Shown piece after piece: positions 1 through 64,000 of a DNA stretch of 64,000 bases. Each line of letters starts with the position of its first letter. The first letter of the stretch is position 1. The position numbers were made by a program, and so were the translations under genes. The stretch spans positions 806,001 through 870,000 of the forward strand of contig NZ_CP009505.1 of the NCBI RefSeq assembly GCF_000970045.1, given 5' to 3'. This DNA comes from Methanosarcina sp. MTP4. Lineage in GTDB: Archaea; Halobacteriota; Methanosarcinia; Methanosarcinales; Methanosarcinaceae. The notes below the pieces were generated by a model. It had not been told where the DNA came from, made no database searches, and saw only the letters and a list, made by a program, of their open reading frames with translations.

Positions 1-602
1 TCTCCTACTTCCTTCCAGTTGTCCTTGTTTGCGGCGTAGAGCAGCGGGTTCTTGTCCTTTACTACTTCAAGGCCTGCTTTGAGGACTGCAGGATCGAAGG
101 AACATAGGATTAAGGGGAGATCTGTTGTCTCTGCTACCTTCTTGACGGCTGCTGCGAACTTTGCGGGGTCTCCGGAGGCTGCCCTTACTGCCACACCGTC
201 GAGGAGGAGGTAGTTTCCTACATAGAACTTCCTGAAGTCAGCAATCTGCTTCACTCTCTCCACAAGGGCAGCTTCTTCCATGTTGTCTGCCACATCGAAG
301 AACATCTTTGTCTTGTTGAAGAAAGTGAGCTTGTGGCGGTACAGGACATCGTCCCCACCGATCTTTGCTGCTTTCTCGCCTACACCGATGATCACTTCAC
401 GGATTTCGGGAGCAAGGAGCCCTTCTAGTTCTGCAAGCTTCTTTGCGAACTTCTTTTCCTTAACCAGGGGTGGGCAATCTGCAGTCTTACCGGACCTGTC
501 GATCAGCTTTGATGCAAAGGCCATACAGGTGGGTTCCCCACATTCTCCACAGTTTGTCTGGGGCAGGTACTTGTAGGCTTGTAATGGGCTGTTTATTTTC
601 AT
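1..602 (-). CDS. cdhE: CODH/ACS gamma subunit CdhE (copy 1, C-terminus cut by window edge)
   Basis: Large corrinoid iron-sulfur protein subunit; with CdhD it carries the methyl group between tetrahydrosarcinapterin and the CdhC A cluster. The first ~200 residues are present; the rest lies before base 1. Cys18, Cys21, Cys26 and Cys43 form the CxxCx4Cx16C [4Fe-4S] motif. The start is the ATG at 600-602, preceded by a GGAGGTGTAAAC ribosome site that overlaps the cdhD stop region (3-nt gap). Within the visible part it is almost identical to copy 2 (11988-13397), differing by silent changes. It is the last gene of operon copy 1. Family assignment is firm because the full second copy is in the window. 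Confidence 0.95.
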   Translation of the reverse strand, partial: MKINSPLQAYKYLPQTNCGECGEPTCMAFASKLIDRSGKTADCPPLVKEKKFAKKLAELEGLLAPEIREVIIGVGEKAAKIGGDDVLYRHKLTFFNKTKMFFDVADNMEEAALVERVKQIADFRKFYVGNYLLLDGVAVRAASGDPAKFAAAVKKVAETTDLPLILCSFDPAVLKAGLEVVKDKNPLLYAANKDNWKEVG

Positions 603-605
603 TGT

Positions 606-1913
606 TTACACCTCCGCTGCGATCCAGTTGGAAATGTCAACAGGCTCTGCATCTATCGAACCGAATAGGGTCTGCGTGGCCTTCTTCAGGAAAGCAACCG
701 ATGTCGGGTGCATCATCATGAAGAGATCGTTTCCTGCAAGGGCAAGGGACAGACCAGTGACAATCTCCCAGATCGGACCTCTGTATTCTCTCGGTCCCCA
801 GTCGGAGTCTTCCTTTAGTGGAGATCCAACCATCCAGGACTCACGGGCACCCCATGCGTTGGTGGTACCTGAGGACATTGGGAAGGTCAGTTCGTCGTCA
901 CCGAGGAGGGCTGCAAGCCTGATGCGCTCCATGTTGGTGTAAGCGTAGTCGAGACCATATCCGAGGGCTGCAGTGGTCGGGTCCATGATTATCCTTTCCC
1001 TGGGCACGTTGCACTGCTTCATGAGCTTCCTGTTCAGTTCCTTCTGGGAGTTCATGTCCAGCTGTGTCCATGAAAGCACATCGTGGTCGTACTTTAATGC
1101 GGCCTCTGCGATTGCTGCATAGTCCAGGTTCAGGCTTGCAGATGCAAGGAGGCAGCGCTCGCCTTCTGCAACTTCTGCTGCTTTTGCGAGGACTTCTGGG
1201 TCCTTCTGCGGGTTCCCGGATCCACCGATCGCGATTGGCACGTCAACTGCCTGCAGGACTTCTTCTACAACCTTGGCTGCTTCCTTGGCGGGTGTGTCCT
1301 TGATGAGCGGGTCGGTTGAAATCAGGTGGATTGTGATCATGTCGGCGTTGAACTGTTCAACGTTCTTCTTTGCCCATTCTCCAGGGCTGTCCATGACTTC
1401 GTCGTAGTTCTGCTTGACAGCCTTTGCAAGGCCGATTCGCATGTCGAATACGTCGATTGTAACCTGGTTCCTGTTAGGCATCTCAGCGTCGAAGTAGAAC
1501 GGAAGGGCCTTCTCGCCACCAACGTGCACTGCCTTTCCACGGCTTCCACCGTCTGCTGATGTGTTACCTATCCTGACTTCCTGTATTGGGGTTGCCCAAT
1601 CTGCCATGTTTGCAACGTCGAATTTGGCAGGGATAAGATCCTTAAACTTCGGGGCAGCAAGGGCAGCGGCCGGGGCAGGAGCTCCTGCTCCGATACCTAC
1701 GGGGTAGCCGAACATACCTGCAATTCTTGCGAAGTGCTGGGCAAGTACTGCACTCTCCTGTCCCAGGGCTGCAGCGAGCATCGGGTCAAAGCCACCGCCA
1801 AGACCTCCCAGGTCAAGTTCAATGTCCCCTTCAATAGTAACACCTTCGAGGGCTTCTACGTCCATGCCCGCGAACATGTCTGTAATGTCAGTTAATTTCA
1901 TCTTCTTTGCCAT
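606..1913 (-). CDS. cdhD: CODH/ACS delta subunit CdhD (copy 1)
   Basis: Small corrinoid iron-sulfur subunit (435 aa, normal family length); TIM-barrel partner of CdhE in methyl transfer. The protein starts [16 protein letters not shown], then has a Gly/Ala/Pro-rich linker (about residues 70-85) before the barrel. That linker is the main point where it differs from copy 2, including a one-residue length change. The ATG is preceded by GGTGAGG, a good ribosome site. cdhE follows after 3 nt. The 183-nt gap to the upstream cooC is the largest in the operon. Confidence 0.95.
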
Positions 1914-2096
1914 GTAAACCTCACCGTTTCAGTTGATTATCCGTTTTTATGAGTGACTGAATTAATGTGATGCGTTTTTTATGGACTATAAAGATCCGCT
2001 TAAATCTCAGTTACATGCCATAGGGTCCTGTATTCTCGGAACCCCCATTTCATCCTGCAGCGTTCCACAGGTTCGTAAAATTGTTTGAAACCAGGG
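1914..2096 (-). promoter_or_regulatory. Conserved cooC-cdhD spacer with ATAAAAACG motifs
   Basis: This 183-nt spacer is far longer than the other intercistronic gaps and is kept nearly intact in copy 2 (14712-14893). On the coding strand it contains CATAAAAACGG (about 1941-1951) and a related CATAAAAAACGC (about 1971-1982), plus a CTATAAAG-type box near 1984. The same ATAAAAACG word recurs upstream of both cdhA genes. It may hold an internal promoter or an mRNA-processing site; only the sequence conservation is seen directly. Confidence 0.4.
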
Positions 2097-2858
2097 TTAG
2101 AACCCCAGTTTCTTTGCAATTTTTTCGATTTCAATCACTGCAACCGAATCCTCTGGGAGTTCGGAGAGGGGGATGCCCCCTATGTCCAGCTCCTCGACTT
2201 TCGGGTCAAGGGGGACCATGCCTATAAGGTCAAGTTTTAGATCCCCGGCAAGTTTTTCGATCTTATCGCGGTTGGCATCTGTGACCTTGTTTGCAATAAC
2301 ATGTATATTGCTAATATTTGATTCCAGTTCATCCACAAGTTCATGAATCCTTTCAGCAGTCCTGAAACCCCTTCTTGAGGCGTCTGTCACCACTATCAGG
2401 TTATCGACGTTCCGGATGATCTTCCGGCTGAAGTGCTCGAGTCCGGCTTCCGTGTCAATGACCACCACATCATAGTTGACAACAAGTTTGTCCATGATGC
2501 CCCGAAGCAGGTTGTTCACATAACAGTAGCAGCCTGCACCTTCGGGCCTGCCCATGACCAGGAGGTCGTAACCCGGCATCTCTTCAATAATCTCGTAGAT
2601 CTTACTCTGGAGTATCGATTCCTTATTCATGTCGGGGTGGTCAGGTTTCGGCTTTGTAATCTCCTCCTGGAGTGCCTCCTTTGCGTCCCCGATGGTCTTT
2701 ATTACCTCACATCCCAGGGTTTCTGGCAGGTTCGTATCCGCATCTGCGTCAACTGCAAGTAAAAAGTTGTCATTTTTAGAAAGGTAGCGGATCAAAAGAG
2801 CCGCTACCGCTGTTTTACCTGTCCCGCCTTTTCCCGTTATTGCAATAACTTTTGTCAC
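2097..2858 (-). CDS. cooC: CooC-type nickel-insertion ATPase (copy 1)
   Basis: MinD/CooC-family P-loop ATPase (253 aa), the accessory protein that helps load nickel into CO dehydrogenase or ACS. A deviant Walker A motif GKGGTGKT spans residues 9-16. The Cys110-Tyr-Cys112 pair matches the metal-binding CxC that bridges the CooC dimer, and DADADTNLP is the typical switch I region. GTG start preceded by AGAGGT. It sits between cdhC (50 nt upstream) and cdhD, the usual place in methanosarcinal cdh operons. Copy 2 differs at only four residues. Confidence 0.92.
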   Translation of the reverse strand: MTKVIAITGKGGTGKTAVAALLIRYLSKNDNFLLAVDADADTNLPETLGCEVIKTIGDAKEALQEEITKPKPDHPDMNKESILQSKIYEIIEEMPGYDLLVMGRPEGAGCYCYVNNLLRGIMDKLVVNYDVVVIDTEAGLEHFSRKIIRNVDNLIVVTDASRRGFRTAERIHELVDELESNISNIHVIANKVTDANRDKIEKLAGDLKLDLIGMVPLDPKVEELDIGGIPLSELPEDSVAVIEIEKIAKKLGF

Positions 2859-2908
2859 AGAATACCTCTTTTGAATTGTTTTTCTGTTTTAGAGCACCTG
2901 CGTGTCAC

Positions 2909-4318
<1,410 letters not shown>

Positions 4319-4343
4319 TTATGCTTCGCCTCCTAAATCAAAT

Positions 4344-4856
4344 TTATAAGTTCTCGATTAGTTCATCCAGGGCAACGTAGTGGTCTTCCCTGCTTATGTT
4401 CCCGAAGGACATTGTTGCGTTCTGGATGTAGTCTCTACCGATTGAAATTGCTTTCAAGTTGGAGAAGTTCTTAGTTCCGGACAGTACCTGGTTGATGTAG
4501 TACTTCTTGAATTCCAGGACGATAACCATGTCGTAGTTTCCGTTCCCATCAATTCCGGGCCAGTTGGGGTCTGTTAAGTAGAACCCGAGCTGGTGCACAT
4601 TGATGTACTTGGCATCTACGTCCTTGTCCAGGAATCCTACGTGAGAGTGACCTGTGGCAGCGATCGGAAGGTTCGCCTTCTGTGCAATCTTAACTGCACG
4701 GTCCAGAAGTTCGGGCTTAAGGATTCCGGATCCGACCACAAGAAGTGGCCTCTTTGCCTTTTTGATCATCTTGGCTGCCATGTCCGGGTTGATTGCCTTG
4801 GAGGTGGTTACTCCGTAGCTGGTAAAGAGCTTGGTGTTCTTTGTAGTGTCAACCAT
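4344..4856 (-). CDS. cdhB: CODH/ACS epsilon subunit CdhB (copy 1)
   Basis: 170-aa epsilon subunit, Rossmann-like, bound to CdhA in the alpha2epsilon2 CO dehydrogenase unit; thought to help electron transfer to FAD/ferredoxin. It begins two bases after the cdhA stop, and its AAGGAGG ribosome site lies inside the cdhA 3' end, so the two are translationally coupled. It differs from copy 2 at 21 of 170 residues (88% identity), including a cluster around residues 69-74, far more than cdhC or cooC do. Confidence 0.94.
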
Positions 4857-4858
4857 TT

Positions 4859-7273
4859 TCAGGCCTCCTTGCAGAGTCTCTTGAGGTTAGTGGGCTGTGC
4901 CGAGACGTCGAACTTGATCTTCGGACCGGAGATGATCTTCTTCCTCTTCCAGTCGATTTCCCAGCCCTGTTCCTCTTCAAGTTTCTTCATGAGGGCAGCA
5001 CGCTTGGCAAGTGGGATATCAGCCTCACTCCTGATGAATTTCCACCAGTCCTCGGGCAGTCCGCCGATGTACTTATCGTGGAGTTCCATCCAGTGGGTCA
5101 GTTTGATAGACCTTCCCAGGTTGTTGTCAGACGGGCGGATGCAGGCTTTTGCCATCATCGGGGTTGCTTCCTGCCAGGTCTCTGCGGTGGTCAGGAGGAA
5201 TTCCGGTGCTGGTGGGATTGGCATTTCTTCGCCGTTCCTGGCATCGTAGACTTTCCACTTGGATTCGTCATAGTCCTTTGCGATCAGGGCTCTCCTGTAC
5301 TTGGAACTGTGGGCACCGAGCACTGCGGGGATACCGTAGATGTTACATCCGGTACCGATGGAAGATGCTTTCTGGGAGAATGCACCCCATGCAAGACCGC
5401 AGGCACCAACACGGTTCAGGACATAGTCAGCGATTTCTGCGAGGTTGCCTTCCATGGTCCTGCCACCGAAAATACCGGCGACTTTCTGGGCGGCTCCGGT
5501 GATGTGGGCGTTCGAGACACAGGACCCGATGTTAACAAGTCCACCGGATACGAATCCGCCGGGGAACCTCTCATAAAGGGTCTCGCCATTCTCGTCCTTG
5601 TACATACCCATATCCATTGATCCACAGCCGGTACCGACAACGATGTAGTTCCTCTTCAGGAACTCTTCTGCGATGTAGTAAACACCCTTGGCGCAGTCAG
5701 AGTAGTTCGGACATCCGATGATTGCGATGATACCCGGGGTTGTACCCATGACCAGATTCAGGCCTTCGGAACGGATTTCTGCGTCGGATACCTGTCCTCT
5801 GCCGGCTCTCATCCAGCCTTTCTCCTCGGCGATGATCTTCTGGGATGCCTTCTCGATAACACTGAGGATTGGGATTTCCTTCTTACAGACCTGTTCGCAG
5901 CGGCGGCAGCCGATACATGCGTCGTGGAGTTCTTCAAGGTAGCTGTAGTCTCCTTCCTTGGCGAACTTCATGGCTTCCGGAATGTCCAGCTCGATCGGGC
6001 AGGCCAGGTAGCAGGCTCCACAGTCGGCACACTTGTCAACCCATTCCTTCATCTGTTCATCGGATGGGATTTCCCTGACTCCTGCTGCTTCGCGGATCGG
6101 GTGCATTTCCTGGGCGAGCCTTACGGAGATTTCTCCGAGCTTCTCGTAGTCAAGGATCACACAACCCGGAATTGCTCCGGACTTGAGTTCCTCGATGGTC
6201 GCATCGACGTCCTGGTTGTCCCTGTTGGGCAGACCGTACATGATCTTGGCGTTGGATGCAATCACAGGGATATTGAGCTTCTGGGCTTCGGGTACAATGT
6301 CTCCACGGACACACTGTTCGTCAACAACAATGACGTCAGGCATTCCGGAGCGGATGATCTTGAGCTCCTTGGACATGGAACCGACGACCTTGGTGTATGG
6401 GGGCCTCCTGTCGGCTTCCTTGTACCTGGTCAGGTCGATTGCGGTACAGCAGAGTCCACCGAGTTCCACCTTGTCGGTCAGCTCATTTTCTTCCATGTAG
6501 TCCATCATGTAGGTGACACCGGCCACGTTGTGTCCGATCACACAGAGGAATGGCTTCTCCTTGTCAATAGTCCCGATACCCATTTCAATAAGTGGGGCTT
6601 CGGGGTCTGCCTTGGGGAAGTCGAGGGCTGCGATCTGTACGATATCGGAAATTTCCATTCCGACGTGGTCCAGACTGCCGCTGAAAAGAGCCTTTGAGTC
6701 GTAGTCGATCTCTGCGGATTCCTGCCCTGCGTGGATGGTTGCAAGGAGCTGGGTGAGCTGTTCCTCTGCGTGTTCCATTGCAGGCTTGATTTCCCCGAGG
6801 GTCTTGGGGCTCTGCCCGGTTGTGATCGTGATGTTGGGGGTCAGGACGTCGGATTGTCCAAGGTCAAGTGGGACGTCTTCGCCAAAGGTCTCGAGCAGGT
6901 GGTCAAGCAGGTGACGACCGTGGGCTGCGTGGCAGGCAGTACCGGTGATCACACGGAGGAAGAATTCCCTGCCGTTGTGTCCGGCCATGTCAATACCACA
7001 GGCACCTCTCTTGTTGTTGGAGAGGTCACAGGGGCCGTATGTGCAGTAGCAGCACTGGTCACACATTGGGGTGATTACGGGCTCATAACGGTCGAGTAAT
7101 TTGAGGTTCCAATCGTCCCTGTAGGTTGCAAGACCCGGGAACGGGGATGGGCCCATTGGACCGAGCTCTTCTGCTTCGGCAGCTTCCTTTGCTGCCCCCA
7201 CAATGTTGTTAATTGTGATCTGAACATCTTTCAGATCTTCTATAGAAAAACTCCCGGTAGTTAATTTACTCAT
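4859..7273 (-). CDS. cdhA: CODH/ACS alpha subunit CdhA, CO dehydrogenase (copy 1)
   Basis: 804-aa Ni-Fe CO dehydrogenase. Seen in order: N-terminal B/D-cluster cysteines (Cys71, 74, 77, 82, 92); C-cluster candidates His248, Cys275/276, Cys321, Cys550, Cys585 and Cys643; an inserted two-cluster ferredoxin domain (Cys415/418/421/425 and Cys453/456/459/463) typical of archaeal CdhA. ATG with TTTAGGAGG upstream. First gene of the operon. Against copy 2 it has 77 differences (90% identity), 20 of them within residues 525-604 around Cys550 and Cys585. In that stretch it has Ser576 where copy 2 has Cys, and a NYSDCAKG segment where copy 2 has NYIGGSKD. Confidence 0.96.
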
Positions 7274-7382
7274 TTTAGCTTTGCCTCCTAAATACGCTTA
7301 AAGCCGATTTGTCAGAGGATTGTATTTACGATATTCGGCATACCGATACTGACTGTGCAATTTATATTGATGTCTGCTTGAA

Positions 7383-7586
7383 AGTTCCAACTATTCAAAT
7401 GACATTTTTAGTAAATCGTTTTTAAATTTTTATAGAACTTGCACACTTACAGTTCCAACTATTCAAATGACATTTTTAGTAAATCGTTTTTAAATTTTTA
7501 TAGAACTTGCATACTTACAGTTCCAACTATTTAAATGACATTTTTAGTAGATCGTTTTTAACTTTTCATAGAATTTACACACTTTC
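7383..7586. repeat. Three tandem 68-bp repeats upstream of cdhA copy 1
   Basis: Units start at 7383, 7451 and 7519, each 68 bp. The first two are nearly identical; the third has several changes. Read on the cdhA strand, each holds TTCTATAAAAATTTAAAAAC or a close variant, which combines a TATA-like box with the AAAAACG word. The array lies 110-313 bp before the cdhA ATG, within the distance over which cdh leaders and promoters are known to act in Methanosarcina. A promoter role is inference. Confidence 0.85.
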
Positions 7587-7968
7587 AATACAAAATCAAG
7601 TACTGTAAATTAAGCAGTTAAAACTTGAATTTTTAGAGATTTTAGAGTTCACTGCTTTTGTTTTAGATCTCAAGTGGGTAAGTCCTATAATAGCCGTTGC
7701 GATCTCAGAATAAATAAAAGAGATCTTAGAGACTATCCGAAAAGTTCTATGCATGTTGTAAAATCACAATTAGGCAATCGGTGCGTATTATCCGGAATCC
7801 GTTCATTTATGATCGCCAATTGTAGAATTTACAGTAGGTTACAGCACTTTTCGAACATACTCCTAAATTACACATGAGCGACGTATTATAAATAATTTAC
7901 ACTTTTGTTCTGTATAAATATAAAAATAATAAAAAATTCCTTTGTATAAATCTTATCTAAACTCTTAC

Positions 7969-8025
7969 AAGTCATTGACTCGTGAACAAGTCATTGACTC
8001 GTGAACAAGTCACTGACTCGTGATG
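7969..8025. repeat. 3 x 19-bp tandem repeat
   Basis: AAGTCATTGACTCGTGAAC repeated at 7969, 7988 and 8007, the last copy with one change. The duplicated spacer copy (near 9130) holds only a single degenerate unit, so the array expanded or contracted after the duplication. Confidence 0.8.
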
Positions 8026-8370
8026 AAGCATGAACTACGGCACTATATACTCATTTTTCATAAGAAATGAACATGAAATTATTCGAATAAGATGTAAAAC
8101 GAAAGTACCAGTGATTAGCAGAACTTTTACGTTAAATCAGGTGTAAAAGGCAGAAAATAACCACAGGACTAACGGACATATGATACAAAACTATTAAGTA
8201 AACGTCATAGTTATAATCGCATTTTATGCAGTTATGAGTTTAATGCTATTGGTTTTGTACTTAAAATACATAATCCTAAAATGGATTCAGAGCTTATTTA
8301 TTTTCTCAATAATTTAATTGTTGTAGCATTAATTATTTATACTACCTCTCATTTGCGTATTTTGACGGTT

Positions 8371-8571
8371 TATTGAGTTAAGTGAAGTATCAAGAATCCC
8401 AAAAGCTACTTATTACAAACTCAGTGAAATTCCGCTAGTGTTCTCGTAATTATTAACGTGTCCCTGAAAGAGCTGAGGTATTCGTCTTTGAGGCCTTCTT
8501 CAGGTAGAGCAGACTGAGGCTGCTGACAGAATGGAGGTATCCCGGAAAACTTTCTGGAACGGTCTCCAAAA
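8371..8571 (+). pseudogene. DUF134-type gene, 5' fragment (remnant A)
   Basis: Matches the 5' half of the gene at 10631: GAGTTAAG, the Pro-Lys-Ala-Thr-Tyr-Tyr-Lys stretch, and the GVSRKTFW helix-turn-helix region are recognisable, but frameshifts and stops interrupt it. It ends abruptly after CTCCAAAA, where sequence related to the start of cdhA (opposite strand) begins. It is therefore half of a rearrangement junction. Confidence 0.7.
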
Positions 8572-8716
8572 GTCCTGGGAAAAGTTTGGGGCCTGCTTTA
8601 CGAGCTCCTTTGCTTTTTCTTCAGCAGCCTCCTTTGCTGCCCCTACAAAATTATTGATAGTTATCTGAAAGGATTCAAGATCTTTATATAAAAAATCAGG
8701 TAGTTAATTTGCTCAT
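8572..8716 (-). pseudogene. Relic of a third cdhA 5' end
   Basis: Read on the minus strand from ATG 8714-8716 the sequence gives MSKLTT, the exact CdhA N-terminus. After restoring one lost base it continues [20 protein letters not shown], clearly homologous to CdhA residues 13-33, and then diverges ([14 protein letters not shown]). The leader and ribosome site seen at both intact cdhA genes are missing: the sequence passes from AGCTTTA directly into the end of a 68-bp-type repeat unit. It differs from both intact copies, so it is not a recent copy of either. Confidence 0.8.
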
Positions 8717-8754
8717 TTTAGCTTTATTAACTTTTTATAGAACTTGCACACTTA

Positions 8755-9703
8755 CAATACAAAATCAAGTACAGTAAATTAAGCAGTTAAAACTTGAGTT
8801 TTTAGAAAGTTGGGAGTTCACTGCTTTTGTTTTAGACCTCAAGTGGGTAAGTCATATAATAGTAAGTTGCGATCTCACAGAAATAAGAGATCTTAGAGAC
8901 TACCCGAAAAGTTCTATGCATGTTGTAAAATCACAATTAGACAATTAGTGTTTATTATCCGGAATCCGTTCATTTATGATTCGCTTATTGTAGAATTTAC
9001 AGTAGGTCACAGCACTTTTTGGATAGACTCTTAAATTACACTTAAGCGACGTGTTATAAATAGTTTTCACTTTTGTTTGGTATAAATATAAAAATACAAA
9101 AAATTCCGCCGTATAAATCCTATCTAAACTCTTAAGGGTCGTTGACTCGTGATGAAGCATGAAAAACGGCATCATATACTCATTTTTCATAAGAAAATAA
9201 CATGAAATTATTCGAATAAGATGCAAAACGAAAGTACCAGTGATTAGCAGAACTTTTACGTTAAATCAGGTGTAAAAGGCAGAAAATAACCACAGGACTA
9301 ACGGACATATGATACAAAGCTATTAAGTAAACGTCATAGTTATAATCGCATTTTATGTAGTTATGAGTTTAATGCTATTGGTTTTGTACTTAAAATACAG
9401 AATCCGAAATATGGGTTCAGAGCTTATTAATTTTGTCAATAGTTTAATTGTTTCAGAGTTAATTATTTATACAACATCTCATTTGCGTATTTTGACTGTT
9501 TATTGAGTTAAGCGGAGTATCAAGAATCCCAAAAGCTACTTATTGCAAACTCAGTGAAATTCCGGGAAGTGTTTTCGTAATTATTAACTTGTCCCTGGAA
9601 GAGCTTGAGGCATTCGTCTTTGCGACCTTCTCCAGGTGGAGCAGAATAAGGCTGCTGACGTAATGGGGGTATCCCGGAAAACTTTCTGGAAATACCTCCA
9701 AAA
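8755..9703. repeat. Spacer duplication, copy B (partner at 7586-8571)
   Basis: Second copy of the ~1 kb spacer segment, beginning CAATACAAAATCAAG. It lies directly upstream of the third-cdhA relic in the same relation as copy A lies to intact cdhA-1, and it runs into a longer DUF134-type pseudogene. This shows that the ancestral unit was cdh operon, leader, AT-rich spacer, DUF134 gene. Confidence 0.85.
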
Positions 9704-9990
9704 TGCACGACAGAAGGCAGCTGACGCTTTTGTCAACGGAAAAACTATTGAGATCTCTGGAGGAGAATACGTTAATAGTGGTGAATGCAAGATCGATTTT
9801 CTCTGCAAAGAATGCGATCATATGTGGGAATTAAAGTCTAACTAGCGTCGTCCCGCAAGCTGTCCTAATTGTGATTCCGGTCGAATTTTCCGAATTGGCA
9901 GCGATGGAAGATGAAAGAGGTTTATTGAGAATGATTACTGATGTCTAAAAAAAGGGAAAGCAGCAGGAACACTAATGAAGGAAGCATAAA
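9501..9990 (+). pseudogene. DUF134-type gene, frameshifted full-length remnant B
   Basis: Homologous over nearly its whole length to the gene at 10631. A 69-codon open stretch (9636-9845) preserves GVSRKTFW, the NGKTIEISGGEYVN segment and the CKECDHMWELKS zinc-ribbon half, then stops prematurely where the intact gene reads Lys-Ser-Asp-Gln. Upstream, the PKATYYK-equivalent segment is in a different frame. Downstream, CPNCDS and RIGSDGR are still readable but contain stops. Confidence 0.75.
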
Positions 9991-10222
9991 AAAGATGCAG
10001 GAAGCAGACTGGGATAGAGAATATTGAAACTTAGAGGATTTCATGCCTCAATGCGCAGTCCGGAAATAAAAATCTGCCGAATGTAACTGCAGCTCAAGAT
10101 TTCAGAGGAAAATTCATGCCAGTATTTATCGAAATCAAGAATTTAGTTGCAGATTTGAAAAATCTAGATGTAAAACTTATTCAGCGTCTTTATACACTAA
10201 AAGGAAGCTATTAAAGTACTGG

Positions 10223-10447
10223 ATGGACTTATTTATCAAATTTAATATAATTTTGAAAAAAATAGAGGGTCTTTTTTCTTGTCCGATATGTAACTATAAT
10301 GGGCCTCTTTTAAATATTAGGCTCAGGCAAGATCTCTGCCCAAACTGCGGTTCAGTAGAGAGTTATAGACTTCAATTTCTGGTATTCCAGAAACTATGTA
10401 GGCACTACGATATTTCTCAAATGTCTATACTACACGTTTCACTATAA
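10223..10447 (+). pseudogene. N-terminal fragment of a zinc-ribbon methyltransferase
   Basis: 74 codons containing CPICNYNGP and CPNCGSVESYRL followed by SILHVS. This resembles the opening of SAM-dependent methyltransferases found in polysaccharide loci, where a CxxC...CPxCGSxERHRL ribbon precedes the KVLHxAPE Rossmann start. The reading frame ends just where the Rossmann fold should begin and no continuation is seen, so it looks like a truncated gene. Function is from remembered family patterns and is moderate at best. Confidence 0.5.
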
Positions 10448-10630
10448 ATTTTTTTCCAAATTATTCTGAGATTCCTGGTTTGATGGCATTCCAGCTGAGT
10501 ATATACTTTTAGCGTTATTATGGTATTTTGTGTTTACTCTCACTCCTTAATGCCGATGTTAAGGTCAATACTTTAAACGCGTTGCGTAAAATAGATAGAT
10601 ACTTATTACGTGTTGTATAAGTGTAGTTTG

Positions 10631-11164
10631 ATGGTCAATAGAGTTAAGCGCAGGGTATCTTGCTTTCCAAAGGCCACCTATTACAAGCCTAGAGAAATCC
10701 CTCTTTGCTGTCTGGAAATTACCAACCTATCTATAGAAGAGCTTGAGGCTATTCGTCTTTGCGATTTTCTCCAGATGGAGCAGAGTGAGGCTGCTAACAG
10801 AATGGGAGTATCCCGGAAAACTTTCTGGGGCGACCTCCAAAAGGCAAGACAGAAGGTGGCTGAGGCTCTTGTCAACGGAAAAGCGATCGAGATATCTGGA
10901 GGGGAATACGTTAATAGTGGTGAATGCGAGGTCGATTTTCTCTGCAAAGAATGCGATCATGTGTGGGAATTAAAGTCCGACCAGCTTCGTCCCACAAGCT
11001 GTCCGAATTGTGGTTCCAGTCTAATTTTCCGAATAGGCGGTGATGGAAGAGGAAAGAGGTTTATTGAGAATGATTACTGTTGCCCTAAAAAAAAGGAAAG
11101 CAGAAGGAATACAGGTGAAGGAAGCAAAAAAAGTGACAATAATAGCTATATCATTGATGAGTGA
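10631..11164 (+). CDS. DUF134-family DNA-binding protein
   Basis: 177 aa. The N-terminus is the DUF134 pattern: RRVSCFPKATYYKP, then LSIEELEAIRLCD, a helix-turn-helix SEAANRMGVSRKTFWGDL (sigma-70 region 4-like) and KVAEALVNGKAIEI. A zinc ribbon follows (CKECDHVW...CPNCGSS). The Lys/Ser/Asn-rich tail after FIENDYCCPKKK runs over the start of a NifX-like fragment in another frame and may itself be out of frame. Family members are uncharacterised putative regulators often beside NifX/NifB-like proteins. This is the only intact one of three copies in the spacer. ATG 10631 is chosen to match the family start; an upstream ATG at 10610 adds seven residues. Confidence 0.75.
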   Translation: MVNRVKRRVSCFPKATYYKPREIPLCCLEITNLSIEELEAIRLCDFLQMEQSEAANRMGVSRKTFWGDLQKARQKVAEALVNGKAIEISGGEYVNSGECEVDFLCKECDHVWELKSDQLRPTSCPNCGSSLIFRIGGDGRGKRFIENDYCCPKKKESRRNTGEGSKKSDNNSYIIDE

Positions 11165-11240
11165 TACTGGACTTGAGTCTGATGTATGTGCCCATTTTGG
11201 CTCATGCGAACATTTTACCATTGTAGATGTATGTGATTGA
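11133..11240 (+). pseudogene. Truncated NifX/NifB-type (dinitrogenase FeMo-co) domain
   Basis: GTG 11133 opens VTIIAISLMSDTGLESDVCA followed by HFGSCEHFTIVDV, the beginning of the dinitrogenase iron-molybdenum cofactor domain (small metallocluster-binding proteins). A stop comes after 35 codons, where a ~110-residue domain would be expected. Such proteins commonly follow DUF134 genes in methanogens, which fits the position here. Confidence 0.6.
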
Positions 11241-11935
11241 TGTATAATATCAAGCACAATAAATATTATTGTTTAAATTTTCGTTTTGGACATTAAAAGC
11301 TTGTTACTCCGTTTTTCAATTCAAATGCGTAAGTCCTATACTTAATACCTCTATTTTTTCGATCAACTAATTCTATAATTAAGATAGCATGCTTACTTGC
11401 GTATAAGGAACTAATTGTTTGGAAAAAAAATCAATCGTTTACCCAAGATTGGACTTAATTAGAAAAATTGATCTGGCAAGAGTCTTTCTTCTTTTTATAG
11501 GGGATAATTGTCTGGTATCTATTAAGGTTCCGAATATCAATTCTGCACGTGCAGACGTTGAGTAACTTCTTAGTTGAGGCTTAAACGGTCAATCAAAGTT
11601 TAGCTGGCGCATTCGTGCAAGCAAAGTAACTTTTTCATGTCAAAGAAGTTTTTTCGGTCCAGTAGAAACCTTGTTGTATTGATGAAAAGGTTCCTGTTTG
11701 TGACCGGGTTCGATTTCAGTTTTCAAACATATATACAAAAAAGTTGAAGAAATAATTTGCATTAATTGAGGATTTCTACAGAGCCAATTATTTGGATGTT
11801 TATTTGGATGGAAAAAACAAAGCAAATCTGTATGGTATTAAGGCAAAAAAGTCGATTTTTATGTAACTTTTCTCTTCAATTCAGAGCCTGTCAGGAAAGT
11901 CGACAACTGCGTTTTGTAAAAGTTTCAATAAACTT
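11241..11935. other. Gene-free AT-rich spacer
   Basis: 695 bases between the NifX-like fragment and the end of operon copy 2. Short open frames here (for example 11640-11825 minus, 11766-11966 plus) have no ribosome site and no recognisable motifs. I see nothing that can be supported as a gene. Confidence 0.6.
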
Positions 11936-11962
11936 TATTCCGTGTCAGAGTGACACGGAATA
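11936..11962 (-). terminator. Hairpin downstream of cdhE copy 2
   Basis: TTCCGTGTCA and TGACACGGAA form the core of a perfect 12-bp stem with a 3-nt GAG loop, 25 nt past the cdhE stop. On the minus strand it is followed by AT-rich sequence without a long U run. It is probably a transcription stop or a 3'-end stabilising structure for the operon mRNA. Confidence 0.65.
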
Positions 11963-11987
11963 TTAATATTCAAATTTGTTTTTGTAT

Positions 11988-13397
11988 TTACTGCGGTGGC
12001 CAGTTCTTTTCCATCCAGCCGGGGATACGGCCGGAGTCCATTGGGCCTACCTTGATGCTTGCACTGAGTGAGTCCTCAAGGTCTCCCTGCAGGCGAGCTG
12101 ACAGACCCGGAATGATCACGGTGTTGTGTTTGACGTCCTTCTTAAGGTCGAAGTCTGACTTATCAAAGGCGTCCTTTACCTTGTCGGCGGTCAGCTGGCC
12201 ACCGGCAACGGCAGCTTCCACGCCGATACCGTCGGTGTCAACTGCAAGCAGCCAGCAGTCTATTCCGTTGGATGCAATGTCGCTCTCTACCGTGTAGTAG
12301 GTAAGGGCGAAGTTCGTGGTGAAGAACACCGGAGAGTCTGCTGTCGGGCTTCCTACCTTGTACATAGCACCGTCAACGGCTACAGGGGTCCTCGGGTCAG
12401 TGTAGATGGTGTCTACCAGGTGCATCTCAGGCAGGACGGCATATGGCTCCATGCTGTGCAGGATCATTATGTCGCCGTATCTGATGGTGAACATTGAAGC
12501 CATCACGGTTTCCCAGTATGATGCACTTACAGGGTCCTCGATTCCTGCCATCCAGGCTGTGAACGGAAGGGCCAGTATCGGGTAGGCAATCTCGACGTCC
12601 CCATCGATTCCTGCTCTCCTGATCTTCAGGAAGTTGGTGAATGTGTCCTTCAGTCCCTTGCCTACCGGAACGGTTCCGGGGTCAAGGACAATGTCCTGAA
12701 TGCCTGCCTCGGCTAAGGTCTTTGCGAGGGTCTTGAGGGCATCAAGGTCATTGAGGGCAGAAACTACCACAGGCACCTTGTACTCAAGGGCAAGTTCTCC
12801 TACTTCCTTCCAGTTGTCCTTGTTTGCGGCGTAGAGCAGCGGGTTCTTGTCCTTTACTACTTCAAGGCCTGCTTTGAGGACTGCAGGATCGAAGGAACAT
12901 AGGATTAAGGGGAGATCTGTTGTCTCTGCTACCTTCTTGACGGCTGCTGCGAACTTTGCGGGGTCTCCGGAGGCTGCCCTTACTGCCACACCGTCGAGGA
13001 GGAGGTAGTTTCCTACATAGAACTTCCTGAAGTCAGCAATCTGCTTTACTCTCTCCACAAGGGCAGCTTCTTCCATGTTGTCTGCCACATCGAAGAACAT
13101 CTTTGTCTTGTTGAAGAAAGTGAGCTTGTGGCGGTACAGGACATCGTCCCCACCGATCTTTGCTGCTTTCTCGCCTACACCGATGATCACTTCACGGATT
13201 TCAGGAGCAAGGAGCCCTTCTAGTTCTGCAAGCTTCTTTGCGAACTTCTTTTCCTTAACCAGGGGTGGGCAATCTGCAGTCTTACCGGACCTGTCGATCA
13301 GCTTGGATGCAAAGGCCATACAGGTGGGTTCCCCACATTCTCCACAGTTGGTCTGGGGCAGGTACTTGTAGGCTTGTAATGGGCTGTTTATTTTCAT
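11988..13397 (-). CDS. cdhE: CODH/ACS gamma subunit CdhE (copy 2)
   Basis: Complete 469-aa large corrinoid iron-sulfur subunit. The N-terminal [4Fe-4S] motif uses Cys18, Cys21, Cys26 and Cys43 (NCGECGEPTC). A TIM barrel follows and then the C-terminal corrinoid-binding region, ending EKNWPPQ. It accepts the methyl group from methyl-tetrahydrosarcinapterin and passes it to the A cluster. ATG preceded by GGAGGTGTAAAC; 3-nt gap from cdhD. Last gene of operon copy 2, followed by a strong hairpin. Confidence 0.96.
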   Translation of the reverse strand: MKINSPLQAYKYLPQTNCGECGEPTCMAFASKLIDRSGKTADCPPLVKEKKFAKKLAELEGLLAPEIREVIIGVGEKAAKIGGDDVLYRHKLTFFNKTKMFFDVADNMEEAALVERVKQIADFRKFYVGNYLLLDGVAVRAASGDPAKFAAAVKKVAETTDLPLILCSFDPAVLKAGLEVVKDKNPLLYAANKDNWKEVGELALEYKVPVVVSALNDLDALKTLAKTLAEAGIQDIVLDPGTVPVGKGLKDTFTNFLKIRRAGIDGDVEIAYPILALPFTAWMAGIEDPVSASYWETVMASMFTIRYGDIMILHSMEPYAVLPEMHLVDTIYTDPRTPVAVDGAMYKVGSPTADSPVFFTTNFALTYYTVESDIASNGIDCWLLAVDTDGIGVEAAVAGGQLTADKVKDAFDKSDFDLKKDVKHNTVIIPGLSARLQGDLEDSLSASIKVGPMDSGRIPGWMEKNWPPQ

Positions 13398-13400
13398 TGT

Positions 13401-14711
13401 TTACACCTCCGCTGCGATCCAGTTGGAAATGTCAACAGGCTCTGCATCTATCGAACCGAATAGGGTCTGCGTGGCCTTCTTCAGGAAAGCAACCGATGTC
13501 GGGTGCATCATCATGAAGAGATCGTTTCCTGCAAGGGCAAGGGACAGACCAGTGACAATCTCCCATATCGGGCCTCTGTATTCTCTCGGGCCCCAGTCGG
13601 AGTCTTCCTTGAGTGGTGATCCAACCATCCAGGACTCACGGGCACCCCATGCGTTGGTGGTACCTGAGGACATCGGGAAGGTCAGTTCGTCATCACCCAT
13701 AAGGGCTGCAAGCCTGATACGCTCCATGTTGGTGTAAGCGTAGTCGAGACCATATCCGAGGGCTGCAGTGGTCGGGTCCATGATTATCCTTTCCCTGGGC
13801 ACGTTGCACTGCTTCATGAGCTTCCTGTTGAGTTCCTTCTGGGAGTTCATGTCCAGCTGTGTCCATGAAAGCACATCGTGGTCGTACTTTAATGCGGCCT
13901 CTGCGATTGCTGCATAGTCCAGGTTCAGGCTTGCAGATGCAAGGAGGCAGCGCTCGCCTTCTGCAACTTCTGCTGCTTTTGCGAGGACTTCTGGGTCCTT
14001 CTGCGGGTTCCCGGATCCACCGATCGCGATTGGCACGTCAACTGCCTGCAGGACTTCTTCTACAACCTTGGCTGCTTCCTTGGCGGGTGTGTCCTTGATG
14101 AGCGGGTCGGTTGAAATCAGGTGGATTGTGATCATGTCGGCGTTGAACTGCTCAACGTTCTTCTTTGCCCATTCTCCTGGGCTGTCCATGACTTCGTCGT
14201 AGTTCTGCTTTACAGCCTTTGCAAGGCCAATGCGCATATCGAATACGTCGATTGTAACCTGGTTCCTGTTCGGCATCTCAGCGTCGAAGTAGAACGGAAG
14301 GGCCTTCTCGCCACCAACGTGCACTGCCTTTCCACGGCTTCCACCGTCTGCTGATGTGTTACCTATCCTGACTTCCTGTATTGGGGTTGCCCAATCTGCC
14401 ATGTTTGCAACATCGAATTTGGCAGGGATGAGATCCTTAAACTTCGGGGCAGCAAGGGCTGCTGCTGGTGCAGCGGCTGCAGGGCCTCCGATGCCTACGG
14501 GGTAGCCGAACATACCTGCAATTCTTGCGAAGTGCTGGGCAAGTACTGCACTCTCCTGTCCCAGGGCTGCAGCGAGCATCGGGTCAAAGCCACCGCCAAG
14601 ACCTCCCAGGTCAAGTTCAATGTCCCCTTCAATAGTAACACCTTCGAGGGCTTCTACGTCCATGCCCGCGAACATGTCTGTAATGTCAGTTAATTTCATC
14701 TTCTTTGCCAT
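13401..14711 (-). CDS. cdhD: CODH/ACS delta subunit CdhD (copy 2)
   Basis: 436 aa, one residue longer than copy 1 because of a changed Gly/Pro/Ala linker (about residues 74-85). Otherwise nearly identical at both protein and DNA level, and the upstream GGTGAGG ribosome site is also retained. Same role: small subunit of the corrinoid methyl carrier. Confidence 0.95.
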
Positions 14712-14893
14712 GTAAACCTCACCATTTCAGTTGATTATCCGTTTTTATGAGTGACTGAGTTAATGTGATGCGTTTTTTATGGACTATAAAGATCCGCTTA
14801 AATCTCAGTTACATGCCTGAGGGTCCTGTATTCCCTGAACCCCATTTCATCCTGCAGCGTTCCACAGGTTCGTAAAATTGTTTGAAACCAGGG
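14712..14893 (-). promoter_or_regulatory. Conserved cooC-cdhD spacer (copy 2)
   Basis: Matches 1914-2096 with a handful of substitutions, including both ATAAAAACG-type words. Conservation of noncoding sequence equal to that of the coding genes fits recent copying or gene conversion; on its own it does not prove function. Confidence 0.4.
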
Positions 14894-15655
14894 TTAGAAC
14901 CCCAGTTTCTTTGCAATTTTTTCGATTTCAATCACTGCAGCCGAATCCTCAGGGAGTTCGGAGAGAGGGATGCCCCCTATGTCCAGCTCCTCGACTTTCG
15001 GGTCAAGGGGGACCATGCCTATAAGGTCAAGTTTTAGATCCCCGGCAAGTTTTTCGATCTTATCGCGGTTGGCATCTGTGACCTTGTTTGCAATAACATG
15101 TATATTGCTAATATTTGATTCCAGTTCATCCACAAGTTCATGAATCCTTTCAGCAGTCCTGAAACCCCTTCTTGAGGCGTCTGTCACCACTATCAGGTTA
15201 TCGACGTTCCGGATGATCTTCCGGCTGAAGTGCTCGAGTCCGGCTTCCGTGTCAATGACCACCACATCATAGTTGACAACAAGTTTGTCCATGATGCCCC
15301 GAAGCAGGTTGTTTACGTAACAGTAGCAGCCTGCACCTTCGGGCCTGCCCATTACCAGGAGGTCGTAACCCGACATTTCTTCAATAATCTCGTAGATCTT
15401 ACTCTGGAGTATCGATTCCTTATTCATGTCGGGGTGGTCAGGTTTCGGCTTTGTAATCTCCTCCTGGAGTGCCTCCTTTGCGTCCCCGATAGTCTTTACT
15501 GCCTCACATCCCAGGGTTTCTGGCAGGTTCGTATCCGCATCTGCGTCAACTGCAAGTAAAAAGTTGTCATTTTTAGAAAGGTAGCGGATCAAAAGAGCCG
15601 CTACCGCTGTTTTACCTGTCCCGCCTTTTCCCGTTATTGCAATAACTTTTGTCAC
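14894..15655 (-). CDS. cooC: CooC-type nickel-insertion ATPase (copy 2)
   Basis: 253 aa; same P-loop (residues 9-16) and Cys110/Cys112 as copy 1. The four differences (Glu-Val-Ile to Glu-Ala-Val near residue 52, Pro95 to Ser, Val to Ala near residue 238) avoid the nucleotide and metal sites. GTG start with AGAGGT ahead. Nickel-loading partner of CdhA/CdhC. Confidence 0.92.
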   Translation of the reverse strand: MTKVIAITGKGGTGKTAVAALLIRYLSKNDNFLLAVDADADTNLPETLGCEAVKTIGDAKEALQEEITKPKPDHPDMNKESILQSKIYEIIEEMSGYDLLVMGRPEGAGCYCYVNNLLRGIMDKLVVNYDVVVIDTEAGLEHFSRKIIRNVDNLIVVTDASRRGFRTAERIHELVDELESNISNIHVIANKVTDANRDKIEKLAGDLKLDLIGMVPLDPKVEELDIGGIPLSELPEDSAAVIEIEKIAKKLGF

Positions 15656-15705
15656 AGAATACCTCTTTTGAATTGTTTTTCTGTTTTAGAGCACCTGCGT
15701 GTCAC

Positions 15706-17115
<1,410 letters not shown>

Positions 17116-17140
17116 TTATGTTTCGCCTCCTAAATCAGAT

Positions 17141-17653
17141 TTATAAGTTCTCGATTAATTCATCCAGGGCAGCATAGTTGTCTTCCTTGCTGATGTTCCC
17201 GAAGGACATTGTTGCGTTCTGGATGTAGTCTCTACCGATTGAAATTGCTTTTACGCTGGAGAAGTTCTTAGTTCCGGACAGTACCTGGTTGATGTAGTAC
17301 TTCTTGAAACCAAGGACGATAACCATGTCGTAGTTGCCTTTTTCGTCAAGTCCGGGCCATTTCGGGTCGGTTAAGTAGAACCCGAGCTGGTGGAGGTTGA
17401 TGTAACTGGCATCCACGTCCTTGTCCAGGAATCCGGGGAGTGAACTTCCGGTAGCTGCAATCGGAAGGTTTGCCTTCTTTGCAATCTTGACTGCGCGGTC
17501 CAGGAGTTCGGGCTGAAGGACACCGGTCCCGACCACAAACAGAGGCCTCTTTGCCTTGGAGATCATCTTGGCTGCCATGTCCGGGTTGATTGCCTTGGAG
17601 GTGGTCACCCCGTAGCTGGTAAAGAGCTTGGTGTTCTTTGTAGTGTCAACCAT
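17141..17653 (-). CDS. cdhB: CODH/ACS epsilon subunit CdhB (copy 2)
   Basis: 170 aa, 88% identical to copy 1; the changes include SSLPG versus HSHVG near residue 70 and GFKK versus EFKK near residue 115. Starts two bases after the cdhA stop with its ribosome site inside cdhA. Electron-transfer partner of CdhA-2; its divergence parallels that of its cognate alpha subunit. Confidence 0.94.
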
Positions 17654-17655
17654 TT

Positions 17656-20070
17656 TCAGGCCTCCTTGCAGAGTCTCTTGAGGTTAGTGGGCTGTGCCGA
17701 GACGTCGAACTTGATCTTCGGACCGGAAATGATCTTCTTCTTCTTCCAATCGATTTCCCATCCATGGTCTGCTTCAAGGACCTTGAGGAGGTCTGCACGC
17801 TTGGCAAGCGGGAGGTCGGCTTCGTTCCTGATGAACTTCCACCAGTCTTTCGGCCTTTCCCCGAGGTACTTCTCGTGGAGTTCCATCCAGTGGGTCAGTT
17901 TGATTGACCTTCCCATGCTGTTGTCGGACGGGCGAATGCAGGCCTTTGCCATCATCGGGATTGCTTCCTGCCAGGTCTCTGCGGTTGTCAGGAGGAATTC
18001 CGGTGCTGGTGGGATTGGCATTTCTTCGCCGTTCCTGGCGTCGTAGACTTTCCACTTGGATTCGTCATAGGTCTTAGCTATCAGGGCTCTCCTGTACTTG
18101 GAACTGTGGGCTCCGAGCACTGCGGGGATACCAAGGATGTTACATCCGGTGCCGATGGAAGATGCTTTCTGGGAGAATGCACCCCATGCAAGGCCACAGG
18201 CTCCGACACGGGATAGGGTGTAGTCGGCGATTTCTGCAAGGTTGCCTTCCATTGTCCTGCTGGCGAAGATACCGGCGACCTTCTCGGCTGCTCCGGTGAT
18301 GTGGGCGTTCGAGACACATGACCCGTTGTTGAGAAGTCCACCACATTCGAATCCACCGGGGTACTTCTCGTAGAGGGTCTTGCCGTCTTCGTCCTTGTAC
18401 ATACCGATGTCCATCGCACCACAGCCGGTAACGGCCACGATGTAGTTCCTTTTCAGGAATTCTTCTGCGATGTAGTAGACGTCCTTGGAACCGCCAATGT
18501 AGTTCGGACATCCGATGATCGCGATGATACCCGGGGTTGTACCCATGACAAGGTTCAGACCTTCAGCACGGATTTCTGCGTCGGATACCTGACCTCTGCC
18601 GGCTCTCATCCAGCCCTTCTCCTCGGCAATCAGCTTCTGGGAAGCTTTCTCGATAACACTGAGGATGGGGATTTCCTTCTTACATACCTGTTCGCAGCGG
18701 CGGCAGCCGACACATGCGTCGTGGAGGTCCTCAAGGTACGAGTAGTCTCCTTCCTTGGCGAACTTCATGGCCTCGGGGATGTCCAGCTCAATCGGACATG
18801 CCAGGTAACAGGCACCGCAGTCGGCACACTTGTCGACCCATTCCTTTAACTGCTCGTCACTCGGGATTTCCCTGAAGCCCTCTGCCTTGCGGATCGGGTG
18901 CATTTCCTGGGTCAGCCTTATGGTGAGCTCTCCGAGCTTCTCGTTGTCCAGGATCACACAACCCGGGATCGCTCCGGACTTGAGTTCCTCAATGGTTGCA
19001 TCGACGTCCTGGTTGTCCCTGTTGGGCAGGCCGTACATGATCTTGGCATTGGATGCAATCACAGGGATCTTAAGCTTCTGGGCTTCGGGTACGATGTCTC
19101 CACGGACACACTGTTCGTCAACAACAATGACGTCAGGCATTCCGGAGCGGATAATCTTGAGTTCCTTGGACATGGAACCGATGACCTTGGCGTATGGGGG
19201 TCTCCTGTCAGCTTCCTTGTACCTGGTCAGGTCGATTGCGGTACAGCAGAGCCCGGCGATTTCCATCTTGTCGGTCAGGTCGTTTTCTTCCATGTAGTCC
19301 ATCATGTAAGTGACACCGGCCACATTGTGTCCGATCACACAGAGGAAGGGCTTTTCCTTGTCAATGGTTCCCATGCCGATTTCAACGAGGGGGGCTTCGG
19401 GGTCTGCCTTCGGGAAGTCGAGGGCTGCGATCTGCACAATATCGGAAATTTCCATTCCTACGTGGTCCAGGCTGCCGCTGAAGAGAGCCTTTGAGTCGTA
19501 GTCGATCTCTGAGGATTCCTGCCCTGCGTGGACGGTTGCAAGGAGCTGGGTTAACTGCTCTTCTGTGTGTTCCATTGCAGGCTTGAGTTCCCCGAGGGTC
19601 TTGGGGCTTAACCCGGTTGTGATTGTGATGTTCGGGGTGAGCACGTTGGACTGTCCAAGGTCGAGGGGGACATCTTCGCCAAAGGTTTCGATCAGGTGGT
19701 CAAGCAGGTGGCGGCCGTGGGCTGCGTGGCAGGCAGTACCGGTAATCACACGGAGGAAGAATTCCCTGCCGTTGTGTCCGGCCATGTCAATACCACAGGC
19801 ACCTCTCTTGTTGTTGGAGAGATCACAGGGGCCGTATGTGCAGTAGCAGCACTGGTCACACATAGGGGTGATTACAGGCTCATAACGGTCAAGGAGCACA
19901 AGGTTCCAGTCGTCCCTGTAGGATGCCAGACCCGGGAATGGGGTCGGGCCCATCGGACCGATCTCTTCTGCTTCGGCAGCTTCCTTTGCTGCCCCCACAA
20001 TGTTGTTAATTGTGATCTGAACGGATTCCAGATCTTCTATAGAAAAACTCCCGGTAGTTAGTTTGCTCAT
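17656..20070 (-). CDS. cdhA: CODH/ACS alpha subunit CdhA, CO dehydrogenase (copy 2)
   Basis: 804 aa with the same cluster-binding cysteines as copy 1: N-terminal B/D site, His248, Cys321, the two-cluster ferredoxin insert at 415-463, and Cys550, Cys585 and Cys643. The region around the C cluster reads [19 protein letters not shown] and GGFECGG, close to what I recall for characterised Methanosarcina CdhA. Start placed at ATG 20068-20070, which has AGGAGGTAAAG just upstream and matches copy 1; a longer frame to 20124 would bury that ribosome site. First gene of operon copy 2. Confidence 0.96.
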
Positions 20071-20450
20071 CTGAGCTTTACCTCCTAAATTTGTTTTGAG
20101 TCTACTTCGCTGAAATGATTGCAAATTTTTGCATAGTCCGGCCTATCCTTAACGATTATAAATTACAAATTTTGCTTTAAACTTTACATTTCCAATCGTC
20201 TGGTCCGAACTTAATTGCAAAACGTTTTTATCGCTTTTTCAAATATTCGTTCCTTAACTGAACGTTTTTCCCAACTAAAACGTTTTTTTGGAAGTATATT
20301 TGGTCAAAACTCGTTTTTAGGGCTTTATTTTTCTAAATTTTCTGTTTTTATGCCCTTTTCTCTTAAAAACCGTTTTTACCAGCGATTGTGACCTGAATTT
20401 TTAGAAAGAGATCACTACCGATGGATAATAAACACTAATTAACGGTGTAA
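20071..20450 (-). promoter_or_regulatory. cdhA-2 leader/promoter region with repeated AAAAACG words
   Basis: Gene-free. Read on the cdhA strand it holds AAAAACG or a near match at about 20223, 20263, 20281, 20312, 20343 and 20371. A TATA-like TTTATAATCG lies at about 20152-20164, 85 bases from the ATG. The sequence is unrelated to the cdhA-1 leader except for this word, which also recurs in the 68-bp repeats there. Suggests a shared regulatory element, but the AT-rich background makes chance matches possible. Confidence 0.4.
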
Positions 20451-20819
20451 ATGTGCCAAATCTATATAATATTTTCTAATTTGTTACACCCTATTTCGGG
20501 ATTGGCAAAGTGCAAAAAGTCCGTTCTCTGTCTGTATGGAAATTAATGTTTTGTAAATATGGATCATAGGGAGCAAGTCCGCATGATGATGATTTTCAAA
20601 AAAGCTATGTTTGAGTATGAATAATCTTTATTATAATATTATTTTTTCCTGTATATCTTTTACTTATTTATCATTTGATGTAAATAATTCTCCTAATATT
20701 TCTTATTCGGAAATATATTTTAAATTAGAATGATATTCAATCGAATTATCATTCCGTATATATACATTTCACTTAATTTACATGTTTTCTATAAAATTTG
20801 CTCTAATGAAATTACCAAA

Positions 20820-20917
20820 ATTTATATATATGAGTAAGGAACTGGCATTTTTCCCTTAGTAAACGCCGTGAATCGGTTTTACCTCCGATCCTGATCAGAT
20901 CCGAGCTTAATTTTTTT
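20820..20917 (+). ncRNA. Possible small RNA with TATA box and hairpin-U-run terminator
   Basis: TTTATATATA at 20821-20830 would place a start near 20850. The imperfect palindrome CTCCGATCCTGATCAG...CCGAG (20883-20905) forms a stem with one internal mismatch and is followed by TTTTTTT (20911-20917). The ~65-nt interval has no useful open frame. All parts of a short independent transcript are present, but nothing identifies a known RNA family. Confidence 0.3.
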
Positions 20918-21120
20918 AACCTTTATATATTTTTATAAATTTATCTGTTTTGTATATATATCCGTCCTATTAATGTATGATACGATATAGCAAGGGTTTG
21001 GTGTTCACCTGACATCTAGTTGCCTTGAAGGGCATCCAGTGGCCCGACTTATGCATCAGAAAACAACCTGTACGTTTGAAATGCTTTGATGGTATGTCTA
21101 CATGTATAATCCAGAGTAGT
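20918..21120. other. Gene-free stretch with second promoter-like box
   Basis: TGTATATATA at 20951-20960 is followed by short potential hairpins (GGTGTTCACC near 21000, TGCCTTGAAGGGCA near 21023). No credible open frame. The rest, from 21277 to 21792, is also without recognisable genes. Confidence 0.35.
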
Positions 21121-21276
21121 CCCATATAGATTATCCTTTTGAATAGTCCGGCAAAACAGTCTCATTGATTATCGTAGAATATTCCAGCAAAACAGTCCCA
21201 TATAAATTATCCTTTTGAATAGTCCGGCAAAACAGCCCCATATAGATTATCCTTTTGAATAGTCCGGCAAAAATAT
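21121..21276. repeat. Tandem 40-bp repeats
   Basis: Units begin CCCATATAGATTATCC at 21121, 21197 and 21237; a degenerate 36-bp unit lies at 21161. Each core ends GTCCGGCAAAACAG. With no spacers between units and only four copies, it is a minisatellite, not a CRISPR. Confidence 0.85.
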
Positions 21277-21792
21277 GTATCAATAGTTGCAGCATGGTTA
21301 CAGACATCTTACTTGATGTATCTATTATATGTGTCAACGTTTATGTAGTAAGACTCTGAAGTACAGTTTATTCTATGTATCTGGCACTTATGCATTTTAC
21401 ATATATTATATGTATCAGGTGTTGTTTGGGTCAAAATTTGTTCGGGCATCAGAGGTCAGGGGTTAGGCGGGAAGCATTTCCATTCTTCAGAGTTGAAGCC
21501 GGGAATTTTCCTGTTTTAAGCTCTCCTGCTTTACAGGCAAAGCATTGGGCTTTTTGACCCCGGACATTTTTTATCCTGCCTGAGAGAAATTCGGGGTCCG
21601 GACTTCGAGGGATATTTCACGGCTTTTGAGGGGTTTGTTACAAACCTTTTTATGACAGCCCTTTCAATGTATTGAAATGCTGGCTCCCTGTATGGGTTCT
21701 TTTATATGGAATTTCCTGAAAGAATTTCTGTTATTCAGTTGTCACATTCAGGTAGATTTATACTATATAAAAATAAATGAGAATTAGGAAAC

Positions 21793-22461
21793 ATGTATCA
21801 AAACAGCACACCTTATGGGTCCGGCGGAACGGTGGACAGGATAAAACGTTCGGTGTCAACCAGCCCTTCCATGGCAATTATAGCCATCTGTGTACTTTCT
21901 TTCATGGTGGAGCTGATGCCGGGGATAGGGTCCCTATATTACCAGACTTTCTGGTTTGACCCTTCCCATGTCCTTAGCAGGCCCTGGACTCTTGTGACCT
22001 ACATCTTCCTGCACAATGGTATTAGTCATCTATTTGTTAACATGCTTGTCATGTTCTTTATCGGAAGGGCTCTTGAACAGAGGGTCGGAAATAAGCAGCT
22101 TCTGGGGATCTTTTTTACGGCAGGAATCCTCTCGGCAGTGGGGCATGCCCTGATGAGCATGCCTATCTTCGGGATCTACCCAAGCCCAATTGTCGGAGCC
22201 AGCGGAGCAATCTACGGGGTCTTTGCAGCCCTGGCGGTGCTTGAGCCGGATTCACGTGTCTATGTCTACTTTATTCCCATGAAATTGAAAAATGCCCTCG
22301 TGCTCTTTGCCGGACTCGACTTCCTCATGATACATTCAACGGACATGGTGGCCCATATCGCTCACCTGAGTGGGCTTTTTGTCGGGCTTTACATGGGCTA
22401 CAGAATCAAGAAAATTCAGGAAAGGTACTGGAAGGGGCCCCGGTATGCCGGAAGGTGGTGA
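21793..22461 (+). CDS. Rhomboid-family intramembrane serine protease
   Basis: 222 aa, about six membrane segments. The catalytic serine is Ser137 in GASGAIYG and the catalytic histidine is His191 in AHIAHLSG; HNGISHLFVNM (residues 75-85) is the conserved histidine/asparagine loop of the family. Cleaves membrane-spanning substrates within the bilayer; the substrate is unknown. ATG 21793 follows TTAGGAAAC. The stop overlaps the start of the next gene, so they are probably co-transcribed. Confidence 0.92.
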   Translation: MYQNSTPYGSGGTVDRIKRSVSTSPSMAIIAICVLSFMVELMPGIGSLYYQTFWFDPSHVLSRPWTLVTYIFLHNGISHLFVNMLVMFFIGRALEQRVGNKQLLGIFFTAGILSAVGHALMSMPIFGIYPSPIVGASGAIYGVFAALAVLEPDSRVYVYFIPMKLKNALVLFAGLDFLMIHSTDMVAHIAHLSGLFVGLYMGYRIKKIQERYWKGPRYAGRW

Positions 22462-22880
22462 GCCTGGAAGAGGCAGGGCTCCTCCCCGGAAAGAATCATT
22501 ATTATCCCAGGCCCGAGTCGGGGGAGAAAATACCTGTTCAGGTTGTTGATTTTCACAGGCTCTTTGCAGCCTGGTCTCCTGACTTGAAAAAAAGCCTCTA
22601 TTTTGAAAATCTGCCTGAAGCAGAGGGTTTGAAGCGGGTGAGAGAAGTCGTCCTTCTCAAGGTCTATGACTGGCTGGCAGGCCGGGAAGGAATAATTGAG
22701 CTCACAGCAGAGGAATTCGATCAATTTACGGAAGTGTATGAGACTTTTCTCCGGAACTTCGGGGAAATCAGGTACTTCCGGCAGAAAAAAGGACGGAAAA
22801 CAGAAAATGTCTTTGAATTAAAGGAGGCTCCTTATATTCTCCGGGAAGTGAGAAATGGTCTTTTTTCCGATAAATTATAA
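22455..22880 (+). CDS. Uncharacterised 141-aa protein downstream of rhomboid
   Basis: GTG start at 22455 overlaps the rhomboid stop by 7 nt. Codon use is like that of its neighbours (Gly/Glu/Lys-rich, GAA/GAG mixed). The protein is soluble and charged, with no signal or membrane segment. Around residues 50-120 is a mostly helical stretch (ENLPEAEGLKRVREVV, then a DQFTEVYETFLRNFG segment). I do not recognise the family. It is real by overlap and codon usage. Confidence 0.65.
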   Translation: MVSLEEAGLLPGKNHYYPRPESGEKIPVQVVDFHRLFAAWSPDLKKSLYFENLPEAEGLKRVREVVLLKVYDWLAGREGIIELTAEEFDQFTEVYETFLRNFGEIRYFRQKKGRKTENVFELKEAPYILREVRNGLFSDKL

Positions 22881-23069
22881 TTCTATTAATTATATATTAC
22901 ACCACATAAAATTGTATATTACGTTACATCATTAGCGGGTTGATTTACGTTTCCGGGATTTCCGATCCCTATATGAAGAACCTCTTGGTCCTGACCCATT
23001 TCGAACGGTATGGCCGGGGTTCAGGTTCGGAATTGCCTGATGATGCAAATCTTTACTACATAAAAGAAA

Positions 23070-23346
23070 ATATTAGATATTATAAGGATAGTTATTCGAA
23101 TATTCGGGTATCGGGACTGCAAACTAAAAATAATCGTACTGAATGCTTTAGAAGCTGTGTAAGGCAGGGCTGAAGTGTGAAGGTGATTATTCAGGGCGGC
23201 CTGAGGAGGATGTAGCGGTTTTGCTTTCTTCCTATGGAGCTGCCCTGAAATATCCGCCTGATGTGAAGGCAAGATGTTTGCCGGTCCCGGAGTTTGTAAC
23301 ATTTATAGAGGATACCGATAATGAAACCTGTAAAAAGCGGACTTGA
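23070..23346 (+). pseudogene. Frameshifted gene upstream of the NYN-domain gene
   Basis: One frame reads ILDIIRIVIRIFGYRD...IIVLNALEAV and stops at 23160. Another frame takes over directly with CKAGLKCEGDYSGRPEED and continues to a stop at 23344-23346, overlapping the next gene's ATG. Adding one GT to GTGTAAG (23157-23163) joins them into one continuous protein through EAVCKAGL. No ATG/GTG start is seen in the first frame, so the 5' end is also damaged or further upstream. Function unknown; the ending overlaps the NYN gene, as in an operon. Confidence 0.5.
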
Positions 23347-23896
23347 TTCGATTTCAAGGTACCTTCGCACTAAAAAAGAGGTCGGTAGGAGGAAGATCGG
23401 CCTTCTGGTGGACGGTCCGAACATTCTCAGGAAAGAGTTCGACGTGAACCTGGAAGAAATAAGGGATGTTTTGAAAGATTATGGGAATATCAAGATCGGA
23501 AGGGTTTTCCTTAACCAGTATGCCTCTGACAAACTGGTGGAAGCAATCGAAAACCATGGCCTTGAACCCATCATCTGTTCAAGTGATGTGGACGTCCGTC
23601 TTGCAGTGGAAGGCATGGAGCTTGTCTACAACCCCAACATTGACACCCTGGCGATTGTAACCCGGGACGCGGATTTCAAACCTCTCCTTAACAAGGCGAA
23701 TGAACACGGGAAAGAAACGATTATTTTCGGGGTAGAACCCGGATTTTCCACAGCGCTTAAGAATTCCGCAGACTACGTCATCCTGATGAGCAAGGACAGT
23801 ATGAGCGGTTATGACATAATCGAAGGCCCGGAGGATATGGATCCCTCGGAACTCGAAAAGTACCCGGACGACGGACAGGAGAAAAGCACGGAATAA
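23321..23896 (+). CDS. NYN-domain (LabA/DUF88-like) protein, TIGR00288 type
   Basis: 191 aa. RKIGLLVDGPNILRKEF (about residues 24-40) is the first acidic motif of the PIN-like NYN nuclease fold. DTLAIVTRDADFKPLLN (about 107-123) carries the second acidic cluster. The tail is acidic and disordered. NYN proteins are predicted Mg2+-dependent RNases; the archaeal TIGR00288 branch is not characterised. GAGGA ribosome site ahead of ATG 23321. Confidence 0.82.
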   Translation: MKPVKSGLDSISRYLRTKKEVGRRKIGLLVDGPNILRKEFDVNLEEIRDVLKDYGNIKIGRVFLNQYASDKLVEAIENHGLEPIICSSDVDVRLAVEGMELVYNPNIDTLAIVTRDADFKPLLNKANEHGKETIIFGVEPGFSTALKNSADYVILMSKDSMSGYDIIEGPEDMDPSELEKYPDDGQEKSTE

Positions 23897-24072
23897 GTCT
23901 GATACGATCTTTTTTCTTTTCCTTTCTCTCTTTTCTCCGGTTTCAGGATCTTCCTTTAAGTTTGTCCGCTTTCGGTTTCTTCCTTTTCCTTCATCCTCTT
24001 TTAAAGGGTTCCTTTAAGTTTGTTCGTTTTCAGGATCTTCTATTAAGGGTGCCCTGGCACATGACATTCTTT

Positions 24073-25053
24073 TTACGGATATTCCACATCCACGCCGAGG
24101 ATCTGCTTCGCTCCTCCGGCAATGTCCCTGGCAATCTCTGCACAGCCGATCGCAGCATGCCATTTCCCGAGGCAGCGGCACTCGTGGCCAAGGTGCCTGC
24201 TTATCTTCTTTTGGACATACTCCACTTCCCCTACAGAACCTGCAAGGAAGATGGCTTCTCCAGAAACCCCATAGTCCCTTAGGAGGAGCTGCATGGAGAC
24301 TATCTCCATAGCTGCAAAGAGGGCTATGGTGTCAAGGGCGAGCAGGGCGGGAGCCTCTCCTCTTTCGGCTGCTGCGAGCATTTCTTCCCGGTCTTCATAG
24401 GGGGTCATCTTCAGGGTGCCGGCTTCTATGAATGCCTGGTTTGCGCTTATAATTCCTGCGTCCACGTCCCGGATTGCCTGCAGGTCAAGGGGGCCGTGGT
24501 GCACTCCCGGGGCAAAGATACAGGCGTCGATTGCCCCAAGGAGTTTCCCTCCTGCGACGGCGAGGGTTACGGTATTGGAACTGATGTCGGAGACCACAAA
24601 ATTCTCACAGCCCAGGCATCTGATGTGGTAAGCTATTCCCAGCTTTTCCGGGCTTGTGAGGTGGGAAAAAACTTTCATCCGGGGGTCTACCCGGCTTTCC
24701 GTATGGATGCCGGGGATTGCCACTGCCGGAATCCCGGAGTTTCGGACCGCATCAAAGACCCTTGTGCCTCCGCCTGTTTTCTTCCCTGCCCCCTCCAGAC
24801 TCCGGAGCCCTCTTCCTTCCAGGGCACGGATATCTTTTATTGTAGAAAACCCGTCTCCCATGGAATATGTAGCGGCAATTAACTCTATGTCTCCGCGGCG
24901 AATGCCGAAATTCTTTTCTACGGATGCAAGTACATCCTCTTCCGACATGGCAGCCGCTTCAGCCCTGGCAAGTTCAAAAGTCCGTACTTCTTCTCCTTCT
25001 ATCAGGGCAAAACGCATTGCTGTGGTTCCGTGGTCAATCCCTATAAATGCCAA
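24073..25053 (-). CDS. Methanogenesis marker protein 12
   Basis: 326 aa with an ASKHA (actin/hexokinase-like) start, MAFIGIDHGTTAMRFALIEG, and a second phosphate-type motif IFLAGSVGEVEYVQ near residue 270. Matches the UPF0285/methanogenesis marker 12 family, found only in methanogens and of unknown biochemical role. TTG start at 25051-25053, with GGAGAGATGG ahead; no in-frame ATG fits. Convergent with the NYN gene across a T-rich 176-nt gap. Confidence 0.88.
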   Translation of the reverse strand: MAFIGIDHGTTAMRFALIEGEEVRTFELARAEAAAMSEEDVLASVEKNFGIRRGDIELIAATYSMGDGFSTIKDIRALEGRGLRSLEGAGKKTGGGTRVFDAVRNSGIPAVAIPGIHTESRVDPRMKVFSHLTSPEKLGIAYHIRCLGCENFVVSDISSNTVTLAVAGGKLLGAIDACIFAPGVHHGPLDLQAIRDVDAGIISANQAFIEAGTLKMTPYEDREEMLAAAERGEAPALLALDTIALFAAMEIVSMQLLLRDYGVSGEAIFLAGSVGEVEYVQKKISRHLGHECRCLGKWHAAIGCAEIARDIAGGAKQILGVDVEYP

Positions 25054-25076
25054 GTAGCCATCTCTCCTTGAATGCC

Positions 25077-25499
25077 TCAGAGGGCCTCTTTTAAAATTTC
25101 GTTTAATTCTTTCATGATCCTATCCCCTTCTTCAGCTGTCCCAACTGTTGTTACGAGCCTGAGTTCCTGGAAACTTCTCCCTTCCGAAAGAAGCATCCTC
25201 AGGTTTCCCCTGGCATCGGCGCGCAGCACTTTTCCGGAGAGTTTTCCGCCTGCAGTCCCTTTGACGGAAATCACTGAGGGAATGATTTTTTTTATTTCGG
25301 GGTGCTGGCTTACAAGCCTCACGAGCTTTTTTCCTGTCCTCCCCCCGATAATGGTGGTGTGTGCTCCTCCAAGTTTGCTTTTTAAGGAGTTTTTTCCAAT
25401 TTCTTGTGAAATTTCAACACTTTCAGTCATTGTAATTGGAGTACCCGGCTTTTTACGCCTTCTTCCTTGTTGTTCATCTTTTTGGGTTTTTTGTTCCAC
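25077..25499 (-). CDS. DUF2103-family protein
   Basis: 140 aa. A basic N-terminal tail is followed by GGAHTTIIGGRTGKKLVRLV (residues 44-63) and the conserved IIPSVISVKG...LRADARGNLRMLLSEG block that I associate with DUF2103, sometimes annotated as predicted metal-binding. It ends with a helix containing GTAEEGDRIMKELN. GTG start (25497-25499); a later start would drop only the disordered tail. It lies 24 nt upstream of marker 12, probably in the same transcript. Confidence 0.75.
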   Translation of the reverse strand: MEQKTQKDEQQGRRRKKPGTPITMTESVEISQEIGKNSLKSKLGGAHTTIIGGRTGKKLVRLVSQHPEIKKIIPSVISVKGTAGGKLSGKVLRADARGNLRMLLSEGRSFQELRLVTTVGTAEEGDRIMKELNEILKEAL

Positions 25500-25809
25500 T
25501 GCAGGCTTTCTTATCTTATTTATCCTTTTTTATATTTAGCGGGTATATTCAATTGAAGTATTACAATTGAAGGGTCGATAACCCATAAAAAAGGTCGTTT
25601 ATAATATGTTTACTCTATGAAATGTTTATCCTGAATTAAGAGTGATAAGTTGCAGGGGTAAGATCCGGGTGATCTAAAAATAGAGAGCTTTCCAGAAAGC
25701 CGGGAGCAATTATACAGTCTCAGGCTTCTGGATTCTTTCCTTTTTTCGTTTAAAAAAGTTTTTTTCTGGAATACCAACTTCCTTCCCGGGAATCAGTTTT
25801 CATTAAATT
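25500..25809. other. Intergenic region, no gene seen
   Basis: 310 bases. Contains AT-rich promoter-like sequence for the DUF2103 gene (TATATTTAGCGG near 25532 on the plus strand; AATATAAAAAAGG read the other way) and the paired word CAATTGAAG at about 25550-25575. No open frame with a ribosome site. Confidence 0.4.
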
Positions 25810-26247
25810 TCAGATTTTTTCAAGCTCTTTCATGCCGACGAGTTTGATATTTTGTTCTTCCAGAAGCTTGATTGCCCGCTCTATTTCGTTAACCCTGACG
25901 ATGAGGAGGGCTTTTTGTTGCCGGGTGACAAAGGCATAGGCATAGTCCAGGTTGATTTCTGCCTCTCCGAAAACTTCTGCAATCCGGGACATGCTGCCTG
26001 GAACGTCGTCCATTTCGATCCCCAGTACGTTAGTCTCCGAAACCGTAAACCCGGCGTCGTGGAGGACGGTGTGGGCATAGTCGGACCTGTCAACCACCAT
26101 GCGGATAATCCCGAAGTCACCCGATTCCGCGATAGTAAAGGCCCTGATATTTATTCCGGTGCTTTTCAGCTTGTTGGCTACGTTTGCAAGTCTGCCAGGT
26201 TTGTTTTCCGCAAAAAGGGAAATCTGCTTTATGACTTTGTCTTCCAT
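25810..26247 (-). CDS. Tandem ACT-domain protein
   Basis: 145 aa made of two ACT domains: IKQISLFAENKPGRLANVAN (residues ~5-24) and VLGIEMDDVPGSMSRIAEVF (~74-93), each with the Pro-Gly turn that binds a small ligand, usually an amino acid. Such proteins often lie beside phenylacetate-CoA ligase and indolepyruvate oxidoreductase in methanogens, as the next gene upstream suggests here. Likely a sensor of aromatic amino acids (inference). ATG 26247 is preferred (GGGTG upstream); a GTG at 26268 would add seven residues. Confidence 0.82.
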   Translation of the reverse strand: MEDKVIKQISLFAENKPGRLANVANKLKSTGINIRAFTIAESGDFGIIRMVVDRSDYAHTVLHDAGFTVSETNVLGIEMDDVPGSMSRIAEVFGEAEINLDYAYAFVTRQQKALLIVRVNEIERAIKLLEEQNIKLVGMKELEKI

Positions 26248-26381
26248 TTCAGCACCCATATCCTTCACATCCCTGAATATTTTTCTTTTTAAATTTTTAT
26301 TAACTTTATGGACATTCTTCTTTTTGGATTTTCATTAACTTTATGAATTCTTCTTGATCTTATGGATTCGTATTATCCTCA

Positions 26382-26480
26382 TGAATCCTTATTATCCCTA
26401 TGAATTCCTTATTATCCCTATGAATTCCTTATTATCCCTATGAATTCCTTATTATCCCTACGAATCCCTTATTATCCTTA
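26382..26480. repeat. Five tandem 20-bp repeats
   Basis: TGAATTCCTTATTATCCCTA repeated at 26401, 26421 and 26441, with degenerate units at each end. It is in the ~590-bp gap between the ACT gene and phenylacetate-CoA ligase; the remainder of that gap is AT-rich with no gene. Confidence 0.85.
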
Positions 26481-26838
26481 TTATATTACTTTAATCCTGT
26501 TTAAGCCCCTGTCTTTTATAATCCTGACCCTCTCATACCTGTTCAGGAGTTTTATTCGGAATTTCTTCTCCCAGAATATAATATAAGTTGCTGTGTATAT
26601 TTTAAACTTACATATTGACATTTTGGAAACTTATGTGTGCGGGAATCAGGAAAGAGGGGCTAAAAAGGAACCGAAAAGAAGGGAAATATAAGTCCTGCAG
26701 GATTTCTTTTCTGCAGAGACATCTTTCTACCCGAGTCTTTTTGCTCGAGTCTCCTTTGATTTTTTACTGGATTTTCTCTCCGAATCCCTTTTCAAATCTT
26801 TTTAAGAAACTTTCCGGTCCCTTCTATCCTTTCGGATT

Positions 26839-28143
26839 TCAGAGTTTCCGGTTGTCGATGACCTTCTTCGATTTGCCCTCGGAGCGCGGGAGGAAACCGT
26901 GTTCCACAAGTTCTACCTGGACTGCAAGATTCAGCACCGCTTTCAGAGCGTAAGCGATCTTTTTCTCCAGGGCCATCATGTCCGACATCCGGTCACTGAA
27001 AGCAGACTCATGCATCTCGATCTGGACTTTCATGACATCGAGTTCTCCGGCCCTGTCCACTATGATCATGAAGTGGTTCCCGACTTCGGGGATTTTCATC
27101 AGGACAGATTCAACCTGTCCCGGGAAGACGTTAATTCCGCGGATGATAAGCATGTCGTCCACGCGGCCGGTGATGCGGGTAATCCTCGGGTGCGTCCTTC
27201 CGCATTTACAGGGTTCGGAAAGTTTTCTGGTCAGGTCCAGTACCTTATAGCGGATAAGGGGAAGGGCTTCTTTTGTAAGAGTGGTGATTACCAGTTCCCC
27301 GGTCTCCCCGTCGGGTACTGGTTCCCCTGTTTCGGGGTCAAGGATTTCCACCAGGAACTTGTCCGCCCAGATGTGGATCCCGCACTGGTCCTTGCATTCG
27401 GTAAAAAGGGGGCCGCTTAGTTCCGAAGTCCCGTAGATGTCGTAGGCTTTTATCCCGGATTCCTTCTCTATCCGGACCCGGAGTTCTTCTGACCATGGTT
27501 CTGCTCCGAAGATCCCTATTTTCATCCCGGTATCGTCCCTGATGCTGAAGCCTTCTTTCCTGGCGGCTTCGATCATGTATGAGAAATAAGAGGGAGTACA
27601 GGCGATAACCGTCGAGCCCAGGTCTCTCATCAGTTCAAGCTGGCGCTCTGTGTTCCCGGAACTTGTGGGAAGGACGGTGGCACCCACCTTCTCGGTGGCG
27701 TAATGGACCCCGAGTCCTCCTGTAAAGAGCCCGTATCCGTAGCTGATCTGGATGACGTCTTCCTTTCCAACCCCTATGGAAGTGAAAGCCCTGGCAAGGG
27801 ACTCAGCCCATTCGTTGATATCGTTGCGGGTGTATCCTACAACAGTAGGTTTTCCGGTGGTTCCGGATGATGCGTGGAAACGGACGAGTTTTGAGTTGGG
27901 GACGCAAAACATTCCGGTGGGATAGGTGTCTCTGAGATCCTGCTTAAATGTAAATGGTAATTTCCTGACATCTTCAAGGGTCCGGATGTCGTCCGGGTGG
28001 ACGCCGTGCTCGTCAAATTTCTTCCGGTAAAAAGGAGAGTGCTCATACACGTAGTGTACAAGGGTTTTCAGCTTCTCTTCCTGCAGTTTTCGAAGTTCCT
28101 CTACAGGCATTGTCTCGATTTCAGGATCCCAGTATTCTGGCAT
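26839..28143 (-). CDS. paaK: Phenylacetate-CoA ligase (PaaK-like)
   Basis: 434 aa adenylate-forming enzyme of the PaaK branch (shorter than acetyl-CoA synthetases). HASSGTTGKPTVVGYT (about residue 90) is the AMP-binding loop, YGTSELSGPLF (~240) the adenine-site motif and TGRVDDMLIIRGINVFPGQV (~325) the hinge with its conserved Arg/Gly. In methanogens it activates aryl acids (phenylacetate, indoleacetate) for salvage into aromatic amino acids. Start at ATG 28143 gives the family-typical MPEYWDPEIE; a GTG nine bases upstream is also open. Confidence 0.9.
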   Translation of the reverse strand: MPEYWDPEIETMPVEELRKLQEEKLKTLVHYVYEHSPFYRKKFDEHGVHPDDIRTLEDVRKLPFTFKQDLRDTYPTGMFCVPNSKLVRFHASSGTTGKPTVVGYTRNDINEWAESLARAFTSIGVGKEDVIQISYGYGLFTGGLGVHYATEKVGATVLPTSSGNTERQLELMRDLGSTVIACTPSYFSYMIEAARKEGFSIRDDTGMKIGIFGAEPWSEELRVRIEKESGIKAYDIYGTSELSGPLFTECKDQCGIHIWADKFLVEILDPETGEPVPDGETGELVITTLTKEALPLIRYKVLDLTRKLSEPCKCGRTHPRITRITGRVDDMLIIRGINVFPGQVESVLMKIPEVGNHFMIIVDRAGELDVMKVQIEMHESAFSDRMSDMMALEKKIAYALKAVLNLAVQVELVEHGFLPRSEGKSKKVIDNRKL

Positions 28144-28673
28144 TTTTTTCACGCTCGGTATTCTTTAAACGTTGTTTGAGGCTGTACTTTTCAGGCCTTT
28201 ATTTTTAATCTGCTTTTTTCGTGTCATGTTTTTCATTTCATGTCCCTTTCAGGTCATGCTTTTTCATGCCAGTTCTCCCCTAGCTTCATACCTTGCCTGC
28301 CGTCCTAAGTATATTCTGGTGCCCTGCGGCAGGTTTCCTTCAGGCGGATACTAATTTCCGGTAGATCTGGCATTGTGAGAATTAAGCTGGATTCTGATAT
28401 AAAAAATAATTGTTCAGGGGCCCAAAATTGTTCAGGGTTTTAAATTGCTAAGGGTTTTAAATTGCTCAGCGTACCAAAATTGCTCATCACATCAAAAGAG
28501 AAAAGAGTTCTGATTATTTTCAAAGCCGGAATCCCGTAAAATCAGTCCGGACTTTTTATTTTGACTTTTTACTTTTATATTGTTTAAATAAGGCCTCGAT
28601 GGACCTTTTGAATAAGAACTTTCTCAGGATCCCTGGAAAATGTATTTTCCTTCTTCCTGTTTTTTTCCAAAGT
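28144..28673. other. Intergenic region with degenerate AAATTGCTCAG repeats
   Basis: 530 bases. From about 28410 to 28490 the word AAAATTGYTCAGGG or a variant occurs four times at roughly 20-bp spacing. No credible gene; the open frames here are T-rich and lack ribosome sites. Confidence 0.5.
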
Positions 28674-29672
28674 TTAATTTTCTTCCTCTTCGTCCTCTAA
28701 GGAGATGTCTCCGGGCGTTTTTCCCAGGGAATTTTCAAATATCTTCCGGGTCCCGTCCCTGCATTTCCTGAGTACTTCGTCCATGTCTGCGATCACTTCG
28801 ATCCCCGCGGCTCCGGAATGTCCGCCTCCGGTACCGTTGTATTCTTTACTGACATCTTCCATGAGCTGTCCAAGATTGACCCCTGCATTTACGGCATCTC
28901 TCTTTGCCCGGGCGCTTATCCTTACGCTTCCGTCTTTGGCAGTGCCGACAAAGGCTACATCAGCCCCGATGTTAATTAGCATGGACGAGGCCGAACCCCC
29001 GTAAGAGCTCACGTGGGAAGTTGCAATAAGCATGTCTCCCACCCGATATATTTCTGCTCGGCTTGCGGCTTTCAGGATCGCAATACGCATGGAAATATCC
29101 TGGGGGGTGGCTGCCATTATGTCCAGCACCTCTCCGTATTCCACACCGCTGGCTTCTATGATGTTTGCTACGGTCCGGAAGGTTTCCATCCCCGCGTGCT
29201 TAAAATGGCCGGTGTCCGTGATAATCCCGGTGATCATCCCTATTCCCACCCTGCGGGTGATGGGGGCACCAATGGACTTTAAGATGTCGTAGACAATCTC
29301 AACGGTGGAGGTGGCATTGCGGTGCAGGTAAAACTCGGCATTTTCTGTAAGGGCAGTGGTGGTATGGTGGTCTATTACGCAGTAATTGCTTAGTTCAAGG
29401 TCATTTAGCTGTGCTTTTGTAGAAGTGTCCACTACCACGACAAAGCCGTAGTCACTCAGGTTGGGTTTTTCTACGACCTCTATCCCTAGCTTATCGACCA
29501 GGACGGAAGCTACCCGGTTGCAACTGTCTACAAGCCCTACGGTCCCCCCTACGGCTTCGGAAAGAGCAAAAGCACTGCTTACGGCATCCGGATCTGCGTT
29601 CCGGTGGCACAAATATAAAATATTTTGATAGTCAAGGAGCCGGTTGAAAAACTCCGCTTCGTCTACTTGCAT
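28674..29672 (-). CDS. DHH-family phosphoesterase
   Basis: 332 aa. CHRNADPDAV (residues 22-31) and VIDHHTT (~104-110) are the DHH metal-binding motifs; NGTGGGHSGAAG (~280-291) is the DHHA1 substrate-binding GGGH motif. It resembles NrnA-type nanoRNases/pAp phosphatases or archaeal RecJ-like proteins; the exact substrate is not clear. The tail ends in a run of acidic residues. It follows prefoldin beta, an arrangement common in euryarchaea. Confidence 0.88.
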   Translation of the reverse strand: MQVDEAEFFNRLLDYQNILYLCHRNADPDAVSSAFALSEAVGGTVGLVDSCNRVASVLVDKLGIEVVEKPNLSDYGFVVVVDTSTKAQLNDLELSNYCVIDHHTTTALTENAEFYLHRNATSTVEIVYDILKSIGAPITRRVGIGMITGIITDTGHFKHAGMETFRTVANIIEASGVEYGEVLDIMAATPQDISMRIAILKAASRAEIYRVGDMLIATSHVSSYGGSASSMLINIGADVAFVGTAKDGSVRISARAKRDAVNAGVNLGQLMEDVSKEYNGTGGGHSGAAGIEVIADMDEVLRKCRDGTRKIFENSLGKTPGDISLEDEEEEN

Positions 29673-29810
29673 TGTTCACTCTGGCTGTCGCTTTTCTTTC
29701 AGGTATCGATACATCCAGGGACTGGATGCCGGGTTTCTGTGCATACCCGGCGTTTACTAATGTACATTTCAGGTGTCTGTACAATAGTATGTAAAAGGAA
29801 AAATAAAAAG

Positions 29811-30164
29811 TTATTGTGCCCTGGGGCCCAATGCCTGCTGGATCTGCTCCTGGAGCTGTTTGAAGCGGGTTGTGAGCCGTTCCTCCTGCCTTGTAATGGA
29901 CTGGAGCCTGAGTGAGACGGTCTCTTCCCGGTCTTTCAGTTTGGCGATAGATTCCCCTTTTTCCGTTTTTATGACCAGTTCCCCGACTGTCCGGTAGACC
30001 ACCGCGTCGTCTTCAAGTTTTTCGAGTTCCTCAAGAGCCATCTTCGACTCTTTCTGCATAGCTTCGATCTGGGATTTCTGCATTGCAAGTGCCTGGATCT
30101 GCTGCTGCACCTGCTGGAGCTGTGCAATCTGATTCTGGATTTGCGGAGGTAATTCTGCTGTCAT
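29811..30164 (-). CDS. pfdB: Prefoldin subunit beta
   Basis: 117 aa; two long coiled-coil helices, IQNQIAQLQQVQQQIQALAM and the C-terminal QSITRQEERLTTRFKQLQEQ, separated by the VYRTVGELVIK beta-hairpin. Four beta subunits with two alpha subunits form the archaeal hexameric chaperone that hands unfolded proteins to the thermosome. GGTGA ribosome site before the ATG. Confidence 0.93.
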   Translation of the reverse strand: MTAELPPQIQNQIAQLQQVQQQIQALAMQKSQIEAMQKESKMALEELEKLEDDAVVYRTVGELVIKTEKGESIAKLKDREETVSLRLQSITRQEERLTTRFKQLQEQIQQALGPRAQ

Positions 30165-30389
30165 ATGATTTTCACCTGTCTCCAGAATACACCTGAAGGG
30201 ATTTTAATGTTTCTGTCCTTCCAGCTCCCGAAAATGCCTTGCCTGCCTTAAAATAGTATTCAGCGTCCTGCGGTCAAAAGCTTAAACAACTATTGAACCT
30301 AATGAAAAGATAGTACTCGAAGTGATGTGACAATAACGGGCAAATTAAACTTCCGTATTATAGAATACATAGAGTATGATAAGTGACTG

Positions 30390-30510
30390 ACTATAATAAT
30401 TGCTAAAAATAATAAGTAACTGGAAATAATAAGTACTGGAAATAATAAGTAACTGAAAAATAATAATTACTGATTATAATAAGTACTGGAAATAATAAGT
30501 AACTGAAAAT
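30390..30510. repeat. Degenerate AATAATAAGTAACTGG repeats
   Basis: About seven copies of AATAATAAGTA(AC)TGGA in direct repeat upstream of the M42 peptidase gene. Extremely AT-rich; may overlap its promoter. The rest of the 30165-30526 gap holds no gene. Confidence 0.65.
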
Positions 30511-30526
30511 TTGGGAGATACTTATA

Positions 30527-31600
30527 ATGGAAGAAGGCAAGAAATTTGATGAAATTCAGGATCTTCTTGAAAAGTATACAAATGCTCACGGGATTTCCGG
30601 TTCCGAGGGGGAGGTCCGGAAGCTTCTGGAAAAGGAGCTCGAGCCTTACGTTGACGGCATCCGGACCGATACTATGGGGAACCTTATAGCAACTAAAAAG
30701 GGAAAAGGACCTTCCGTAATGCTGGCTGCGCACATGGATGAAATCGGGCTCATGGTCAAGTATATTGACGAGAACGGGTTCCTGCGTTTTGTCAAGATCG
30801 GCGGCTGGTTCGACCAGACCCTTCTGAACCAGCGTGTCCGGGTCCACGGTAAGAAGGGTACCATTCCCGGGGTCATGGGGTCCAAGCCTCCTCATGTGAT
30901 GAAGGAGGAAGATAGGAAAAAGCCTGTAAAGGCTGAAGACATGTTTATCGATATAGGGGCAAAGGACGCCGAAGACGCCGAAATGCTCGGGGTTGAGATC
31001 GGGACTCCTGTCTCCATAGACCGGGAGTTCGTGCCCCTGGCAAATGGGAAAGTAACGTCCAAAGCCTTTGACAACCGGGCAGGTGTTGTGATCCTTGTAG
31101 AAGTGATGAAACGGCTTGCCGAACTTAATATCGATGCAAATGTATACGCCGTCGGCACTGTCCAGGAAGAAGTGGGGCTCAAGGGGGCCAGAACTTCGGC
31201 TTACGGGCTGATCCCGGATGTCGCCCTTGCCGTCGATACCACGATCCCCGGTGACCATCCCGGCATCAGTAAGAACGATTCCCACCTTGAAATCGGGAAA
31301 GGGCCGGTGCTTACGGTTGCCGATGCCTCGGGGAGAGGCCTTATCGCCCACCCACAGGTCCTCAGGTGGCTGAGGGAAATCGCCGGGGAAAACGAGATCT
31401 CCTGCCAGTTGGGTGTAGGGTCAGGAGGCACCACCGACGCCACTGCTATCCATCTGACTCGGGAAGGCATTCCCACGGGTACCGTCAGTATTGCCACCCG
31501 CTACATCCACTCGCCGGTGGAGGTACTGGATGTGGCTGATGTGGAAACCTGCGTAAACCTCATTGTGAAGGCTATAGAGAACGTGGACAGGTACTTCTGA
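30527..31600 (+). CDS. M42-family metallo-aminopeptidase
   Basis: 357 aa. AAHMDEIG (~69-76) contains the first zinc His-Asp, SKAFDNRAG (~177-185) the bridging Asp, VQEEVGLKG (~211-219) the catalytic/zinc Glu pair, DTTIPGD a further metal Asp and RYIHSP (~325-330) the last His. These are the ligands of tetrahedral (TET) M42 aminopeptidases that trim peptides from the proteasome. GGGAGA before ATG 30527. Confidence 0.93.
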   Translation: MEEGKKFDEIQDLLEKYTNAHGISGSEGEVRKLLEKELEPYVDGIRTDTMGNLIATKKGKGPSVMLAAHMDEIGLMVKYIDENGFLRFVKIGGWFDQTLLNQRVRVHGKKGTIPGVMGSKPPHVMKEEDRKKPVKAEDMFIDIGAKDAEDAEMLGVEIGTPVSIDREFVPLANGKVTSKAFDNRAGVVILVEVMKRLAELNIDANVYAVGTVQEEVGLKGARTSAYGLIPDVALAVDTTIPGDHPGISKNDSHLEIGKGPVLTVADASGRGLIAHPQVLRWLREIAGENEISCQLGVGSGGTTDATAIHLTREGIPTGTVSIATRYIHSPVEVLDVADVETCVNLIVKAIENVDRYF

Positions 31601-31935
31601 TTGAGAGCTGCCTCTGAGCCGGGGGAAATGTCCCGGTTCATTACTTTTTTTGTTTTTCCCCTTCTCGTTCTTTTTTTCGCTTTTTCCATTCCTTACTTTT
31701 TTCAATTTTTGAATTTTTCTTCCAGTTCCTTTTCCCCCGTTTCAGGGGTTGACTTTTATTCTTTTTTTATTATCTTTTGCCTATTGTTAACTGGAAAGTA
31801 AAAATACTATGGTACACTTATTGAACTGCAATTTCAGACTGCTGAGGGGCAATACTTAATTTTTTTACAGGTTTTGCCGGGGTTCTGAGCAAAAATATAT
31901 GTAATATGTATAATAAAGTGATGTTCCGCATTATA

Positions 31936-31972
31936 GGGTGTAAAATTATAAGACAATTTATATATTTACACC
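31936..31972 (+). promoter_or_regulatory. leuA promoter: TATA box inside an inverted repeat
   Basis: GGTGTAAA (31937-31944) and TTTACACC (31965-31972) are exact inverted repeats, and the TATA box TTTATATATT lies at their right arm (about 31958-31967). Transcription would begin near 31990, leaving almost no leader before ATG 31996. The arrangement fits a repressor site over a near-leaderless promoter. The rest of the gap from 31601 is T-rich without a gene. Confidence 0.5.
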
Positions 31973-31995
31973 TCCTATGTTTGCAGAACAAGTCT

Positions 31996-33511
31996 ATGGA
32001 TACAAAACCAAAACTGAGGGATTATATTATTCGAAAATATCCGCTTTCTGGACACAACGTTAAGAGATGGTGAACAAACACCTGGTGTAGCCCTTACAAG
32101 AGAGAAAAAGCTCTTGATTGCCCGGGCTCTGGACGAAATGGGGGTCTCCGTAATCGAAGCAGGCTCAGCGATCACTTCCAGCGGGGAGAGGGAATCTATC
32201 AAAGCTGTCGCAAACGACGGGCTGGATGCCGAAATCTGCAGTTACTGCAGGATTGTAAAGGCAGATGTTGATCATGCCCTGGAATGCGACGTGGACTCCA
32301 TCCACCTGGTAGCTCCGGTTTCCGACCTGCACATCAAGACCAAGATCAAAAAAGATCGGGATGCTGTGCGGCAGATCGCAGTCGAGGTTACGGAGTATGC
32401 CAAGGACCACGGCTTAATCGTGGAATTAAGCGGGGAGGACTCCTCAAGGGCAGACCTGGAATTCTTAAAAGCCCTGTATGCTGACGGAATTGATGCCGGA
32501 GCTGACCGCTTATGTTACTGTGATACTGTTGGGCTTTTAGTGCCTGAGAAAGCCACCGAGATTTTCAGGGATTTATCTTCTTCCCTGAAGGCTCCGATCA
32601 GCATCCACTGCCACAACGATTTCGGCTTTGCAACGGCAAACACCGTAGCCGCCCTTGCAGGGGGTGCAAAGCAGGCCCATGTAACTGTAAACGGTTTAGG
32701 GGAAAGAGCCGGGAACGCTGCCCTGGAAGAAGTGGTCATGAGCCTGGAATGGCTCTACAAATATGATACCGGGATCAACCATGAGCAGATCTACCGGATT
32801 TCCAGGCTGGTAAGCCGTCTGACCGGGATTCCCGTAAGCCCGAACAAGGCCCTGGTGGGAGGCAATGCCTTTACCCATGAGGCCGGGATTCACGTGCACG
32901 GGCTTCTTGCTGACAAGGCTACCTACGAGCCCATGGGCCCCGAACAAATCGGAAGGAAACGGCAGATCGTACTCGGAAAACATGCCGGTCGGAGTTCCAT
33001 TGCCCTGGCCTTACAGGAAATGGGACTTGAAGCCGACGAGACCCAGGCCGGGGAAATCTTCAACAGGGTCAAGCAGATGGGCGACCAGGGTAAGCACGTA
33101 ACCGATGCTGACCTGCAAACAATTGCAGAGAACGTGCTTGATATTTACAAGGAATCCCTGGTAAAGTTGGAAGAGTTTACCATAGTATCCGGAAACCGTG
33201 TGACTCCTACTGCTTCCATTAAACTCAACGTAAAGGATAAGGAGATCATACAGGCCGCGATCGGGAACGGGCCTGTGGACGCAGTTATCAATGCCATTAG
33301 GCGGGCGGCACGCTCCTGTGCGGAGGACATTGTCCTTGAAGAGTACCACGTAGATGCCATCAGCGGCGGAACCAATGCCCTTGTAGAAGTAAGGGTAAAG
33401 CTTTCCAAGGAAGGAAAGACGGTCACCGCTAGCGGAGCTCGGACGGATATCATCATGGCTTCAGTAGAGGCTGTGATGAATGGAATGAACCGCCTGATCA
33501 CGGCAGAGTGA
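31996..33511 (+). pseudogene. leuA: 2-isopropylmalate synthase-like gene (LeuA/CimA) with a 2-nt frameshift
   Basis: ATG 31996 starts MDTKPKLRDY and then the frame is lost; the next frame supplies LFENIRFLDTTLRDGEQTPG and runs to the stop at 33511. Adding AT to the TATATT at about 32023-32029 restores a continuous ~505-aa protein. The rest is a sound HMGL-type synthase: catalytic LDTTLRDGEQ, SIHCHNDFG, a GGNAFTHEAGIHVHG metal site and the C-terminal LeuA regulatory domain from about residue 390. It would condense acetyl-CoA with 2-oxoisovalerate (or pyruvate, if citramalate synthase). It lies upstream of ilvB-ilvN-ilvC, as expected for leucine synthesis. Whether the lesion is real is open. 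Confidence 0.8.
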
Positions 33512-33739
33512 GCTCGAAAGAAGGACGTTTTCCTTACAGGGGTATCTCAGGGGACCTTTTTGTCCCCTTCTAATTTTTTCATTTTGAACGGGGATTTAGT
33601 TGAAAATTGAAGAATTGGAAATGAAATACTTTTTTGGGCTCAGGAGCCTGAGATAACCTGCACCCATATATAACATGATTGATTATGATGTATCGATTGA
33701 ATTCAAACACAGAATTTATAATGAAACGAATTCAATAAA

Positions 33740-33805
33740 ATTCAGTTGAGTTCGTAATGAAATTCAGTTGAGTTCGTAATGAAATTCAGTTGAGTTCAAA
33801 ACGAA
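33740..33805. repeat. 3 x 22-bp tandem repeat upstream of ilvB
   Basis: ATTCAGTTGAGTTCGTAATGAA at 33740 and 33762, with a variant at 33784. It lies 95-160 bp before the ilvB TATA box; the surrounding 33512-33899 is otherwise gene-free. Confidence 0.85.
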
Positions 33806-33898
33806 ATCGGAAAAAATTCAGAATGAAAATTGCGAGCGTGATTGGCAAAAAGTATTTCTGATAAATATGCACTTTCAGGACTGTATTCGACTGGACAA

Positions 33899-33942
33899 AT
33901 TTAATATATATGTTGAATCAGTCTCCAAGAGACAAGAAGGAG
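33899..33942 (+). promoter_or_regulatory. ilvB promoter and ribosome site
   Basis: TTTAATATATATG (33899-33911) is a strong archaeal TATA box; a start near 33930 would give a ~20-nt leader. GAAGGAG (33936-33942) is an ideal ribosome site 10 nt before ATG 33953. Confidence 0.6.
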
Positions 33943-33952
33943 ATTAAATACA

Positions 33953-35641
33953 ATGACAACCGGGTCAACAGAAAAAATTAATGGCGCCAGGGCTATTATA
34001 AAGTGCCTTGAATTGGAAGGCGTTGACACTATCTTCGGGTACCCCGGAGGGCAGGTCATACCTTTCTACGATGAACTCTATGATTCAGATCTGCGCCACA
34101 TACTCGTACGCCACGAACAGGCAGCAGCCCATGCTGCAGACGGATATGCCCGCGCAACGGGAAAGACCGGGGTCTGTGTTTCCACCTCAGGTCCCGGAGC
34201 AACCAACCTGGTAACAGGCATTGCTACCGCATACATGGACTCAGTGCCCATGGTAGCCTTAACCGGTCAGGTCCCCAGTTCCATGATCGGAAATGACGCC
34301 TTTCAGGAAGCTGACATCAGGGGAATTACCCAGCCTATTACCAAGCACAACTACCTTGTACAGGACGCGAACGAGCTTCCCAGAGTCATGAAAGAAGCCT
34401 TTCACATCGCTTCCACCGGAAGGCCCGGCCCGGTATTAGTAGACCTTCCAAAAGACATCCAGATCTCCGAAATTGACTTCTCCTACCCCGAGAAAGTGGA
34501 ACTCAGGGGGTACAAACCCACCTACAAAGGCAACCTCCAGCAGGTGAAAAGGGCTGCCGAGGAAATTGCAAAAGCCTCCCGTCCTATCATTTACGCCGGG
34601 GGCGGAGTGATCACTTCGAATGCAGCCGCAGAACTGGTGAGATTTGCCGAAACAATCATGGCTCCCGTGACCACGACCCTTACGGGGATCGGGGCCATTC
34701 CGACCGAGCACCCCCTGAACCTGGGGATGCTGGGGATGCACGGGACCAAATATGCAAACTATGCAATCCAGGAATCCGACCTGTTAATTGCGGTCGGTGC
34801 AAGGTTTGACGACCGGGTGACCGGAAAGCTGGAAGCCTTTGCCCCGAATGCCAGGGTCATTCACATTGACATCGACCCCGCGGAGATATCCAAGAACGTG
34901 CCCGTCAACATCCCGATTGTGGGGGATGCAAAACATATCCTCAAGGCCCTTACCAAATACGTCAAATGCTGCAACTCCGAATTATGGCTTGCAAAGATTA
35001 TCGAATGGAAAACGGAATTTCCACTCAGCTACAGGAAGGAATCGGACGTTATCAAGCCTCAGTTCGTCGTGGAACAGATTTCGGAAGTCTGTAAGGACGC
35101 GATCGTTGTCACCGAAGTCGGGCAGCACCAGATGTGGGCAGCTCAGTACTTCAAGTTCAGTGAGCCCAGGACTTTCCTTACATCAGGAGGCCTGGGGACC
35201 ATGGGCTACGGCTACCCGGCAGCCATCGGAGCTAAGGTCGGGAGGCCTGACAAGGTGGTCGTCGATATTTCAGGAGACGGCTCTTTCCAGATGAACTCCC
35301 AGGAACTTGCCACAGCAGTGCAAAACGACATCCCGGTCATTGCCGTGATCCTGAACAACGGCTACCTGGGAATGGTCCGGCAGTGGCAGGAACTCTTCTT
35401 TGACCGGAGATATTCCTGCACCGACATCGCCGGCAGCGTTGACTTCGTGAAACTTGCCGAAGCATACGGGGCTCTCGGGATCAGGGCTGAAAAGCCGTCC
35501 GAAGTCAGGCCGGCAATCGAGGAAGCTGTCAAATCCGGCAGGCCTGCAGTTGTTGACGTGATAATCGAGTGCGAGGCAAATGTTTCACCTATGGTCCCGG
35601 CAGGGGCTGCAATTAATGAAATCCTTGACCTGGAGGACTGA
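33953..35641 (+). CDS. ilvB: Acetolactate synthase large subunit
   Basis: 562 aa ThDP enzyme making acetolactate (or acetohydroxybutyrate) in valine/isoleucine synthesis. Three domains: N-terminal PYR domain with the catalytic Glu in [15 protein letters not shown] (~46-60), central FAD-type domain, and C-terminal domain with the ThDP-Mg motif [12 protein letters not shown]...LNN (~441-468). The small subunit starts two bases after its stop. Confidence 0.95.
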
Positions 35642-35643
35642 AT

Positions 35644-36129
35644 ATGAAACACACACTTGCGGTTCTGGTTGAGAACAGGTCAGGGGTCCTATCCAGGGTG
35701 TCAGGGCTCTTTTCGAGGCGTGGGTACAACATCGATAGCCTGGCTGTCGGTGTCACGGAAGACCCGGACGTTTCCCGGATGACCATCGTTGTCCACGGGG
35801 ACGACAGCGTACTCGAACAGGTCAAGAAGCAGCTGAACAAGCTGGTAGAAGTTATCAAGGTTTCGGACCTTGCAAGCGAAGACACCGTGGGACGGGAACT
35901 GGCTCTTTTCAAGGTTGCAGCCGATGAGAACTCCAGGGCGGAAATCATGCAGATCACCGATATCTTCAGGGCTCGTATAGTGGACGTGAGCCCGAAATCC
36001 GTTGTTGTTGAAGTTACGGGGGATGAAGATAAGATCCTGGCAATCGAAAACCTGCTCCAGAAGTTCGGGATTAAGGAGATGGTCCGGACCGGAAAGATCG
36101 CCATATCCCGCGGTTCAAAGAAGGTTTAA
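35644..36129 (+). CDS. ilvN: Acetolactate synthase small (regulatory) subunit
   Basis: 161 aa. N-terminal ACT domain (MKHTLAVLVENRSGVLSRVS) that senses valine, then the ALS_ss_C domain ending FGIKEMVRTGKIAISRG. Activates IlvB and confers feedback control. Begins two bases after ilvB, so translationally coupled. Confidence 0.94.
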   Translation: MKHTLAVLVENRSGVLSRVSGLFSRRGYNIDSLAVGVTEDPDVSRMTIVVHGDDSVLEQVKKQLNKLVEVIKVSDLASEDTVGRELALFKVAADENSRAEIMQITDIFRARIVDVSPKSVVVEVTGDEDKILAIENLLQKFGIKEMVRTGKIAISRGSKKV

Positions 36130-36404
36130 ATATTAAAGGGCAGTTAAAAAGAGGTAACTGCTCAATTATTTTTTCCAGAAAAGGGCTCTCATGGTCCGGA
36201 TATTTTAGTGGTGCCGGGCAAGGGACAAAACCCCCCATAAGCAGGAATTTTCCTGAAAAGCGAGGAAAATTTTTAAAAAATGCAGGTGATTTTTTCATCG
36301 AAGAATTAAATAATTCACATAGAAATTCGATCAAGTGTAAATCAATTCTAACAAACATAAAGAACTTCTATCAAACATAAGATATTTGTGAGGAGATGCA
36401 AGCA

Positions 36405-37412
36405 ATGGCAAATATAATTTATGACGATGACACCACCTTTGATGCGCTTAAGGACAAGACTATTGCAATAATGGGCTACGGCAGCCAGGGACACGCCCAT
36501 GCCCTCAACCTCCACGAGTCCGGGCTCAATGTGGTCGTAGGGCTCAGGGAAAACAGTTCCAGCCGCGCAAAAGCCGAAGCTGACGGCCTTAAGGTCATGA
36601 CCGTGGAAGAAGCCGCAAAAGCCGCAGACGTTATCATGATCCTCCTGCCCGATGAGAAGCAGTCCGGGGTCTACTACTCGGAAATCGAGCCCAACCTCGA
36701 AGCCGGAAACGCTCTCGCTTTTGCCCACGGCTTTAACATCCACTACAGCCAGATCGTGCCCCCTAAGGACGTGGACGTCTTTATGGCAGCTCCCAAGGGT
36801 CCCGGACACATTGTCAGGAGAACCTACACCGAAGGCATCGGAGTCCCCGGCCTTATCGCCGTCTACCAGGACGCAAGCGGAAATGCAAGGGACATTGCCC
36901 TGGCCTACGCCAAGGGAATCGGGGCTACCCGGGCAGGCGTCTACGAGACAACCTTCAGGGAAGAAACCGAGACCGACCTCTTCGGGGAACAGGTGGACCT
37001 CTGCGGAGGAGTCTCATCCCTTATCAAGACAGCTTTTGAAGTCCTGGTGGAAGCCGGGTACCAGCCCGAGATGGCCTACTTCGAGACCTGCCACGAAGTT
37101 AAGCTCATCGTTGACCTTATCTATGAAGGTGGCCTCGAGAGGATGTGGCACTCTGTCTCCAACACCGCAGAATACGGCGGCATGACTGTTGGTCCCCAGG
37201 TCATCAATGCCGAGTCCCGGGAAGCCATGTACCTGGCCCTTGAGAGGATCCAGAACGGAGAATTCGCCAAGGAATTTATCCTTGAAGGCATGACCAACCA
37301 CCCCGTGCTCAAAGCCATGGAACGCCAGGACCAGGAGCACCCGCTCGAAATCGTCGGCAAGGAAATCAGGGCAAACATCCCCTGGCTCAACAAGAAGATC
37401 GACGACGACTGA
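36405..37412 (+). CDS. ilvC: Ketol-acid reductoisomerase
   Basis: 335 aa class I enzyme. [13 protein letters not shown] is the NADPH-binding glycine loop (~22-34), HGFNIHY the first conserved block (~105) and the knotted C-terminal domain carries the Mg ligands in [14 protein letters not shown] and [15 protein letters not shown]. Converts acetolactate to dihydroxyisovalerate. ATG 36405 (MANIIYDDD) is chosen because GAGGAG lies 9 nt upstream; the ATG at 36396 abuts that site. A 275-nt leader separates it from ilvN. Confidence 0.95.
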
Positions 37413-37599
37413 TCCTGAAGGAAAATATATACCTTAATTTACTTTTTTAATTTTCCTGGGCGGGGTCGGGTTTCCGATCCCACCGGGATTTTTTGGCAGG
37501 TTTACCTGGCCAGACAGTTGATTTTTTTGCCGCTTAATTTCAGCCATTGAACAGAAAGTTCATAAGCCTGAACTTCAAAATTCAATCCGGAGGGAAATA

Positions 37600-38142
37600 A
37601 TGCCAGTAATAGGAGATCGCAAGGTAATTGACACCATTCTTAAGAGGCGGAGCGTCCGGGAGTTTACGGAAAGCCCTGTCAGCACGGAAGATATCAACAG
37701 CATCCTCAACGCCGGGCGCTGGGCTCCTTCCGGCTTGAACAACCAGCCCTGGCGTTTTATCGTAATCCGGGAAAAAGACACTATCGTGCAGGTCTCGGAA
37801 TGCACGCACTATACGAAAGTAGTTGCAGGCGCACCGCTCCTTATTGCTGTCTACCTGGACACGGAAAATTCCTATTCCCACACGAAAGACGTCCAGGCAG
37901 TCGGTGCCGCCATCCAGAACATGCTCCTTGCCGTCTGCGAACTGGGCATGGGAGCCGTGTGGCTGGGAGAAATCCTGAAGCAGAGTGAGAAGGTCAACTC
38001 GGTTCTGGAATGCCCGGCAAGCTTTGAGCTCATGGCAGTGCTCGCAATCGGGGAACCGGCCCCAAAGGATAGGACTTCCCCGAGGAAAGAGCTGAATGAG
38101 CTTGTTTTTGAGGAAAAGTACGGGAAGGTCTGGGAAGGTTAA
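37600..38142 (+). CDS. Nitroreductase-family flavoprotein
   Basis: 180 aa FMN-binding NADH/NADPH-dependent reductase fold. RRSVREFTESPVS (~17-29) and GRWAPSGLNNQPWRF (~40-54) are the FMN phosphate and ring contacts, and MGAVWLGEILK (~118-128) the second FMN loop. The physiological substrate cannot be told. CCGGAGGG ribosome site. Short AT-rich gap after ilvC; probably its own transcript. Confidence 0.87.
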   Translation: MPVIGDRKVIDTILKRRSVREFTESPVSTEDINSILNAGRWAPSGLNNQPWRFIVIREKDTIVQVSECTHYTKVVAGAPLLIAVYLDTENSYSHTKDVQAVGAAIQNMLLAVCELGMGAVWLGEILKQSEKVNSVLECPASFELMAVLAIGEPAPKDRTSPRKELNELVFEEKYGKVWEG

Positions 38143-38199
38143 AGCTCGGGAAAGTCTGGAAAGGTTAAAGCCCGGGAAAATTACCTTCATAAAAAAAGC

Positions 38200-38270
38200 T
38201 GACGTATGTTTAATCCATGCATTAGGACACACATACGAGGACTCACATACGTCGCTGAATCTCTTTTTTT
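38200..38270 (+). terminator. Terminator hairpin after the nitroreductase gene
   Basis: GACGTATGT (38200-38208) and ACATACGTC (38245-38253) are exact inverted repeats, and CTCTTTTTTT follows (38261-38270). A second ACATACG (38231-38237) could pair alternatively. Between convergent genes, it may serve both. Confidence 0.6.
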
Positions 38271-38296
38271 CACACTTTTTTATTAAATCTGCCAAC

Positions 38297-41200
38297 TCAT
38301 AGTTTTTTCTTCTGGTATCCTACAAAAATTGCCCCTGACAGCAGCATTACGGATGCAACCGCTATGATGTCCGATGGTGAGATGGGCATGTTGCCAGAAT
38401 CCCCGGATTTTTCCGGTGATTCCTTTTTCATTTCATACCCTTCCACGTAGTTTGCATCGGAAGTGGATCTCGCTTGCATATCCGGCTGAGGGTTCTTTTC
38501 AAGGTCAGCGCCGTATCCCCCCTCTGCCATCATGCTCTGGTTGGCTGCGCCGCTCTCAGAGCTCCGTGCCTCTTCGGCAGATATGACTGTGGCGCTACCC
38601 ATACCGCTTCCACCAAGGCTTTCCCCGGCTTTTTGTGAAGAACCGCTGTCCTTTTTGCTGCTCGAGCTTCCCGGAAGGTTCGGGTTTTCGCAGATGTTCT
38701 GGCTGCAGGCTTTCCCATAATTTTCAACTGATTCCAGGTATTCCCTTGTTAAACTGTCTACTACCTCATTCGAAGGATTCCAGTACTCTTTGCCAATTGC
38801 TTCGAGCATGGTGGCAACCATGTTCTGGTAGGCAAACGGGTTTTTTGCATCAAATACATCTTTTAGTCCCATTTCATATTTGTCAAGGATAATGGTTTCG
38901 TAAATATCGTTCCACATGTACTCCTTGACAACGTCGGGAGTTGTTACCTGGAAACCGTACAGGTTATCCACCATTTCGGCTATTTCTTTCAGTCCGGAGT
39001 AATCGGACCCTATCATTCCTTCCAGGTAGAAGGGGTTTTCTATCCTGCTGCGGAGTTCTTTGGCAATGAAGGTACCGAGCCCTTCAATTTTCGGTTCTCC
39101 TCTGAGGTTTGCAACCATTACTTCCGGAGCCTCTCCGGAAACTGCCTGGACTGCTGCCGAAAGCCCTCCGACGTACTGGAAAAAGTCGTCGTTGTCAAGC
39201 ACTCCGTAGAGGTTTGAGGAACGGCTGTTGATTACGACGTCAGTGCCGTTCAGGTTCTCCCTGAAGATAGACTCGTAGTTCCCAAGGTAGTGCATGAAGC
39301 CTTCACTGTCGACCGTGTACAGGTTTGCCATCCGGAAGATGTAGAGGTTGCCGATAGTTTCGGTTCCGTTTTCAGAGTTCCAGTCGGTGCCTCCTGCTCC
39401 TATTTCCTTTTCTATGCCTACACCGTAGCCACCGGGAGGCGGGGCAAAGATCCTGACGGCGGCAAGTTCTCCGGCCAGTTCTTCAAAAGTTCCGGTAAAT
39501 TCCGGGATTTCTGCCATGTAGGTGTCAAGGATCTTTTTCTGTTCCCCAGGGTCCATTGCAAGGAGGGCTTCTTCGATTTCCAGGGTATGTTTTCTAACGT
39601 AGTTGTCTTCAGAGGCTTCATCAAGCCCTGAGATTGTGTGCGTTGCCGTATCAAGCAGCCTTATCTGGTACTGGAGGGTGTCCCTGTAAAGCCCGGAGAT
39701 CGTGATCACCACGTCCACACGGGGGCGGTTTACGGTTGTCCCGTCGGGGAGAGTGATTTTCAGGTCTTCGAGGGGTGTGACTCCCACCTTGTCGTTGTAA
39801 ACTTTGCTGAAAGCTCCGGAGGAGTAGTAAAATACGGGCTCTGCCCCCATAAGCCTCAGGGTCATTGCTTCCATTACCCCGTTGTGGCGCAGGGTTTCCA
39901 CGGACCAGAGGCAGACGCCTACTTTTTCCGGGAATTCCCCGTGCTCGACATAATATTCAAGCAGCAGCTCGTCTGCGAGTTCTTTTCCTGTTTTCCAGGT
40001 CTCTGGGTTTGGAATCTTCTTTGACTCAAAGCCGTAGTAGTTTCTGCCCGTGGGAAGCACGTTCGGGTTGTTTACCGGGTCCCCCTGTTCGCTCGGGAGG
40101 ATATACCCGCCGTCCAGTGCATGCGTAAAGGACGTAAGTTCTCCCGAGGTGTTCAGCAGGAACAGGGTCTTGTTTGCCGTTTCGAATGTCTCGTTGAGGG
40201 TGTCGAGTTCTTCCGGGCTCATGCTCCGGTTCAGGTGCGTTTCCACCGCTTCTGCAAACAAGCGGTTTTCAGGGCTGCAGTTCTCTATGGATAATGAAAG
40301 CCAGTTGCTAAGGTTTTCAGCGTTTGAACTCTCCTCCAGGACCTCGATTCCTCCGGCACTTACAGCGTCCGCGTCATATCCGAGCAGGGTGCAGGAAGTG
40401 TTCAGAAGCAGGTCCGCATGCATGGTTTCAAGGAACATCGCGGCTTTTTCTCCCTCCGGGCTCTGTCCGAAGGTATGGGTCCCGTAAGGAATCGTCTCGG
40501 CGCTTATCTCTTCCAGGTATTCTACAATCTCGTCAAGGGCATCTTCGAAGTTCTCGTCCGTTACCGTAAGTTCCAGATCTTCATCAACGGTACTGTTATT
40601 GAGTAGTTCGATGACCGTATTTTTCGTTTCGTTCATCCCGTTCTCGTACCCGCTTTGCCTGTACTCCTGATAGTCCATCAGGTAGTTTTTCAGTTCGGTG
40701 AGGTCTCCATAGACTCCGCTTTTTGCAATCGGGGGGGTCAGGTGGCTGATCAGGGTAGCATAACCCCGGCGTTTTGCCTGGATGCCTTCCCCTGCGCCGT
40801 CCACGATGTAGGGGTAGATGTTTGGGATGTCCCCGAGGAGCAGGTCCGGGTAACTCGTGGCGTTCAGGCAGACCATTTTCCCGGGCAGCCATTCCTGGGT
40901 CCCGTGCCTGCCCACATGCACAACGGCGTCAGCCCCAAAACCTCCTTCTTCAGGTGAGTGCTGGAGCCAGAGGTAGAAGGCCATGTACTGGTGGGGGGGT
41001 GCAATGTTCAGGTCATGGTAAAGCCTGTCAGTATCTTCTTCCCAGCCCCTTGCCGGTTCCGGGGTAAGGATTATGTTTCCGTTTTTGATTACCGGGATGA
41101 CAATGTAATCCTTTCCGTCCCTGTTTACTACCATCATTTCCCCTGGAGGCTCTCCCCAGCTGTTGATTACATCATTCCTGATGCTTTCGGGCAGTTCGTT

Positions 41201-43168
41201 GAACCAGCTTTCGTATACACTGGCATCAAGCAGGACTATCGAATCGTCCTCGATTCCTGCTTCCACCAGGGCATTCAGTTCTTCCGGAGCCCAGGTCCCG
41301 ACGTTCCTTCCTTTCTCAAGGATTTCGGTATGCAGTTCTTCAGGGGTCATATTCTGCACCCCATACCCTTCGGCTCTGAGGGAGTCAAGCATAAGGGAAA
41401 GGGATTCAAAAAGGTTCAGGTAACTTGCCCCAACATTCTGTTTCCCTGGAGGGTGGTTGAAGTAGATAATGGCTATTCTTTTTTCCTCTTCCGGACTGTG
41501 CCGGAGGTCTGCAAAGGCTTCTGCCTGCCCCAGCATGCGGTCAACCCTGTCCGGGATGGGGTAACAGAAACAATCGTCTTCGGTAAGCTTTGCTTCCACG
41601 GGGATCGGGCAGATCACCCCATCAATCTCGGGCTGGTCAAGTTTCCAGGTTATTGAAGCTCCATTCATTCCGTAAGGGTTTTTCTCCCATCCCTCCTGGG
41701 TCTGGTAGGTGAGTTTCACCGCTTTGAGAACTGGAACGTCGCTTTGATCCAGCACCTTATGTTTGTCCGTGGCTCCGAAAAAGAGGAAGCTGATAATTGA
41801 ATCAACTTTCATGGTCTCGTTGGAGTTGTCGTAAAACTTGTTTATTGGCTCTTCCCAGGGTACGTAACTTGCCACCACGTTATACCCGTCTGCTTCGAGC
41901 TGCCGAATCATAGCGTCTTCGGTATGGAGCGCTTCTTCCTGGTAGTCCCGGTAGTACATGGCAATTCCTATCCACTTATCTGAAGGGTTGTAGTGCCCAC
42001 TTGACCTGTACCACTTGTTATACTCTTCCCGATTCTGGCACAGATGTTTGTAAAAGTCGCCTTTATATTCGCAACCCGGATAATCAGGATGATAGATCGC
42101 AGCCGGAGGAACTGTCATGGTGGGTTTAACGAAAGGCGCCAGGTCTGTCCTGGAATCCGTTTCATTTGCGATGTAGATAAACATCCTGACCAGGTTTTCC
42201 GGAAGCACTGTCCTCCAGTACCCGGGTGGGTCCGAATATTTGCTGAAGAGTTTCTCAGTTACATTCTTGCCATCTTCGACATTCAGGAAGTAAGGGTTCT
42301 GAGCCGAAAAGCCTCCTATCCCTAGGACCTTTACTTCTCTTTCCCCGGCAGCTTCAATCTGTTCTTTGTACAGTCCGTACTGCGCATCTGCGACGTACTC
42401 AAAAAGGACATCTCCTTCCCATGCCTCAATTTCCGCATTTACGAATGCAGCCTGGGAAGGGTCTCTTGCGACTTTTTGCATTGCCGATAGGTTTGCAAAC
42501 TGGCAGTCTATCCCGTATTCGGAAAGCTCGCCCCTTACACTTTCGATCGTCCCCCAGTTCGGGAGCACCACCAGCAGGATGGACGTTCTCCGGGGGTCCA
42601 ATACGTTTTCGGCAAGGTCTGTCCTCCCATCAAGCTCCACTGCCGTGTAAACCAGGAGTCTTTCGAGGTTTTCAGCCGTCCAGGTCCAGTAGAGGGTTAC
42701 GTTTTCCTGCACGGTCGCCGGGACGCCTGAGAGCGCTGAGGCGTTTTCGGTGAGGGCAATGCGCTGCCCTGCAATGTCGTCGCGGGCAATCGCATACTCA
42801 AGATATGTCAGGTTTTCATTCCCGCTGACGTCGATTAGTATAATGTCCGCACTGATGGGATTTCCATCGAGAGGGAAGTGGTAGGTGCTGACGTTTATCG
42901 AGTATGTTGAGTTGTTTATCAGGGTATGGGGAGTCTCTGCATCCGTCAGGTAAGCAAAGGTCGTCTCTCCGCTCGGAGGGGCAGATAAAGTACTTTCCCC
43001 TGCTTCCGTGAAGGTCTCAGCTCCTGCGCTTGCCGCAGATGCAAGAAACAGTATCATCAAAACTAATGTCACTACTTTTATTGCCTGGGTTTTTAGAATC
43101 TGACCTCTAAAGTTTCCATCGTTTCTTCTATTTTTCCGGTGGCTGTGGTTCAGTATATTATCTTTCAT
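38297..43168 (-). CDS. cobN: CobN-like chelatase with signal peptide and C-terminal membrane anchor
   Basis: 1623 aa, the large subunit type of cobaltochelatase/magnesium chelatase. HVGRHGTQEWLPGK with SYPDLLLGDIPNIYPYIVD (about residues 745-785) is the CobN signature; EKRIAIIYFNHPPGK (~560) is another conserved block. Unlike cytoplasmic CobN, it has a hydrophobic signal (IKVVTLVLMILFLASAASAG, residues 30-49), a Ser/Lys/Gly-rich linker (~1510-1590) and a C-terminal membrane helix followed by GYQKKKL. No CobS/CobT or ChlI/ChlD gene is nearby. AAGGAG before the ATG. Extracytoplasmic metal-tetrapyrrole binding or salvage is inferred. Confidence 0.88.
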   Translation of the reverse strand: MKDNILNHSHRKNRRNDGNFRGQILKTQAIKVVTLVLMILFLASAASAGAETFTEAGESTLSAPPSGETTFAYLTDAETPHTLINNSTYSINVSTYHFPLDGNPISADIILIDVSGNENLTYLEYAIARDDIAGQRIALTENASALSGVPATVQENVTLYWTWTAENLERLLVYTAVELDGRTDLAENVLDPRRTSILLVVLPNWGTIESVRGELSEYGIDCQFANLSAMQKVARDPSQAAFVNAEIEAWEGDVLFEYVADAQYGLYKEQIEAAGEREVKVLGIGGFSAQNPYFLNVEDGKNVTEKLFSKYSDPPGYWRTVLPENLVRMFIYIANETDSRTDLAPFVKPTMTVPPAAIYHPDYPGCEYKGDFYKHLCQNREEYNKWYRSSGHYNPSDKWIGIAMYYRDYQEEALHTEDAMIRQLEADGYNVVASYVPWEEPINKFYDNSNETMKVDSIISFLFFGATDKHKVLDQSDVPVLKAVKLTYQTQEGWEKNPYGMNGASITWKLDQPEIDGVICPIPVEAKLTEDDCFCYPIPDRVDRMLGQAEAFADLRHSPEEEKRIAIIYFNHPPGKQNVGASYLNLFESLSLMLDSLRAEGYGVQNMTPEELHTEILEKGRNVGTWAPEELNALVEAGIEDDSIVLLDASVYESWFNELPESIRNDVINSWGEPPGEMMVVNRDGKDYIVIPVIKNGNIILTPEPARGWEEDTDRLYHDLNIAPPHQYMAFYLWLQHSPEEGGFGADAVVHVGRHGTQEWLPGKMVCLNATSYPDLLLGDIPNIYPYIVDGAGEGIQAKRRGYATLISHLTPPIAKSGVYGDLTELKNYLMDYQEYRQSGYENGMNETKNTVIELLNNSTVDEDLELTVTDENFEDALDEIVEYLEEISAETIPYGTHTFGQSPEGEKAAMFLETMHADLLLNTSCTLLGYDADAVSAGGIEVLEESSNAENLSNWLSLSIENCSPENRLFAEAVETHLNRSMSPEELDTLNETFETANKTLFLLNTSGELTSFTHALDGGYILPSEQGDPVNNPNVLPTGRNYYGFESKKIPNPETWKTGKELADELLLEYYVEHGEFPEKVGVCLWSVETLRHNGVMEAMTLRLMGAEPVFYYSSGAFSKVYNDKVGVTPLEDLKITLPDGTTVNRPRVDVVITISGLYRDTLQYQIRLLDTATHTISGLDEASEDNYVRKHTLEIEEALLAMDPGEQKKILDTYMAEIPEFTGTFEELAGELAAVRIFAPPPGGYGVGIEKEIGAGGTDWNSENGTETIGNLYIFRMANLYTVDSEGFMHYLGNYESIFRENLNGTDVVINSRSSNLYGVLDNDDFFQYVGGLSAAVQAVSGEAPEVMVANLRGEPKIEGLGTFIAKELRSRIENPFYLEGMIGSDYSGLKEIAEMVDNLYGFQVTTPDVVKEYMWNDIYETIILDKYEMGLKDVFDAKNPFAYQNMVATMLEAIGKEYWNPSNEVVDSLTREYLESVENYGKACSQNICENPNLPGSSSSKKDSGSSQKAGESLGGSGMGSATVISAEEARSSESGAANQSMMAEGGYGADLEKNPQPDMQARSTSDANYVEGYEMKKESPEKSGDSGNMPISPSDIIAVASVMLLSGAIFVGYQKKKL

Positions 43169-43508
43169 AATGTAACTCCTTCTACTCCATAAATATCCTT
43201 TTTGAATTCTTATTTGCTAATTGTTATTAAATTTTATCAAAATATTATGTTTTACTCATATTATATGGATTATTTATGCCATTAATTATTATATTTATTA
43301 AAATTAGTATTCACAATGGTTTGAATTCTTTAGAAGGAGCAGGATTTTCAAAAATGGGTTTATCAGAATTCAAAAGTCAAGTTCAGCCTTCAAGCTCAAC
43401 ATCCAATATCTAAAAAATCAGGAATTATTTTGGCAGGGCGAGGATTAAATTTATAAGCTACTTAGCACTATAGACAGCCAGTTAGACCCCGAGGGGTTTA
43501 CATGATAA
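43169..43508. other. Intergenic region with divergent promoters
   Basis: 340 bases holding the cobN promoter region (AT-rich, TTATATGG near 43260) and, for the tRNA, TTAAATTTATAAGC at about 43444-43457. No gene. Confidence 0.45.
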
Positions 43509-43580
43509 AGGCCTGTGGTGTAGTGGATATCACTGGGGCCTCCGGAGCCCCGAACCTGGGTTCGATTCCCAGCAGGCCTG
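43509..43580 (+). tRNA. tRNA-Arg (anticodon CCG)
   Basis: 72 nt folding into a full cloverleaf. Acceptor AGGCCTG pairs with CAGGCCT; D arm GTG...CAC; anticodon stem GGGGC/GCCCC around loop CTCCGGA, giving anticodon CCG; 4-nt variable loop; T arm CTGGG-TTCGATT-CCCAG. Discriminator G; CCA is not encoded. A TATA box lies about 55 bp upstream. A short open frame across it is accidental. Confidence 0.88.
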
Positions 43581-43664
43581 TCCTGATTTCTTTAAAAAAG
43601 TATCCGGGTTTACATTCCCGGATTTTTTTAAGTTTTCTGTCTTATTTTTATGGTTCTGGTTTTT

Positions 43665-43895
43665 ATGGCAAGAGGAAGAGGAAGGAGAAGAAAATCCGGC
43701 ACTTTTGATAATTTTTCCCGGAATATGCAGCGTCCTGTTATGAAAGCCGGAGGAAATGATATTTCACTCCTTCAGGTGTTGCTCATATCAATTATCCTGT
43801 ACTTCTTGCTAAGGTTCCTGCTGCCTCTGATCTGGGTACTCGCTTTAATCGTTGCCCTGGTTGTGCTTATTAAGGTAGTGCTGAAAATGCTTTGA
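43665..43895 (+). CDS. Small basic membrane protein
   Basis: 76 aa. A very basic N-terminus (MARGRGRRRKSG) is followed by a soluble stretch, then about 45 hydrophobic residues from SLLQVLLISIILYF to the end, enough for two membrane helices. ATG 43665 is preferred over 43650 because the Arg-rich start is the natural N-terminus; no strong ribosome site is visible. No family recognised. Confidence 0.45.
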   Translation: MARGRGRRRKSGTFDNFSRNMQRPVMKAGGNDISLLQVLLISIILYFLLRFLLPLIWVLALIVALVVLIKVVLKML

Positions 43896-44526
43896 TCTTT
43901 CTGTCACACGATTTTCCGAATAAATCCCTAAATTGTTTTCCTGAATCCTGCATTTTAGCCATTAGTCTATTCCCTTCGGTCACCACGCTACCTTTAATAG
44001 TCATTTGTCTATCTCTTTTAGTCATCCTGGTGTATATTACAGTTGTCAGTATGACCTTTTTATCCATTCAAATGATAATTTTGTCCATTCTGGTGCCCTT
44101 TCTGTTATTAGTCTTTATATTCAAAATGTTTCAGTGTTTGAATTCAATTTTCATGTGTCATTTTTGGAAAAAGCTGTCTGCTTCGCAGCCGATGGAAGCT
44201 CTGCAACCTGATAAGTAGCTCAAAAAAGGTTTTCAGGGATAAGTTGATGCCGGGTTTACGTTTGCTTCGTTCGGGTGCAGGGCTTATAAAATGGTTGAAA
44301 AATTTAATCTGTTTTGTGACCCAAACTTTGGAATCGAAGCATGGAGCATGAACTGGTGTACTGGGAACTAATGTACAAAATCTGACGATGTATGCAGGGC
44401 AACGAAAATTAAGGATTCAGGGATTAAAAATAGTTCAGGAACCGGAATAATTCCATAAATTCAAAAAATATTTGAGAAATGAGGGGCTGAAAAAGTTTTT
44501 CAGCTCTCTGTTCTCCTGTTTTTATT
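43896..44526. other. Gene-free stretch
   Basis: 630 bases between the small membrane protein and the NfnB-like gene. A 108-codon plus-strand frame (43892-44218) is T-rich and hydrophobic by composition, without a ribosome site. I see no supported gene, repeat or RNA here. Confidence 0.5.
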
Positions 44527-45951
44527 TCATTTTTCCTTCAAATACTCGTCAATAGCCTTTGCAGCCTTTTTCCCTGCACCCATGGCGCTGATCACGGTTG
44601 CGGCTCCTGTCACGACGTCTCCGCCGGCAAAGACTCCGCACTTGGAGGTCGCTCCGGTTTCGTCTTCAGCAACTACGGTGCCTCTCCTGTTCTGGTCCAG
44701 TCCTTCGGAACCTTTGAAAATTATCGGGTTCGGGGAGGTGCCGATGGCTATGACTACCACGTCGGCGTCGATGATGAATTCCGAGCCTTCTACCGGGACA
44801 GGGCTTCTCCTGCCTGAGGCGTCGGGTTCACCGAGTTCCATTTTGATGCATTCGATGCCTTTGACGTTGAATTTGTCATCGCCAAGGATGCGGGTCGGGT
44901 TTGCAAGGAGCCTGAGGGTGATACCTTCTTCTTTTGCGTGCTCGATTTCTTCCCTGCGGGCGGGCATTTCTTCCTCCCCGCGGCGGTAGACGACACTGAC
45001 TTCTTCGGCACCCAGGCGGAGAGCCGAGCGGGCAGAGTCCATTGCAACGTTTCCTCCCCCTACGACTACCACATGCTTCCCGCGCCTGACCACGGTATCG
45101 TAGTTCGGGTCGTAGGCTTTCATGAGGTTTACCCTTGTCAGGAATTCGTTTGCGGAATACACGCCGTTTAAGTTTTCGCCTTCAATACCCATGAACTTGG
45201 GAAGACCTGCACCCGTGCCCAGGAAGACTGCGTCGAATTCCTCGCAGAGCTCGTCCAGGGTCTTGATCCGGCCGATGATGTAGTTGGGCTTGATCTCAAC
45301 GCCGAGTCGTTTGATGTACTCGACTTCCTGCTTTACGATCTCCTTGGGAAGCCTGAACTCAGGGATGCCGTAACTCAGGACTCCTCCGGTTTTGTGCAGG
45401 GACTCGAAGACTGTTACTTTGTGCCCCATTTTTGCCAGGTCGGCTGCGGCGGTGAGGCCAGCAGGGCCCGAGCCCACAACTGCCACTGTCCTGTCCGTGG
45501 GTTGCGGGATTTCGGGGGCACCGGGGGCACCGGGGGCACCGGGGGCACTAATGTCTTTTTCGCGCTCGTAATCGGCACAGAAACGTTCAAGCCTTCCGAT
45601 GGCAACGGGTTCACTCTTCTTCCCGAGTACACAGAGGGCTTCGCACTGGGACTCCTGGGGACAGACCCTGCCGCAGATCGCGGGGAGAGCATTTGTAGCC
45701 TTGATCTTTTCAATTGCCCCTTCAAAGTCTTCTTCACAGATCAGCTTGATAAAGCCCGGGATATCCACATTTACGGGGCAGCCTTCCACACATTTAGGCT
45801 CCTTGCAGTTAAGGCAGCGGGAGGCTTCTGCAATTGCATCTTCTTTCGAATAGCCAAGAGCCACCTCATCGAAATTTCCTGCCCTGACCTCAGGGGGCTG
45901 CTCGGGCATCGGAGTCCTGGTTTTCTGTTTCTCACCTGTTTTCTCGCTCAT
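44527..45951 (-). CDS. gltA: NfnB/GltD-like NADPH-binding FAD oxidoreductase
   Basis: 474 aa, homologous to the small subunit of glutamate synthase and to NfnB. N-terminal iron-sulfur domain with CLNCKEPKCVEGCPVN (~50-65) and CGRVCPQESQCEALC (~93-107); FAD loop VVGSGPAGLTAA (~163-174) and NADPH loop VVGGGNVAMDSAR (~300-312). A 9-bp repeat (GGGGGCACC x4, 45520-45555) inserts APGAPGAPGAP between the domains. Start at ATG 45951 with GGAGGAC upstream, since a longer frame overlaps the next gene's end. With the downstream-listed partner it likely forms a bifurcating NADPH:ferredoxin complex. Confidence 0.9.
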   Translation of the reverse strand: MSEKTGEKQKTRTPMPEQPPEVRAGNFDEVALGYSKEDAIAEASRCLNCKEPKCVEGCPVNVDIPGFIKLICEEDFEGAIEKIKATNALPAICGRVCPQESQCEALCVLGKKSEPVAIGRLERFCADYEREKDISAPGAPGAPGAPEIPQPTDRTVAVVGSGPAGLTAAADLAKMGHKVTVFESLHKTGGVLSYGIPEFRLPKEIVKQEVEYIKRLGVEIKPNYIIGRIKTLDELCEEFDAVFLGTGAGLPKFMGIEGENLNGVYSANEFLTRVNLMKAYDPNYDTVVRRGKHVVVVGGGNVAMDSARSALRLGAEEVSVVYRRGEEEMPARREEIEHAKEEGITLRLLANPTRILGDDKFNVKGIECIKMELGEPDASGRRSPVPVEGSEFIIDADVVVIAIGTSPNPIIFKGSEGLDQNRRGTVVAEDETGATSKCGVFAGGDVVTGAATVISAMGAGKKAAKAIDEYLKEK

Positions 45952-45976
45952 TTTGAGTCCTCCTTCACTCCCAGTT

Positions 45977-46822
45977 TTAGTGCAGGCCGCACCTGCATTT
46001 ATGTTCGTATTCTTCTGTGGCCTTTGCCTCATCGTCCCGGTACATGGAAAGCCGGTTCATGAGTTCGCCGAAGTCCACCTGCCGTGCGTCGAACTCGGGC
46101 CCGTCCACGCAGGTAAACTTTGTCTCCCCACCTACAGTCACCCTGCAGCCGCCGCACATGCCCGTGCCGTCCACCATGATGGAGTTAAGGCTGACCAGGA
46201 TTTCCACATCGTAAGGTGCTGCCATTCCCGCGCCTACCTTCATCATGATGGGGGGGCCTATAATCACTACCCTTGCCACCGGTTCGTCGCTGTCCAGGAT
46301 ATCCTTCATGATCTCGGTCACGAAACCGTGGTGCCCTTTGGACCCGTCATCGGTTGCAATGAACAGTTCGGAGCTGGCTTCCTGCATCTCAGCTTCAAGG
46401 ATGAGGAGGTCTTTGTTGCGGGCGCCGATAATGGTGAGTACCCTGTTGCCCGCTTCTTTGTATGCCTTTGCCTGGGGATAGATCGGAGCAACCCCTACCC
46501 CGCCTCCAACAAGGATGACCGTTCCCAGTTTCCTGATGTCTGCGGGAGTCCCAAGGGGTCCGACAAAGTCTTCCAGGGAGTCCCCTGCGGAAAGCTTTCC
46601 AAGCTGCTTTGTAGTCTTGCCCATTTCCTGGAAAATTACGGTGATTGTTCCTTTCTCAGGGTTGAAGTCCGCAATCGTAAGGGGAATCCTTTCCCCCTCC
46701 TCATCTATTTTCAGGATTATAAACTGTCCGGCTTTTGCAGCCTTTGCCACGTCCGGGGCATCGATGACCGTCCGGTGCACCGACGGGGCGATTTCTTCCT
46801 TCTCAAGTATTTTATATGCCAT
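45977..46822 (-). CDS. NfnA-like ferredoxin:NADP+ oxidoreductase alpha subunit
   Basis: 281 aa. FAD-binding beta-barrel with IPLTIADFNPEKG, NAD(P)-binding VILVGGGVGVAPIYPQAKAY (~102-121) and C-terminal [2Fe-2S] cysteines in CGGCRVTVGGETKFTCVDG (~222-240). Belongs to the SudB/NfnA/PyrK-like family. Upstream of the NfnB-like gene with a 25-nt gap; same transcript. ATG 46822 gives MAYKILEKEEIAP; a frame to 46861 has no support. A TATA-like GAATATATATCC lies at about 46946-46957. Confidence 0.9.
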   Translation of the reverse strand: MAYKILEKEEIAPSVHRTVIDAPDVAKAAKAGQFIILKIDEEGERIPLTIADFNPEKGTITVIFQEMGKTTKQLGKLSAGDSLEDFVGPLGTPADIRKLGTVILVGGGVGVAPIYPQAKAYKEAGNRVLTIIGARNKDLLILEAEMQEASSELFIATDDGSKGHHGFVTEIMKDILDSDEPVARVVIIGPPIMMKVGAGMAAPYDVEILVSLNSIMVDGTGMCGGCRVTVGGETKFTCVDGPEFDARQVDFGELMNRLSMYRDDEAKATEEYEHKCRCGLH

Positions 46823-47126
46823 GTGATCACATTTTCCTGATAAAACGTATCTGGTGAACAAAGTGAATAGATAAACTTAATTCTGGCGGATTTTCAGGCG
46901 GGAATCTTTACCCGGGAGCTTTCCCGCCCGGACTTTCAACTTATAATGGCTAATGGGATATATATTCTCCCAAATAATTTTTATTTATTTTACATGTTTT
47001 GCTTCTTTTTTTGCCCACTTTCTTCTTAATTTTTGGCTGCCTGCTTTTCCCGCACGAAATTTAATGAATCCTTGCCAACTGTTTCTCTTTTTTCAGGCCA
47101 GTCACAAAAATTTAATAAATCTCGTT

Positions 47127-47137
47127 GGTATATTTAG
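47127..47137 (+). promoter_or_regulatory. TATA box upstream of the twin small peptides
   Basis: GGTATATTTAG, about 50 bp before ATG 47183, gives a predicted start near 47157 and a ~25-nt leader that contains the AAGGGGGTG ribosome site. Confidence 0.4.
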
Positions 47138-47182
47138 TTAGGGGATAAATCCCAGTCTAAGTTTGTTTAAGGGGGTGATAGA

Positions 47183-47311
47183 ATGGTTGAAGAGGAAAAA
47201 CAAGAAACCGAAAAAGCAGAACCTGAAGTTGCAAAAGTCAGTCCTATACATTTGGAAGATGAACGTGGGGGCAAAAAGAAGCACCTTTTGAGTTGTGAGA
47301 AGACTCAATAA
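47183..47311 (+). CDS. 42-residue charged peptide, paralogue 1
   Basis: ATG 47183 with AAGGGGGTGATAG just upstream. Begins MVEEEKQETEKAEPEV; the C-terminal half has V-SPIH, then ERGGKKKHLLSCEKTQ. The N-terminus is Glu/Lys-rich, probably helical or disordered, and a single Cys lies near the end. The same pattern (V-x-PIH, then ERGGKK, LL, C, K) appears in the sister gene at 47469, which is exactly the same length and has the same type of ribosome site. No family recognised. Paired conservation strongly supports translation. Confidence 0.7.
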   Translation: MVEEEKQETEKAEPEVAKVSPIHLEDERGGKKKHLLSCEKTQ

Positions 47312-47468
47312 ATTGCCAGAGCGGTTCAGAGGTCGAGTAAATCAGCATCAATACAGAATCATGAGCAAGCTGGAGATTTAAAATTCCGGAAATTTAGTGC
47401 TATTAGTTAGCTTGGTGCTATAAGTTAGCTTAATACTTTATTTGTTATTGATTAAGGGGGTTTTTAAG

Positions 47469-47597
47469 ATGACAGAGGAAAAGAAAGCAGAAGAAAAGGC
47501 GGAAGAGAAAGCAGAGGTAGCGCACGTTGAACCCATTCACCCTAGTGAAAAGGAGCGTGGGGGCAAAAAGAGGAGTCTCCTCGATACCTGCAAGTAA
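47469..47597 (+). CDS. 42-residue charged peptide, paralogue 2
   Basis: ATG 47469 with AAGGGGGTTTTTAAG upstream. Begins MTEEKKAEEKAEEKAEV and ends ERGGKKRSLLDTCK after HVEPIHPSEK. Shares the C-terminal motif with paralogue 1 while the N-terminal Glu/Lys/Ala region is only similar in composition. The conserved C-terminal half is therefore the likely functional part. Short near-repeats GTGCTAT(T/A)AGTTAGCTT lie in the spacer before it (about 47397-47430). Confidence 0.7.
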   Translation: MTEEKKAEEKAEEKAEVAHVEPIHPSEKERGGKKRSLLDTCK

Positions 47598-47723
47598 AAA
47601 ATATCTTCATTTTTCATTTTTTGAGCCATATCGTTTTTGATTTTGTTTTTGATTTTGTTTTCAATTTCGATTTCAATTTCGATTTACTTTCTTCATAATG
47701 AGCAATGCAGGTATTTCTCAAAA

Positions 47724-47749
47724 CTTATATATTCTTATATGCGCATATA
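47724..47749 (+). promoter_or_regulatory. ArsR promoter with palindromic operator
   Basis: TATA box CTTATATATT (47724-47733) is followed at once by the perfect 14-bp palindrome TATATGCGCATATA (47736-47749), between the box and the expected start near 47757. This is the layout of an autoregulated ArsR-family operator. Confidence 0.55.
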
Positions 47750-47760
47750 TGCATACATCT

Positions 47761-48084
47761 ATGATTGGAAATAAAGTGAAATTTTTCAAAGCACTTGGGG
47801 ACGAAACAAGGCTCACTATTCTCTCCTACCTGCTGAAACACAACTACTGCGCCTGCGATTTCACGCCTTTTACCGGGAAAACCCAGACCACGGTTTCAAA
47901 ACATCTGAAAGTGTTGCTTGAAGCCGGGATCTTGAAGTATGAAAAGCGGGGGCGCAATATCATTTACAGTATCAGGGATGAGGATACAAGGGAATTGCTG
48001 CTGGTCCTCGGAATCGGAGAGCTGGAACCTTGCTGTGAAAGGCAGGAAGGTTCTCCGGGATGTTGTAAGGGTCTGAATGACTGA
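47761..48084 (+). CDS. arsR: ArsR-family metal(loid)-responsive repressor
   Basis: 107 aa winged helix: KALGDETRLTILSYLL (helices 1-2) and TVSKHLKVLLEAGIL (recognition helix). Cys30-Ala-Cys32 in NYCACDF is the ArsR/SmtB alpha-3 metal site; extra Cys pairs at 91-92 and 101-102 could also bind As(III). ATG 47761 is chosen because it lies downstream of the TATA box and palindrome; an earlier frame start would overlap them. Likely controls itself and the downstream arsM. Confidence 0.85.
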   Translation: MIGNKVKFFKALGDETRLTILSYLLKHNYCACDFTPFTGKTQTTVSKHLKVLLEAGILKYEKRGRNIIYSIRDEDTRELLLVLGIGELEPCCERQEGSPGCCKGLND

Positions 48085-48158
48085 CGAGAAACAGGGATTA
48101 AAAATAGCTGGCGAGAAATGGAGATTAAAAATAGACCGCGGAAAATGGGGATTAAAAT

Positions 48159-48908
48159 ATGGATTCCAGTGAAAAAAAGCAGATTATCAAGCTGAAATAC
48201 GGTGAAATTGCAATGTCAGGTGGCTCCTGCTGCTGCAGCAGTGAGTGTTGCGGAAATACTGGCACTGAAGAGATCTCGAAAAGCCTCGGTTATTCCGGAA
48301 AAGAAGTCGGTTCAGTTCCTGAGGCCAACCTGGGGCTGGGCTGCGGGAACCCTACGGCTTTCGCAGAACTTAAAGAAGGGGACCTGGTCCTGGACCTGGG
48401 TTCAGGTGCCGGATTTGACTGTTTCCTGGCTGTGCAGAAGGTCGGGAACACCGGAAAGGTCATCGGCGTTGACATGACCGAAGAGATGGTGGAAAAGGCC
48501 AGGGCAAATGCCCTGAAATACGGATATCCGAACGTTGAGTTCCGCCTGGGGGACATCGAAGCCCTTCCTCTTGACTCTGGTTCGGTGGACATTATCATCA
48601 GCAACTGCGTAATCAACCTCGCCCCTGACAAAGAAAAGGTTTTCAGGGGAGCTTACCGCGTCCTGAAGCCGGGGGGAAGGATGTACATCTCGGATATGGT
48701 CCTTCTGGCTGAACTTCCTAAAGAGATGCAGGAAAATGAAGACCTTCTGGTAGGCTGCGTGGCAGGAGCGGTCCTTAAAGAGGAGTATCTCAGGCTTTTG
48801 AAAGAAGCTGGTTTTGCCATTGAAATCCTGGCAGAAGATTCCGATATCAGTAACAGGCAGTATGGTGGGCTTCCGGTTGAGAGCCTCAAGTTAAAGGCTT
48901 TGAAGTAA
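48159..48908 (+). CDS. arsM: Arsenite methyltransferase ArsM
   Basis: 249 aa SAM-dependent methyltransferase. [15 protein letters not shown] (77-91) is motif I, and the three cysteines needed for arsenite binding are at 62, 150 and 200 with the spacing seen in characterised ArsM. The N-terminal LKYGEIA then SCCCSSECC (Cys24-26, 30, 31) is also family-typical, supporting ATG 48159 over 48213. Converts As(III) to methylated, partly volatile species. Next to ArsR, forming an arsenic-response pair. Confidence 0.9.
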
Positions 48909-49049
48909 ACTATATAGGATTTGAAGCCGTTTATATTACTATTCAATTATTCTTTTTCGTGGTCCGCGTATTCAAGGGTTAATCCTCTGAATTCCCGGAC
49001 CTTTTCGAATTTGGGGAATAGGAGTCCGAAGACCCGGATCTTCTTGAGG

Positions 49050-50120
49050 GTGATACTACTGATAAGTATACAAACAGCAAAAATCTGTTTTATCGTAGCT
49101 TCCGTATTTTTGATGCTGAGCGCAGGCTCTGCGGCTGCAAGGAGGATCACTGTGGGGGATGACGATTACAAGGACTATTCTTCTATTCAGGAGGCTGTGG
49201 ATGCCGCGAAGGCCGGGGACATTGTATATGTTTACAGCGGACTTTACAGGGAAAACGTGGACCTTGAAAAGGAAATTACCATCCGTTCGATCTCGGGCAC
49301 TCCGGAGAATTTCATCGTAAAAGCTAAAGACCCCGGTGACCATGTTTTTCACGTTAAGGCCAATAATGTAACGATAAGCGGCTTTTCCATAAAAGGAGCT
49401 TCTGGCCCGGAAAAAGCAGGGATTTATCTCGAAAGCACCCGTGGGACCATGATAAGCAACAACAGGCTTTCGGACAACCGCCTCGGGATCTTCCTCAGTG
49501 ACTCGAACACCAACATGCTGAACGTTAACGAAATTTCGGGAAACGATGTTGGAATCTATCTTCAGGCTTCACGGGATAACTGGGTCATTAACAACAAGGC
49601 AAAGGAAAACGTCCGGAAAGGAATCTTTTTGCAGGCATCCGATGAAAACCGGCTTACAGGAAACATTCTGCTTTTAAATGATGAATTTGGCCTCGTGCTC
49701 ACGGACAGCAGCAAGAACCTCATCTACAACAATTTCTTCCAGAACGCTGCAAACGTAGGCTACGACGGAATAAACCTTGAAAACGTCTGGAACACAGAAA
49801 AGAAACGGGGGACCAGTATCGCAGGCGGTCCCTACACAGGTGGTAACTACTGGACAGATGCCGAAAGCACGGCTCTCTGCATCGGAGAAGACAAAAACGA
49901 TGACGGTCTCTGCGATGTCTCATATGACCTTGGAGAAGGCAACATCGACCATATGCCCCTCATCCTCAGCAGTACCCGGGTCCAGGCTTCCCCTTACATC
50001 CTTACTCTCCCGCTTCTCGTATTTGGCATATTCAGTCTCTGGCTTGTTGTATTCGTAACCAAAAAAGTAATGGGCTGGGGAGAAACCCTCGACCACGATT
50101 TCGATGACGACGATGAATGA
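49050..50120 (+). CDS. NosD-type right-handed beta-helix surface protein
   Basis: About 356 aa. A hydrophobic signal (about ICFIVASVFLMLSAGSAAA) precedes ITVGDDDYKDYSSIQEAVDA, then repeated parallel beta-helix rungs (GIYLESTRGTMISNNRL, GIFLSDSNTNMLNVNEIS, GIYLQASRDNWVINNKA, GIFLQASDENRLTGN) and a C-terminal membrane helix near LLVFGIFSLWLVVFVTK with an acidic tail. Probably cell-surface carbohydrate or matrix binding. The start is uncertain: GTG 49050 or TTG 49044; no ATG precedes the signal. Confidence 0.78.
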   Translation: MILLISIQTAKICFIVASVFLMLSAGSAAARRITVGDDDYKDYSSIQEAVDAAKAGDIVYVYSGLYRENVDLEKEITIRSISGTPENFIVKAKDPGDHVFHVKANNVTISGFSIKGASGPEKAGIYLESTRGTMISNNRLSDNRLGIFLSDSNTNMLNVNEISGNDVGIYLQASRDNWVINNKAKENVRKGIFLQASDENRLTGNILLLNDEFGLVLTDSSKNLIYNNFFQNAANVGYDGINLENVWNTEKKRGTSIAGGPYTGGNYWTDAESTALCIGEDKNDDGLCDVSYDLGEGNIDHMPLILSSTRVQASPYILTLPLLVFGIFSLWLVVFVTKKVMGWGETLDHDFDDDDE

Positions 50121-50198
50121 GTTTTGTAAAAACGGGCTTTTAATTTTTCGTTGGATTTTTTCCTGCCCCATGAATCCGTTTTTTAATTTGATTTTCAG

Positions 50199-50260
50199 GT
50201 ACCGACGTTCTCAACGGCCGCAGAGCGGAGCGAAGCGGACGGCCTTTCCCAAATATTAAT
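50199..50260. repeat. GC-rich inverted repeat in intergenic DNA
   Basis: GGCCGCAGAGCGGAGCGAAG followed by CGGACGGCC can fold back through GGCCG/CGGCC and an inner GCGGAGCGAAGCGG hairpin. It stands out in an AT-rich gap (50121-50343). I recall similar elements between Methanosarcina genes, but cannot check that here. Confidence 0.4.
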
Positions 50261-50343
50261 ATCTGGAAATTATAATTGAACCCCGTACCTGTTTTCTGAT
50301 TAATTGACACTTTTAATCCCGGCTGTCCTGGAGTAACAAATTT

Positions 50344-50922
50344 TCAGCGGCGGGATGCCGCTAAAGCTACTGCCAGGAGGGCACCAAAGGTCGTGAAGGC
50401 CGGAGCTGATTCCGGGGAGGTTCCGGTTTCTGCTGTAGTTTGGGATGGGGTTTCGCCTTCGTAGTATTCGTTAGAAATGTAAGGATAGGCGACTGTGAAT
50501 TCTCCCTGTACCAGAGGTTCATCTTCACCAAAATTATGTATTTGATACCAAATATTTACAGGCATAGTTCCACTTTCCCATTCCCCCGTAGGCTTTAGCG
50601 TCCATTCAAAAGTGTACGTTCCTGGATCCATGGATTCAAAATATAGCTTCTTATCGAACTCAGAAGGCCCCTCTATTACTTCATAAGGAGTGCCTACCCT
50701 CAGACTGCAAACTTTTATAAATAATATTGATTTTTGATTCAATGTCAAATCTATTTTTACCTTAACGGGCTCTCCGATTTTTAATGTAGGTTTAGCTACT
50801 TCTTTACCCGGTAAAAAATTGTCATTGAAGTATACATCTATGGAACCATATTGGGAACTCGCTGAAGCAACGTTTGTTAATATAAGAAGTATAATTCCAA
50901 CAATAACAATCTTTAATTTCAT
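50344..50922 (-). CDS. Sarcinarray-type secreted surface protein (probable)
   Basis: 192 aa. Signal peptide IVIVGIILLILTNVASASS; then YGSIDVYFNDNFLPGKEVAK and PTLKIGEPVKVKIDLTLN, features I associate with the sarcinarray (MAST-domain) family of Methanosarcina; a Thr/Ser/Glu-rich linker; and a C-terminal sorting-type helix APAFTTFGALLAVALAASRR. ATG 50922 uses GGAGAATAATT, which also holds the stop of the large gene upstream (2-nt gap). The two are surely one transcript. Function unknown. Confidence 0.65.
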   Translation of the reverse strand: MKLKIVIVGIILLILTNVASASSQYGSIDVYFNDNFLPGKEVAKPTLKIGEPVKVKIDLTLNQKSILFIKVCSLRVGTPYEVIEGPSEFDKKLYFESMDPGTYTFEWTLKPTGEWESGTMPVNIWYQIHNFGEDEPLVQGEFTVAYPYISNEYYEGETPSQTTAETGTSPESAPAFTTFGALLAVALAASRR

Positions 50923-50924
50923 AA

Positions 50925-53900
50925 TTATTCTCCAAAATTTTCGGCAAGAGTTTTGTATCCAATTGATTTCTCTGTAGAATCCCCTGACTTGTCTCCAACA
51001 CCTTTTGGACCGGGGCCAACTATTGTTGTAGAATATCCCAAAAATTGGAATGTTATTGGAGTATTATCTCCTACATATTTCCCATTATGTACAATTGAAT
51101 CATCTTTTCTAATGTATACTTGGCCTTTGTGGCCAAAGTAAGGTTTAAGAATAACATCGTTATCGTTGTCTGTGACTTTAAATTCTTTATACATTCCAAT
51201 TACATCATAAGTCCACACATTAATTGTAAACACCCAGTGCGGCGGCAGCACCGGCAGCCCGCATGGCACTGCCTTCATAGCTATCTGGAACTTTTTTGAG
51301 ACCATTTCCGCAGTTTCCCCACTGAGTTCATCTAAACTTTCATTTGCCATTTCTTTCAACTCGCCATCAATCTGCTCGAAGCACTCGTCGATCAAGACGC
51401 CTTTATTCACCGTTATTTCGCAGATCCCGTCGGCTACCCCGATTCGGACGTCGGTGTCTACCCTATTCAGAATTGCATCCAGTTCATCGGCTTCAATAGA
51501 GGGATTTGAGTTTTTGATTTCGGTTTTTATGAGGGCGGAGGTTTCGGCCGAGAGGTTGCCATTTGAGGACTTTTCTATTATTTCGTCTGTGGAGAGGCTT
51601 TCGAGGTATTGTGAGGTGATAAGCTTGACTTTATCTTCTTCGATCAGGTCCGAGATGACGGGGTTTGCGCTCACTTCGGCTGCAATTTCTTCGATTACGT
51701 TGCTTTTCAGATCCGTTGTGTAGGTGCGCTTCAGGTTGTAAATTTCAATGTCAAGGGCTGTGCTGTCTAGGGCTACCCCCTGTTCGGTCAGGTTCTCTTC
51801 AAGGAGGAGGACTTCTTCGTTCAGGACGGCGATACTCTGGCTGATCTGCTGGGCGGTTTCGGTTTTTACATATTCATTGCTCGAACCTATGGCGTTGGCT
51901 ATTTCTTCGGAGATTCCGGTGGTGAATATGCAGGTATTCCGGACGCCCAGGGGGTAGATTGTTCTCCCGGTCATCTCGTCGGCCCATTCGAATTCCCCCT
52001 TCAAATCAAAGTCCGGGTCATGGTAGAGGTAGTTGGGTTTCTGGTCCACGATCAGGGTCATGTTTTCGGTCCAGTTGTATTTGCTTTCGGGCTGGCCGGT
52101 GACGGTCATGGTGCTGATGATGCCCATCTCTTTTCCGAGGGCTGATGCAGCCCTTTCCATTGCAGGGTTATCGAAAAGGGTCAGGGGGCCGGAACTAACA
52201 CTTTCCAGCATGCTGGTGTCCAGGCCTTTTTTCTCAAGCATGTCAATTATATAGGAGTCTAGTTCTGAGTCTAGTTTTTCGTTTTTCTGCTCGATATCCA
52301 GGATGAGTTTGTTGTAGGCTTCATTTCTTGCGATGTAGCGGGCAGAGTCGCTGGAAGTGTACATCGAGCCCGTGGCATTGAGGTGCTGATCCTTATTTAC
52401 GTAGCTTTCCCGCTTAGCTTCAAGATCAGAAACGAGCTTTTCGGCAGTTTCGACCTGCAGGTCTGTTGGGTCCTGGCCGGGGTTGTCAAGCAAGGAGTAG
52501 CTGAAGGTGGGATTGTCTTGTTCGATTGAGTCAAGCATCCTGAGGACTTCTTCTGCCATCAGTTTGTGGAGCCAGGGTGGGATGTCACAGGAAACGGCGT
52601 GAGGCGGCAAGGGTTTCTCGTTGGTGTAAACCCAGAAATCACGCTCTATTGCCAGGAGGTCCACATGCTCTGCCCGGTATTTGTCGGCGGCATCCGAACA
52701 GCAGGGGTCAAACCTTTCAGCGCCTCCTATGGCAATGGTTGTTTCCCTGTATTCCCTTTCCGTCGGGTCCGTGTAGGTGGAAAGGCCGGTGTAGCCTCCG
52801 GTTGGGGGAAGTTTGTGGAAGATGATTGTCAGGTTCTCAGATTCCGTTTCGCTGTGGTAGGGGGTTTCGGAATCTGTTTTACCTGTTGTTTCCGAGTCCG
52901 AGCCGCTTGACGTGTCAGAGTGATGTTCGTAGATCTTGCCGGTTTTATTTACTGGGTCCCTGTATCCTTCAAAGGTTCTCCACTCGTACTCGTACTTGTA
53001 ATTGTAATCTATCTCCCAGCGGGTGTTTATTTTGTAGTATATATTATAGCGGACGTTCCAGTCAAAAATGTGGTCTTCACTGTTCAGGTATCCGTCTTCC
53101 CGGTTCTCTGCAATAATCCGGTCTTCTCCGGCATAGTCGTAGTTTGGCTCGACTCTTACGTCACTAATCTCTACGGACTTCAAATTCACCGAAGCGCTCG
53201 TGATCCACCAGCTATCCACATGCCCTTTCGGGGGGTCGATTGAAGGGCTAACGGATTCAGAATAGGAATTCGTGATCGAATCGCTCCAGGCATAGGTAGG
53301 TACCAGTGATCCTATATGAGTGCCAGCCGCAAGATAATCCGAGTCCCAGCTGACAGTGTGCGAGCTGTATGAAACCGAACTCCGGTCAAAATCCGCATTA
53401 ATAGCGGAAACCAGGGGGTCAGGGGAATCAAAGCCGTCCCTTAGCACCTGCCCCTGAACAGGAGCTGTGTAGACGCTTTCAGTAACGTCGTGGATAAGGT
53501 CCGGGTTTTCAGGGGTCCATTCCCGGTCATTGAAGACCCAGCCGTCTATAACCCCCTCCGTGTAGTCTGAGGCTGCAACTTTTATTTCCGAATATTCCGC
53601 GATTTCCTCGTAGGAGGTATCAGCGTCTGTAAAGGAGTCTTCGATCCCTTCTTCAATGTCAATGTTAAAGGACTTGTTTTCTGAAAGGGAATCGTAAGTT
53701 GTTGACAGGTTCACCTCTTTATCTTTCTCATAGATGTCTGTGAAAGAGGTTGAGGTATTGAAATCTAAGTTTGAGTCCGAGTTTGAGTCCGAGTTTGAGT
53801 CTGAGTTTGAGTCCGAGCTTGAATCCGAGTTTGAATCCGAATCAGATTCAGACTCAGCCGTCTTTCCGATCTCCCTGGCCGAGTTCACGTCTTCGTACAG

Positions 53901-55142
53901 CACCTTCCCGTTGTAGTAGGTGGTGTAGGTCAGAGCTAGTGGGTCTACCGAATCAAAAACCCTTTTCTGGGTGTAGATCGTACCCGCGTTGACAGCGCTT
54001 GCTAGGGCAGGATTGGTGAGGATGTTCAGGGGTCCGTTTGCGTAAAACTGCCAGGGACCATAGGCAAAGGTCCTCAGGTTCATTGCCCCGAGCACGATGT
54101 TAGGTGCAGAGTCCAGGTTCGCTGAGTTTTCAAGTTCTTTTTCGTATTCCCGGACAAGTTCTTCCAGAAGAGGTTCTCTGGAAGGAATCAGGGTGGAGAT
54201 ATTCATACTTCTGTTGAAAGTTTCTCCCGATTCCAGGTTCACAAGAGTGTAGTTAAGGTCCGGGATTTCAAAGATGTAATAGATCGTGTAGGTCTGGTCG
54301 GTAGGGTTGATTTCCCGCTTCAGGGTCCCGTTTACTTTGTGGATTTCGAGCTTTTCGGGCGTCAGGTCGGGCTGCACGTTGATCGCATACTCCCTGAAGG
54401 TATGCATGTTGCCCTGGTAGTTCTGGGCAAGCAGGCGGTTCATGCAGTCGATTGCGATATCCTTTACAGGGCTGACCTCTATCTGGAACCAGTCCGAAGC
54501 TTTTGTTTCATTCCCGTAATAGAGTTCGATGGAGGCATAACCGGATTCTGCTGTTTCGGGTACCTCGACGTATTCGTCAAAGTATACTTTTTGAAGAAAA
54601 CCCGTGGCCTGCCCGTAGTTCACATTTTTGATTTCGTTTCCTTTCGAGTCCTCTACAATCAAAATGACGTCCTTATTTTTCCAGAGGGCTTCGATTTTTC
54701 CCCAGACGTCCGAGGGCAGGGTTATGGAAATCTTAAGCACGTCTCCCCTTTCTAGGTTCTGGTTTTGCGGGACCACCATAAAGCCGTCTTCCATTTTTCT
54801 TTCAACCTGGGTCCCCTCGGGCTGGATCACCGGGTGTTCCCCCTGCCATTCCAGGGCTTCTATCCCCGCATAGTTCAGGCAGCGGGCAAGGTCTGCTGCG
54901 GCAAGGTTGACTGAAGTCTGTCTGGGGTCATTTTTTTCGGTGGTATAGATGGTCTCGGCAATTTCAGAGTCCATTTTTACGAGGTAGACGGAAGTGAAGG
55001 TTGCGGCAAGGACGATGAAGATCCCGATCACAGCAAATGGGATGTAGGCCTCGGTATTGTGTAATATGGACGGGTTTTTCCTGTCCGAGACTCTCTTTTT
55101 CGATGCACCATTTTCAGATCCCTGGCTCATTTTCCCTGCCAT
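50925..55142 (-). CDS. Large (1405-aa) membrane-anchored surface protein
   Basis: N-terminal cytoplasmic basic stretch, then one membrane helix AYIPFAVIGIFIVLAATFTS (about residues 32-51), with everything after it predicted outside. Contains a Ser-Asp/Asn repeat tract at residues ~427-456 (codon repeats TCNGAN, 53775-53860), many Tyr/Ser/Thr/Asn residues, a helical Glu-rich region around 1090-1250 and a Cys pair in FDPCCSDAAD. The family is not recognised; it may belong to the uncharacterised surface proteins that accompany sarcinarray genes. ATG 55142 has GGGTGGGGG ahead; ATG 55130 is also possible. Confidence 0.7.
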   Translation of the reverse strand: MAGKMSQGSENGASKKRVSDRKNPSILHNTEAYIPFAVIGIFIVLAATFTSVYLVKMDSEIAETIYTTEKNDPRQTSVNLAAADLARCLNYAGIEALEWQGEHPVIQPEGTQVERKMEDGFMVVPQNQNLERGDVLKISITLPSDVWGKIEALWKNKDVILIVEDSKGNEIKNVNYGQATGFLQKVYFDEYVEVPETAESGYASIELYYGNETKASDWFQIEVSPVKDIAIDCMNRLLAQNYQGNMHTFREYAINVQPDLTPEKLEIHKVNGTLKREINPTDQTYTIYYIFEIPDLNYTLVNLESGETFNRSMNISTLIPSREPLLEELVREYEKELENSANLDSAPNIVLGAMNLRTFAYGPWQFYANGPLNILTNPALASAVNAGTIYTQKRVFDSVDPLALTYTTYYNGKVLYEDVNSAREIGKTAESESDSDSNSDSSSDSNSDSNSDSNSDSNLDFNTSTSFTDIYEKDKEVNLSTTYDSLSENKSFNIDIEEGIEDSFTDADTSYEEIAEYSEIKVAASDYTEGVIDGWVFNDREWTPENPDLIHDVTESVYTAPVQGQVLRDGFDSPDPLVSAINADFDRSSVSYSSHTVSWDSDYLAAGTHIGSLVPTYAWSDSITNSYSESVSPSIDPPKGHVDSWWITSASVNLKSVEISDVRVEPNYDYAGEDRIIAENREDGYLNSEDHIFDWNVRYNIYYKINTRWEIDYNYKYEYEWRTFEGYRDPVNKTGKIYEHHSDTSSGSDSETTGKTDSETPYHSETESENLTIIFHKLPPTGGYTGLSTYTDPTEREYRETTIAIGGAERFDPCCSDAADKYRAEHVDLLAIERDFWVYTNEKPLPPHAVSCDIPPWLHKLMAEEVLRMLDSIEQDNPTFSYSLLDNPGQDPTDLQVETAEKLVSDLEAKRESYVNKDQHLNATGSMYTSSDSARYIARNEAYNKLILDIEQKNEKLDSELDSYIIDMLEKKGLDTSMLESVSSGPLTLFDNPAMERAASALGKEMGIISTMTVTGQPESKYNWTENMTLIVDQKPNYLYHDPDFDLKGEFEWADEMTGRTIYPLGVRNTCIFTTGISEEIANAIGSSNEYVKTETAQQISQSIAVLNEEVLLLEENLTEQGVALDSTALDIEIYNLKRTYTTDLKSNVIEEIAAEVSANPVISDLIEEDKVKLITSQYLESLSTDEIIEKSSNGNLSAETSALIKTEIKNSNPSIEADELDAILNRVDTDVRIGVADGICEITVNKGVLIDECFEQIDGELKEMANESLDELSGETAEMVSKKFQIAMKAVPCGLPVLPPHWVFTINVWTYDVIGMYKEFKVTDNDNDVILKPYFGHKGQVYIRKDDSIVHNGKYVGDNTPITFQFLGYSTTIVGPGPKGVGDKSGDSTEKSIGYKTLAENFGE

Positions 55143-55540
55143 TTCCCCCACCCAACAGAACAAATTAATTTCTAGTCGGTGTAAAATTATTTAAGACTTT
55201 TCTGCCTAATTATTTTATTAAGTTTGTAAATTACAGGTCCAATACTAAATAAGTTTATATTGTTTATAATGTATCCATTTGAGTGGATATTTTGAAAAGG
55301 TGGATGCCCATCCAAAGGTTTTTAATAATTTTCTATCATATATCGCCCAAAAATAAGGATATTGTCAGGACATATCTATAATTCTAATATTTGGTGGGAT
55401 ATCTATATACTCAAGATTTCAACAACTTTCTTAAGTTAATCTGAATCCCTCGAAATTACCTTATTTACCTTAATTTACCTTTATTTACCTTGATTCGATG
55501 CTGAAATTTATCAATTTGTAAATCACTTATCATAGAGGAG
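55143..55540. other. Intergenic region with short ACCTT repeats
   Basis: 398 bases between divergent genes. TTACCTTTATTTACCTT-type words repeat about four times (55457-55491). AT-rich, with TATA-like boxes in both directions; no gene. Confidence 0.45.
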
Positions 55541-56917
55541 ATGAAAAGCATTAAGTCAATCATCCTTGCAGGCGGGTCGGGAACACGGCTCTGGCCCCTG
55601 AGCCGGGAAATGTACCCGAAACAGTTCCTCAAATTCGGCGAGAGGTCTCTTTTCCAGGACACGGTGCTCCGCTGCCTTGAAATTTCTAAAATTGAAGAAC
55701 TTTTCGTGGTAACCAACGAAGCCCAGAAGTTTTTCGTGATGGGGCAAATCAAAGAAATTGGGCATGAAATCCCTTCCGAAAATATCCTGATCGAACCCGA
55801 AGGAAGAAACACCCTCCCCGCTATCCTTTACGGGATGAAGGAGATTGAAAGGATTTTCGGGAAATCCACAGTCGGGATTTTCTCCTCCGACCATGTCCTC
55901 GATAAAGCCGCCATGCAAACAATCTCCTCAGCAGAAGAACTGGTATCTGCTTCTCTCGTGACCTTCGGAGTCGTGCCCACCTTCCCTAATACAGGCTACG
56001 GCTACGTTAAACCTGCCGAACCTCTGGGTCCCGGCTACCGTGTTTCCGGGTTCCGGGAAAAACCGGGTGAAGAAACCGCAAAAAAGTACATCGAAGAAGG
56101 CTGCCTCTGGAACAGCGGGATGTTTCTGTTTGACACCGATCTCTTTTTTGAAGAAGTCCGGAAACATGCTCCTGAAGTCCTTTCCTGTTTTGAGCAGTTC
56201 GAGGACATTGCCGGGATCTACGAAAACGTGGAAAAAATCTCCGTTGACTACGGCATTATGGAAAAATCCGATCGAGTTGCGGTTGTCAGGCTGGACCATA
56301 AGTGGAGTGATCTCGGGAATTTCTCTGCAATTTACGATGAGTTTGAAAAGGACCTGGATGAAAATGTGGTCCATAGATGTGATCCCTTCCTTTTGAATTC
56401 TACCGGGAACCTAGTTCATTCAAAATCCGGGAAGATTGTTTCCCTTATCGATGTAAGTGACTTCGTTGTCGTTGATACCCCCGATGCCCTGCTTGTCTGC
56501 CCCAAAGAGAGCAGCCAGAAAGTGAAAGAAATCGTTACCGAGCTCAAAGACAGGGATGATGAAAGGGCGTATATCGGACAAAAAGTATACAGGCCCTGGG
56601 GGTCATATTCTCTGCTTGAAAACTCGGCAGGGCACAAGATCAAGAATATTGCTGTACTTCCTGAGCATAAGTTGAGCCTACAGATGCATTATCATAGAAG
56701 CGAGCACTGGGTTGTTGTAAAGGGAATGGCCTGCGTCGAGGTCAACGGGGAGAAATTCTTTTTAAGGCCAGGGGAGAGTACGTTTATTCGTGCTGGAGAA
56801 AAGCACAGGCTTTCGAATCCGGGGAAGGTTCCGCTGGAGATCATTGAGGTGCAGCTGGGAGAGCTTGTGGATGAAGGGGATATTGTGAGGTTTGATGATG
56901 TGTATGGGAGATATTGA
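55541..56917 (+). CDS. manC: Mannose-1-phosphate guanylyltransferase / mannose-6-phosphate isomerase
   Basis: 458 aa bifunctional type II enzyme. LAGGSGTRLWPLSRE (~9-23) with YPKQF is the nucleotidyl-transferase signature, FREKP (~170) binds sugar phosphate, and the C-terminal cupin (from ~345, PWGSYSLLE...QMHYHRSEHWVVVKG) is the isomerase with its metal His residues. Supplies GDP-mannose for glycan synthesis. GAGGAG touches the ATG. It heads the polysaccharide region and keeps the GC-richer codon use of the core genome. Confidence 0.93.
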   Translation: MKSIKSIILAGGSGTRLWPLSREMYPKQFLKFGERSLFQDTVLRCLEISKIEELFVVTNEAQKFFVMGQIKEIGHEIPSENILIEPEGRNTLPAILYGMKEIERIFGKSTVGIFSSDHVLDKAAMQTISSAEELVSASLVTFGVVPTFPNTGYGYVKPAEPLGPGYRVSGFREKPGEETAKKYIEEGCLWNSGMFLFDTDLFFEEVRKHAPEVLSCFEQFEDIAGIYENVEKISVDYGIMEKSDRVAVVRLDHKWSDLGNFSAIYDEFEKDLDENVVHRCDPFLLNSTGNLVHSKSGKIVSLIDVSDFVVVDTPDALLVCPKESSQKVKEIVTELKDRDDERAYIGQKVYRPWGSYSLLENSAGHKIKNIAVLPEHKLSLQMHYHRSEHWVVVKGMACVEVNGEKFFLRPGESTFIRAGEKHRLSNPGKVPLEIIEVQLGELVDEGDIVRFDDVYGRY

Positions 56918-57119
56918 TGCATAATTCGAGTAAGGATCTGTAGCGAAATAACCTGTGTAATTTATAATTCATCGTATGTTTTTATTGGTTTGGTCGATGT
57001 CGAAAATCGTTAGGTCCATGGAATATATATATGCTATTTCGTTACGAGTCCTAAATCAAAATTATTGAATATTTAGATTATCAATTGAGGAATAATTTGT
57101 GGGACACGAGGAATAATTT

Positions 57120-57630
57120 GGAGGGCACTGCCTGATCAAGGACACCTACCACTTGGAAAGAGGGTTAAGATTCGGGAAAGGAAGCCTTGACTATCCCGAA
57201 GGTGCTGATTAGATCTACGTGCTTGCAAGGAAGGTCAATGACTTCATGCCTGTGCGTATGTGCAACCTGACTGCTGCAGCCCTTGAGAGGATCGGGAAAT
57301 AAATTGAAGGGTCAAAAATTGCAATGCTTGGTTGGGCTTTTATTAATGATTCTGATGATGCAAGGAACACGCCGTCAGAGCCTTACAGGGATCTTTGCCT
57401 GCAAGTCGGGGCTGAAGTTGCAGTTCATGACCCTTATGTTGTGAATTACCCAAATGTAGAGATCTCGGATGATCTGAAAGAGGTTTGTGGGAAAGAAAAT
57501 CCGGTTATTGTGGATGGAAAGAATGTGGTTAATCCGGATGAGTTTATTGAGAAAGGGTTTGTGTATAAGGGGGTTGGGAGAGGGGATAAGAATGAGCATA
57601 TGATTAAATTATTTTTAATACCAAAGGATA
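57120..57630 (+). pseudogene. Decayed nucleotide-sugar dehydrogenase (C-terminal half)
   Basis: Reads GGHCLIKDTYHLERGLRFGK, the conserved cysteine loop of UDP/GDP-sugar dehydrogenases, then a TAG, VLARKVNDFMPVRMCNLT, a TAA, and KIAMLGWAFINDSDDARNTP, the start of the UDP-binding domain. After EISDDLKEV about 25 residues of the Rossmann core are deleted and the sequence resumes CGKENPVIVDGKNVVN. The N-terminal two-thirds are absent. Two stops plus an internal deletion leave no doubt that it is inactive. It would have made a uronic acid such as ManNAcA. Confidence 0.85.
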
Positions 57631-57699
57631 CAGACCTACAAATTAAAAACTGGAAGTTCACAAGAAAAAACGTGGATGAGAAAATGTCCAACTATTATA

Positions 57700-57749
57700 T
57701 GGTATAATTAAGTTGCCAGGACAGTGGTATAATTAAGTTGTCAGAACAC
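57700..57749. repeat. 2 x 25-bp repeat before the pyruvyl transferase gene
   Basis: TGGTATAATTAAGTTGCCAG at 57700 and its variant at 57725. Each includes a TATA-like GTATAATTAAG, so this may be a duplicated promoter for the genes that follow. Confidence 0.5.
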
Positions 57750-57771
57750 TAGGGCATAGACGGAGGTTAAA

Positions 57772-58956
57772 GTGGTCAGTATGATAAAAATATTAGCGAC
57801 AGGCGTAAAAATAGAGGATAATTTTGGTGGTCCCTCAATACTGCATGGTCTTCAGGAGGTTTTAGCTGAACTTTATGGTAATGATTATGAATTAATATAT
57901 TATCAGACAACCCCATTTAACGAATACTCGACACGCGATTTTAACTTTAAAATACGAACAATACCCTTTTCATTCAAGAATTTTGGCTTTGCTCTTCTGA
58001 GAAACAAAGAAATGAAAGAATTTATTCGAGAGGTAAAATCATCAGATATTATTGTAGATTTGTATGGAATTTGTTTTTCCGATAATTTAAACTCACAAAA
58101 GTTTAGTTATTTGAGGATGTTTTTTAATACTGCCTATACATTCAGGATATTAGCCACTGCAAAATTTTTCAGCAGAAAAACAGTTAAAAACACCTGTAGT
58201 TTTGGACCAATGAAAAGCAAATTGAACCAAAAGTCTGCAGCATTTACCTGCAACCACCTATTCGATGTAGTGTCTGCAAGAGAAGCGAAAAGTCTTGATT
58301 CTCTCATTTATGATGCAAAAGTAAAAAAAGAGATTTTTTTATCGCCAGATATTGCAAACATGATGACTTTCTCAAAAGATAACATTTTTGATGAGAAAAA
58401 GATCGGAATTTCTACTAGTCACCAGATAATCCGGCAATGGAAAGGAAAAACAGGGTATGTTGAATGCATAGTAAATTTATGTAGACATATTTCCCAGACA
58501 TATGGAATATCGATTATTTTTATTCCCAATGAAGTTCAGCCGTTATCAGATGTGAATGATATTACCGTGTCGAGGGAAATCCAGGATAAATTAAAAAAAG
58601 AAGGTATTCATGTAGATATCATTGATTCGGCACATATGTCCAGCAAAGAATTAAAAAACATCATCGCATCATGTGAGGTTATTGTCGCAAGTAGATATCA
58701 TTCATGTGTTGCTGCTTTGTCCTCAGGAGTTCCAACACTTGTTGTAGGATGGCACTACAAATATGAGGAGCTCCTCCACTGGTATGGTCAGGATGAATGG
58801 GGGATACCAACTGGTGAATGTACTTCAGAAAAACTGATCTCAACCTTTGATTCATTCTGGGAGAGCAGAGATGAATCTAAAAAGATAATTGCTGAAAAAT
58901 ATCGCGAAGTTCGAAAAGCAGTTATTGAGACTGGAAAAATTCTGTTTTCAAAGTAA
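57772..58956 (+). CDS. Polysaccharide pyruvyl transferase family protein
   Basis: 394 aa. DNFGGPSILHGLQEVLAELY near the N-terminus and SCEVIVASRYHSCVAALSSG (~302-321) match the pyruvyl-transferase/CsaB pattern, where the second motif contacts the donor site. Adds ketal-linked pyruvate to surface glycans. GTG 57772 is 5 nt from GGAGG; ATG 57781 is too far from it. AT-rich codon use differs sharply from manC. The FrhB-like gene starts 10 nt after its stop. Confidence 0.82.
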   Translation: MVSMIKILATGVKIEDNFGGPSILHGLQEVLAELYGNDYELIYYQTTPFNEYSTRDFNFKIRTIPFSFKNFGFALLRNKEMKEFIREVKSSDIIVDLYGICFSDNLNSQKFSYLRMFFNTAYTFRILATAKFFSRKTVKNTCSFGPMKSKLNQKSAAFTCNHLFDVVSAREAKSLDSLIYDAKVKKEIFLSPDIANMMTFSKDNIFDEKKIGISTSHQIIRQWKGKTGYVECIVNLCRHISQTYGISIIFIPNEVQPLSDVNDITVSREIQDKLKKEGIHVDIIDSAHMSSKELKNIIASCEVIVASRYHSCVAALSSGVPTLVVGWHYKYEELLHWYGQDEWGIPTGECTSEKLISTFDSFWESRDESKKIIAEKYREVRKAVIETGKILFSK

Positions 58957-58966
58957 GAGGTGAATA

Positions 58967-60280
58967 ATGCAAATAGATAACATCTCTCATATTGCAAACA
59001 ATGCTCTTTGTACTTCCTGCGGGGCATGTGCCGGTATCTGTCCATCAAATGCAATCGAAATAGTCACAAACACTTCCGGATATCTTGTTGCAGTTATCAA
59101 CAATGAGTTATGTATCTATTGCGGGAAATGTGCAAAAATCTGCCCAAGCAATCCTGAAAACAATCCCTCTATTGAGACGGATGACATTTTTCATGGCGTA
59201 TGTCTTGCAGGATATGTAGGATATGCAAGTGATAGCTCAATAAGGCAAAAATCACAGAGTGGTGGAATTGTAACAGCGTTATTGTGTTATCTTTTAGAGC
59301 AAAATAAGATCGAAGGGGCAATAGTAAATAACCTAAACTCACAAACAAGAAGGCCACAAGCGGTATTTGCTTCATCGAAGTCTGAAATAATTGATGCATG
59401 CGGGTCGTATTATACCCAGTCGTCAGTTGTTAAAACAATACTTGAACATTCTGATAAAAATACTGCTGCTGTTGTTTTGGGGTGCCAGGCAGAAAGTCTT
59501 CAATTAATTCGTGAAAATTACCCAAACACCACCTTGCCAAAATATAAAATTGGTTTGATTTGTGCAGGACAACATGGGGGTGACATGATTGATGATTTGA
59601 TCGAACAAAGTGAGTGTGATACCAAACAAATATCGGGATTCCGGTTCAGGGACAAAAGTTATGGATGGCCTGGTGATGTTCATGTTACAACTTCAACTAA
59701 AGATTATTGGCTTCCAAAGGAAAAACGCTATGGATTAAAAAAGGTCTATGAACTGCATCGCTGTATAGCCTGTTATGATCAGATGAACATCTTCAGCGAT
59801 ATTGTCTGTGGGGATCCATGGGGAATCTCTCATAAACAACAACCTGAAGGGCATACAGTTGTTATTGCCAGAACAGAGACAGGGAAAAAACTTCTGGAAA
59901 ATGCTGCAAGAGATGGAGCAATTATACTTGAAGAATTATCAAAAGAAGATATTTTTCGTGGTCAGACTGTTGATGGAAGGCATAAAACCAAATTCTATAC
60001 TTCCCGTGAAATTTTCTATGAAAATAAATGGTTATTTCCGTATCCAGACAATTATTTTGAAAATATCCCATTTACACCTGTAAATATAATGGTTCGACAG
60101 AATTTAAAGGAGAGATTAACATATTCACGTGATTTGTATCTAACAATAGATAGTGAAGATTATCTCAGAAAAGTCAACTTGAAAAAGAAAAAATTGCAGG
60201 GGAATATAATTCAGAAAGCGATACGGAAAATGATGCCATATGCGGGAGTTATTCTCAGGAAATTATCTGTTATTAAGTAA
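58967..60280 (+). CDS. FrhB/FpoF-like iron-sulfur flavoprotein
   Basis: 437 aa. Two [4Fe-4S] motifs, CTSCGACAGICPSN (15-28) and CIYCGKCAKICPSN (~50-63), then the FrhB N and C domains (QSGGIVTALLCYLLE ~97-111; IGLICAGQHGG ~193; CGDPWGIS ~280). Resembles the F420-binding beta subunit of F420 hydrogenase/dehydrogenase. Versions in glycan loci beside pyruvyl transferases are common and probably reduce a sugar or lipid intermediate with F420H2 or ferredoxin (inference). AAGAGGTG ribosome site. Confidence 0.85.
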   Translation: MQIDNISHIANNALCTSCGACAGICPSNAIEIVTNTSGYLVAVINNELCIYCGKCAKICPSNPENNPSIETDDIFHGVCLAGYVGYASDSSIRQKSQSGGIVTALLCYLLEQNKIEGAIVNNLNSQTRRPQAVFASSKSEIIDACGSYYTQSSVVKTILEHSDKNTAAVVLGCQAESLQLIRENYPNTTLPKYKIGLICAGQHGGDMIDDLIEQSECDTKQISGFRFRDKSYGWPGDVHVTTSTKDYWLPKEKRYGLKKVYELHRCIACYDQMNIFSDIVCGDPWGISHKQQPEGHTVVIARTETGKKLLENAARDGAIILEELSKEDIFRGQTVDGRHKTKFYTSREIFYENKWLFPYPDNYFENIPFTPVNIMVRQNLKERLTYSRDLYLTIDSEDYLRKVNLKKKKLQGNIIQKAIRKMMPYAGVILRKLSVIK

Positions 60281-60342
60281 TTATTATCAAATATTTTTCA
60301 TTTTATAGTTTGATTTTAATCCCAATTTAATTATTTACGAGT

Positions 60343-61671
60343 TTAGTTTTTAATTGACTGAGTGAAATTATATATTGCTTTTAAATTCAACCTTATCATA
60401 ATAATATACATTATAGCGGTAATCATCGAGTAGACAATAAGTGTGGTTAAAACATCAACTCCAAATAATTTACACATATAAAATCCGATAATTACCCCTA
60501 AAGTGCGAGTAATGTCGAAAATGAGCTTCCAATTGTTATACCCATAAATATGCAAAAATGATGTTGGAGAGCAAACAAACCCAACCATAGCCATCAATGC
60601 TAATGGCCAACAATACCATCCTGCCTTTATCCATGCCCCTCCAAAAATGAACGGAACAACAAAGGGAGCACACAGCGCCGGGATCCCAATTAAGAAAACA
60701 GCAATAACCGACATGTGCTTAAGCGTTCCCACATACAGAGACCGCAGTCCCCGCGATCTCTCTCGAACCATCTTTGATGCTTCCCCGAGGTATGCCTGCC
60801 CCATTGAACCGGAAATAAAACTGCCTGGAAGCACTACCAACATCTGGGCAAGCGCATAAAACCCCACAACCTGTGAATCATAGAGCGCAAGCAGCATGAG
60901 GGGCGGAAGCTTCAATGACATGGTGTTCACGATAGAGGCAGGAAAATTAAATGCAGGAAAACTCCTGTATGTTTTTGCAACACTCTTCATGCGGCTCAAG
61001 GATATGTCTTTGAGGTTTTCCCTATCCTTCCTCCACATTACACGGGCAAGGGTGGTTATCCCGGCTATATGAGAGACAATATGCCCAAGAATCAATCCCA
61101 GTGGTCCGAAAGAGAGAATGCCAAGGAGGATCTTGCATACCGAACCCCCAACACCCTGATTGATCTTTGTGTAGGTGATCCTCTTGTAATCCCTCTGCCG
61201 GATGGCCCAGTAATTCAGCATGGTATAAAGGCCCATCCCGAAGAAACCAATGAGAAGAAACCAGGTATACTGCTTAATAGAAACCAGATCAAAGGTATTG
61301 ATCAACAGGTCCCTTCCAAATAGGAGAATGAGTGTAAACCCAGTTGTTGTGATAAATAAGAGTATGAGACACAACCCAAAGAGATTTACTGCATCTTCGT
61401 CTTCTTCGGGGAGCCCATATGCAAATTCATAGCGAAGGGTGGCACCGATTCCGACAATTGCTAGGATAGATGAGTATACCGCAAGGACCCCCAGATCTGA
61501 CGGGGTGTAGAGGCGTGTAATGATCGGCATCGTTACGATCCCGATCAACTGCGCAACCGCAGTGCCGCTGCCGAGGATAAATACGCCTTTGTAGAGCGGA
61601 TTATTTAATATGAAACCGAATAATCGACTTGTTTTAGGCAGGTCTCTGTGATCAGAGATATATTTTTTCAT
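60343..61671 (-). CDS. Oligosaccharide flippase (Wzx/MATE-like)
   Basis: 442 aa, about 12-14 membrane helices. The N-terminus GSGTAVAQLIGIVTMPIITR and LYTPSDLGVLAVYSSILAI is typical of the polysaccharide-biosynthesis flippase family. Moves lipid-linked glycan units across the membrane. GGGGAG before the ATG; a TATA-like CGAATATATAGC lies about 110 bp upstream. Its codon use is mixed, less AT-rich than the two glycosyltransferases. Confidence 0.88.
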   Translation of the reverse strand: MKKYISDHRDLPKTSRLFGFILNNPLYKGVFILGSGTAVAQLIGIVTMPIITRLYTPSDLGVLAVYSSILAIVGIGATLRYEFAYGLPEEDEDAVNLFGLCLILLFITTTGFTLILLFGRDLLINTFDLVSIKQYTWFLLIGFFGMGLYTMLNYWAIRQRDYKRITYTKINQGVGGSVCKILLGILSFGPLGLILGHIVSHIAGITTLARVMWRKDRENLKDISLSRMKSVAKTYRSFPAFNFPASIVNTMSLKLPPLMLLALYDSQVVGFYALAQMLVVLPGSFISGSMGQAYLGEASKMVRERSRGLRSLYVGTLKHMSVIAVFLIGIPALCAPFVVPFIFGGAWIKAGWYCWPLALMAMVGFVCSPTSFLHIYGYNNWKLIFDITRTLGVIIGFYMCKLFGVDVLTTLIVYSMITAIMYIIMIRLNLKAIYNFTQSIKN

Positions 61672-62051
61672 GTTTTTCTCCCCTAAGCCTCAATACTTTC
61701 CAATGTATATCTTCCATATTCAATATTTTTGACTCAATTCCCTCTTCATTTTGATCAGCGGCGGTGTCGCGAATTTGCTATATATTCGAAGTCAAGTTTT
61801 TGTGTACTATAGGGAAAATTGATCTTCCGATATAGATTTTTCGACCCCACAACTTCTTGAGTTTTGTGATGTTACAGAAAAATCGGCACACTGCCCGCAA
61901 TAATATTAAGAATATCGGACAGAGCGGAAAATTATTGATACATTTGTGTATATCTGCGGAAAGTGAGTTATATGTCATAAAATCAAATATGCAATTCTGG
62001 TACTGGTCTACCTGAAATTAAATTTTGAATATTTCGTAGATTATATTCATC
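61672..62051. other. Intergenic region, promoter for flippase only
   Basis: 380 bases. TATA-like GCTATATATTCG (61777-61788) would serve the flippase on the minus strand. A 66-codon minus frame (61778-61978) lacks a ribosome site and is not supported. Confidence 0.4.
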
Positions 62052-63302
62052 TCATACAGTTTTTTCAAATAGGTCTGCTAGTTTTTTTGTAAGTCCCTCT
62101 CTCCTATATTTTGATATGTTTTCAAGTGAAAGTTGGGTCATTTCCACATTTTTTTCCCATAAATTGTACAGATATAGTAATTTTGCAAGTATATCCTTTT
62201 CATCGATAGGATTTGCAAATATGCCTGATCCAATTTCCTTTATTATATCTGAAGCGTCACTATCTTGATTAGCTAATGCTAAAATAGGTTTCTTGAAGGC
62301 GATATATTCAAATATTTTTCCGCTAGTTATTTGTCGAACGTTATTTTGTGATTCCATTATAAAAACTAGTGAGTCTGCCATTTTGAGATAACCTAGACTT
62401 TTATTGTGTGAGACATAACCTTCTAATTTTACGCAGTCTTTAATCCCGTATTTATATACTAATTGTTTATACTTTTCATCAATGTTACCTACAAGGTATA
62501 ATCTTATTTTGTTGTATATTTCTGGGTTATCGGTTTTAAGCAAACAAAGAGCTTTAAATAGGTAGCTTGGATTTCTGGAAACACTTTGTAAAGATCCTGT
62601 GTAAACGAGATTAAAGTAGTTTTTTTCTTTTTTTACATTCTCTATTTTTTCCATATCTTCTGTATCAAATCCGTTAGTTATAGTTATAAATTTCTCCGGA
62701 TGTTTTATGCTTCCAAAGTACTTTTGGAAATCTTTTTTCATTGATGGAGTTGCAAGAACTACTTTCTCAGAATGTTTTACACAAATTTTGAACATCAACT
62801 TTTCGATTTGATCTCTCCACTTCATGAGTGTGCGGACATGCCTCCTGGGATCCAGTATCCAGGCATCTCTAAAGTCAATTATCAAAGGTTTGCCTGTAAA
62901 AAATTTCAAAATGCATCCTATGAAATAACTTGAAAAAGGGTCCCCAGTAACATAAATGACATTAATTTTTTCCTTTTTAATTTGTTTAAATCCTTCAAAA
63001 ACTGCAAATGGAATCCACCAAATACTGAAATCTGGGATAGAAATTACATAAATTAAGTGATGAATCATGTTTCTTTTTTTCGGGATTCTGGGTTGGAGTG
63101 TTCTTGTTCTGATTATATGTGTATCTGATGGAATATCTTCTAGCAATGTCTGATCTAAAACTGGGATTATTTGTTTTTTAGAAGTTAAAACAATTGGTTT
63201 CCACCCGTAAGTTGGCAGATACTTTACAAATTTTGCAGTTCTTTGTACTCCTCCACCTCCTTGGGGGGGGAAATAACAGGATATTATAAGAGCTTTTTTC
63301 AT
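62052..63302 (-). CDS. Glycosyltransferase family 4 protein
   Basis: 416 aa GT-B fold. N-terminal ALIISCYFPPQGGGGVQRTA (acceptor-side start) and C-terminal LVYTGSLQSVSRNPSYLFKA and EYIAFKKPILALANQDSDAS, where the catalytic-site glutamate and nucleotide-binding loop lie. Transfers an unknown sugar. ATG 63302; a GTG nine bases upstream is equally open, and neither has a clear ribosome site. Strongly AT-rich with AGA/ATA-type codons. Confidence 0.82.
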   Translation of the reverse strand: MKKALIISCYFPPQGGGGVQRTAKFVKYLPTYGWKPIVLTSKKQIIPVLDQTLLEDIPSDTHIIRTRTLQPRIPKKRNMIHHLIYVISIPDFSIWWIPFAVFEGFKQIKKEKINVIYVTGDPFSSYFIGCILKFFTGKPLIIDFRDAWILDPRRHVRTLMKWRDQIEKLMFKICVKHSEKVVLATPSMKKDFQKYFGSIKHPEKFITITNGFDTEDMEKIENVKKEKNYFNLVYTGSLQSVSRNPSYLFKALCLLKTDNPEIYNKIRLYLVGNIDEKYKQLVYKYGIKDCVKLEGYVSHNKSLGYLKMADSLVFIMESQNNVRQITSGKIFEYIAFKKPILALANQDSDASDIIKEIGSGIFANPIDEKDILAKLLYLYNLWEKNVEMTQLSLENISKYRREGLTKKLADLFEKTV

Positions 63303-63354
63303 TTTTTTCACAACATGATTTTTATTTTATCCCCTACATTCTCTAAGTATCACT

Positions 63355-64000
63355 TTAACTCATTGACCTGATAGTTTCCACCAACTTCCTTTCTCTCTCT
63401 TCCGTATCAAATAGTTCCATAACTCTTTGCCTTGCAGAAGGCCCATTTTTAGATAAAAGTGCTTTTTTAATTGCTTCGGCTGTTGCTTCAGGATCTCCGT
63501 ATGGCACCACAAATCCGGTATCTCCTGCAACTTCTGACATTGCCCCACGTTCTGTAATAACAGGTACACATTCACAGGACATGGCTTCAATAAGTGCGAC
63601 GCCAAAGGATTCATAATATGAAAGTTGGCAATATACTTTAGCTTTTTTTAGCCACAATGCAACTTCTTCATGGGGTATTAAACCAGTAAAATGTACATTT
63701 GGTTGTATTTCTTTTAATTTTTTAAGAATAGGAATGTCATAATCCCCAATAACCACAAATTTTGTACTAGGAAATTTTGCAGAAGCTTTTACAAAAGTAT
63801 CAATTCCTTTAAGTTTACACCTTGCATTTGTGGAATTCCCTATGGTGATCACAATATCTTCTTTTTTTTGATCCGATCTGAATTTATTGGTATCTATGCT
63901 ATTATGTATGACTTTGAGTTTTTTAGGTTTAGATGTCTTCAAAATATCATTTTCACTGAATTTTGATACTGAAATGATTTTATCTGCGTTATTGAGTATA
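63355..64000 (-). CDS. Glycosyltransferase family 1/4 protein (N-terminus beyond window)
   Basis: 215 C-terminal residues visible; the frame is open to the window edge (NNADKIISVSKFSEND before the first internal Met). VIHNSIDTNKF and ITIGNSTNARCKLKGIDTFV begin the donor domain, and YYESFGVALIEAMSCECVPV contains the E-x7-E motif of retaining GT-B enzymes. Ends 52 nt before the next glycosyltransferase gene on the same strand; probably one operon. Confidence 0.85.
   Translation of the reverse strand, partial: ILNNADKIISVSKFSENDILKTSKPKKLKVIHNSIDTNKFRSDQKKEDIVITIGNSTNARCKLKGIDTFVKASAKFPSTKFVVIGDYDIPILKKLKEIQPNVHFTGLIPHEEVALWLKKAKVYCQLSYYESFGVALIEAMSCECVPVITERGAMSEVAGDTGFVVPYGDPEATAEAIKKALLSKNGPSARQRVMELFDTEERERKLVETIRSMS

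What the first reader, a model, noticed from the sequence alone, without database searches (positions are those of the whole stretch)
1..20070. Two complete cdh operons in direct tandem
Six genes in the same order and strand are repeated with a 12.8 kb period. To my knowledge, sequenced Methanosarcina with two cdh operons usually carry them far apart. Tandem placement makes the copy number unstable through unequal crossing-over and could allow rapid dosage change of a central catabolic enzyme.
Basis: partly seen in the sequence, partly recalled or inferred. Interest (0 to 1): 0.75.

Follow-up and report, generated by a model that had tools for sequence, protein, structure and literature searches.

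The report
Ancient tandem CO-dehydrogenase/acetyl-CoA-synthase operon pair
This methanogen carries two complete copies of its acetate-splitting enzyme operon side by side; the pair is old and shared with relatives, and within it the front genes stay different while the back genes are kept nearly identical.

Summary
Two cdhA-B-C-cooC-D-E operons lie head-to-tail on the minus strand, period ~12.8 kb, in a finished 4.21-Mb genome from a genus sister to Methanosarcina. A third cdhA-cdhB-only locus lies 0.87 Mb away.

It is neither an assembly artefact nor a fresh duplication. The same arrangement, at the same site, occurs in another species of the genus and in two Methanosarcina. Seven complete or near-complete Methanosarcina genomes have the pair far apart.

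The copies are mosaics. Leaders are locus-specific: an 'R' leader beside a rhomboid gene and a 'D' leader beside a DUF134 gene, two old clades across three genera. cdhA-cdhB belong to four old allele groups that have swapped between loci. cdhC-cooC-cdhD-cdhE are homogenised within each genome (100% over ~5 kb in relative G001, next to 79% in cdhA). Leader-tail pairs are swapped between tandem and dispersed states, the footprint of a crossover linking them.

CODH/ACS duplication is known; I found no description of the tandem state or of half-operon concerted evolution in the open-access papers searched.

The parts
1..602 (-). cdhE copy 1 ('in' operon), N-terminal part; the gene continues left of the window to -807
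606..1913 (-). cdhD copy 1 (corrinoid Fe-S protein subunit)
   Evidence: 98.9% aa to copy 2
2097..2858 (-). cooC-like nickel-insertion ATPase, copy 1
2909..4318 (-). cdhC copy 1 (acetyl-CoA synthase beta)
4344..4856 (-). cdhB copy 1 (epsilon); allele group IIb
4859..7273 (-). cdhA copy 1 (CO dehydrogenase alpha); allele group IIb, orthologous to the 'in' copy of G001 (95.3% nt)
7274..7673 (-). D-type leader of copy 1 (one of two old leader clades, shared by 16 DUF134-linked operons)
7383..7586 (.). three head-to-tail 68-nt repeats inside the D leader
7555..9994 (.). decayed 1.13-1.17-kb repeat units in the spacer, with a cdhA N-terminal relic (about 8584-8726, -) and DUF134 relics (about 8387-8584 and 9609-9962, +)
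10610..11164 (+). DUF134 (helix-turn-helix) gene, divergent from copy 1; linked to every D-leader operon found
11790..11987 (-). D-type 3' tail behind cdhE copy 2, with terminator hairpin CCGTGTCA..TGACACGG at about 11940-11959
11988..13397 (-). cdhE copy 2 ('out' operon)
13401..14711 (-). cdhD copy 2
14894..15655 (-). cooC-like ATPase, copy 2
15706..17115 (-). cdhC copy 2
17141..17653 (-). cdhB copy 2; allele group IIb
17656..20070 (-). cdhA copy 2; IIb-like body joined to the R leader at the start codon; 3cf4-like alpha subunit
20071..20470 (-). R-type leader of copy 2, belonging to a different clade from the D leader
21793..23896 (+). rhomboid, 141-aa ORF and NYN genes that mark the upstream side of the ancestral cdh site

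Best explanation
The locus is an ancient pair of CODH/ACS operons, not a recent duplication. One (R) sits at the family's ancestral cdh site between rhomboid/NYN genes and ATP-grasp/TFE/proteasome genes. The other (D) travels with its own leader and a divergent DUF134 gene. Here, and in at least three relatives, D sits directly 3' of R. Each operon has separately evolving modules: a locus-specific leader and promoter; an exchangeable cdhA-cdhB cassette (CO dehydrogenase alpha/epsilon); and a cdhC-cooC-cdhD-cdhE block that recombination keeps alike within the genome. Crossovers inside the shared block can excise or collapse D, giving the single-operon and dispersed states in relatives. Functionally (inferred) the cell gets two differently regulated CODH variants built on one common acetyl-CoA-synthase/corrinoid core.
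For: Shown: (1) same tandem, same order, same flanks in G000, G001 and G097, and across contigs in G096. (2) Within-genome identity: cdhA 73-95% against cdhC-E mostly 96-100%; in tandem G001 cdhC-E is 100% including third positions, while cdhA third positions are 62.5%; sharp step at cdhB/cdhC. (3) Trees: within-genome cdhC-E pairs are sisters at 100/100 whereas cdhA falls into old clades spanning genera; AU tests reject a D-locus clade for cdhC-E (p 2e-7) and for cdhA (p 2e-40), with at least 10 locus switches on the cdhA tree. (4) Leaders split cleanly into 16 D (99/98) and 24 R. (5) In tandem G000, G001 and G096 the R-leader operon carries the D tail, and in G000 and G001 the D-leader operon the R tail. 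(6) G000-out, G081 and G083 switch from R-like to IIb-like sequence at the cdhA start codon. (7) D operons in dispersed genomes have at least five different downstream neighbours but always DUF134. Single-operon G003, G079, G081, G083, G087, G098 and G103 lack a close DUF134 relative.
Against: The direction of change is not proven: internal junction sequence between the D tail and DUF134 is not shared between the two genera, so repeated integration next to R is possible. G097's out tail does not match the D tail. Three genomes where no D operon was found (G075, G086, G088) carry a more distant DUF134 relative (72-74%). Differential regulation and a shared ACS core are inferred; no expression or biochemical data exist for this organism. 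G096 is joined across contigs. The recombination mechanism (gene conversion or repeated crossovers) is inferred from sequence.
Confidence: 0.78

Rival explanations
1. Recent tandem duplication in this lineage by unequal crossing-over, with later divergence of cdhA-cdhB under relaxed or positive selection.
For: cdhC-E are 97-99% identical in this genome, and both cdhA copies fall in the same clade IIb.
Against: G001 shares the tandem with cdhA copies in different clades (IIb and III); G000's in-copy is 95.3% to G001's in-copy but 89.6% to its own neighbour; leaders belong to two clades older than the genera.
Confidence: 0.07
2. The dispersed state is ancestral; the tandem formed several times when a circularised D operon integrated by a single homologous crossover into the R operon, which would always give the same order and swapped tails.
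For: Tail swap fits integration as well as excision; a homologous target gives the same site every time.
Against: Needs precise circularisation joining D tail to DUF134 several times; D sites differ among dispersed genomes, easier to explain by repeated departures from one ancestral site.
Confidence: 0.3
3. Assembly artefact: one operon or two distant operons falsely joined.
For: The repeats are long and similar, and several draft relatives break exactly inside cdhB/cdhC.
Against: Single-contig genome, 5.5% divergence between copies, a unique spacer, and the same arrangement in independent assemblies G001 and G097 where both operons lie on one contig.
Confidence: 0.03
4. cdhC-E identity reflects strong purifying selection rather than recombination.
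For: These are core catabolic proteins.
Against: Third codon positions are 100% identical within G001, yet cdhC-E differ by 4-9% nt between G000 and G001, and within-genome pairs are sisters.
Confidence: 0.02

Closest known systems
Cdh1/Cdh2 CODH/ACS (ACDS) isoforms of Methanosarcina acetivorans (Matschiavelli et al. 2012, cited in PMC4652020; cdh1/cdh2 expression in PMC12918732)
   Same: Same six genes; two operons per genome; in G074 they are the R operon and the DUF134-linked D operon
   Different: In M. acetivorans (G074, contig length as C2A) the operons are megabases apart on opposite strands; here they are adjacent
CdhA3 orphan subunit of M. acetivorans (proposed CO sensor, PMC4652020)
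   Same: An additional cdhA outside the main operons
   Different: The extra locus here is cdhA plus cdhB and is a deep outgroup (about 71% nt), whereas the third M. acetivorans copy (G074c) groups within clade III beside its own R copy
Long-lasting concerted evolution of mtmB/mtmC/mtbB/mtbC and mtrA in methanogens (PMC6053082, PMC4632066)
   Same: Within-genome homogenisation of methanogenesis paralogues, recurrent across species
   Different: cdh is not mentioned in either text; here only the 3' two thirds of an operon are homogenised while the 5' genes and leaders stay distinct
ACDS alpha subunit structures, PDB 3cf4 chain A and 9c0q
   Same: CdhA copy 2 aligns over residues 1-807 of 3cf4 without large gaps
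   Different: Not a structural novelty; only gene organisation differs

Membership tests
CODH/ACS (ACDS) cdh operon of Methanosarcinaceae | genes for alpha, epsilon, beta, CooC, delta, gamma in this order | tested here: met
   Pfam Prismane/CODH, CO_dh, CdhC/ACS, CbiA-type ATPase, CdhD, CdhD+FeS for copy 2; copy 1 by tblastn
CODH/ACS (ACDS) cdh operon of Methanosarcinaceae | all reading frames intact in both copies | tested here: met
   (the stop reported lies upstream of the cdhA ATG)
CODH/ACS (ACDS) cdh operon of Methanosarcinaceae | active enzyme with CO dehydrogenase and acetyl-CoA cleavage activity | not testable with these tools
   alignment to 3cf4 only
Recent tandem duplication | the two copies are each other's closest relatives throughout | tested here: not met
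   cdhA, cdhB and leader of copy 1 are closer to G001 than to copy 2
Concertedly evolving paralogue pair | paralogues in one genome closer to each other than to orthologues, including synonymous sites | tested here: met
   met for cdhC-cooC-D-E; not met for cdhA, cdhB and leader
Actively amplifying tandem array | copy number varies between cells or strains | not testable with these tools
   no reads available; only states of one or two operons among species were seen

The most novel reading that the evidence does not exclude
The cdh operon behaves as a cassette system. Two fixed regulatory sockets (R leader and D leader with DUF134) receive exchangeable cdhAB cassettes drawn from at least four old allele groups, swapped at the start codon, while a shared cdhC-cooC-cdhDE core is continually homogenised. 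The tandem is a recombination-capable form from which the D unit has repeatedly been excised and relocated or lost, and DUF134 is a dedicated regulator of the D socket.
Probability: 0.4. Interest if true: 0.72.

Novelty: new variant of a known kind. Interest (0 to 1): 0.55.

Why it matters
CODH/ACS is the key enzyme of methane formation from acetate, and why Methanosarcina keep two operons is unresolved. The data turn this into a testable question. The copies differ mainly in leader and CODH alpha/epsilon, so these modules, not the ACS core, should carry any functional difference. The locus also gives a natural record of crossover, conversion and collapse between long repeats in an archaeal chromosome.

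Tried and rejected
Recent duplication (contradicted by leader and cdhA trees). Purifying selection alone (third positions). Assembly artefact (independent assemblies). Rfam families in 1-24000: no match at E<=0.5, so no known RNA element in leaders or spacer. The genus-g4 MAG G008 looked like a further tandem because D-tail-like sequence lies beside DUF134, but its contig begins in simple repeats without cdhE: inconclusive. The spacer cdhA fragment as a leader peptide gene: rejected, frame broken within a few codons. Papers: no hit for DUF134 function in Methanosarcina and none for cdh gene conversion; the library holds open-licence papers only, so absence is weak. The primary 2012 cdh isoform paper is not held.

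Full report
What is there. The window lies at 806001-870000 of a finished single-contig genome of 4,211,468 bases, in a genus of four held genomes sister to Methanosarcina. Both operons read cdhA-cdhB-cdhC-cooC-cdhD-cdhE on the minus strand. I call copy 1 'in' (its cdhA faces the spacer) and copy 2 'out' (its cdhA faces the rhomboid gene). The repeat spans 8160 bp at 94.5% identity once sequence left of the window is included. The genome has exactly two cdhE and three long cdhA, the third with only cdhB beside it at 1.68 Mb.

How common. Of the family genomes searched, G001 (same genus) and G097 (Methanosarcina sp. STD2_179) have both operons on one contig about 12-12.5 kb apart. G096 (Methanosarcina sp. 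KYL-1) has a contig reading cdhC-cdhB-cdhA-spacer-cdhE (in coordinate order), which fits a tandem. In G074, G076, G077, G078, G080, G082 and G104, all assemblies of one or two contigs, the two operons lie 0.29 to >1.6 Mb apart.

One site, two operons. In nearly all genomes with enough flank one operon sits between rhomboid/h141/NYN/DUF1464/ACT/PaaK and ATP-grasp/TFE/HD/PsmB/CPSF (these short labels are mine from sequence, only rhomboid, NYN, ACT and DUF134 were checked with Pfam). The second always has a DUF134 gene divergent from its cdhA at roughly 2-4 kb, but in dispersed genomes its other neighbours differ: IS605-type transposase, OMP decarboxylase (two genomes), TPP enzyme (two genomes), AAA ATPase, FMN oxidoreductase. 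In tandem genomes the order is rhomboid - out operon - 0.7-0.9 kb - DUF134 - spacer - in operon - ATP-grasp.

Three evolutionary regimes in one operon. Leaders (400 nt before the cdhA start) form two clades, 16 D and 24 R, matching DUF134 linkage and rhomboid-site linkage (the orphan cdhA of M. acetivorans falls with R). cdhA forms four old clades (I, IIa, IIb, III), each spanning more than one genus except IIa, that are mixed between R and D loci (D clade rejected, p 2e-40, at least 10 switches). cdhB mostly follows cdhA. cdhC-cooC-cdhD-cdhE pairs are sisters within each genome, 100/100 (D clade rejected, p 2e-7). Identity steps from about 80% to 97-100% at the cdhB/cdhC boundary in G001 and G097, and from about 90% to about 97% in G000. 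Exceptions exist: G080's cdhB is 100% identical while its cooC is 92%; G078's cooC is 82%.

Crossover footprints. Tails: the out operon of G000 and G001 and the tandem contig of G096 continue past the terminator into sequence shared with the D tails of dispersed genomes (G080b, G082a, G078a, G104a), while the in operons of G000 and G001 continue into the R tail shared with G003a, G083, G082b and others. Leader plus tail pairs are therefore exchanged between the tandem and dispersed states, as expected from one crossover inside cdh. Starts: G081 and G083 (one operon each) and G000-out match the R leader up to the cdhA start codon and the IIb type shortly after it. For G081 and G083, which also lack the close DUF134 relative, this is what collapse of a tandem near the cdhA start would leave; conversion of the cassette is an alternative. 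G094 has a D-leader operon with R tail beside ATP-grasp and other genes (LysE family) beyond DUF134, possibly an interrupted tandem.

Spacer. Between the in cdhA and DUF134 lie three 68-nt repeats and decayed 1.13-1.17-kb units with cdhA and DUF134 pieces. Similar relics occur in G001, G002, G084, G094 and G096, so the D leader region duplicates repeatedly.

Read depth. No reads are available for this genome. In the genus-g4 MAG STD2_68, contig titles give coverage 54.9 for the contig holding the cdhA end to cdhE and 32.5 and 30.2 for the two cdhA contigs, as expected if cdhB-E are two collapsed near-identical copies.

Mechanism, with steps marked. Shown: two old loci, exchangeable cdhAB, homogenised cdhC-E, swapped tails. 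Inferred: homogenisation by gene conversion or repeated crossover; excision and relocation of D; tandem ancestral (about 0.6). Inferred from protein knowledge: alpha and epsilon form one subcomplex, which would explain why cdhA and cdhB move together while the ACS and corrinoid subunits can be shared. Not shown: expression differences, DUF134 function, present-day instability.

Novelty. Two cdh isoforms are long known (PMC4652020, PMC12918732). Concerted evolution is known for other methanogen genes (PMC6053082, PMC4632066), neither of which mentions cdh. The tandem arrangement and split evolution of the operon were not found in the papers searched, a library limited to open licences. I rate it a new variant of a known kind.

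Species names for G handles other than those given by record titles are my inference from contig length (G074 as M. acetivorans C2A).

Noticed in passing
L016 8841-11895 (genome 1.679-1.682 Mb): Third CODH locus with cdhA and cdhB only, about 71% nt to the main copies and a deep outgroup; G003 has a similar one. In G000 a Schlafen/AlbA_2-domain gene follows, and G003 has a related ORF there. Unlike M. acetivorans CdhA3.
   Followed up: partly
window 7383-9994: Repeated decay and duplication of the D leader with cdhA N-terminal and DUF134 fragments; similar relics in G001, G002, G084, G094 and G096.
   Followed up: partly
window 10610-11164: DUF134 protein (HTH plus CxxC motifs) linked to every D-leader cdh operon even where the operon has moved: candidate regulator.
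   Followed up: partly
L091, L017, L024 (MAG STD2_68): Coverage in contig titles (54.9 against 32.5 and 30.2) suggests collapsed duplicate cdhB-E in a third genus.
   Followed up: no
window 21118-21272, 26279-26497, 30376-30510: Short imperfect tandem repeats in intergenic regions beside the locus (self-BLAST).
   Followed up: no
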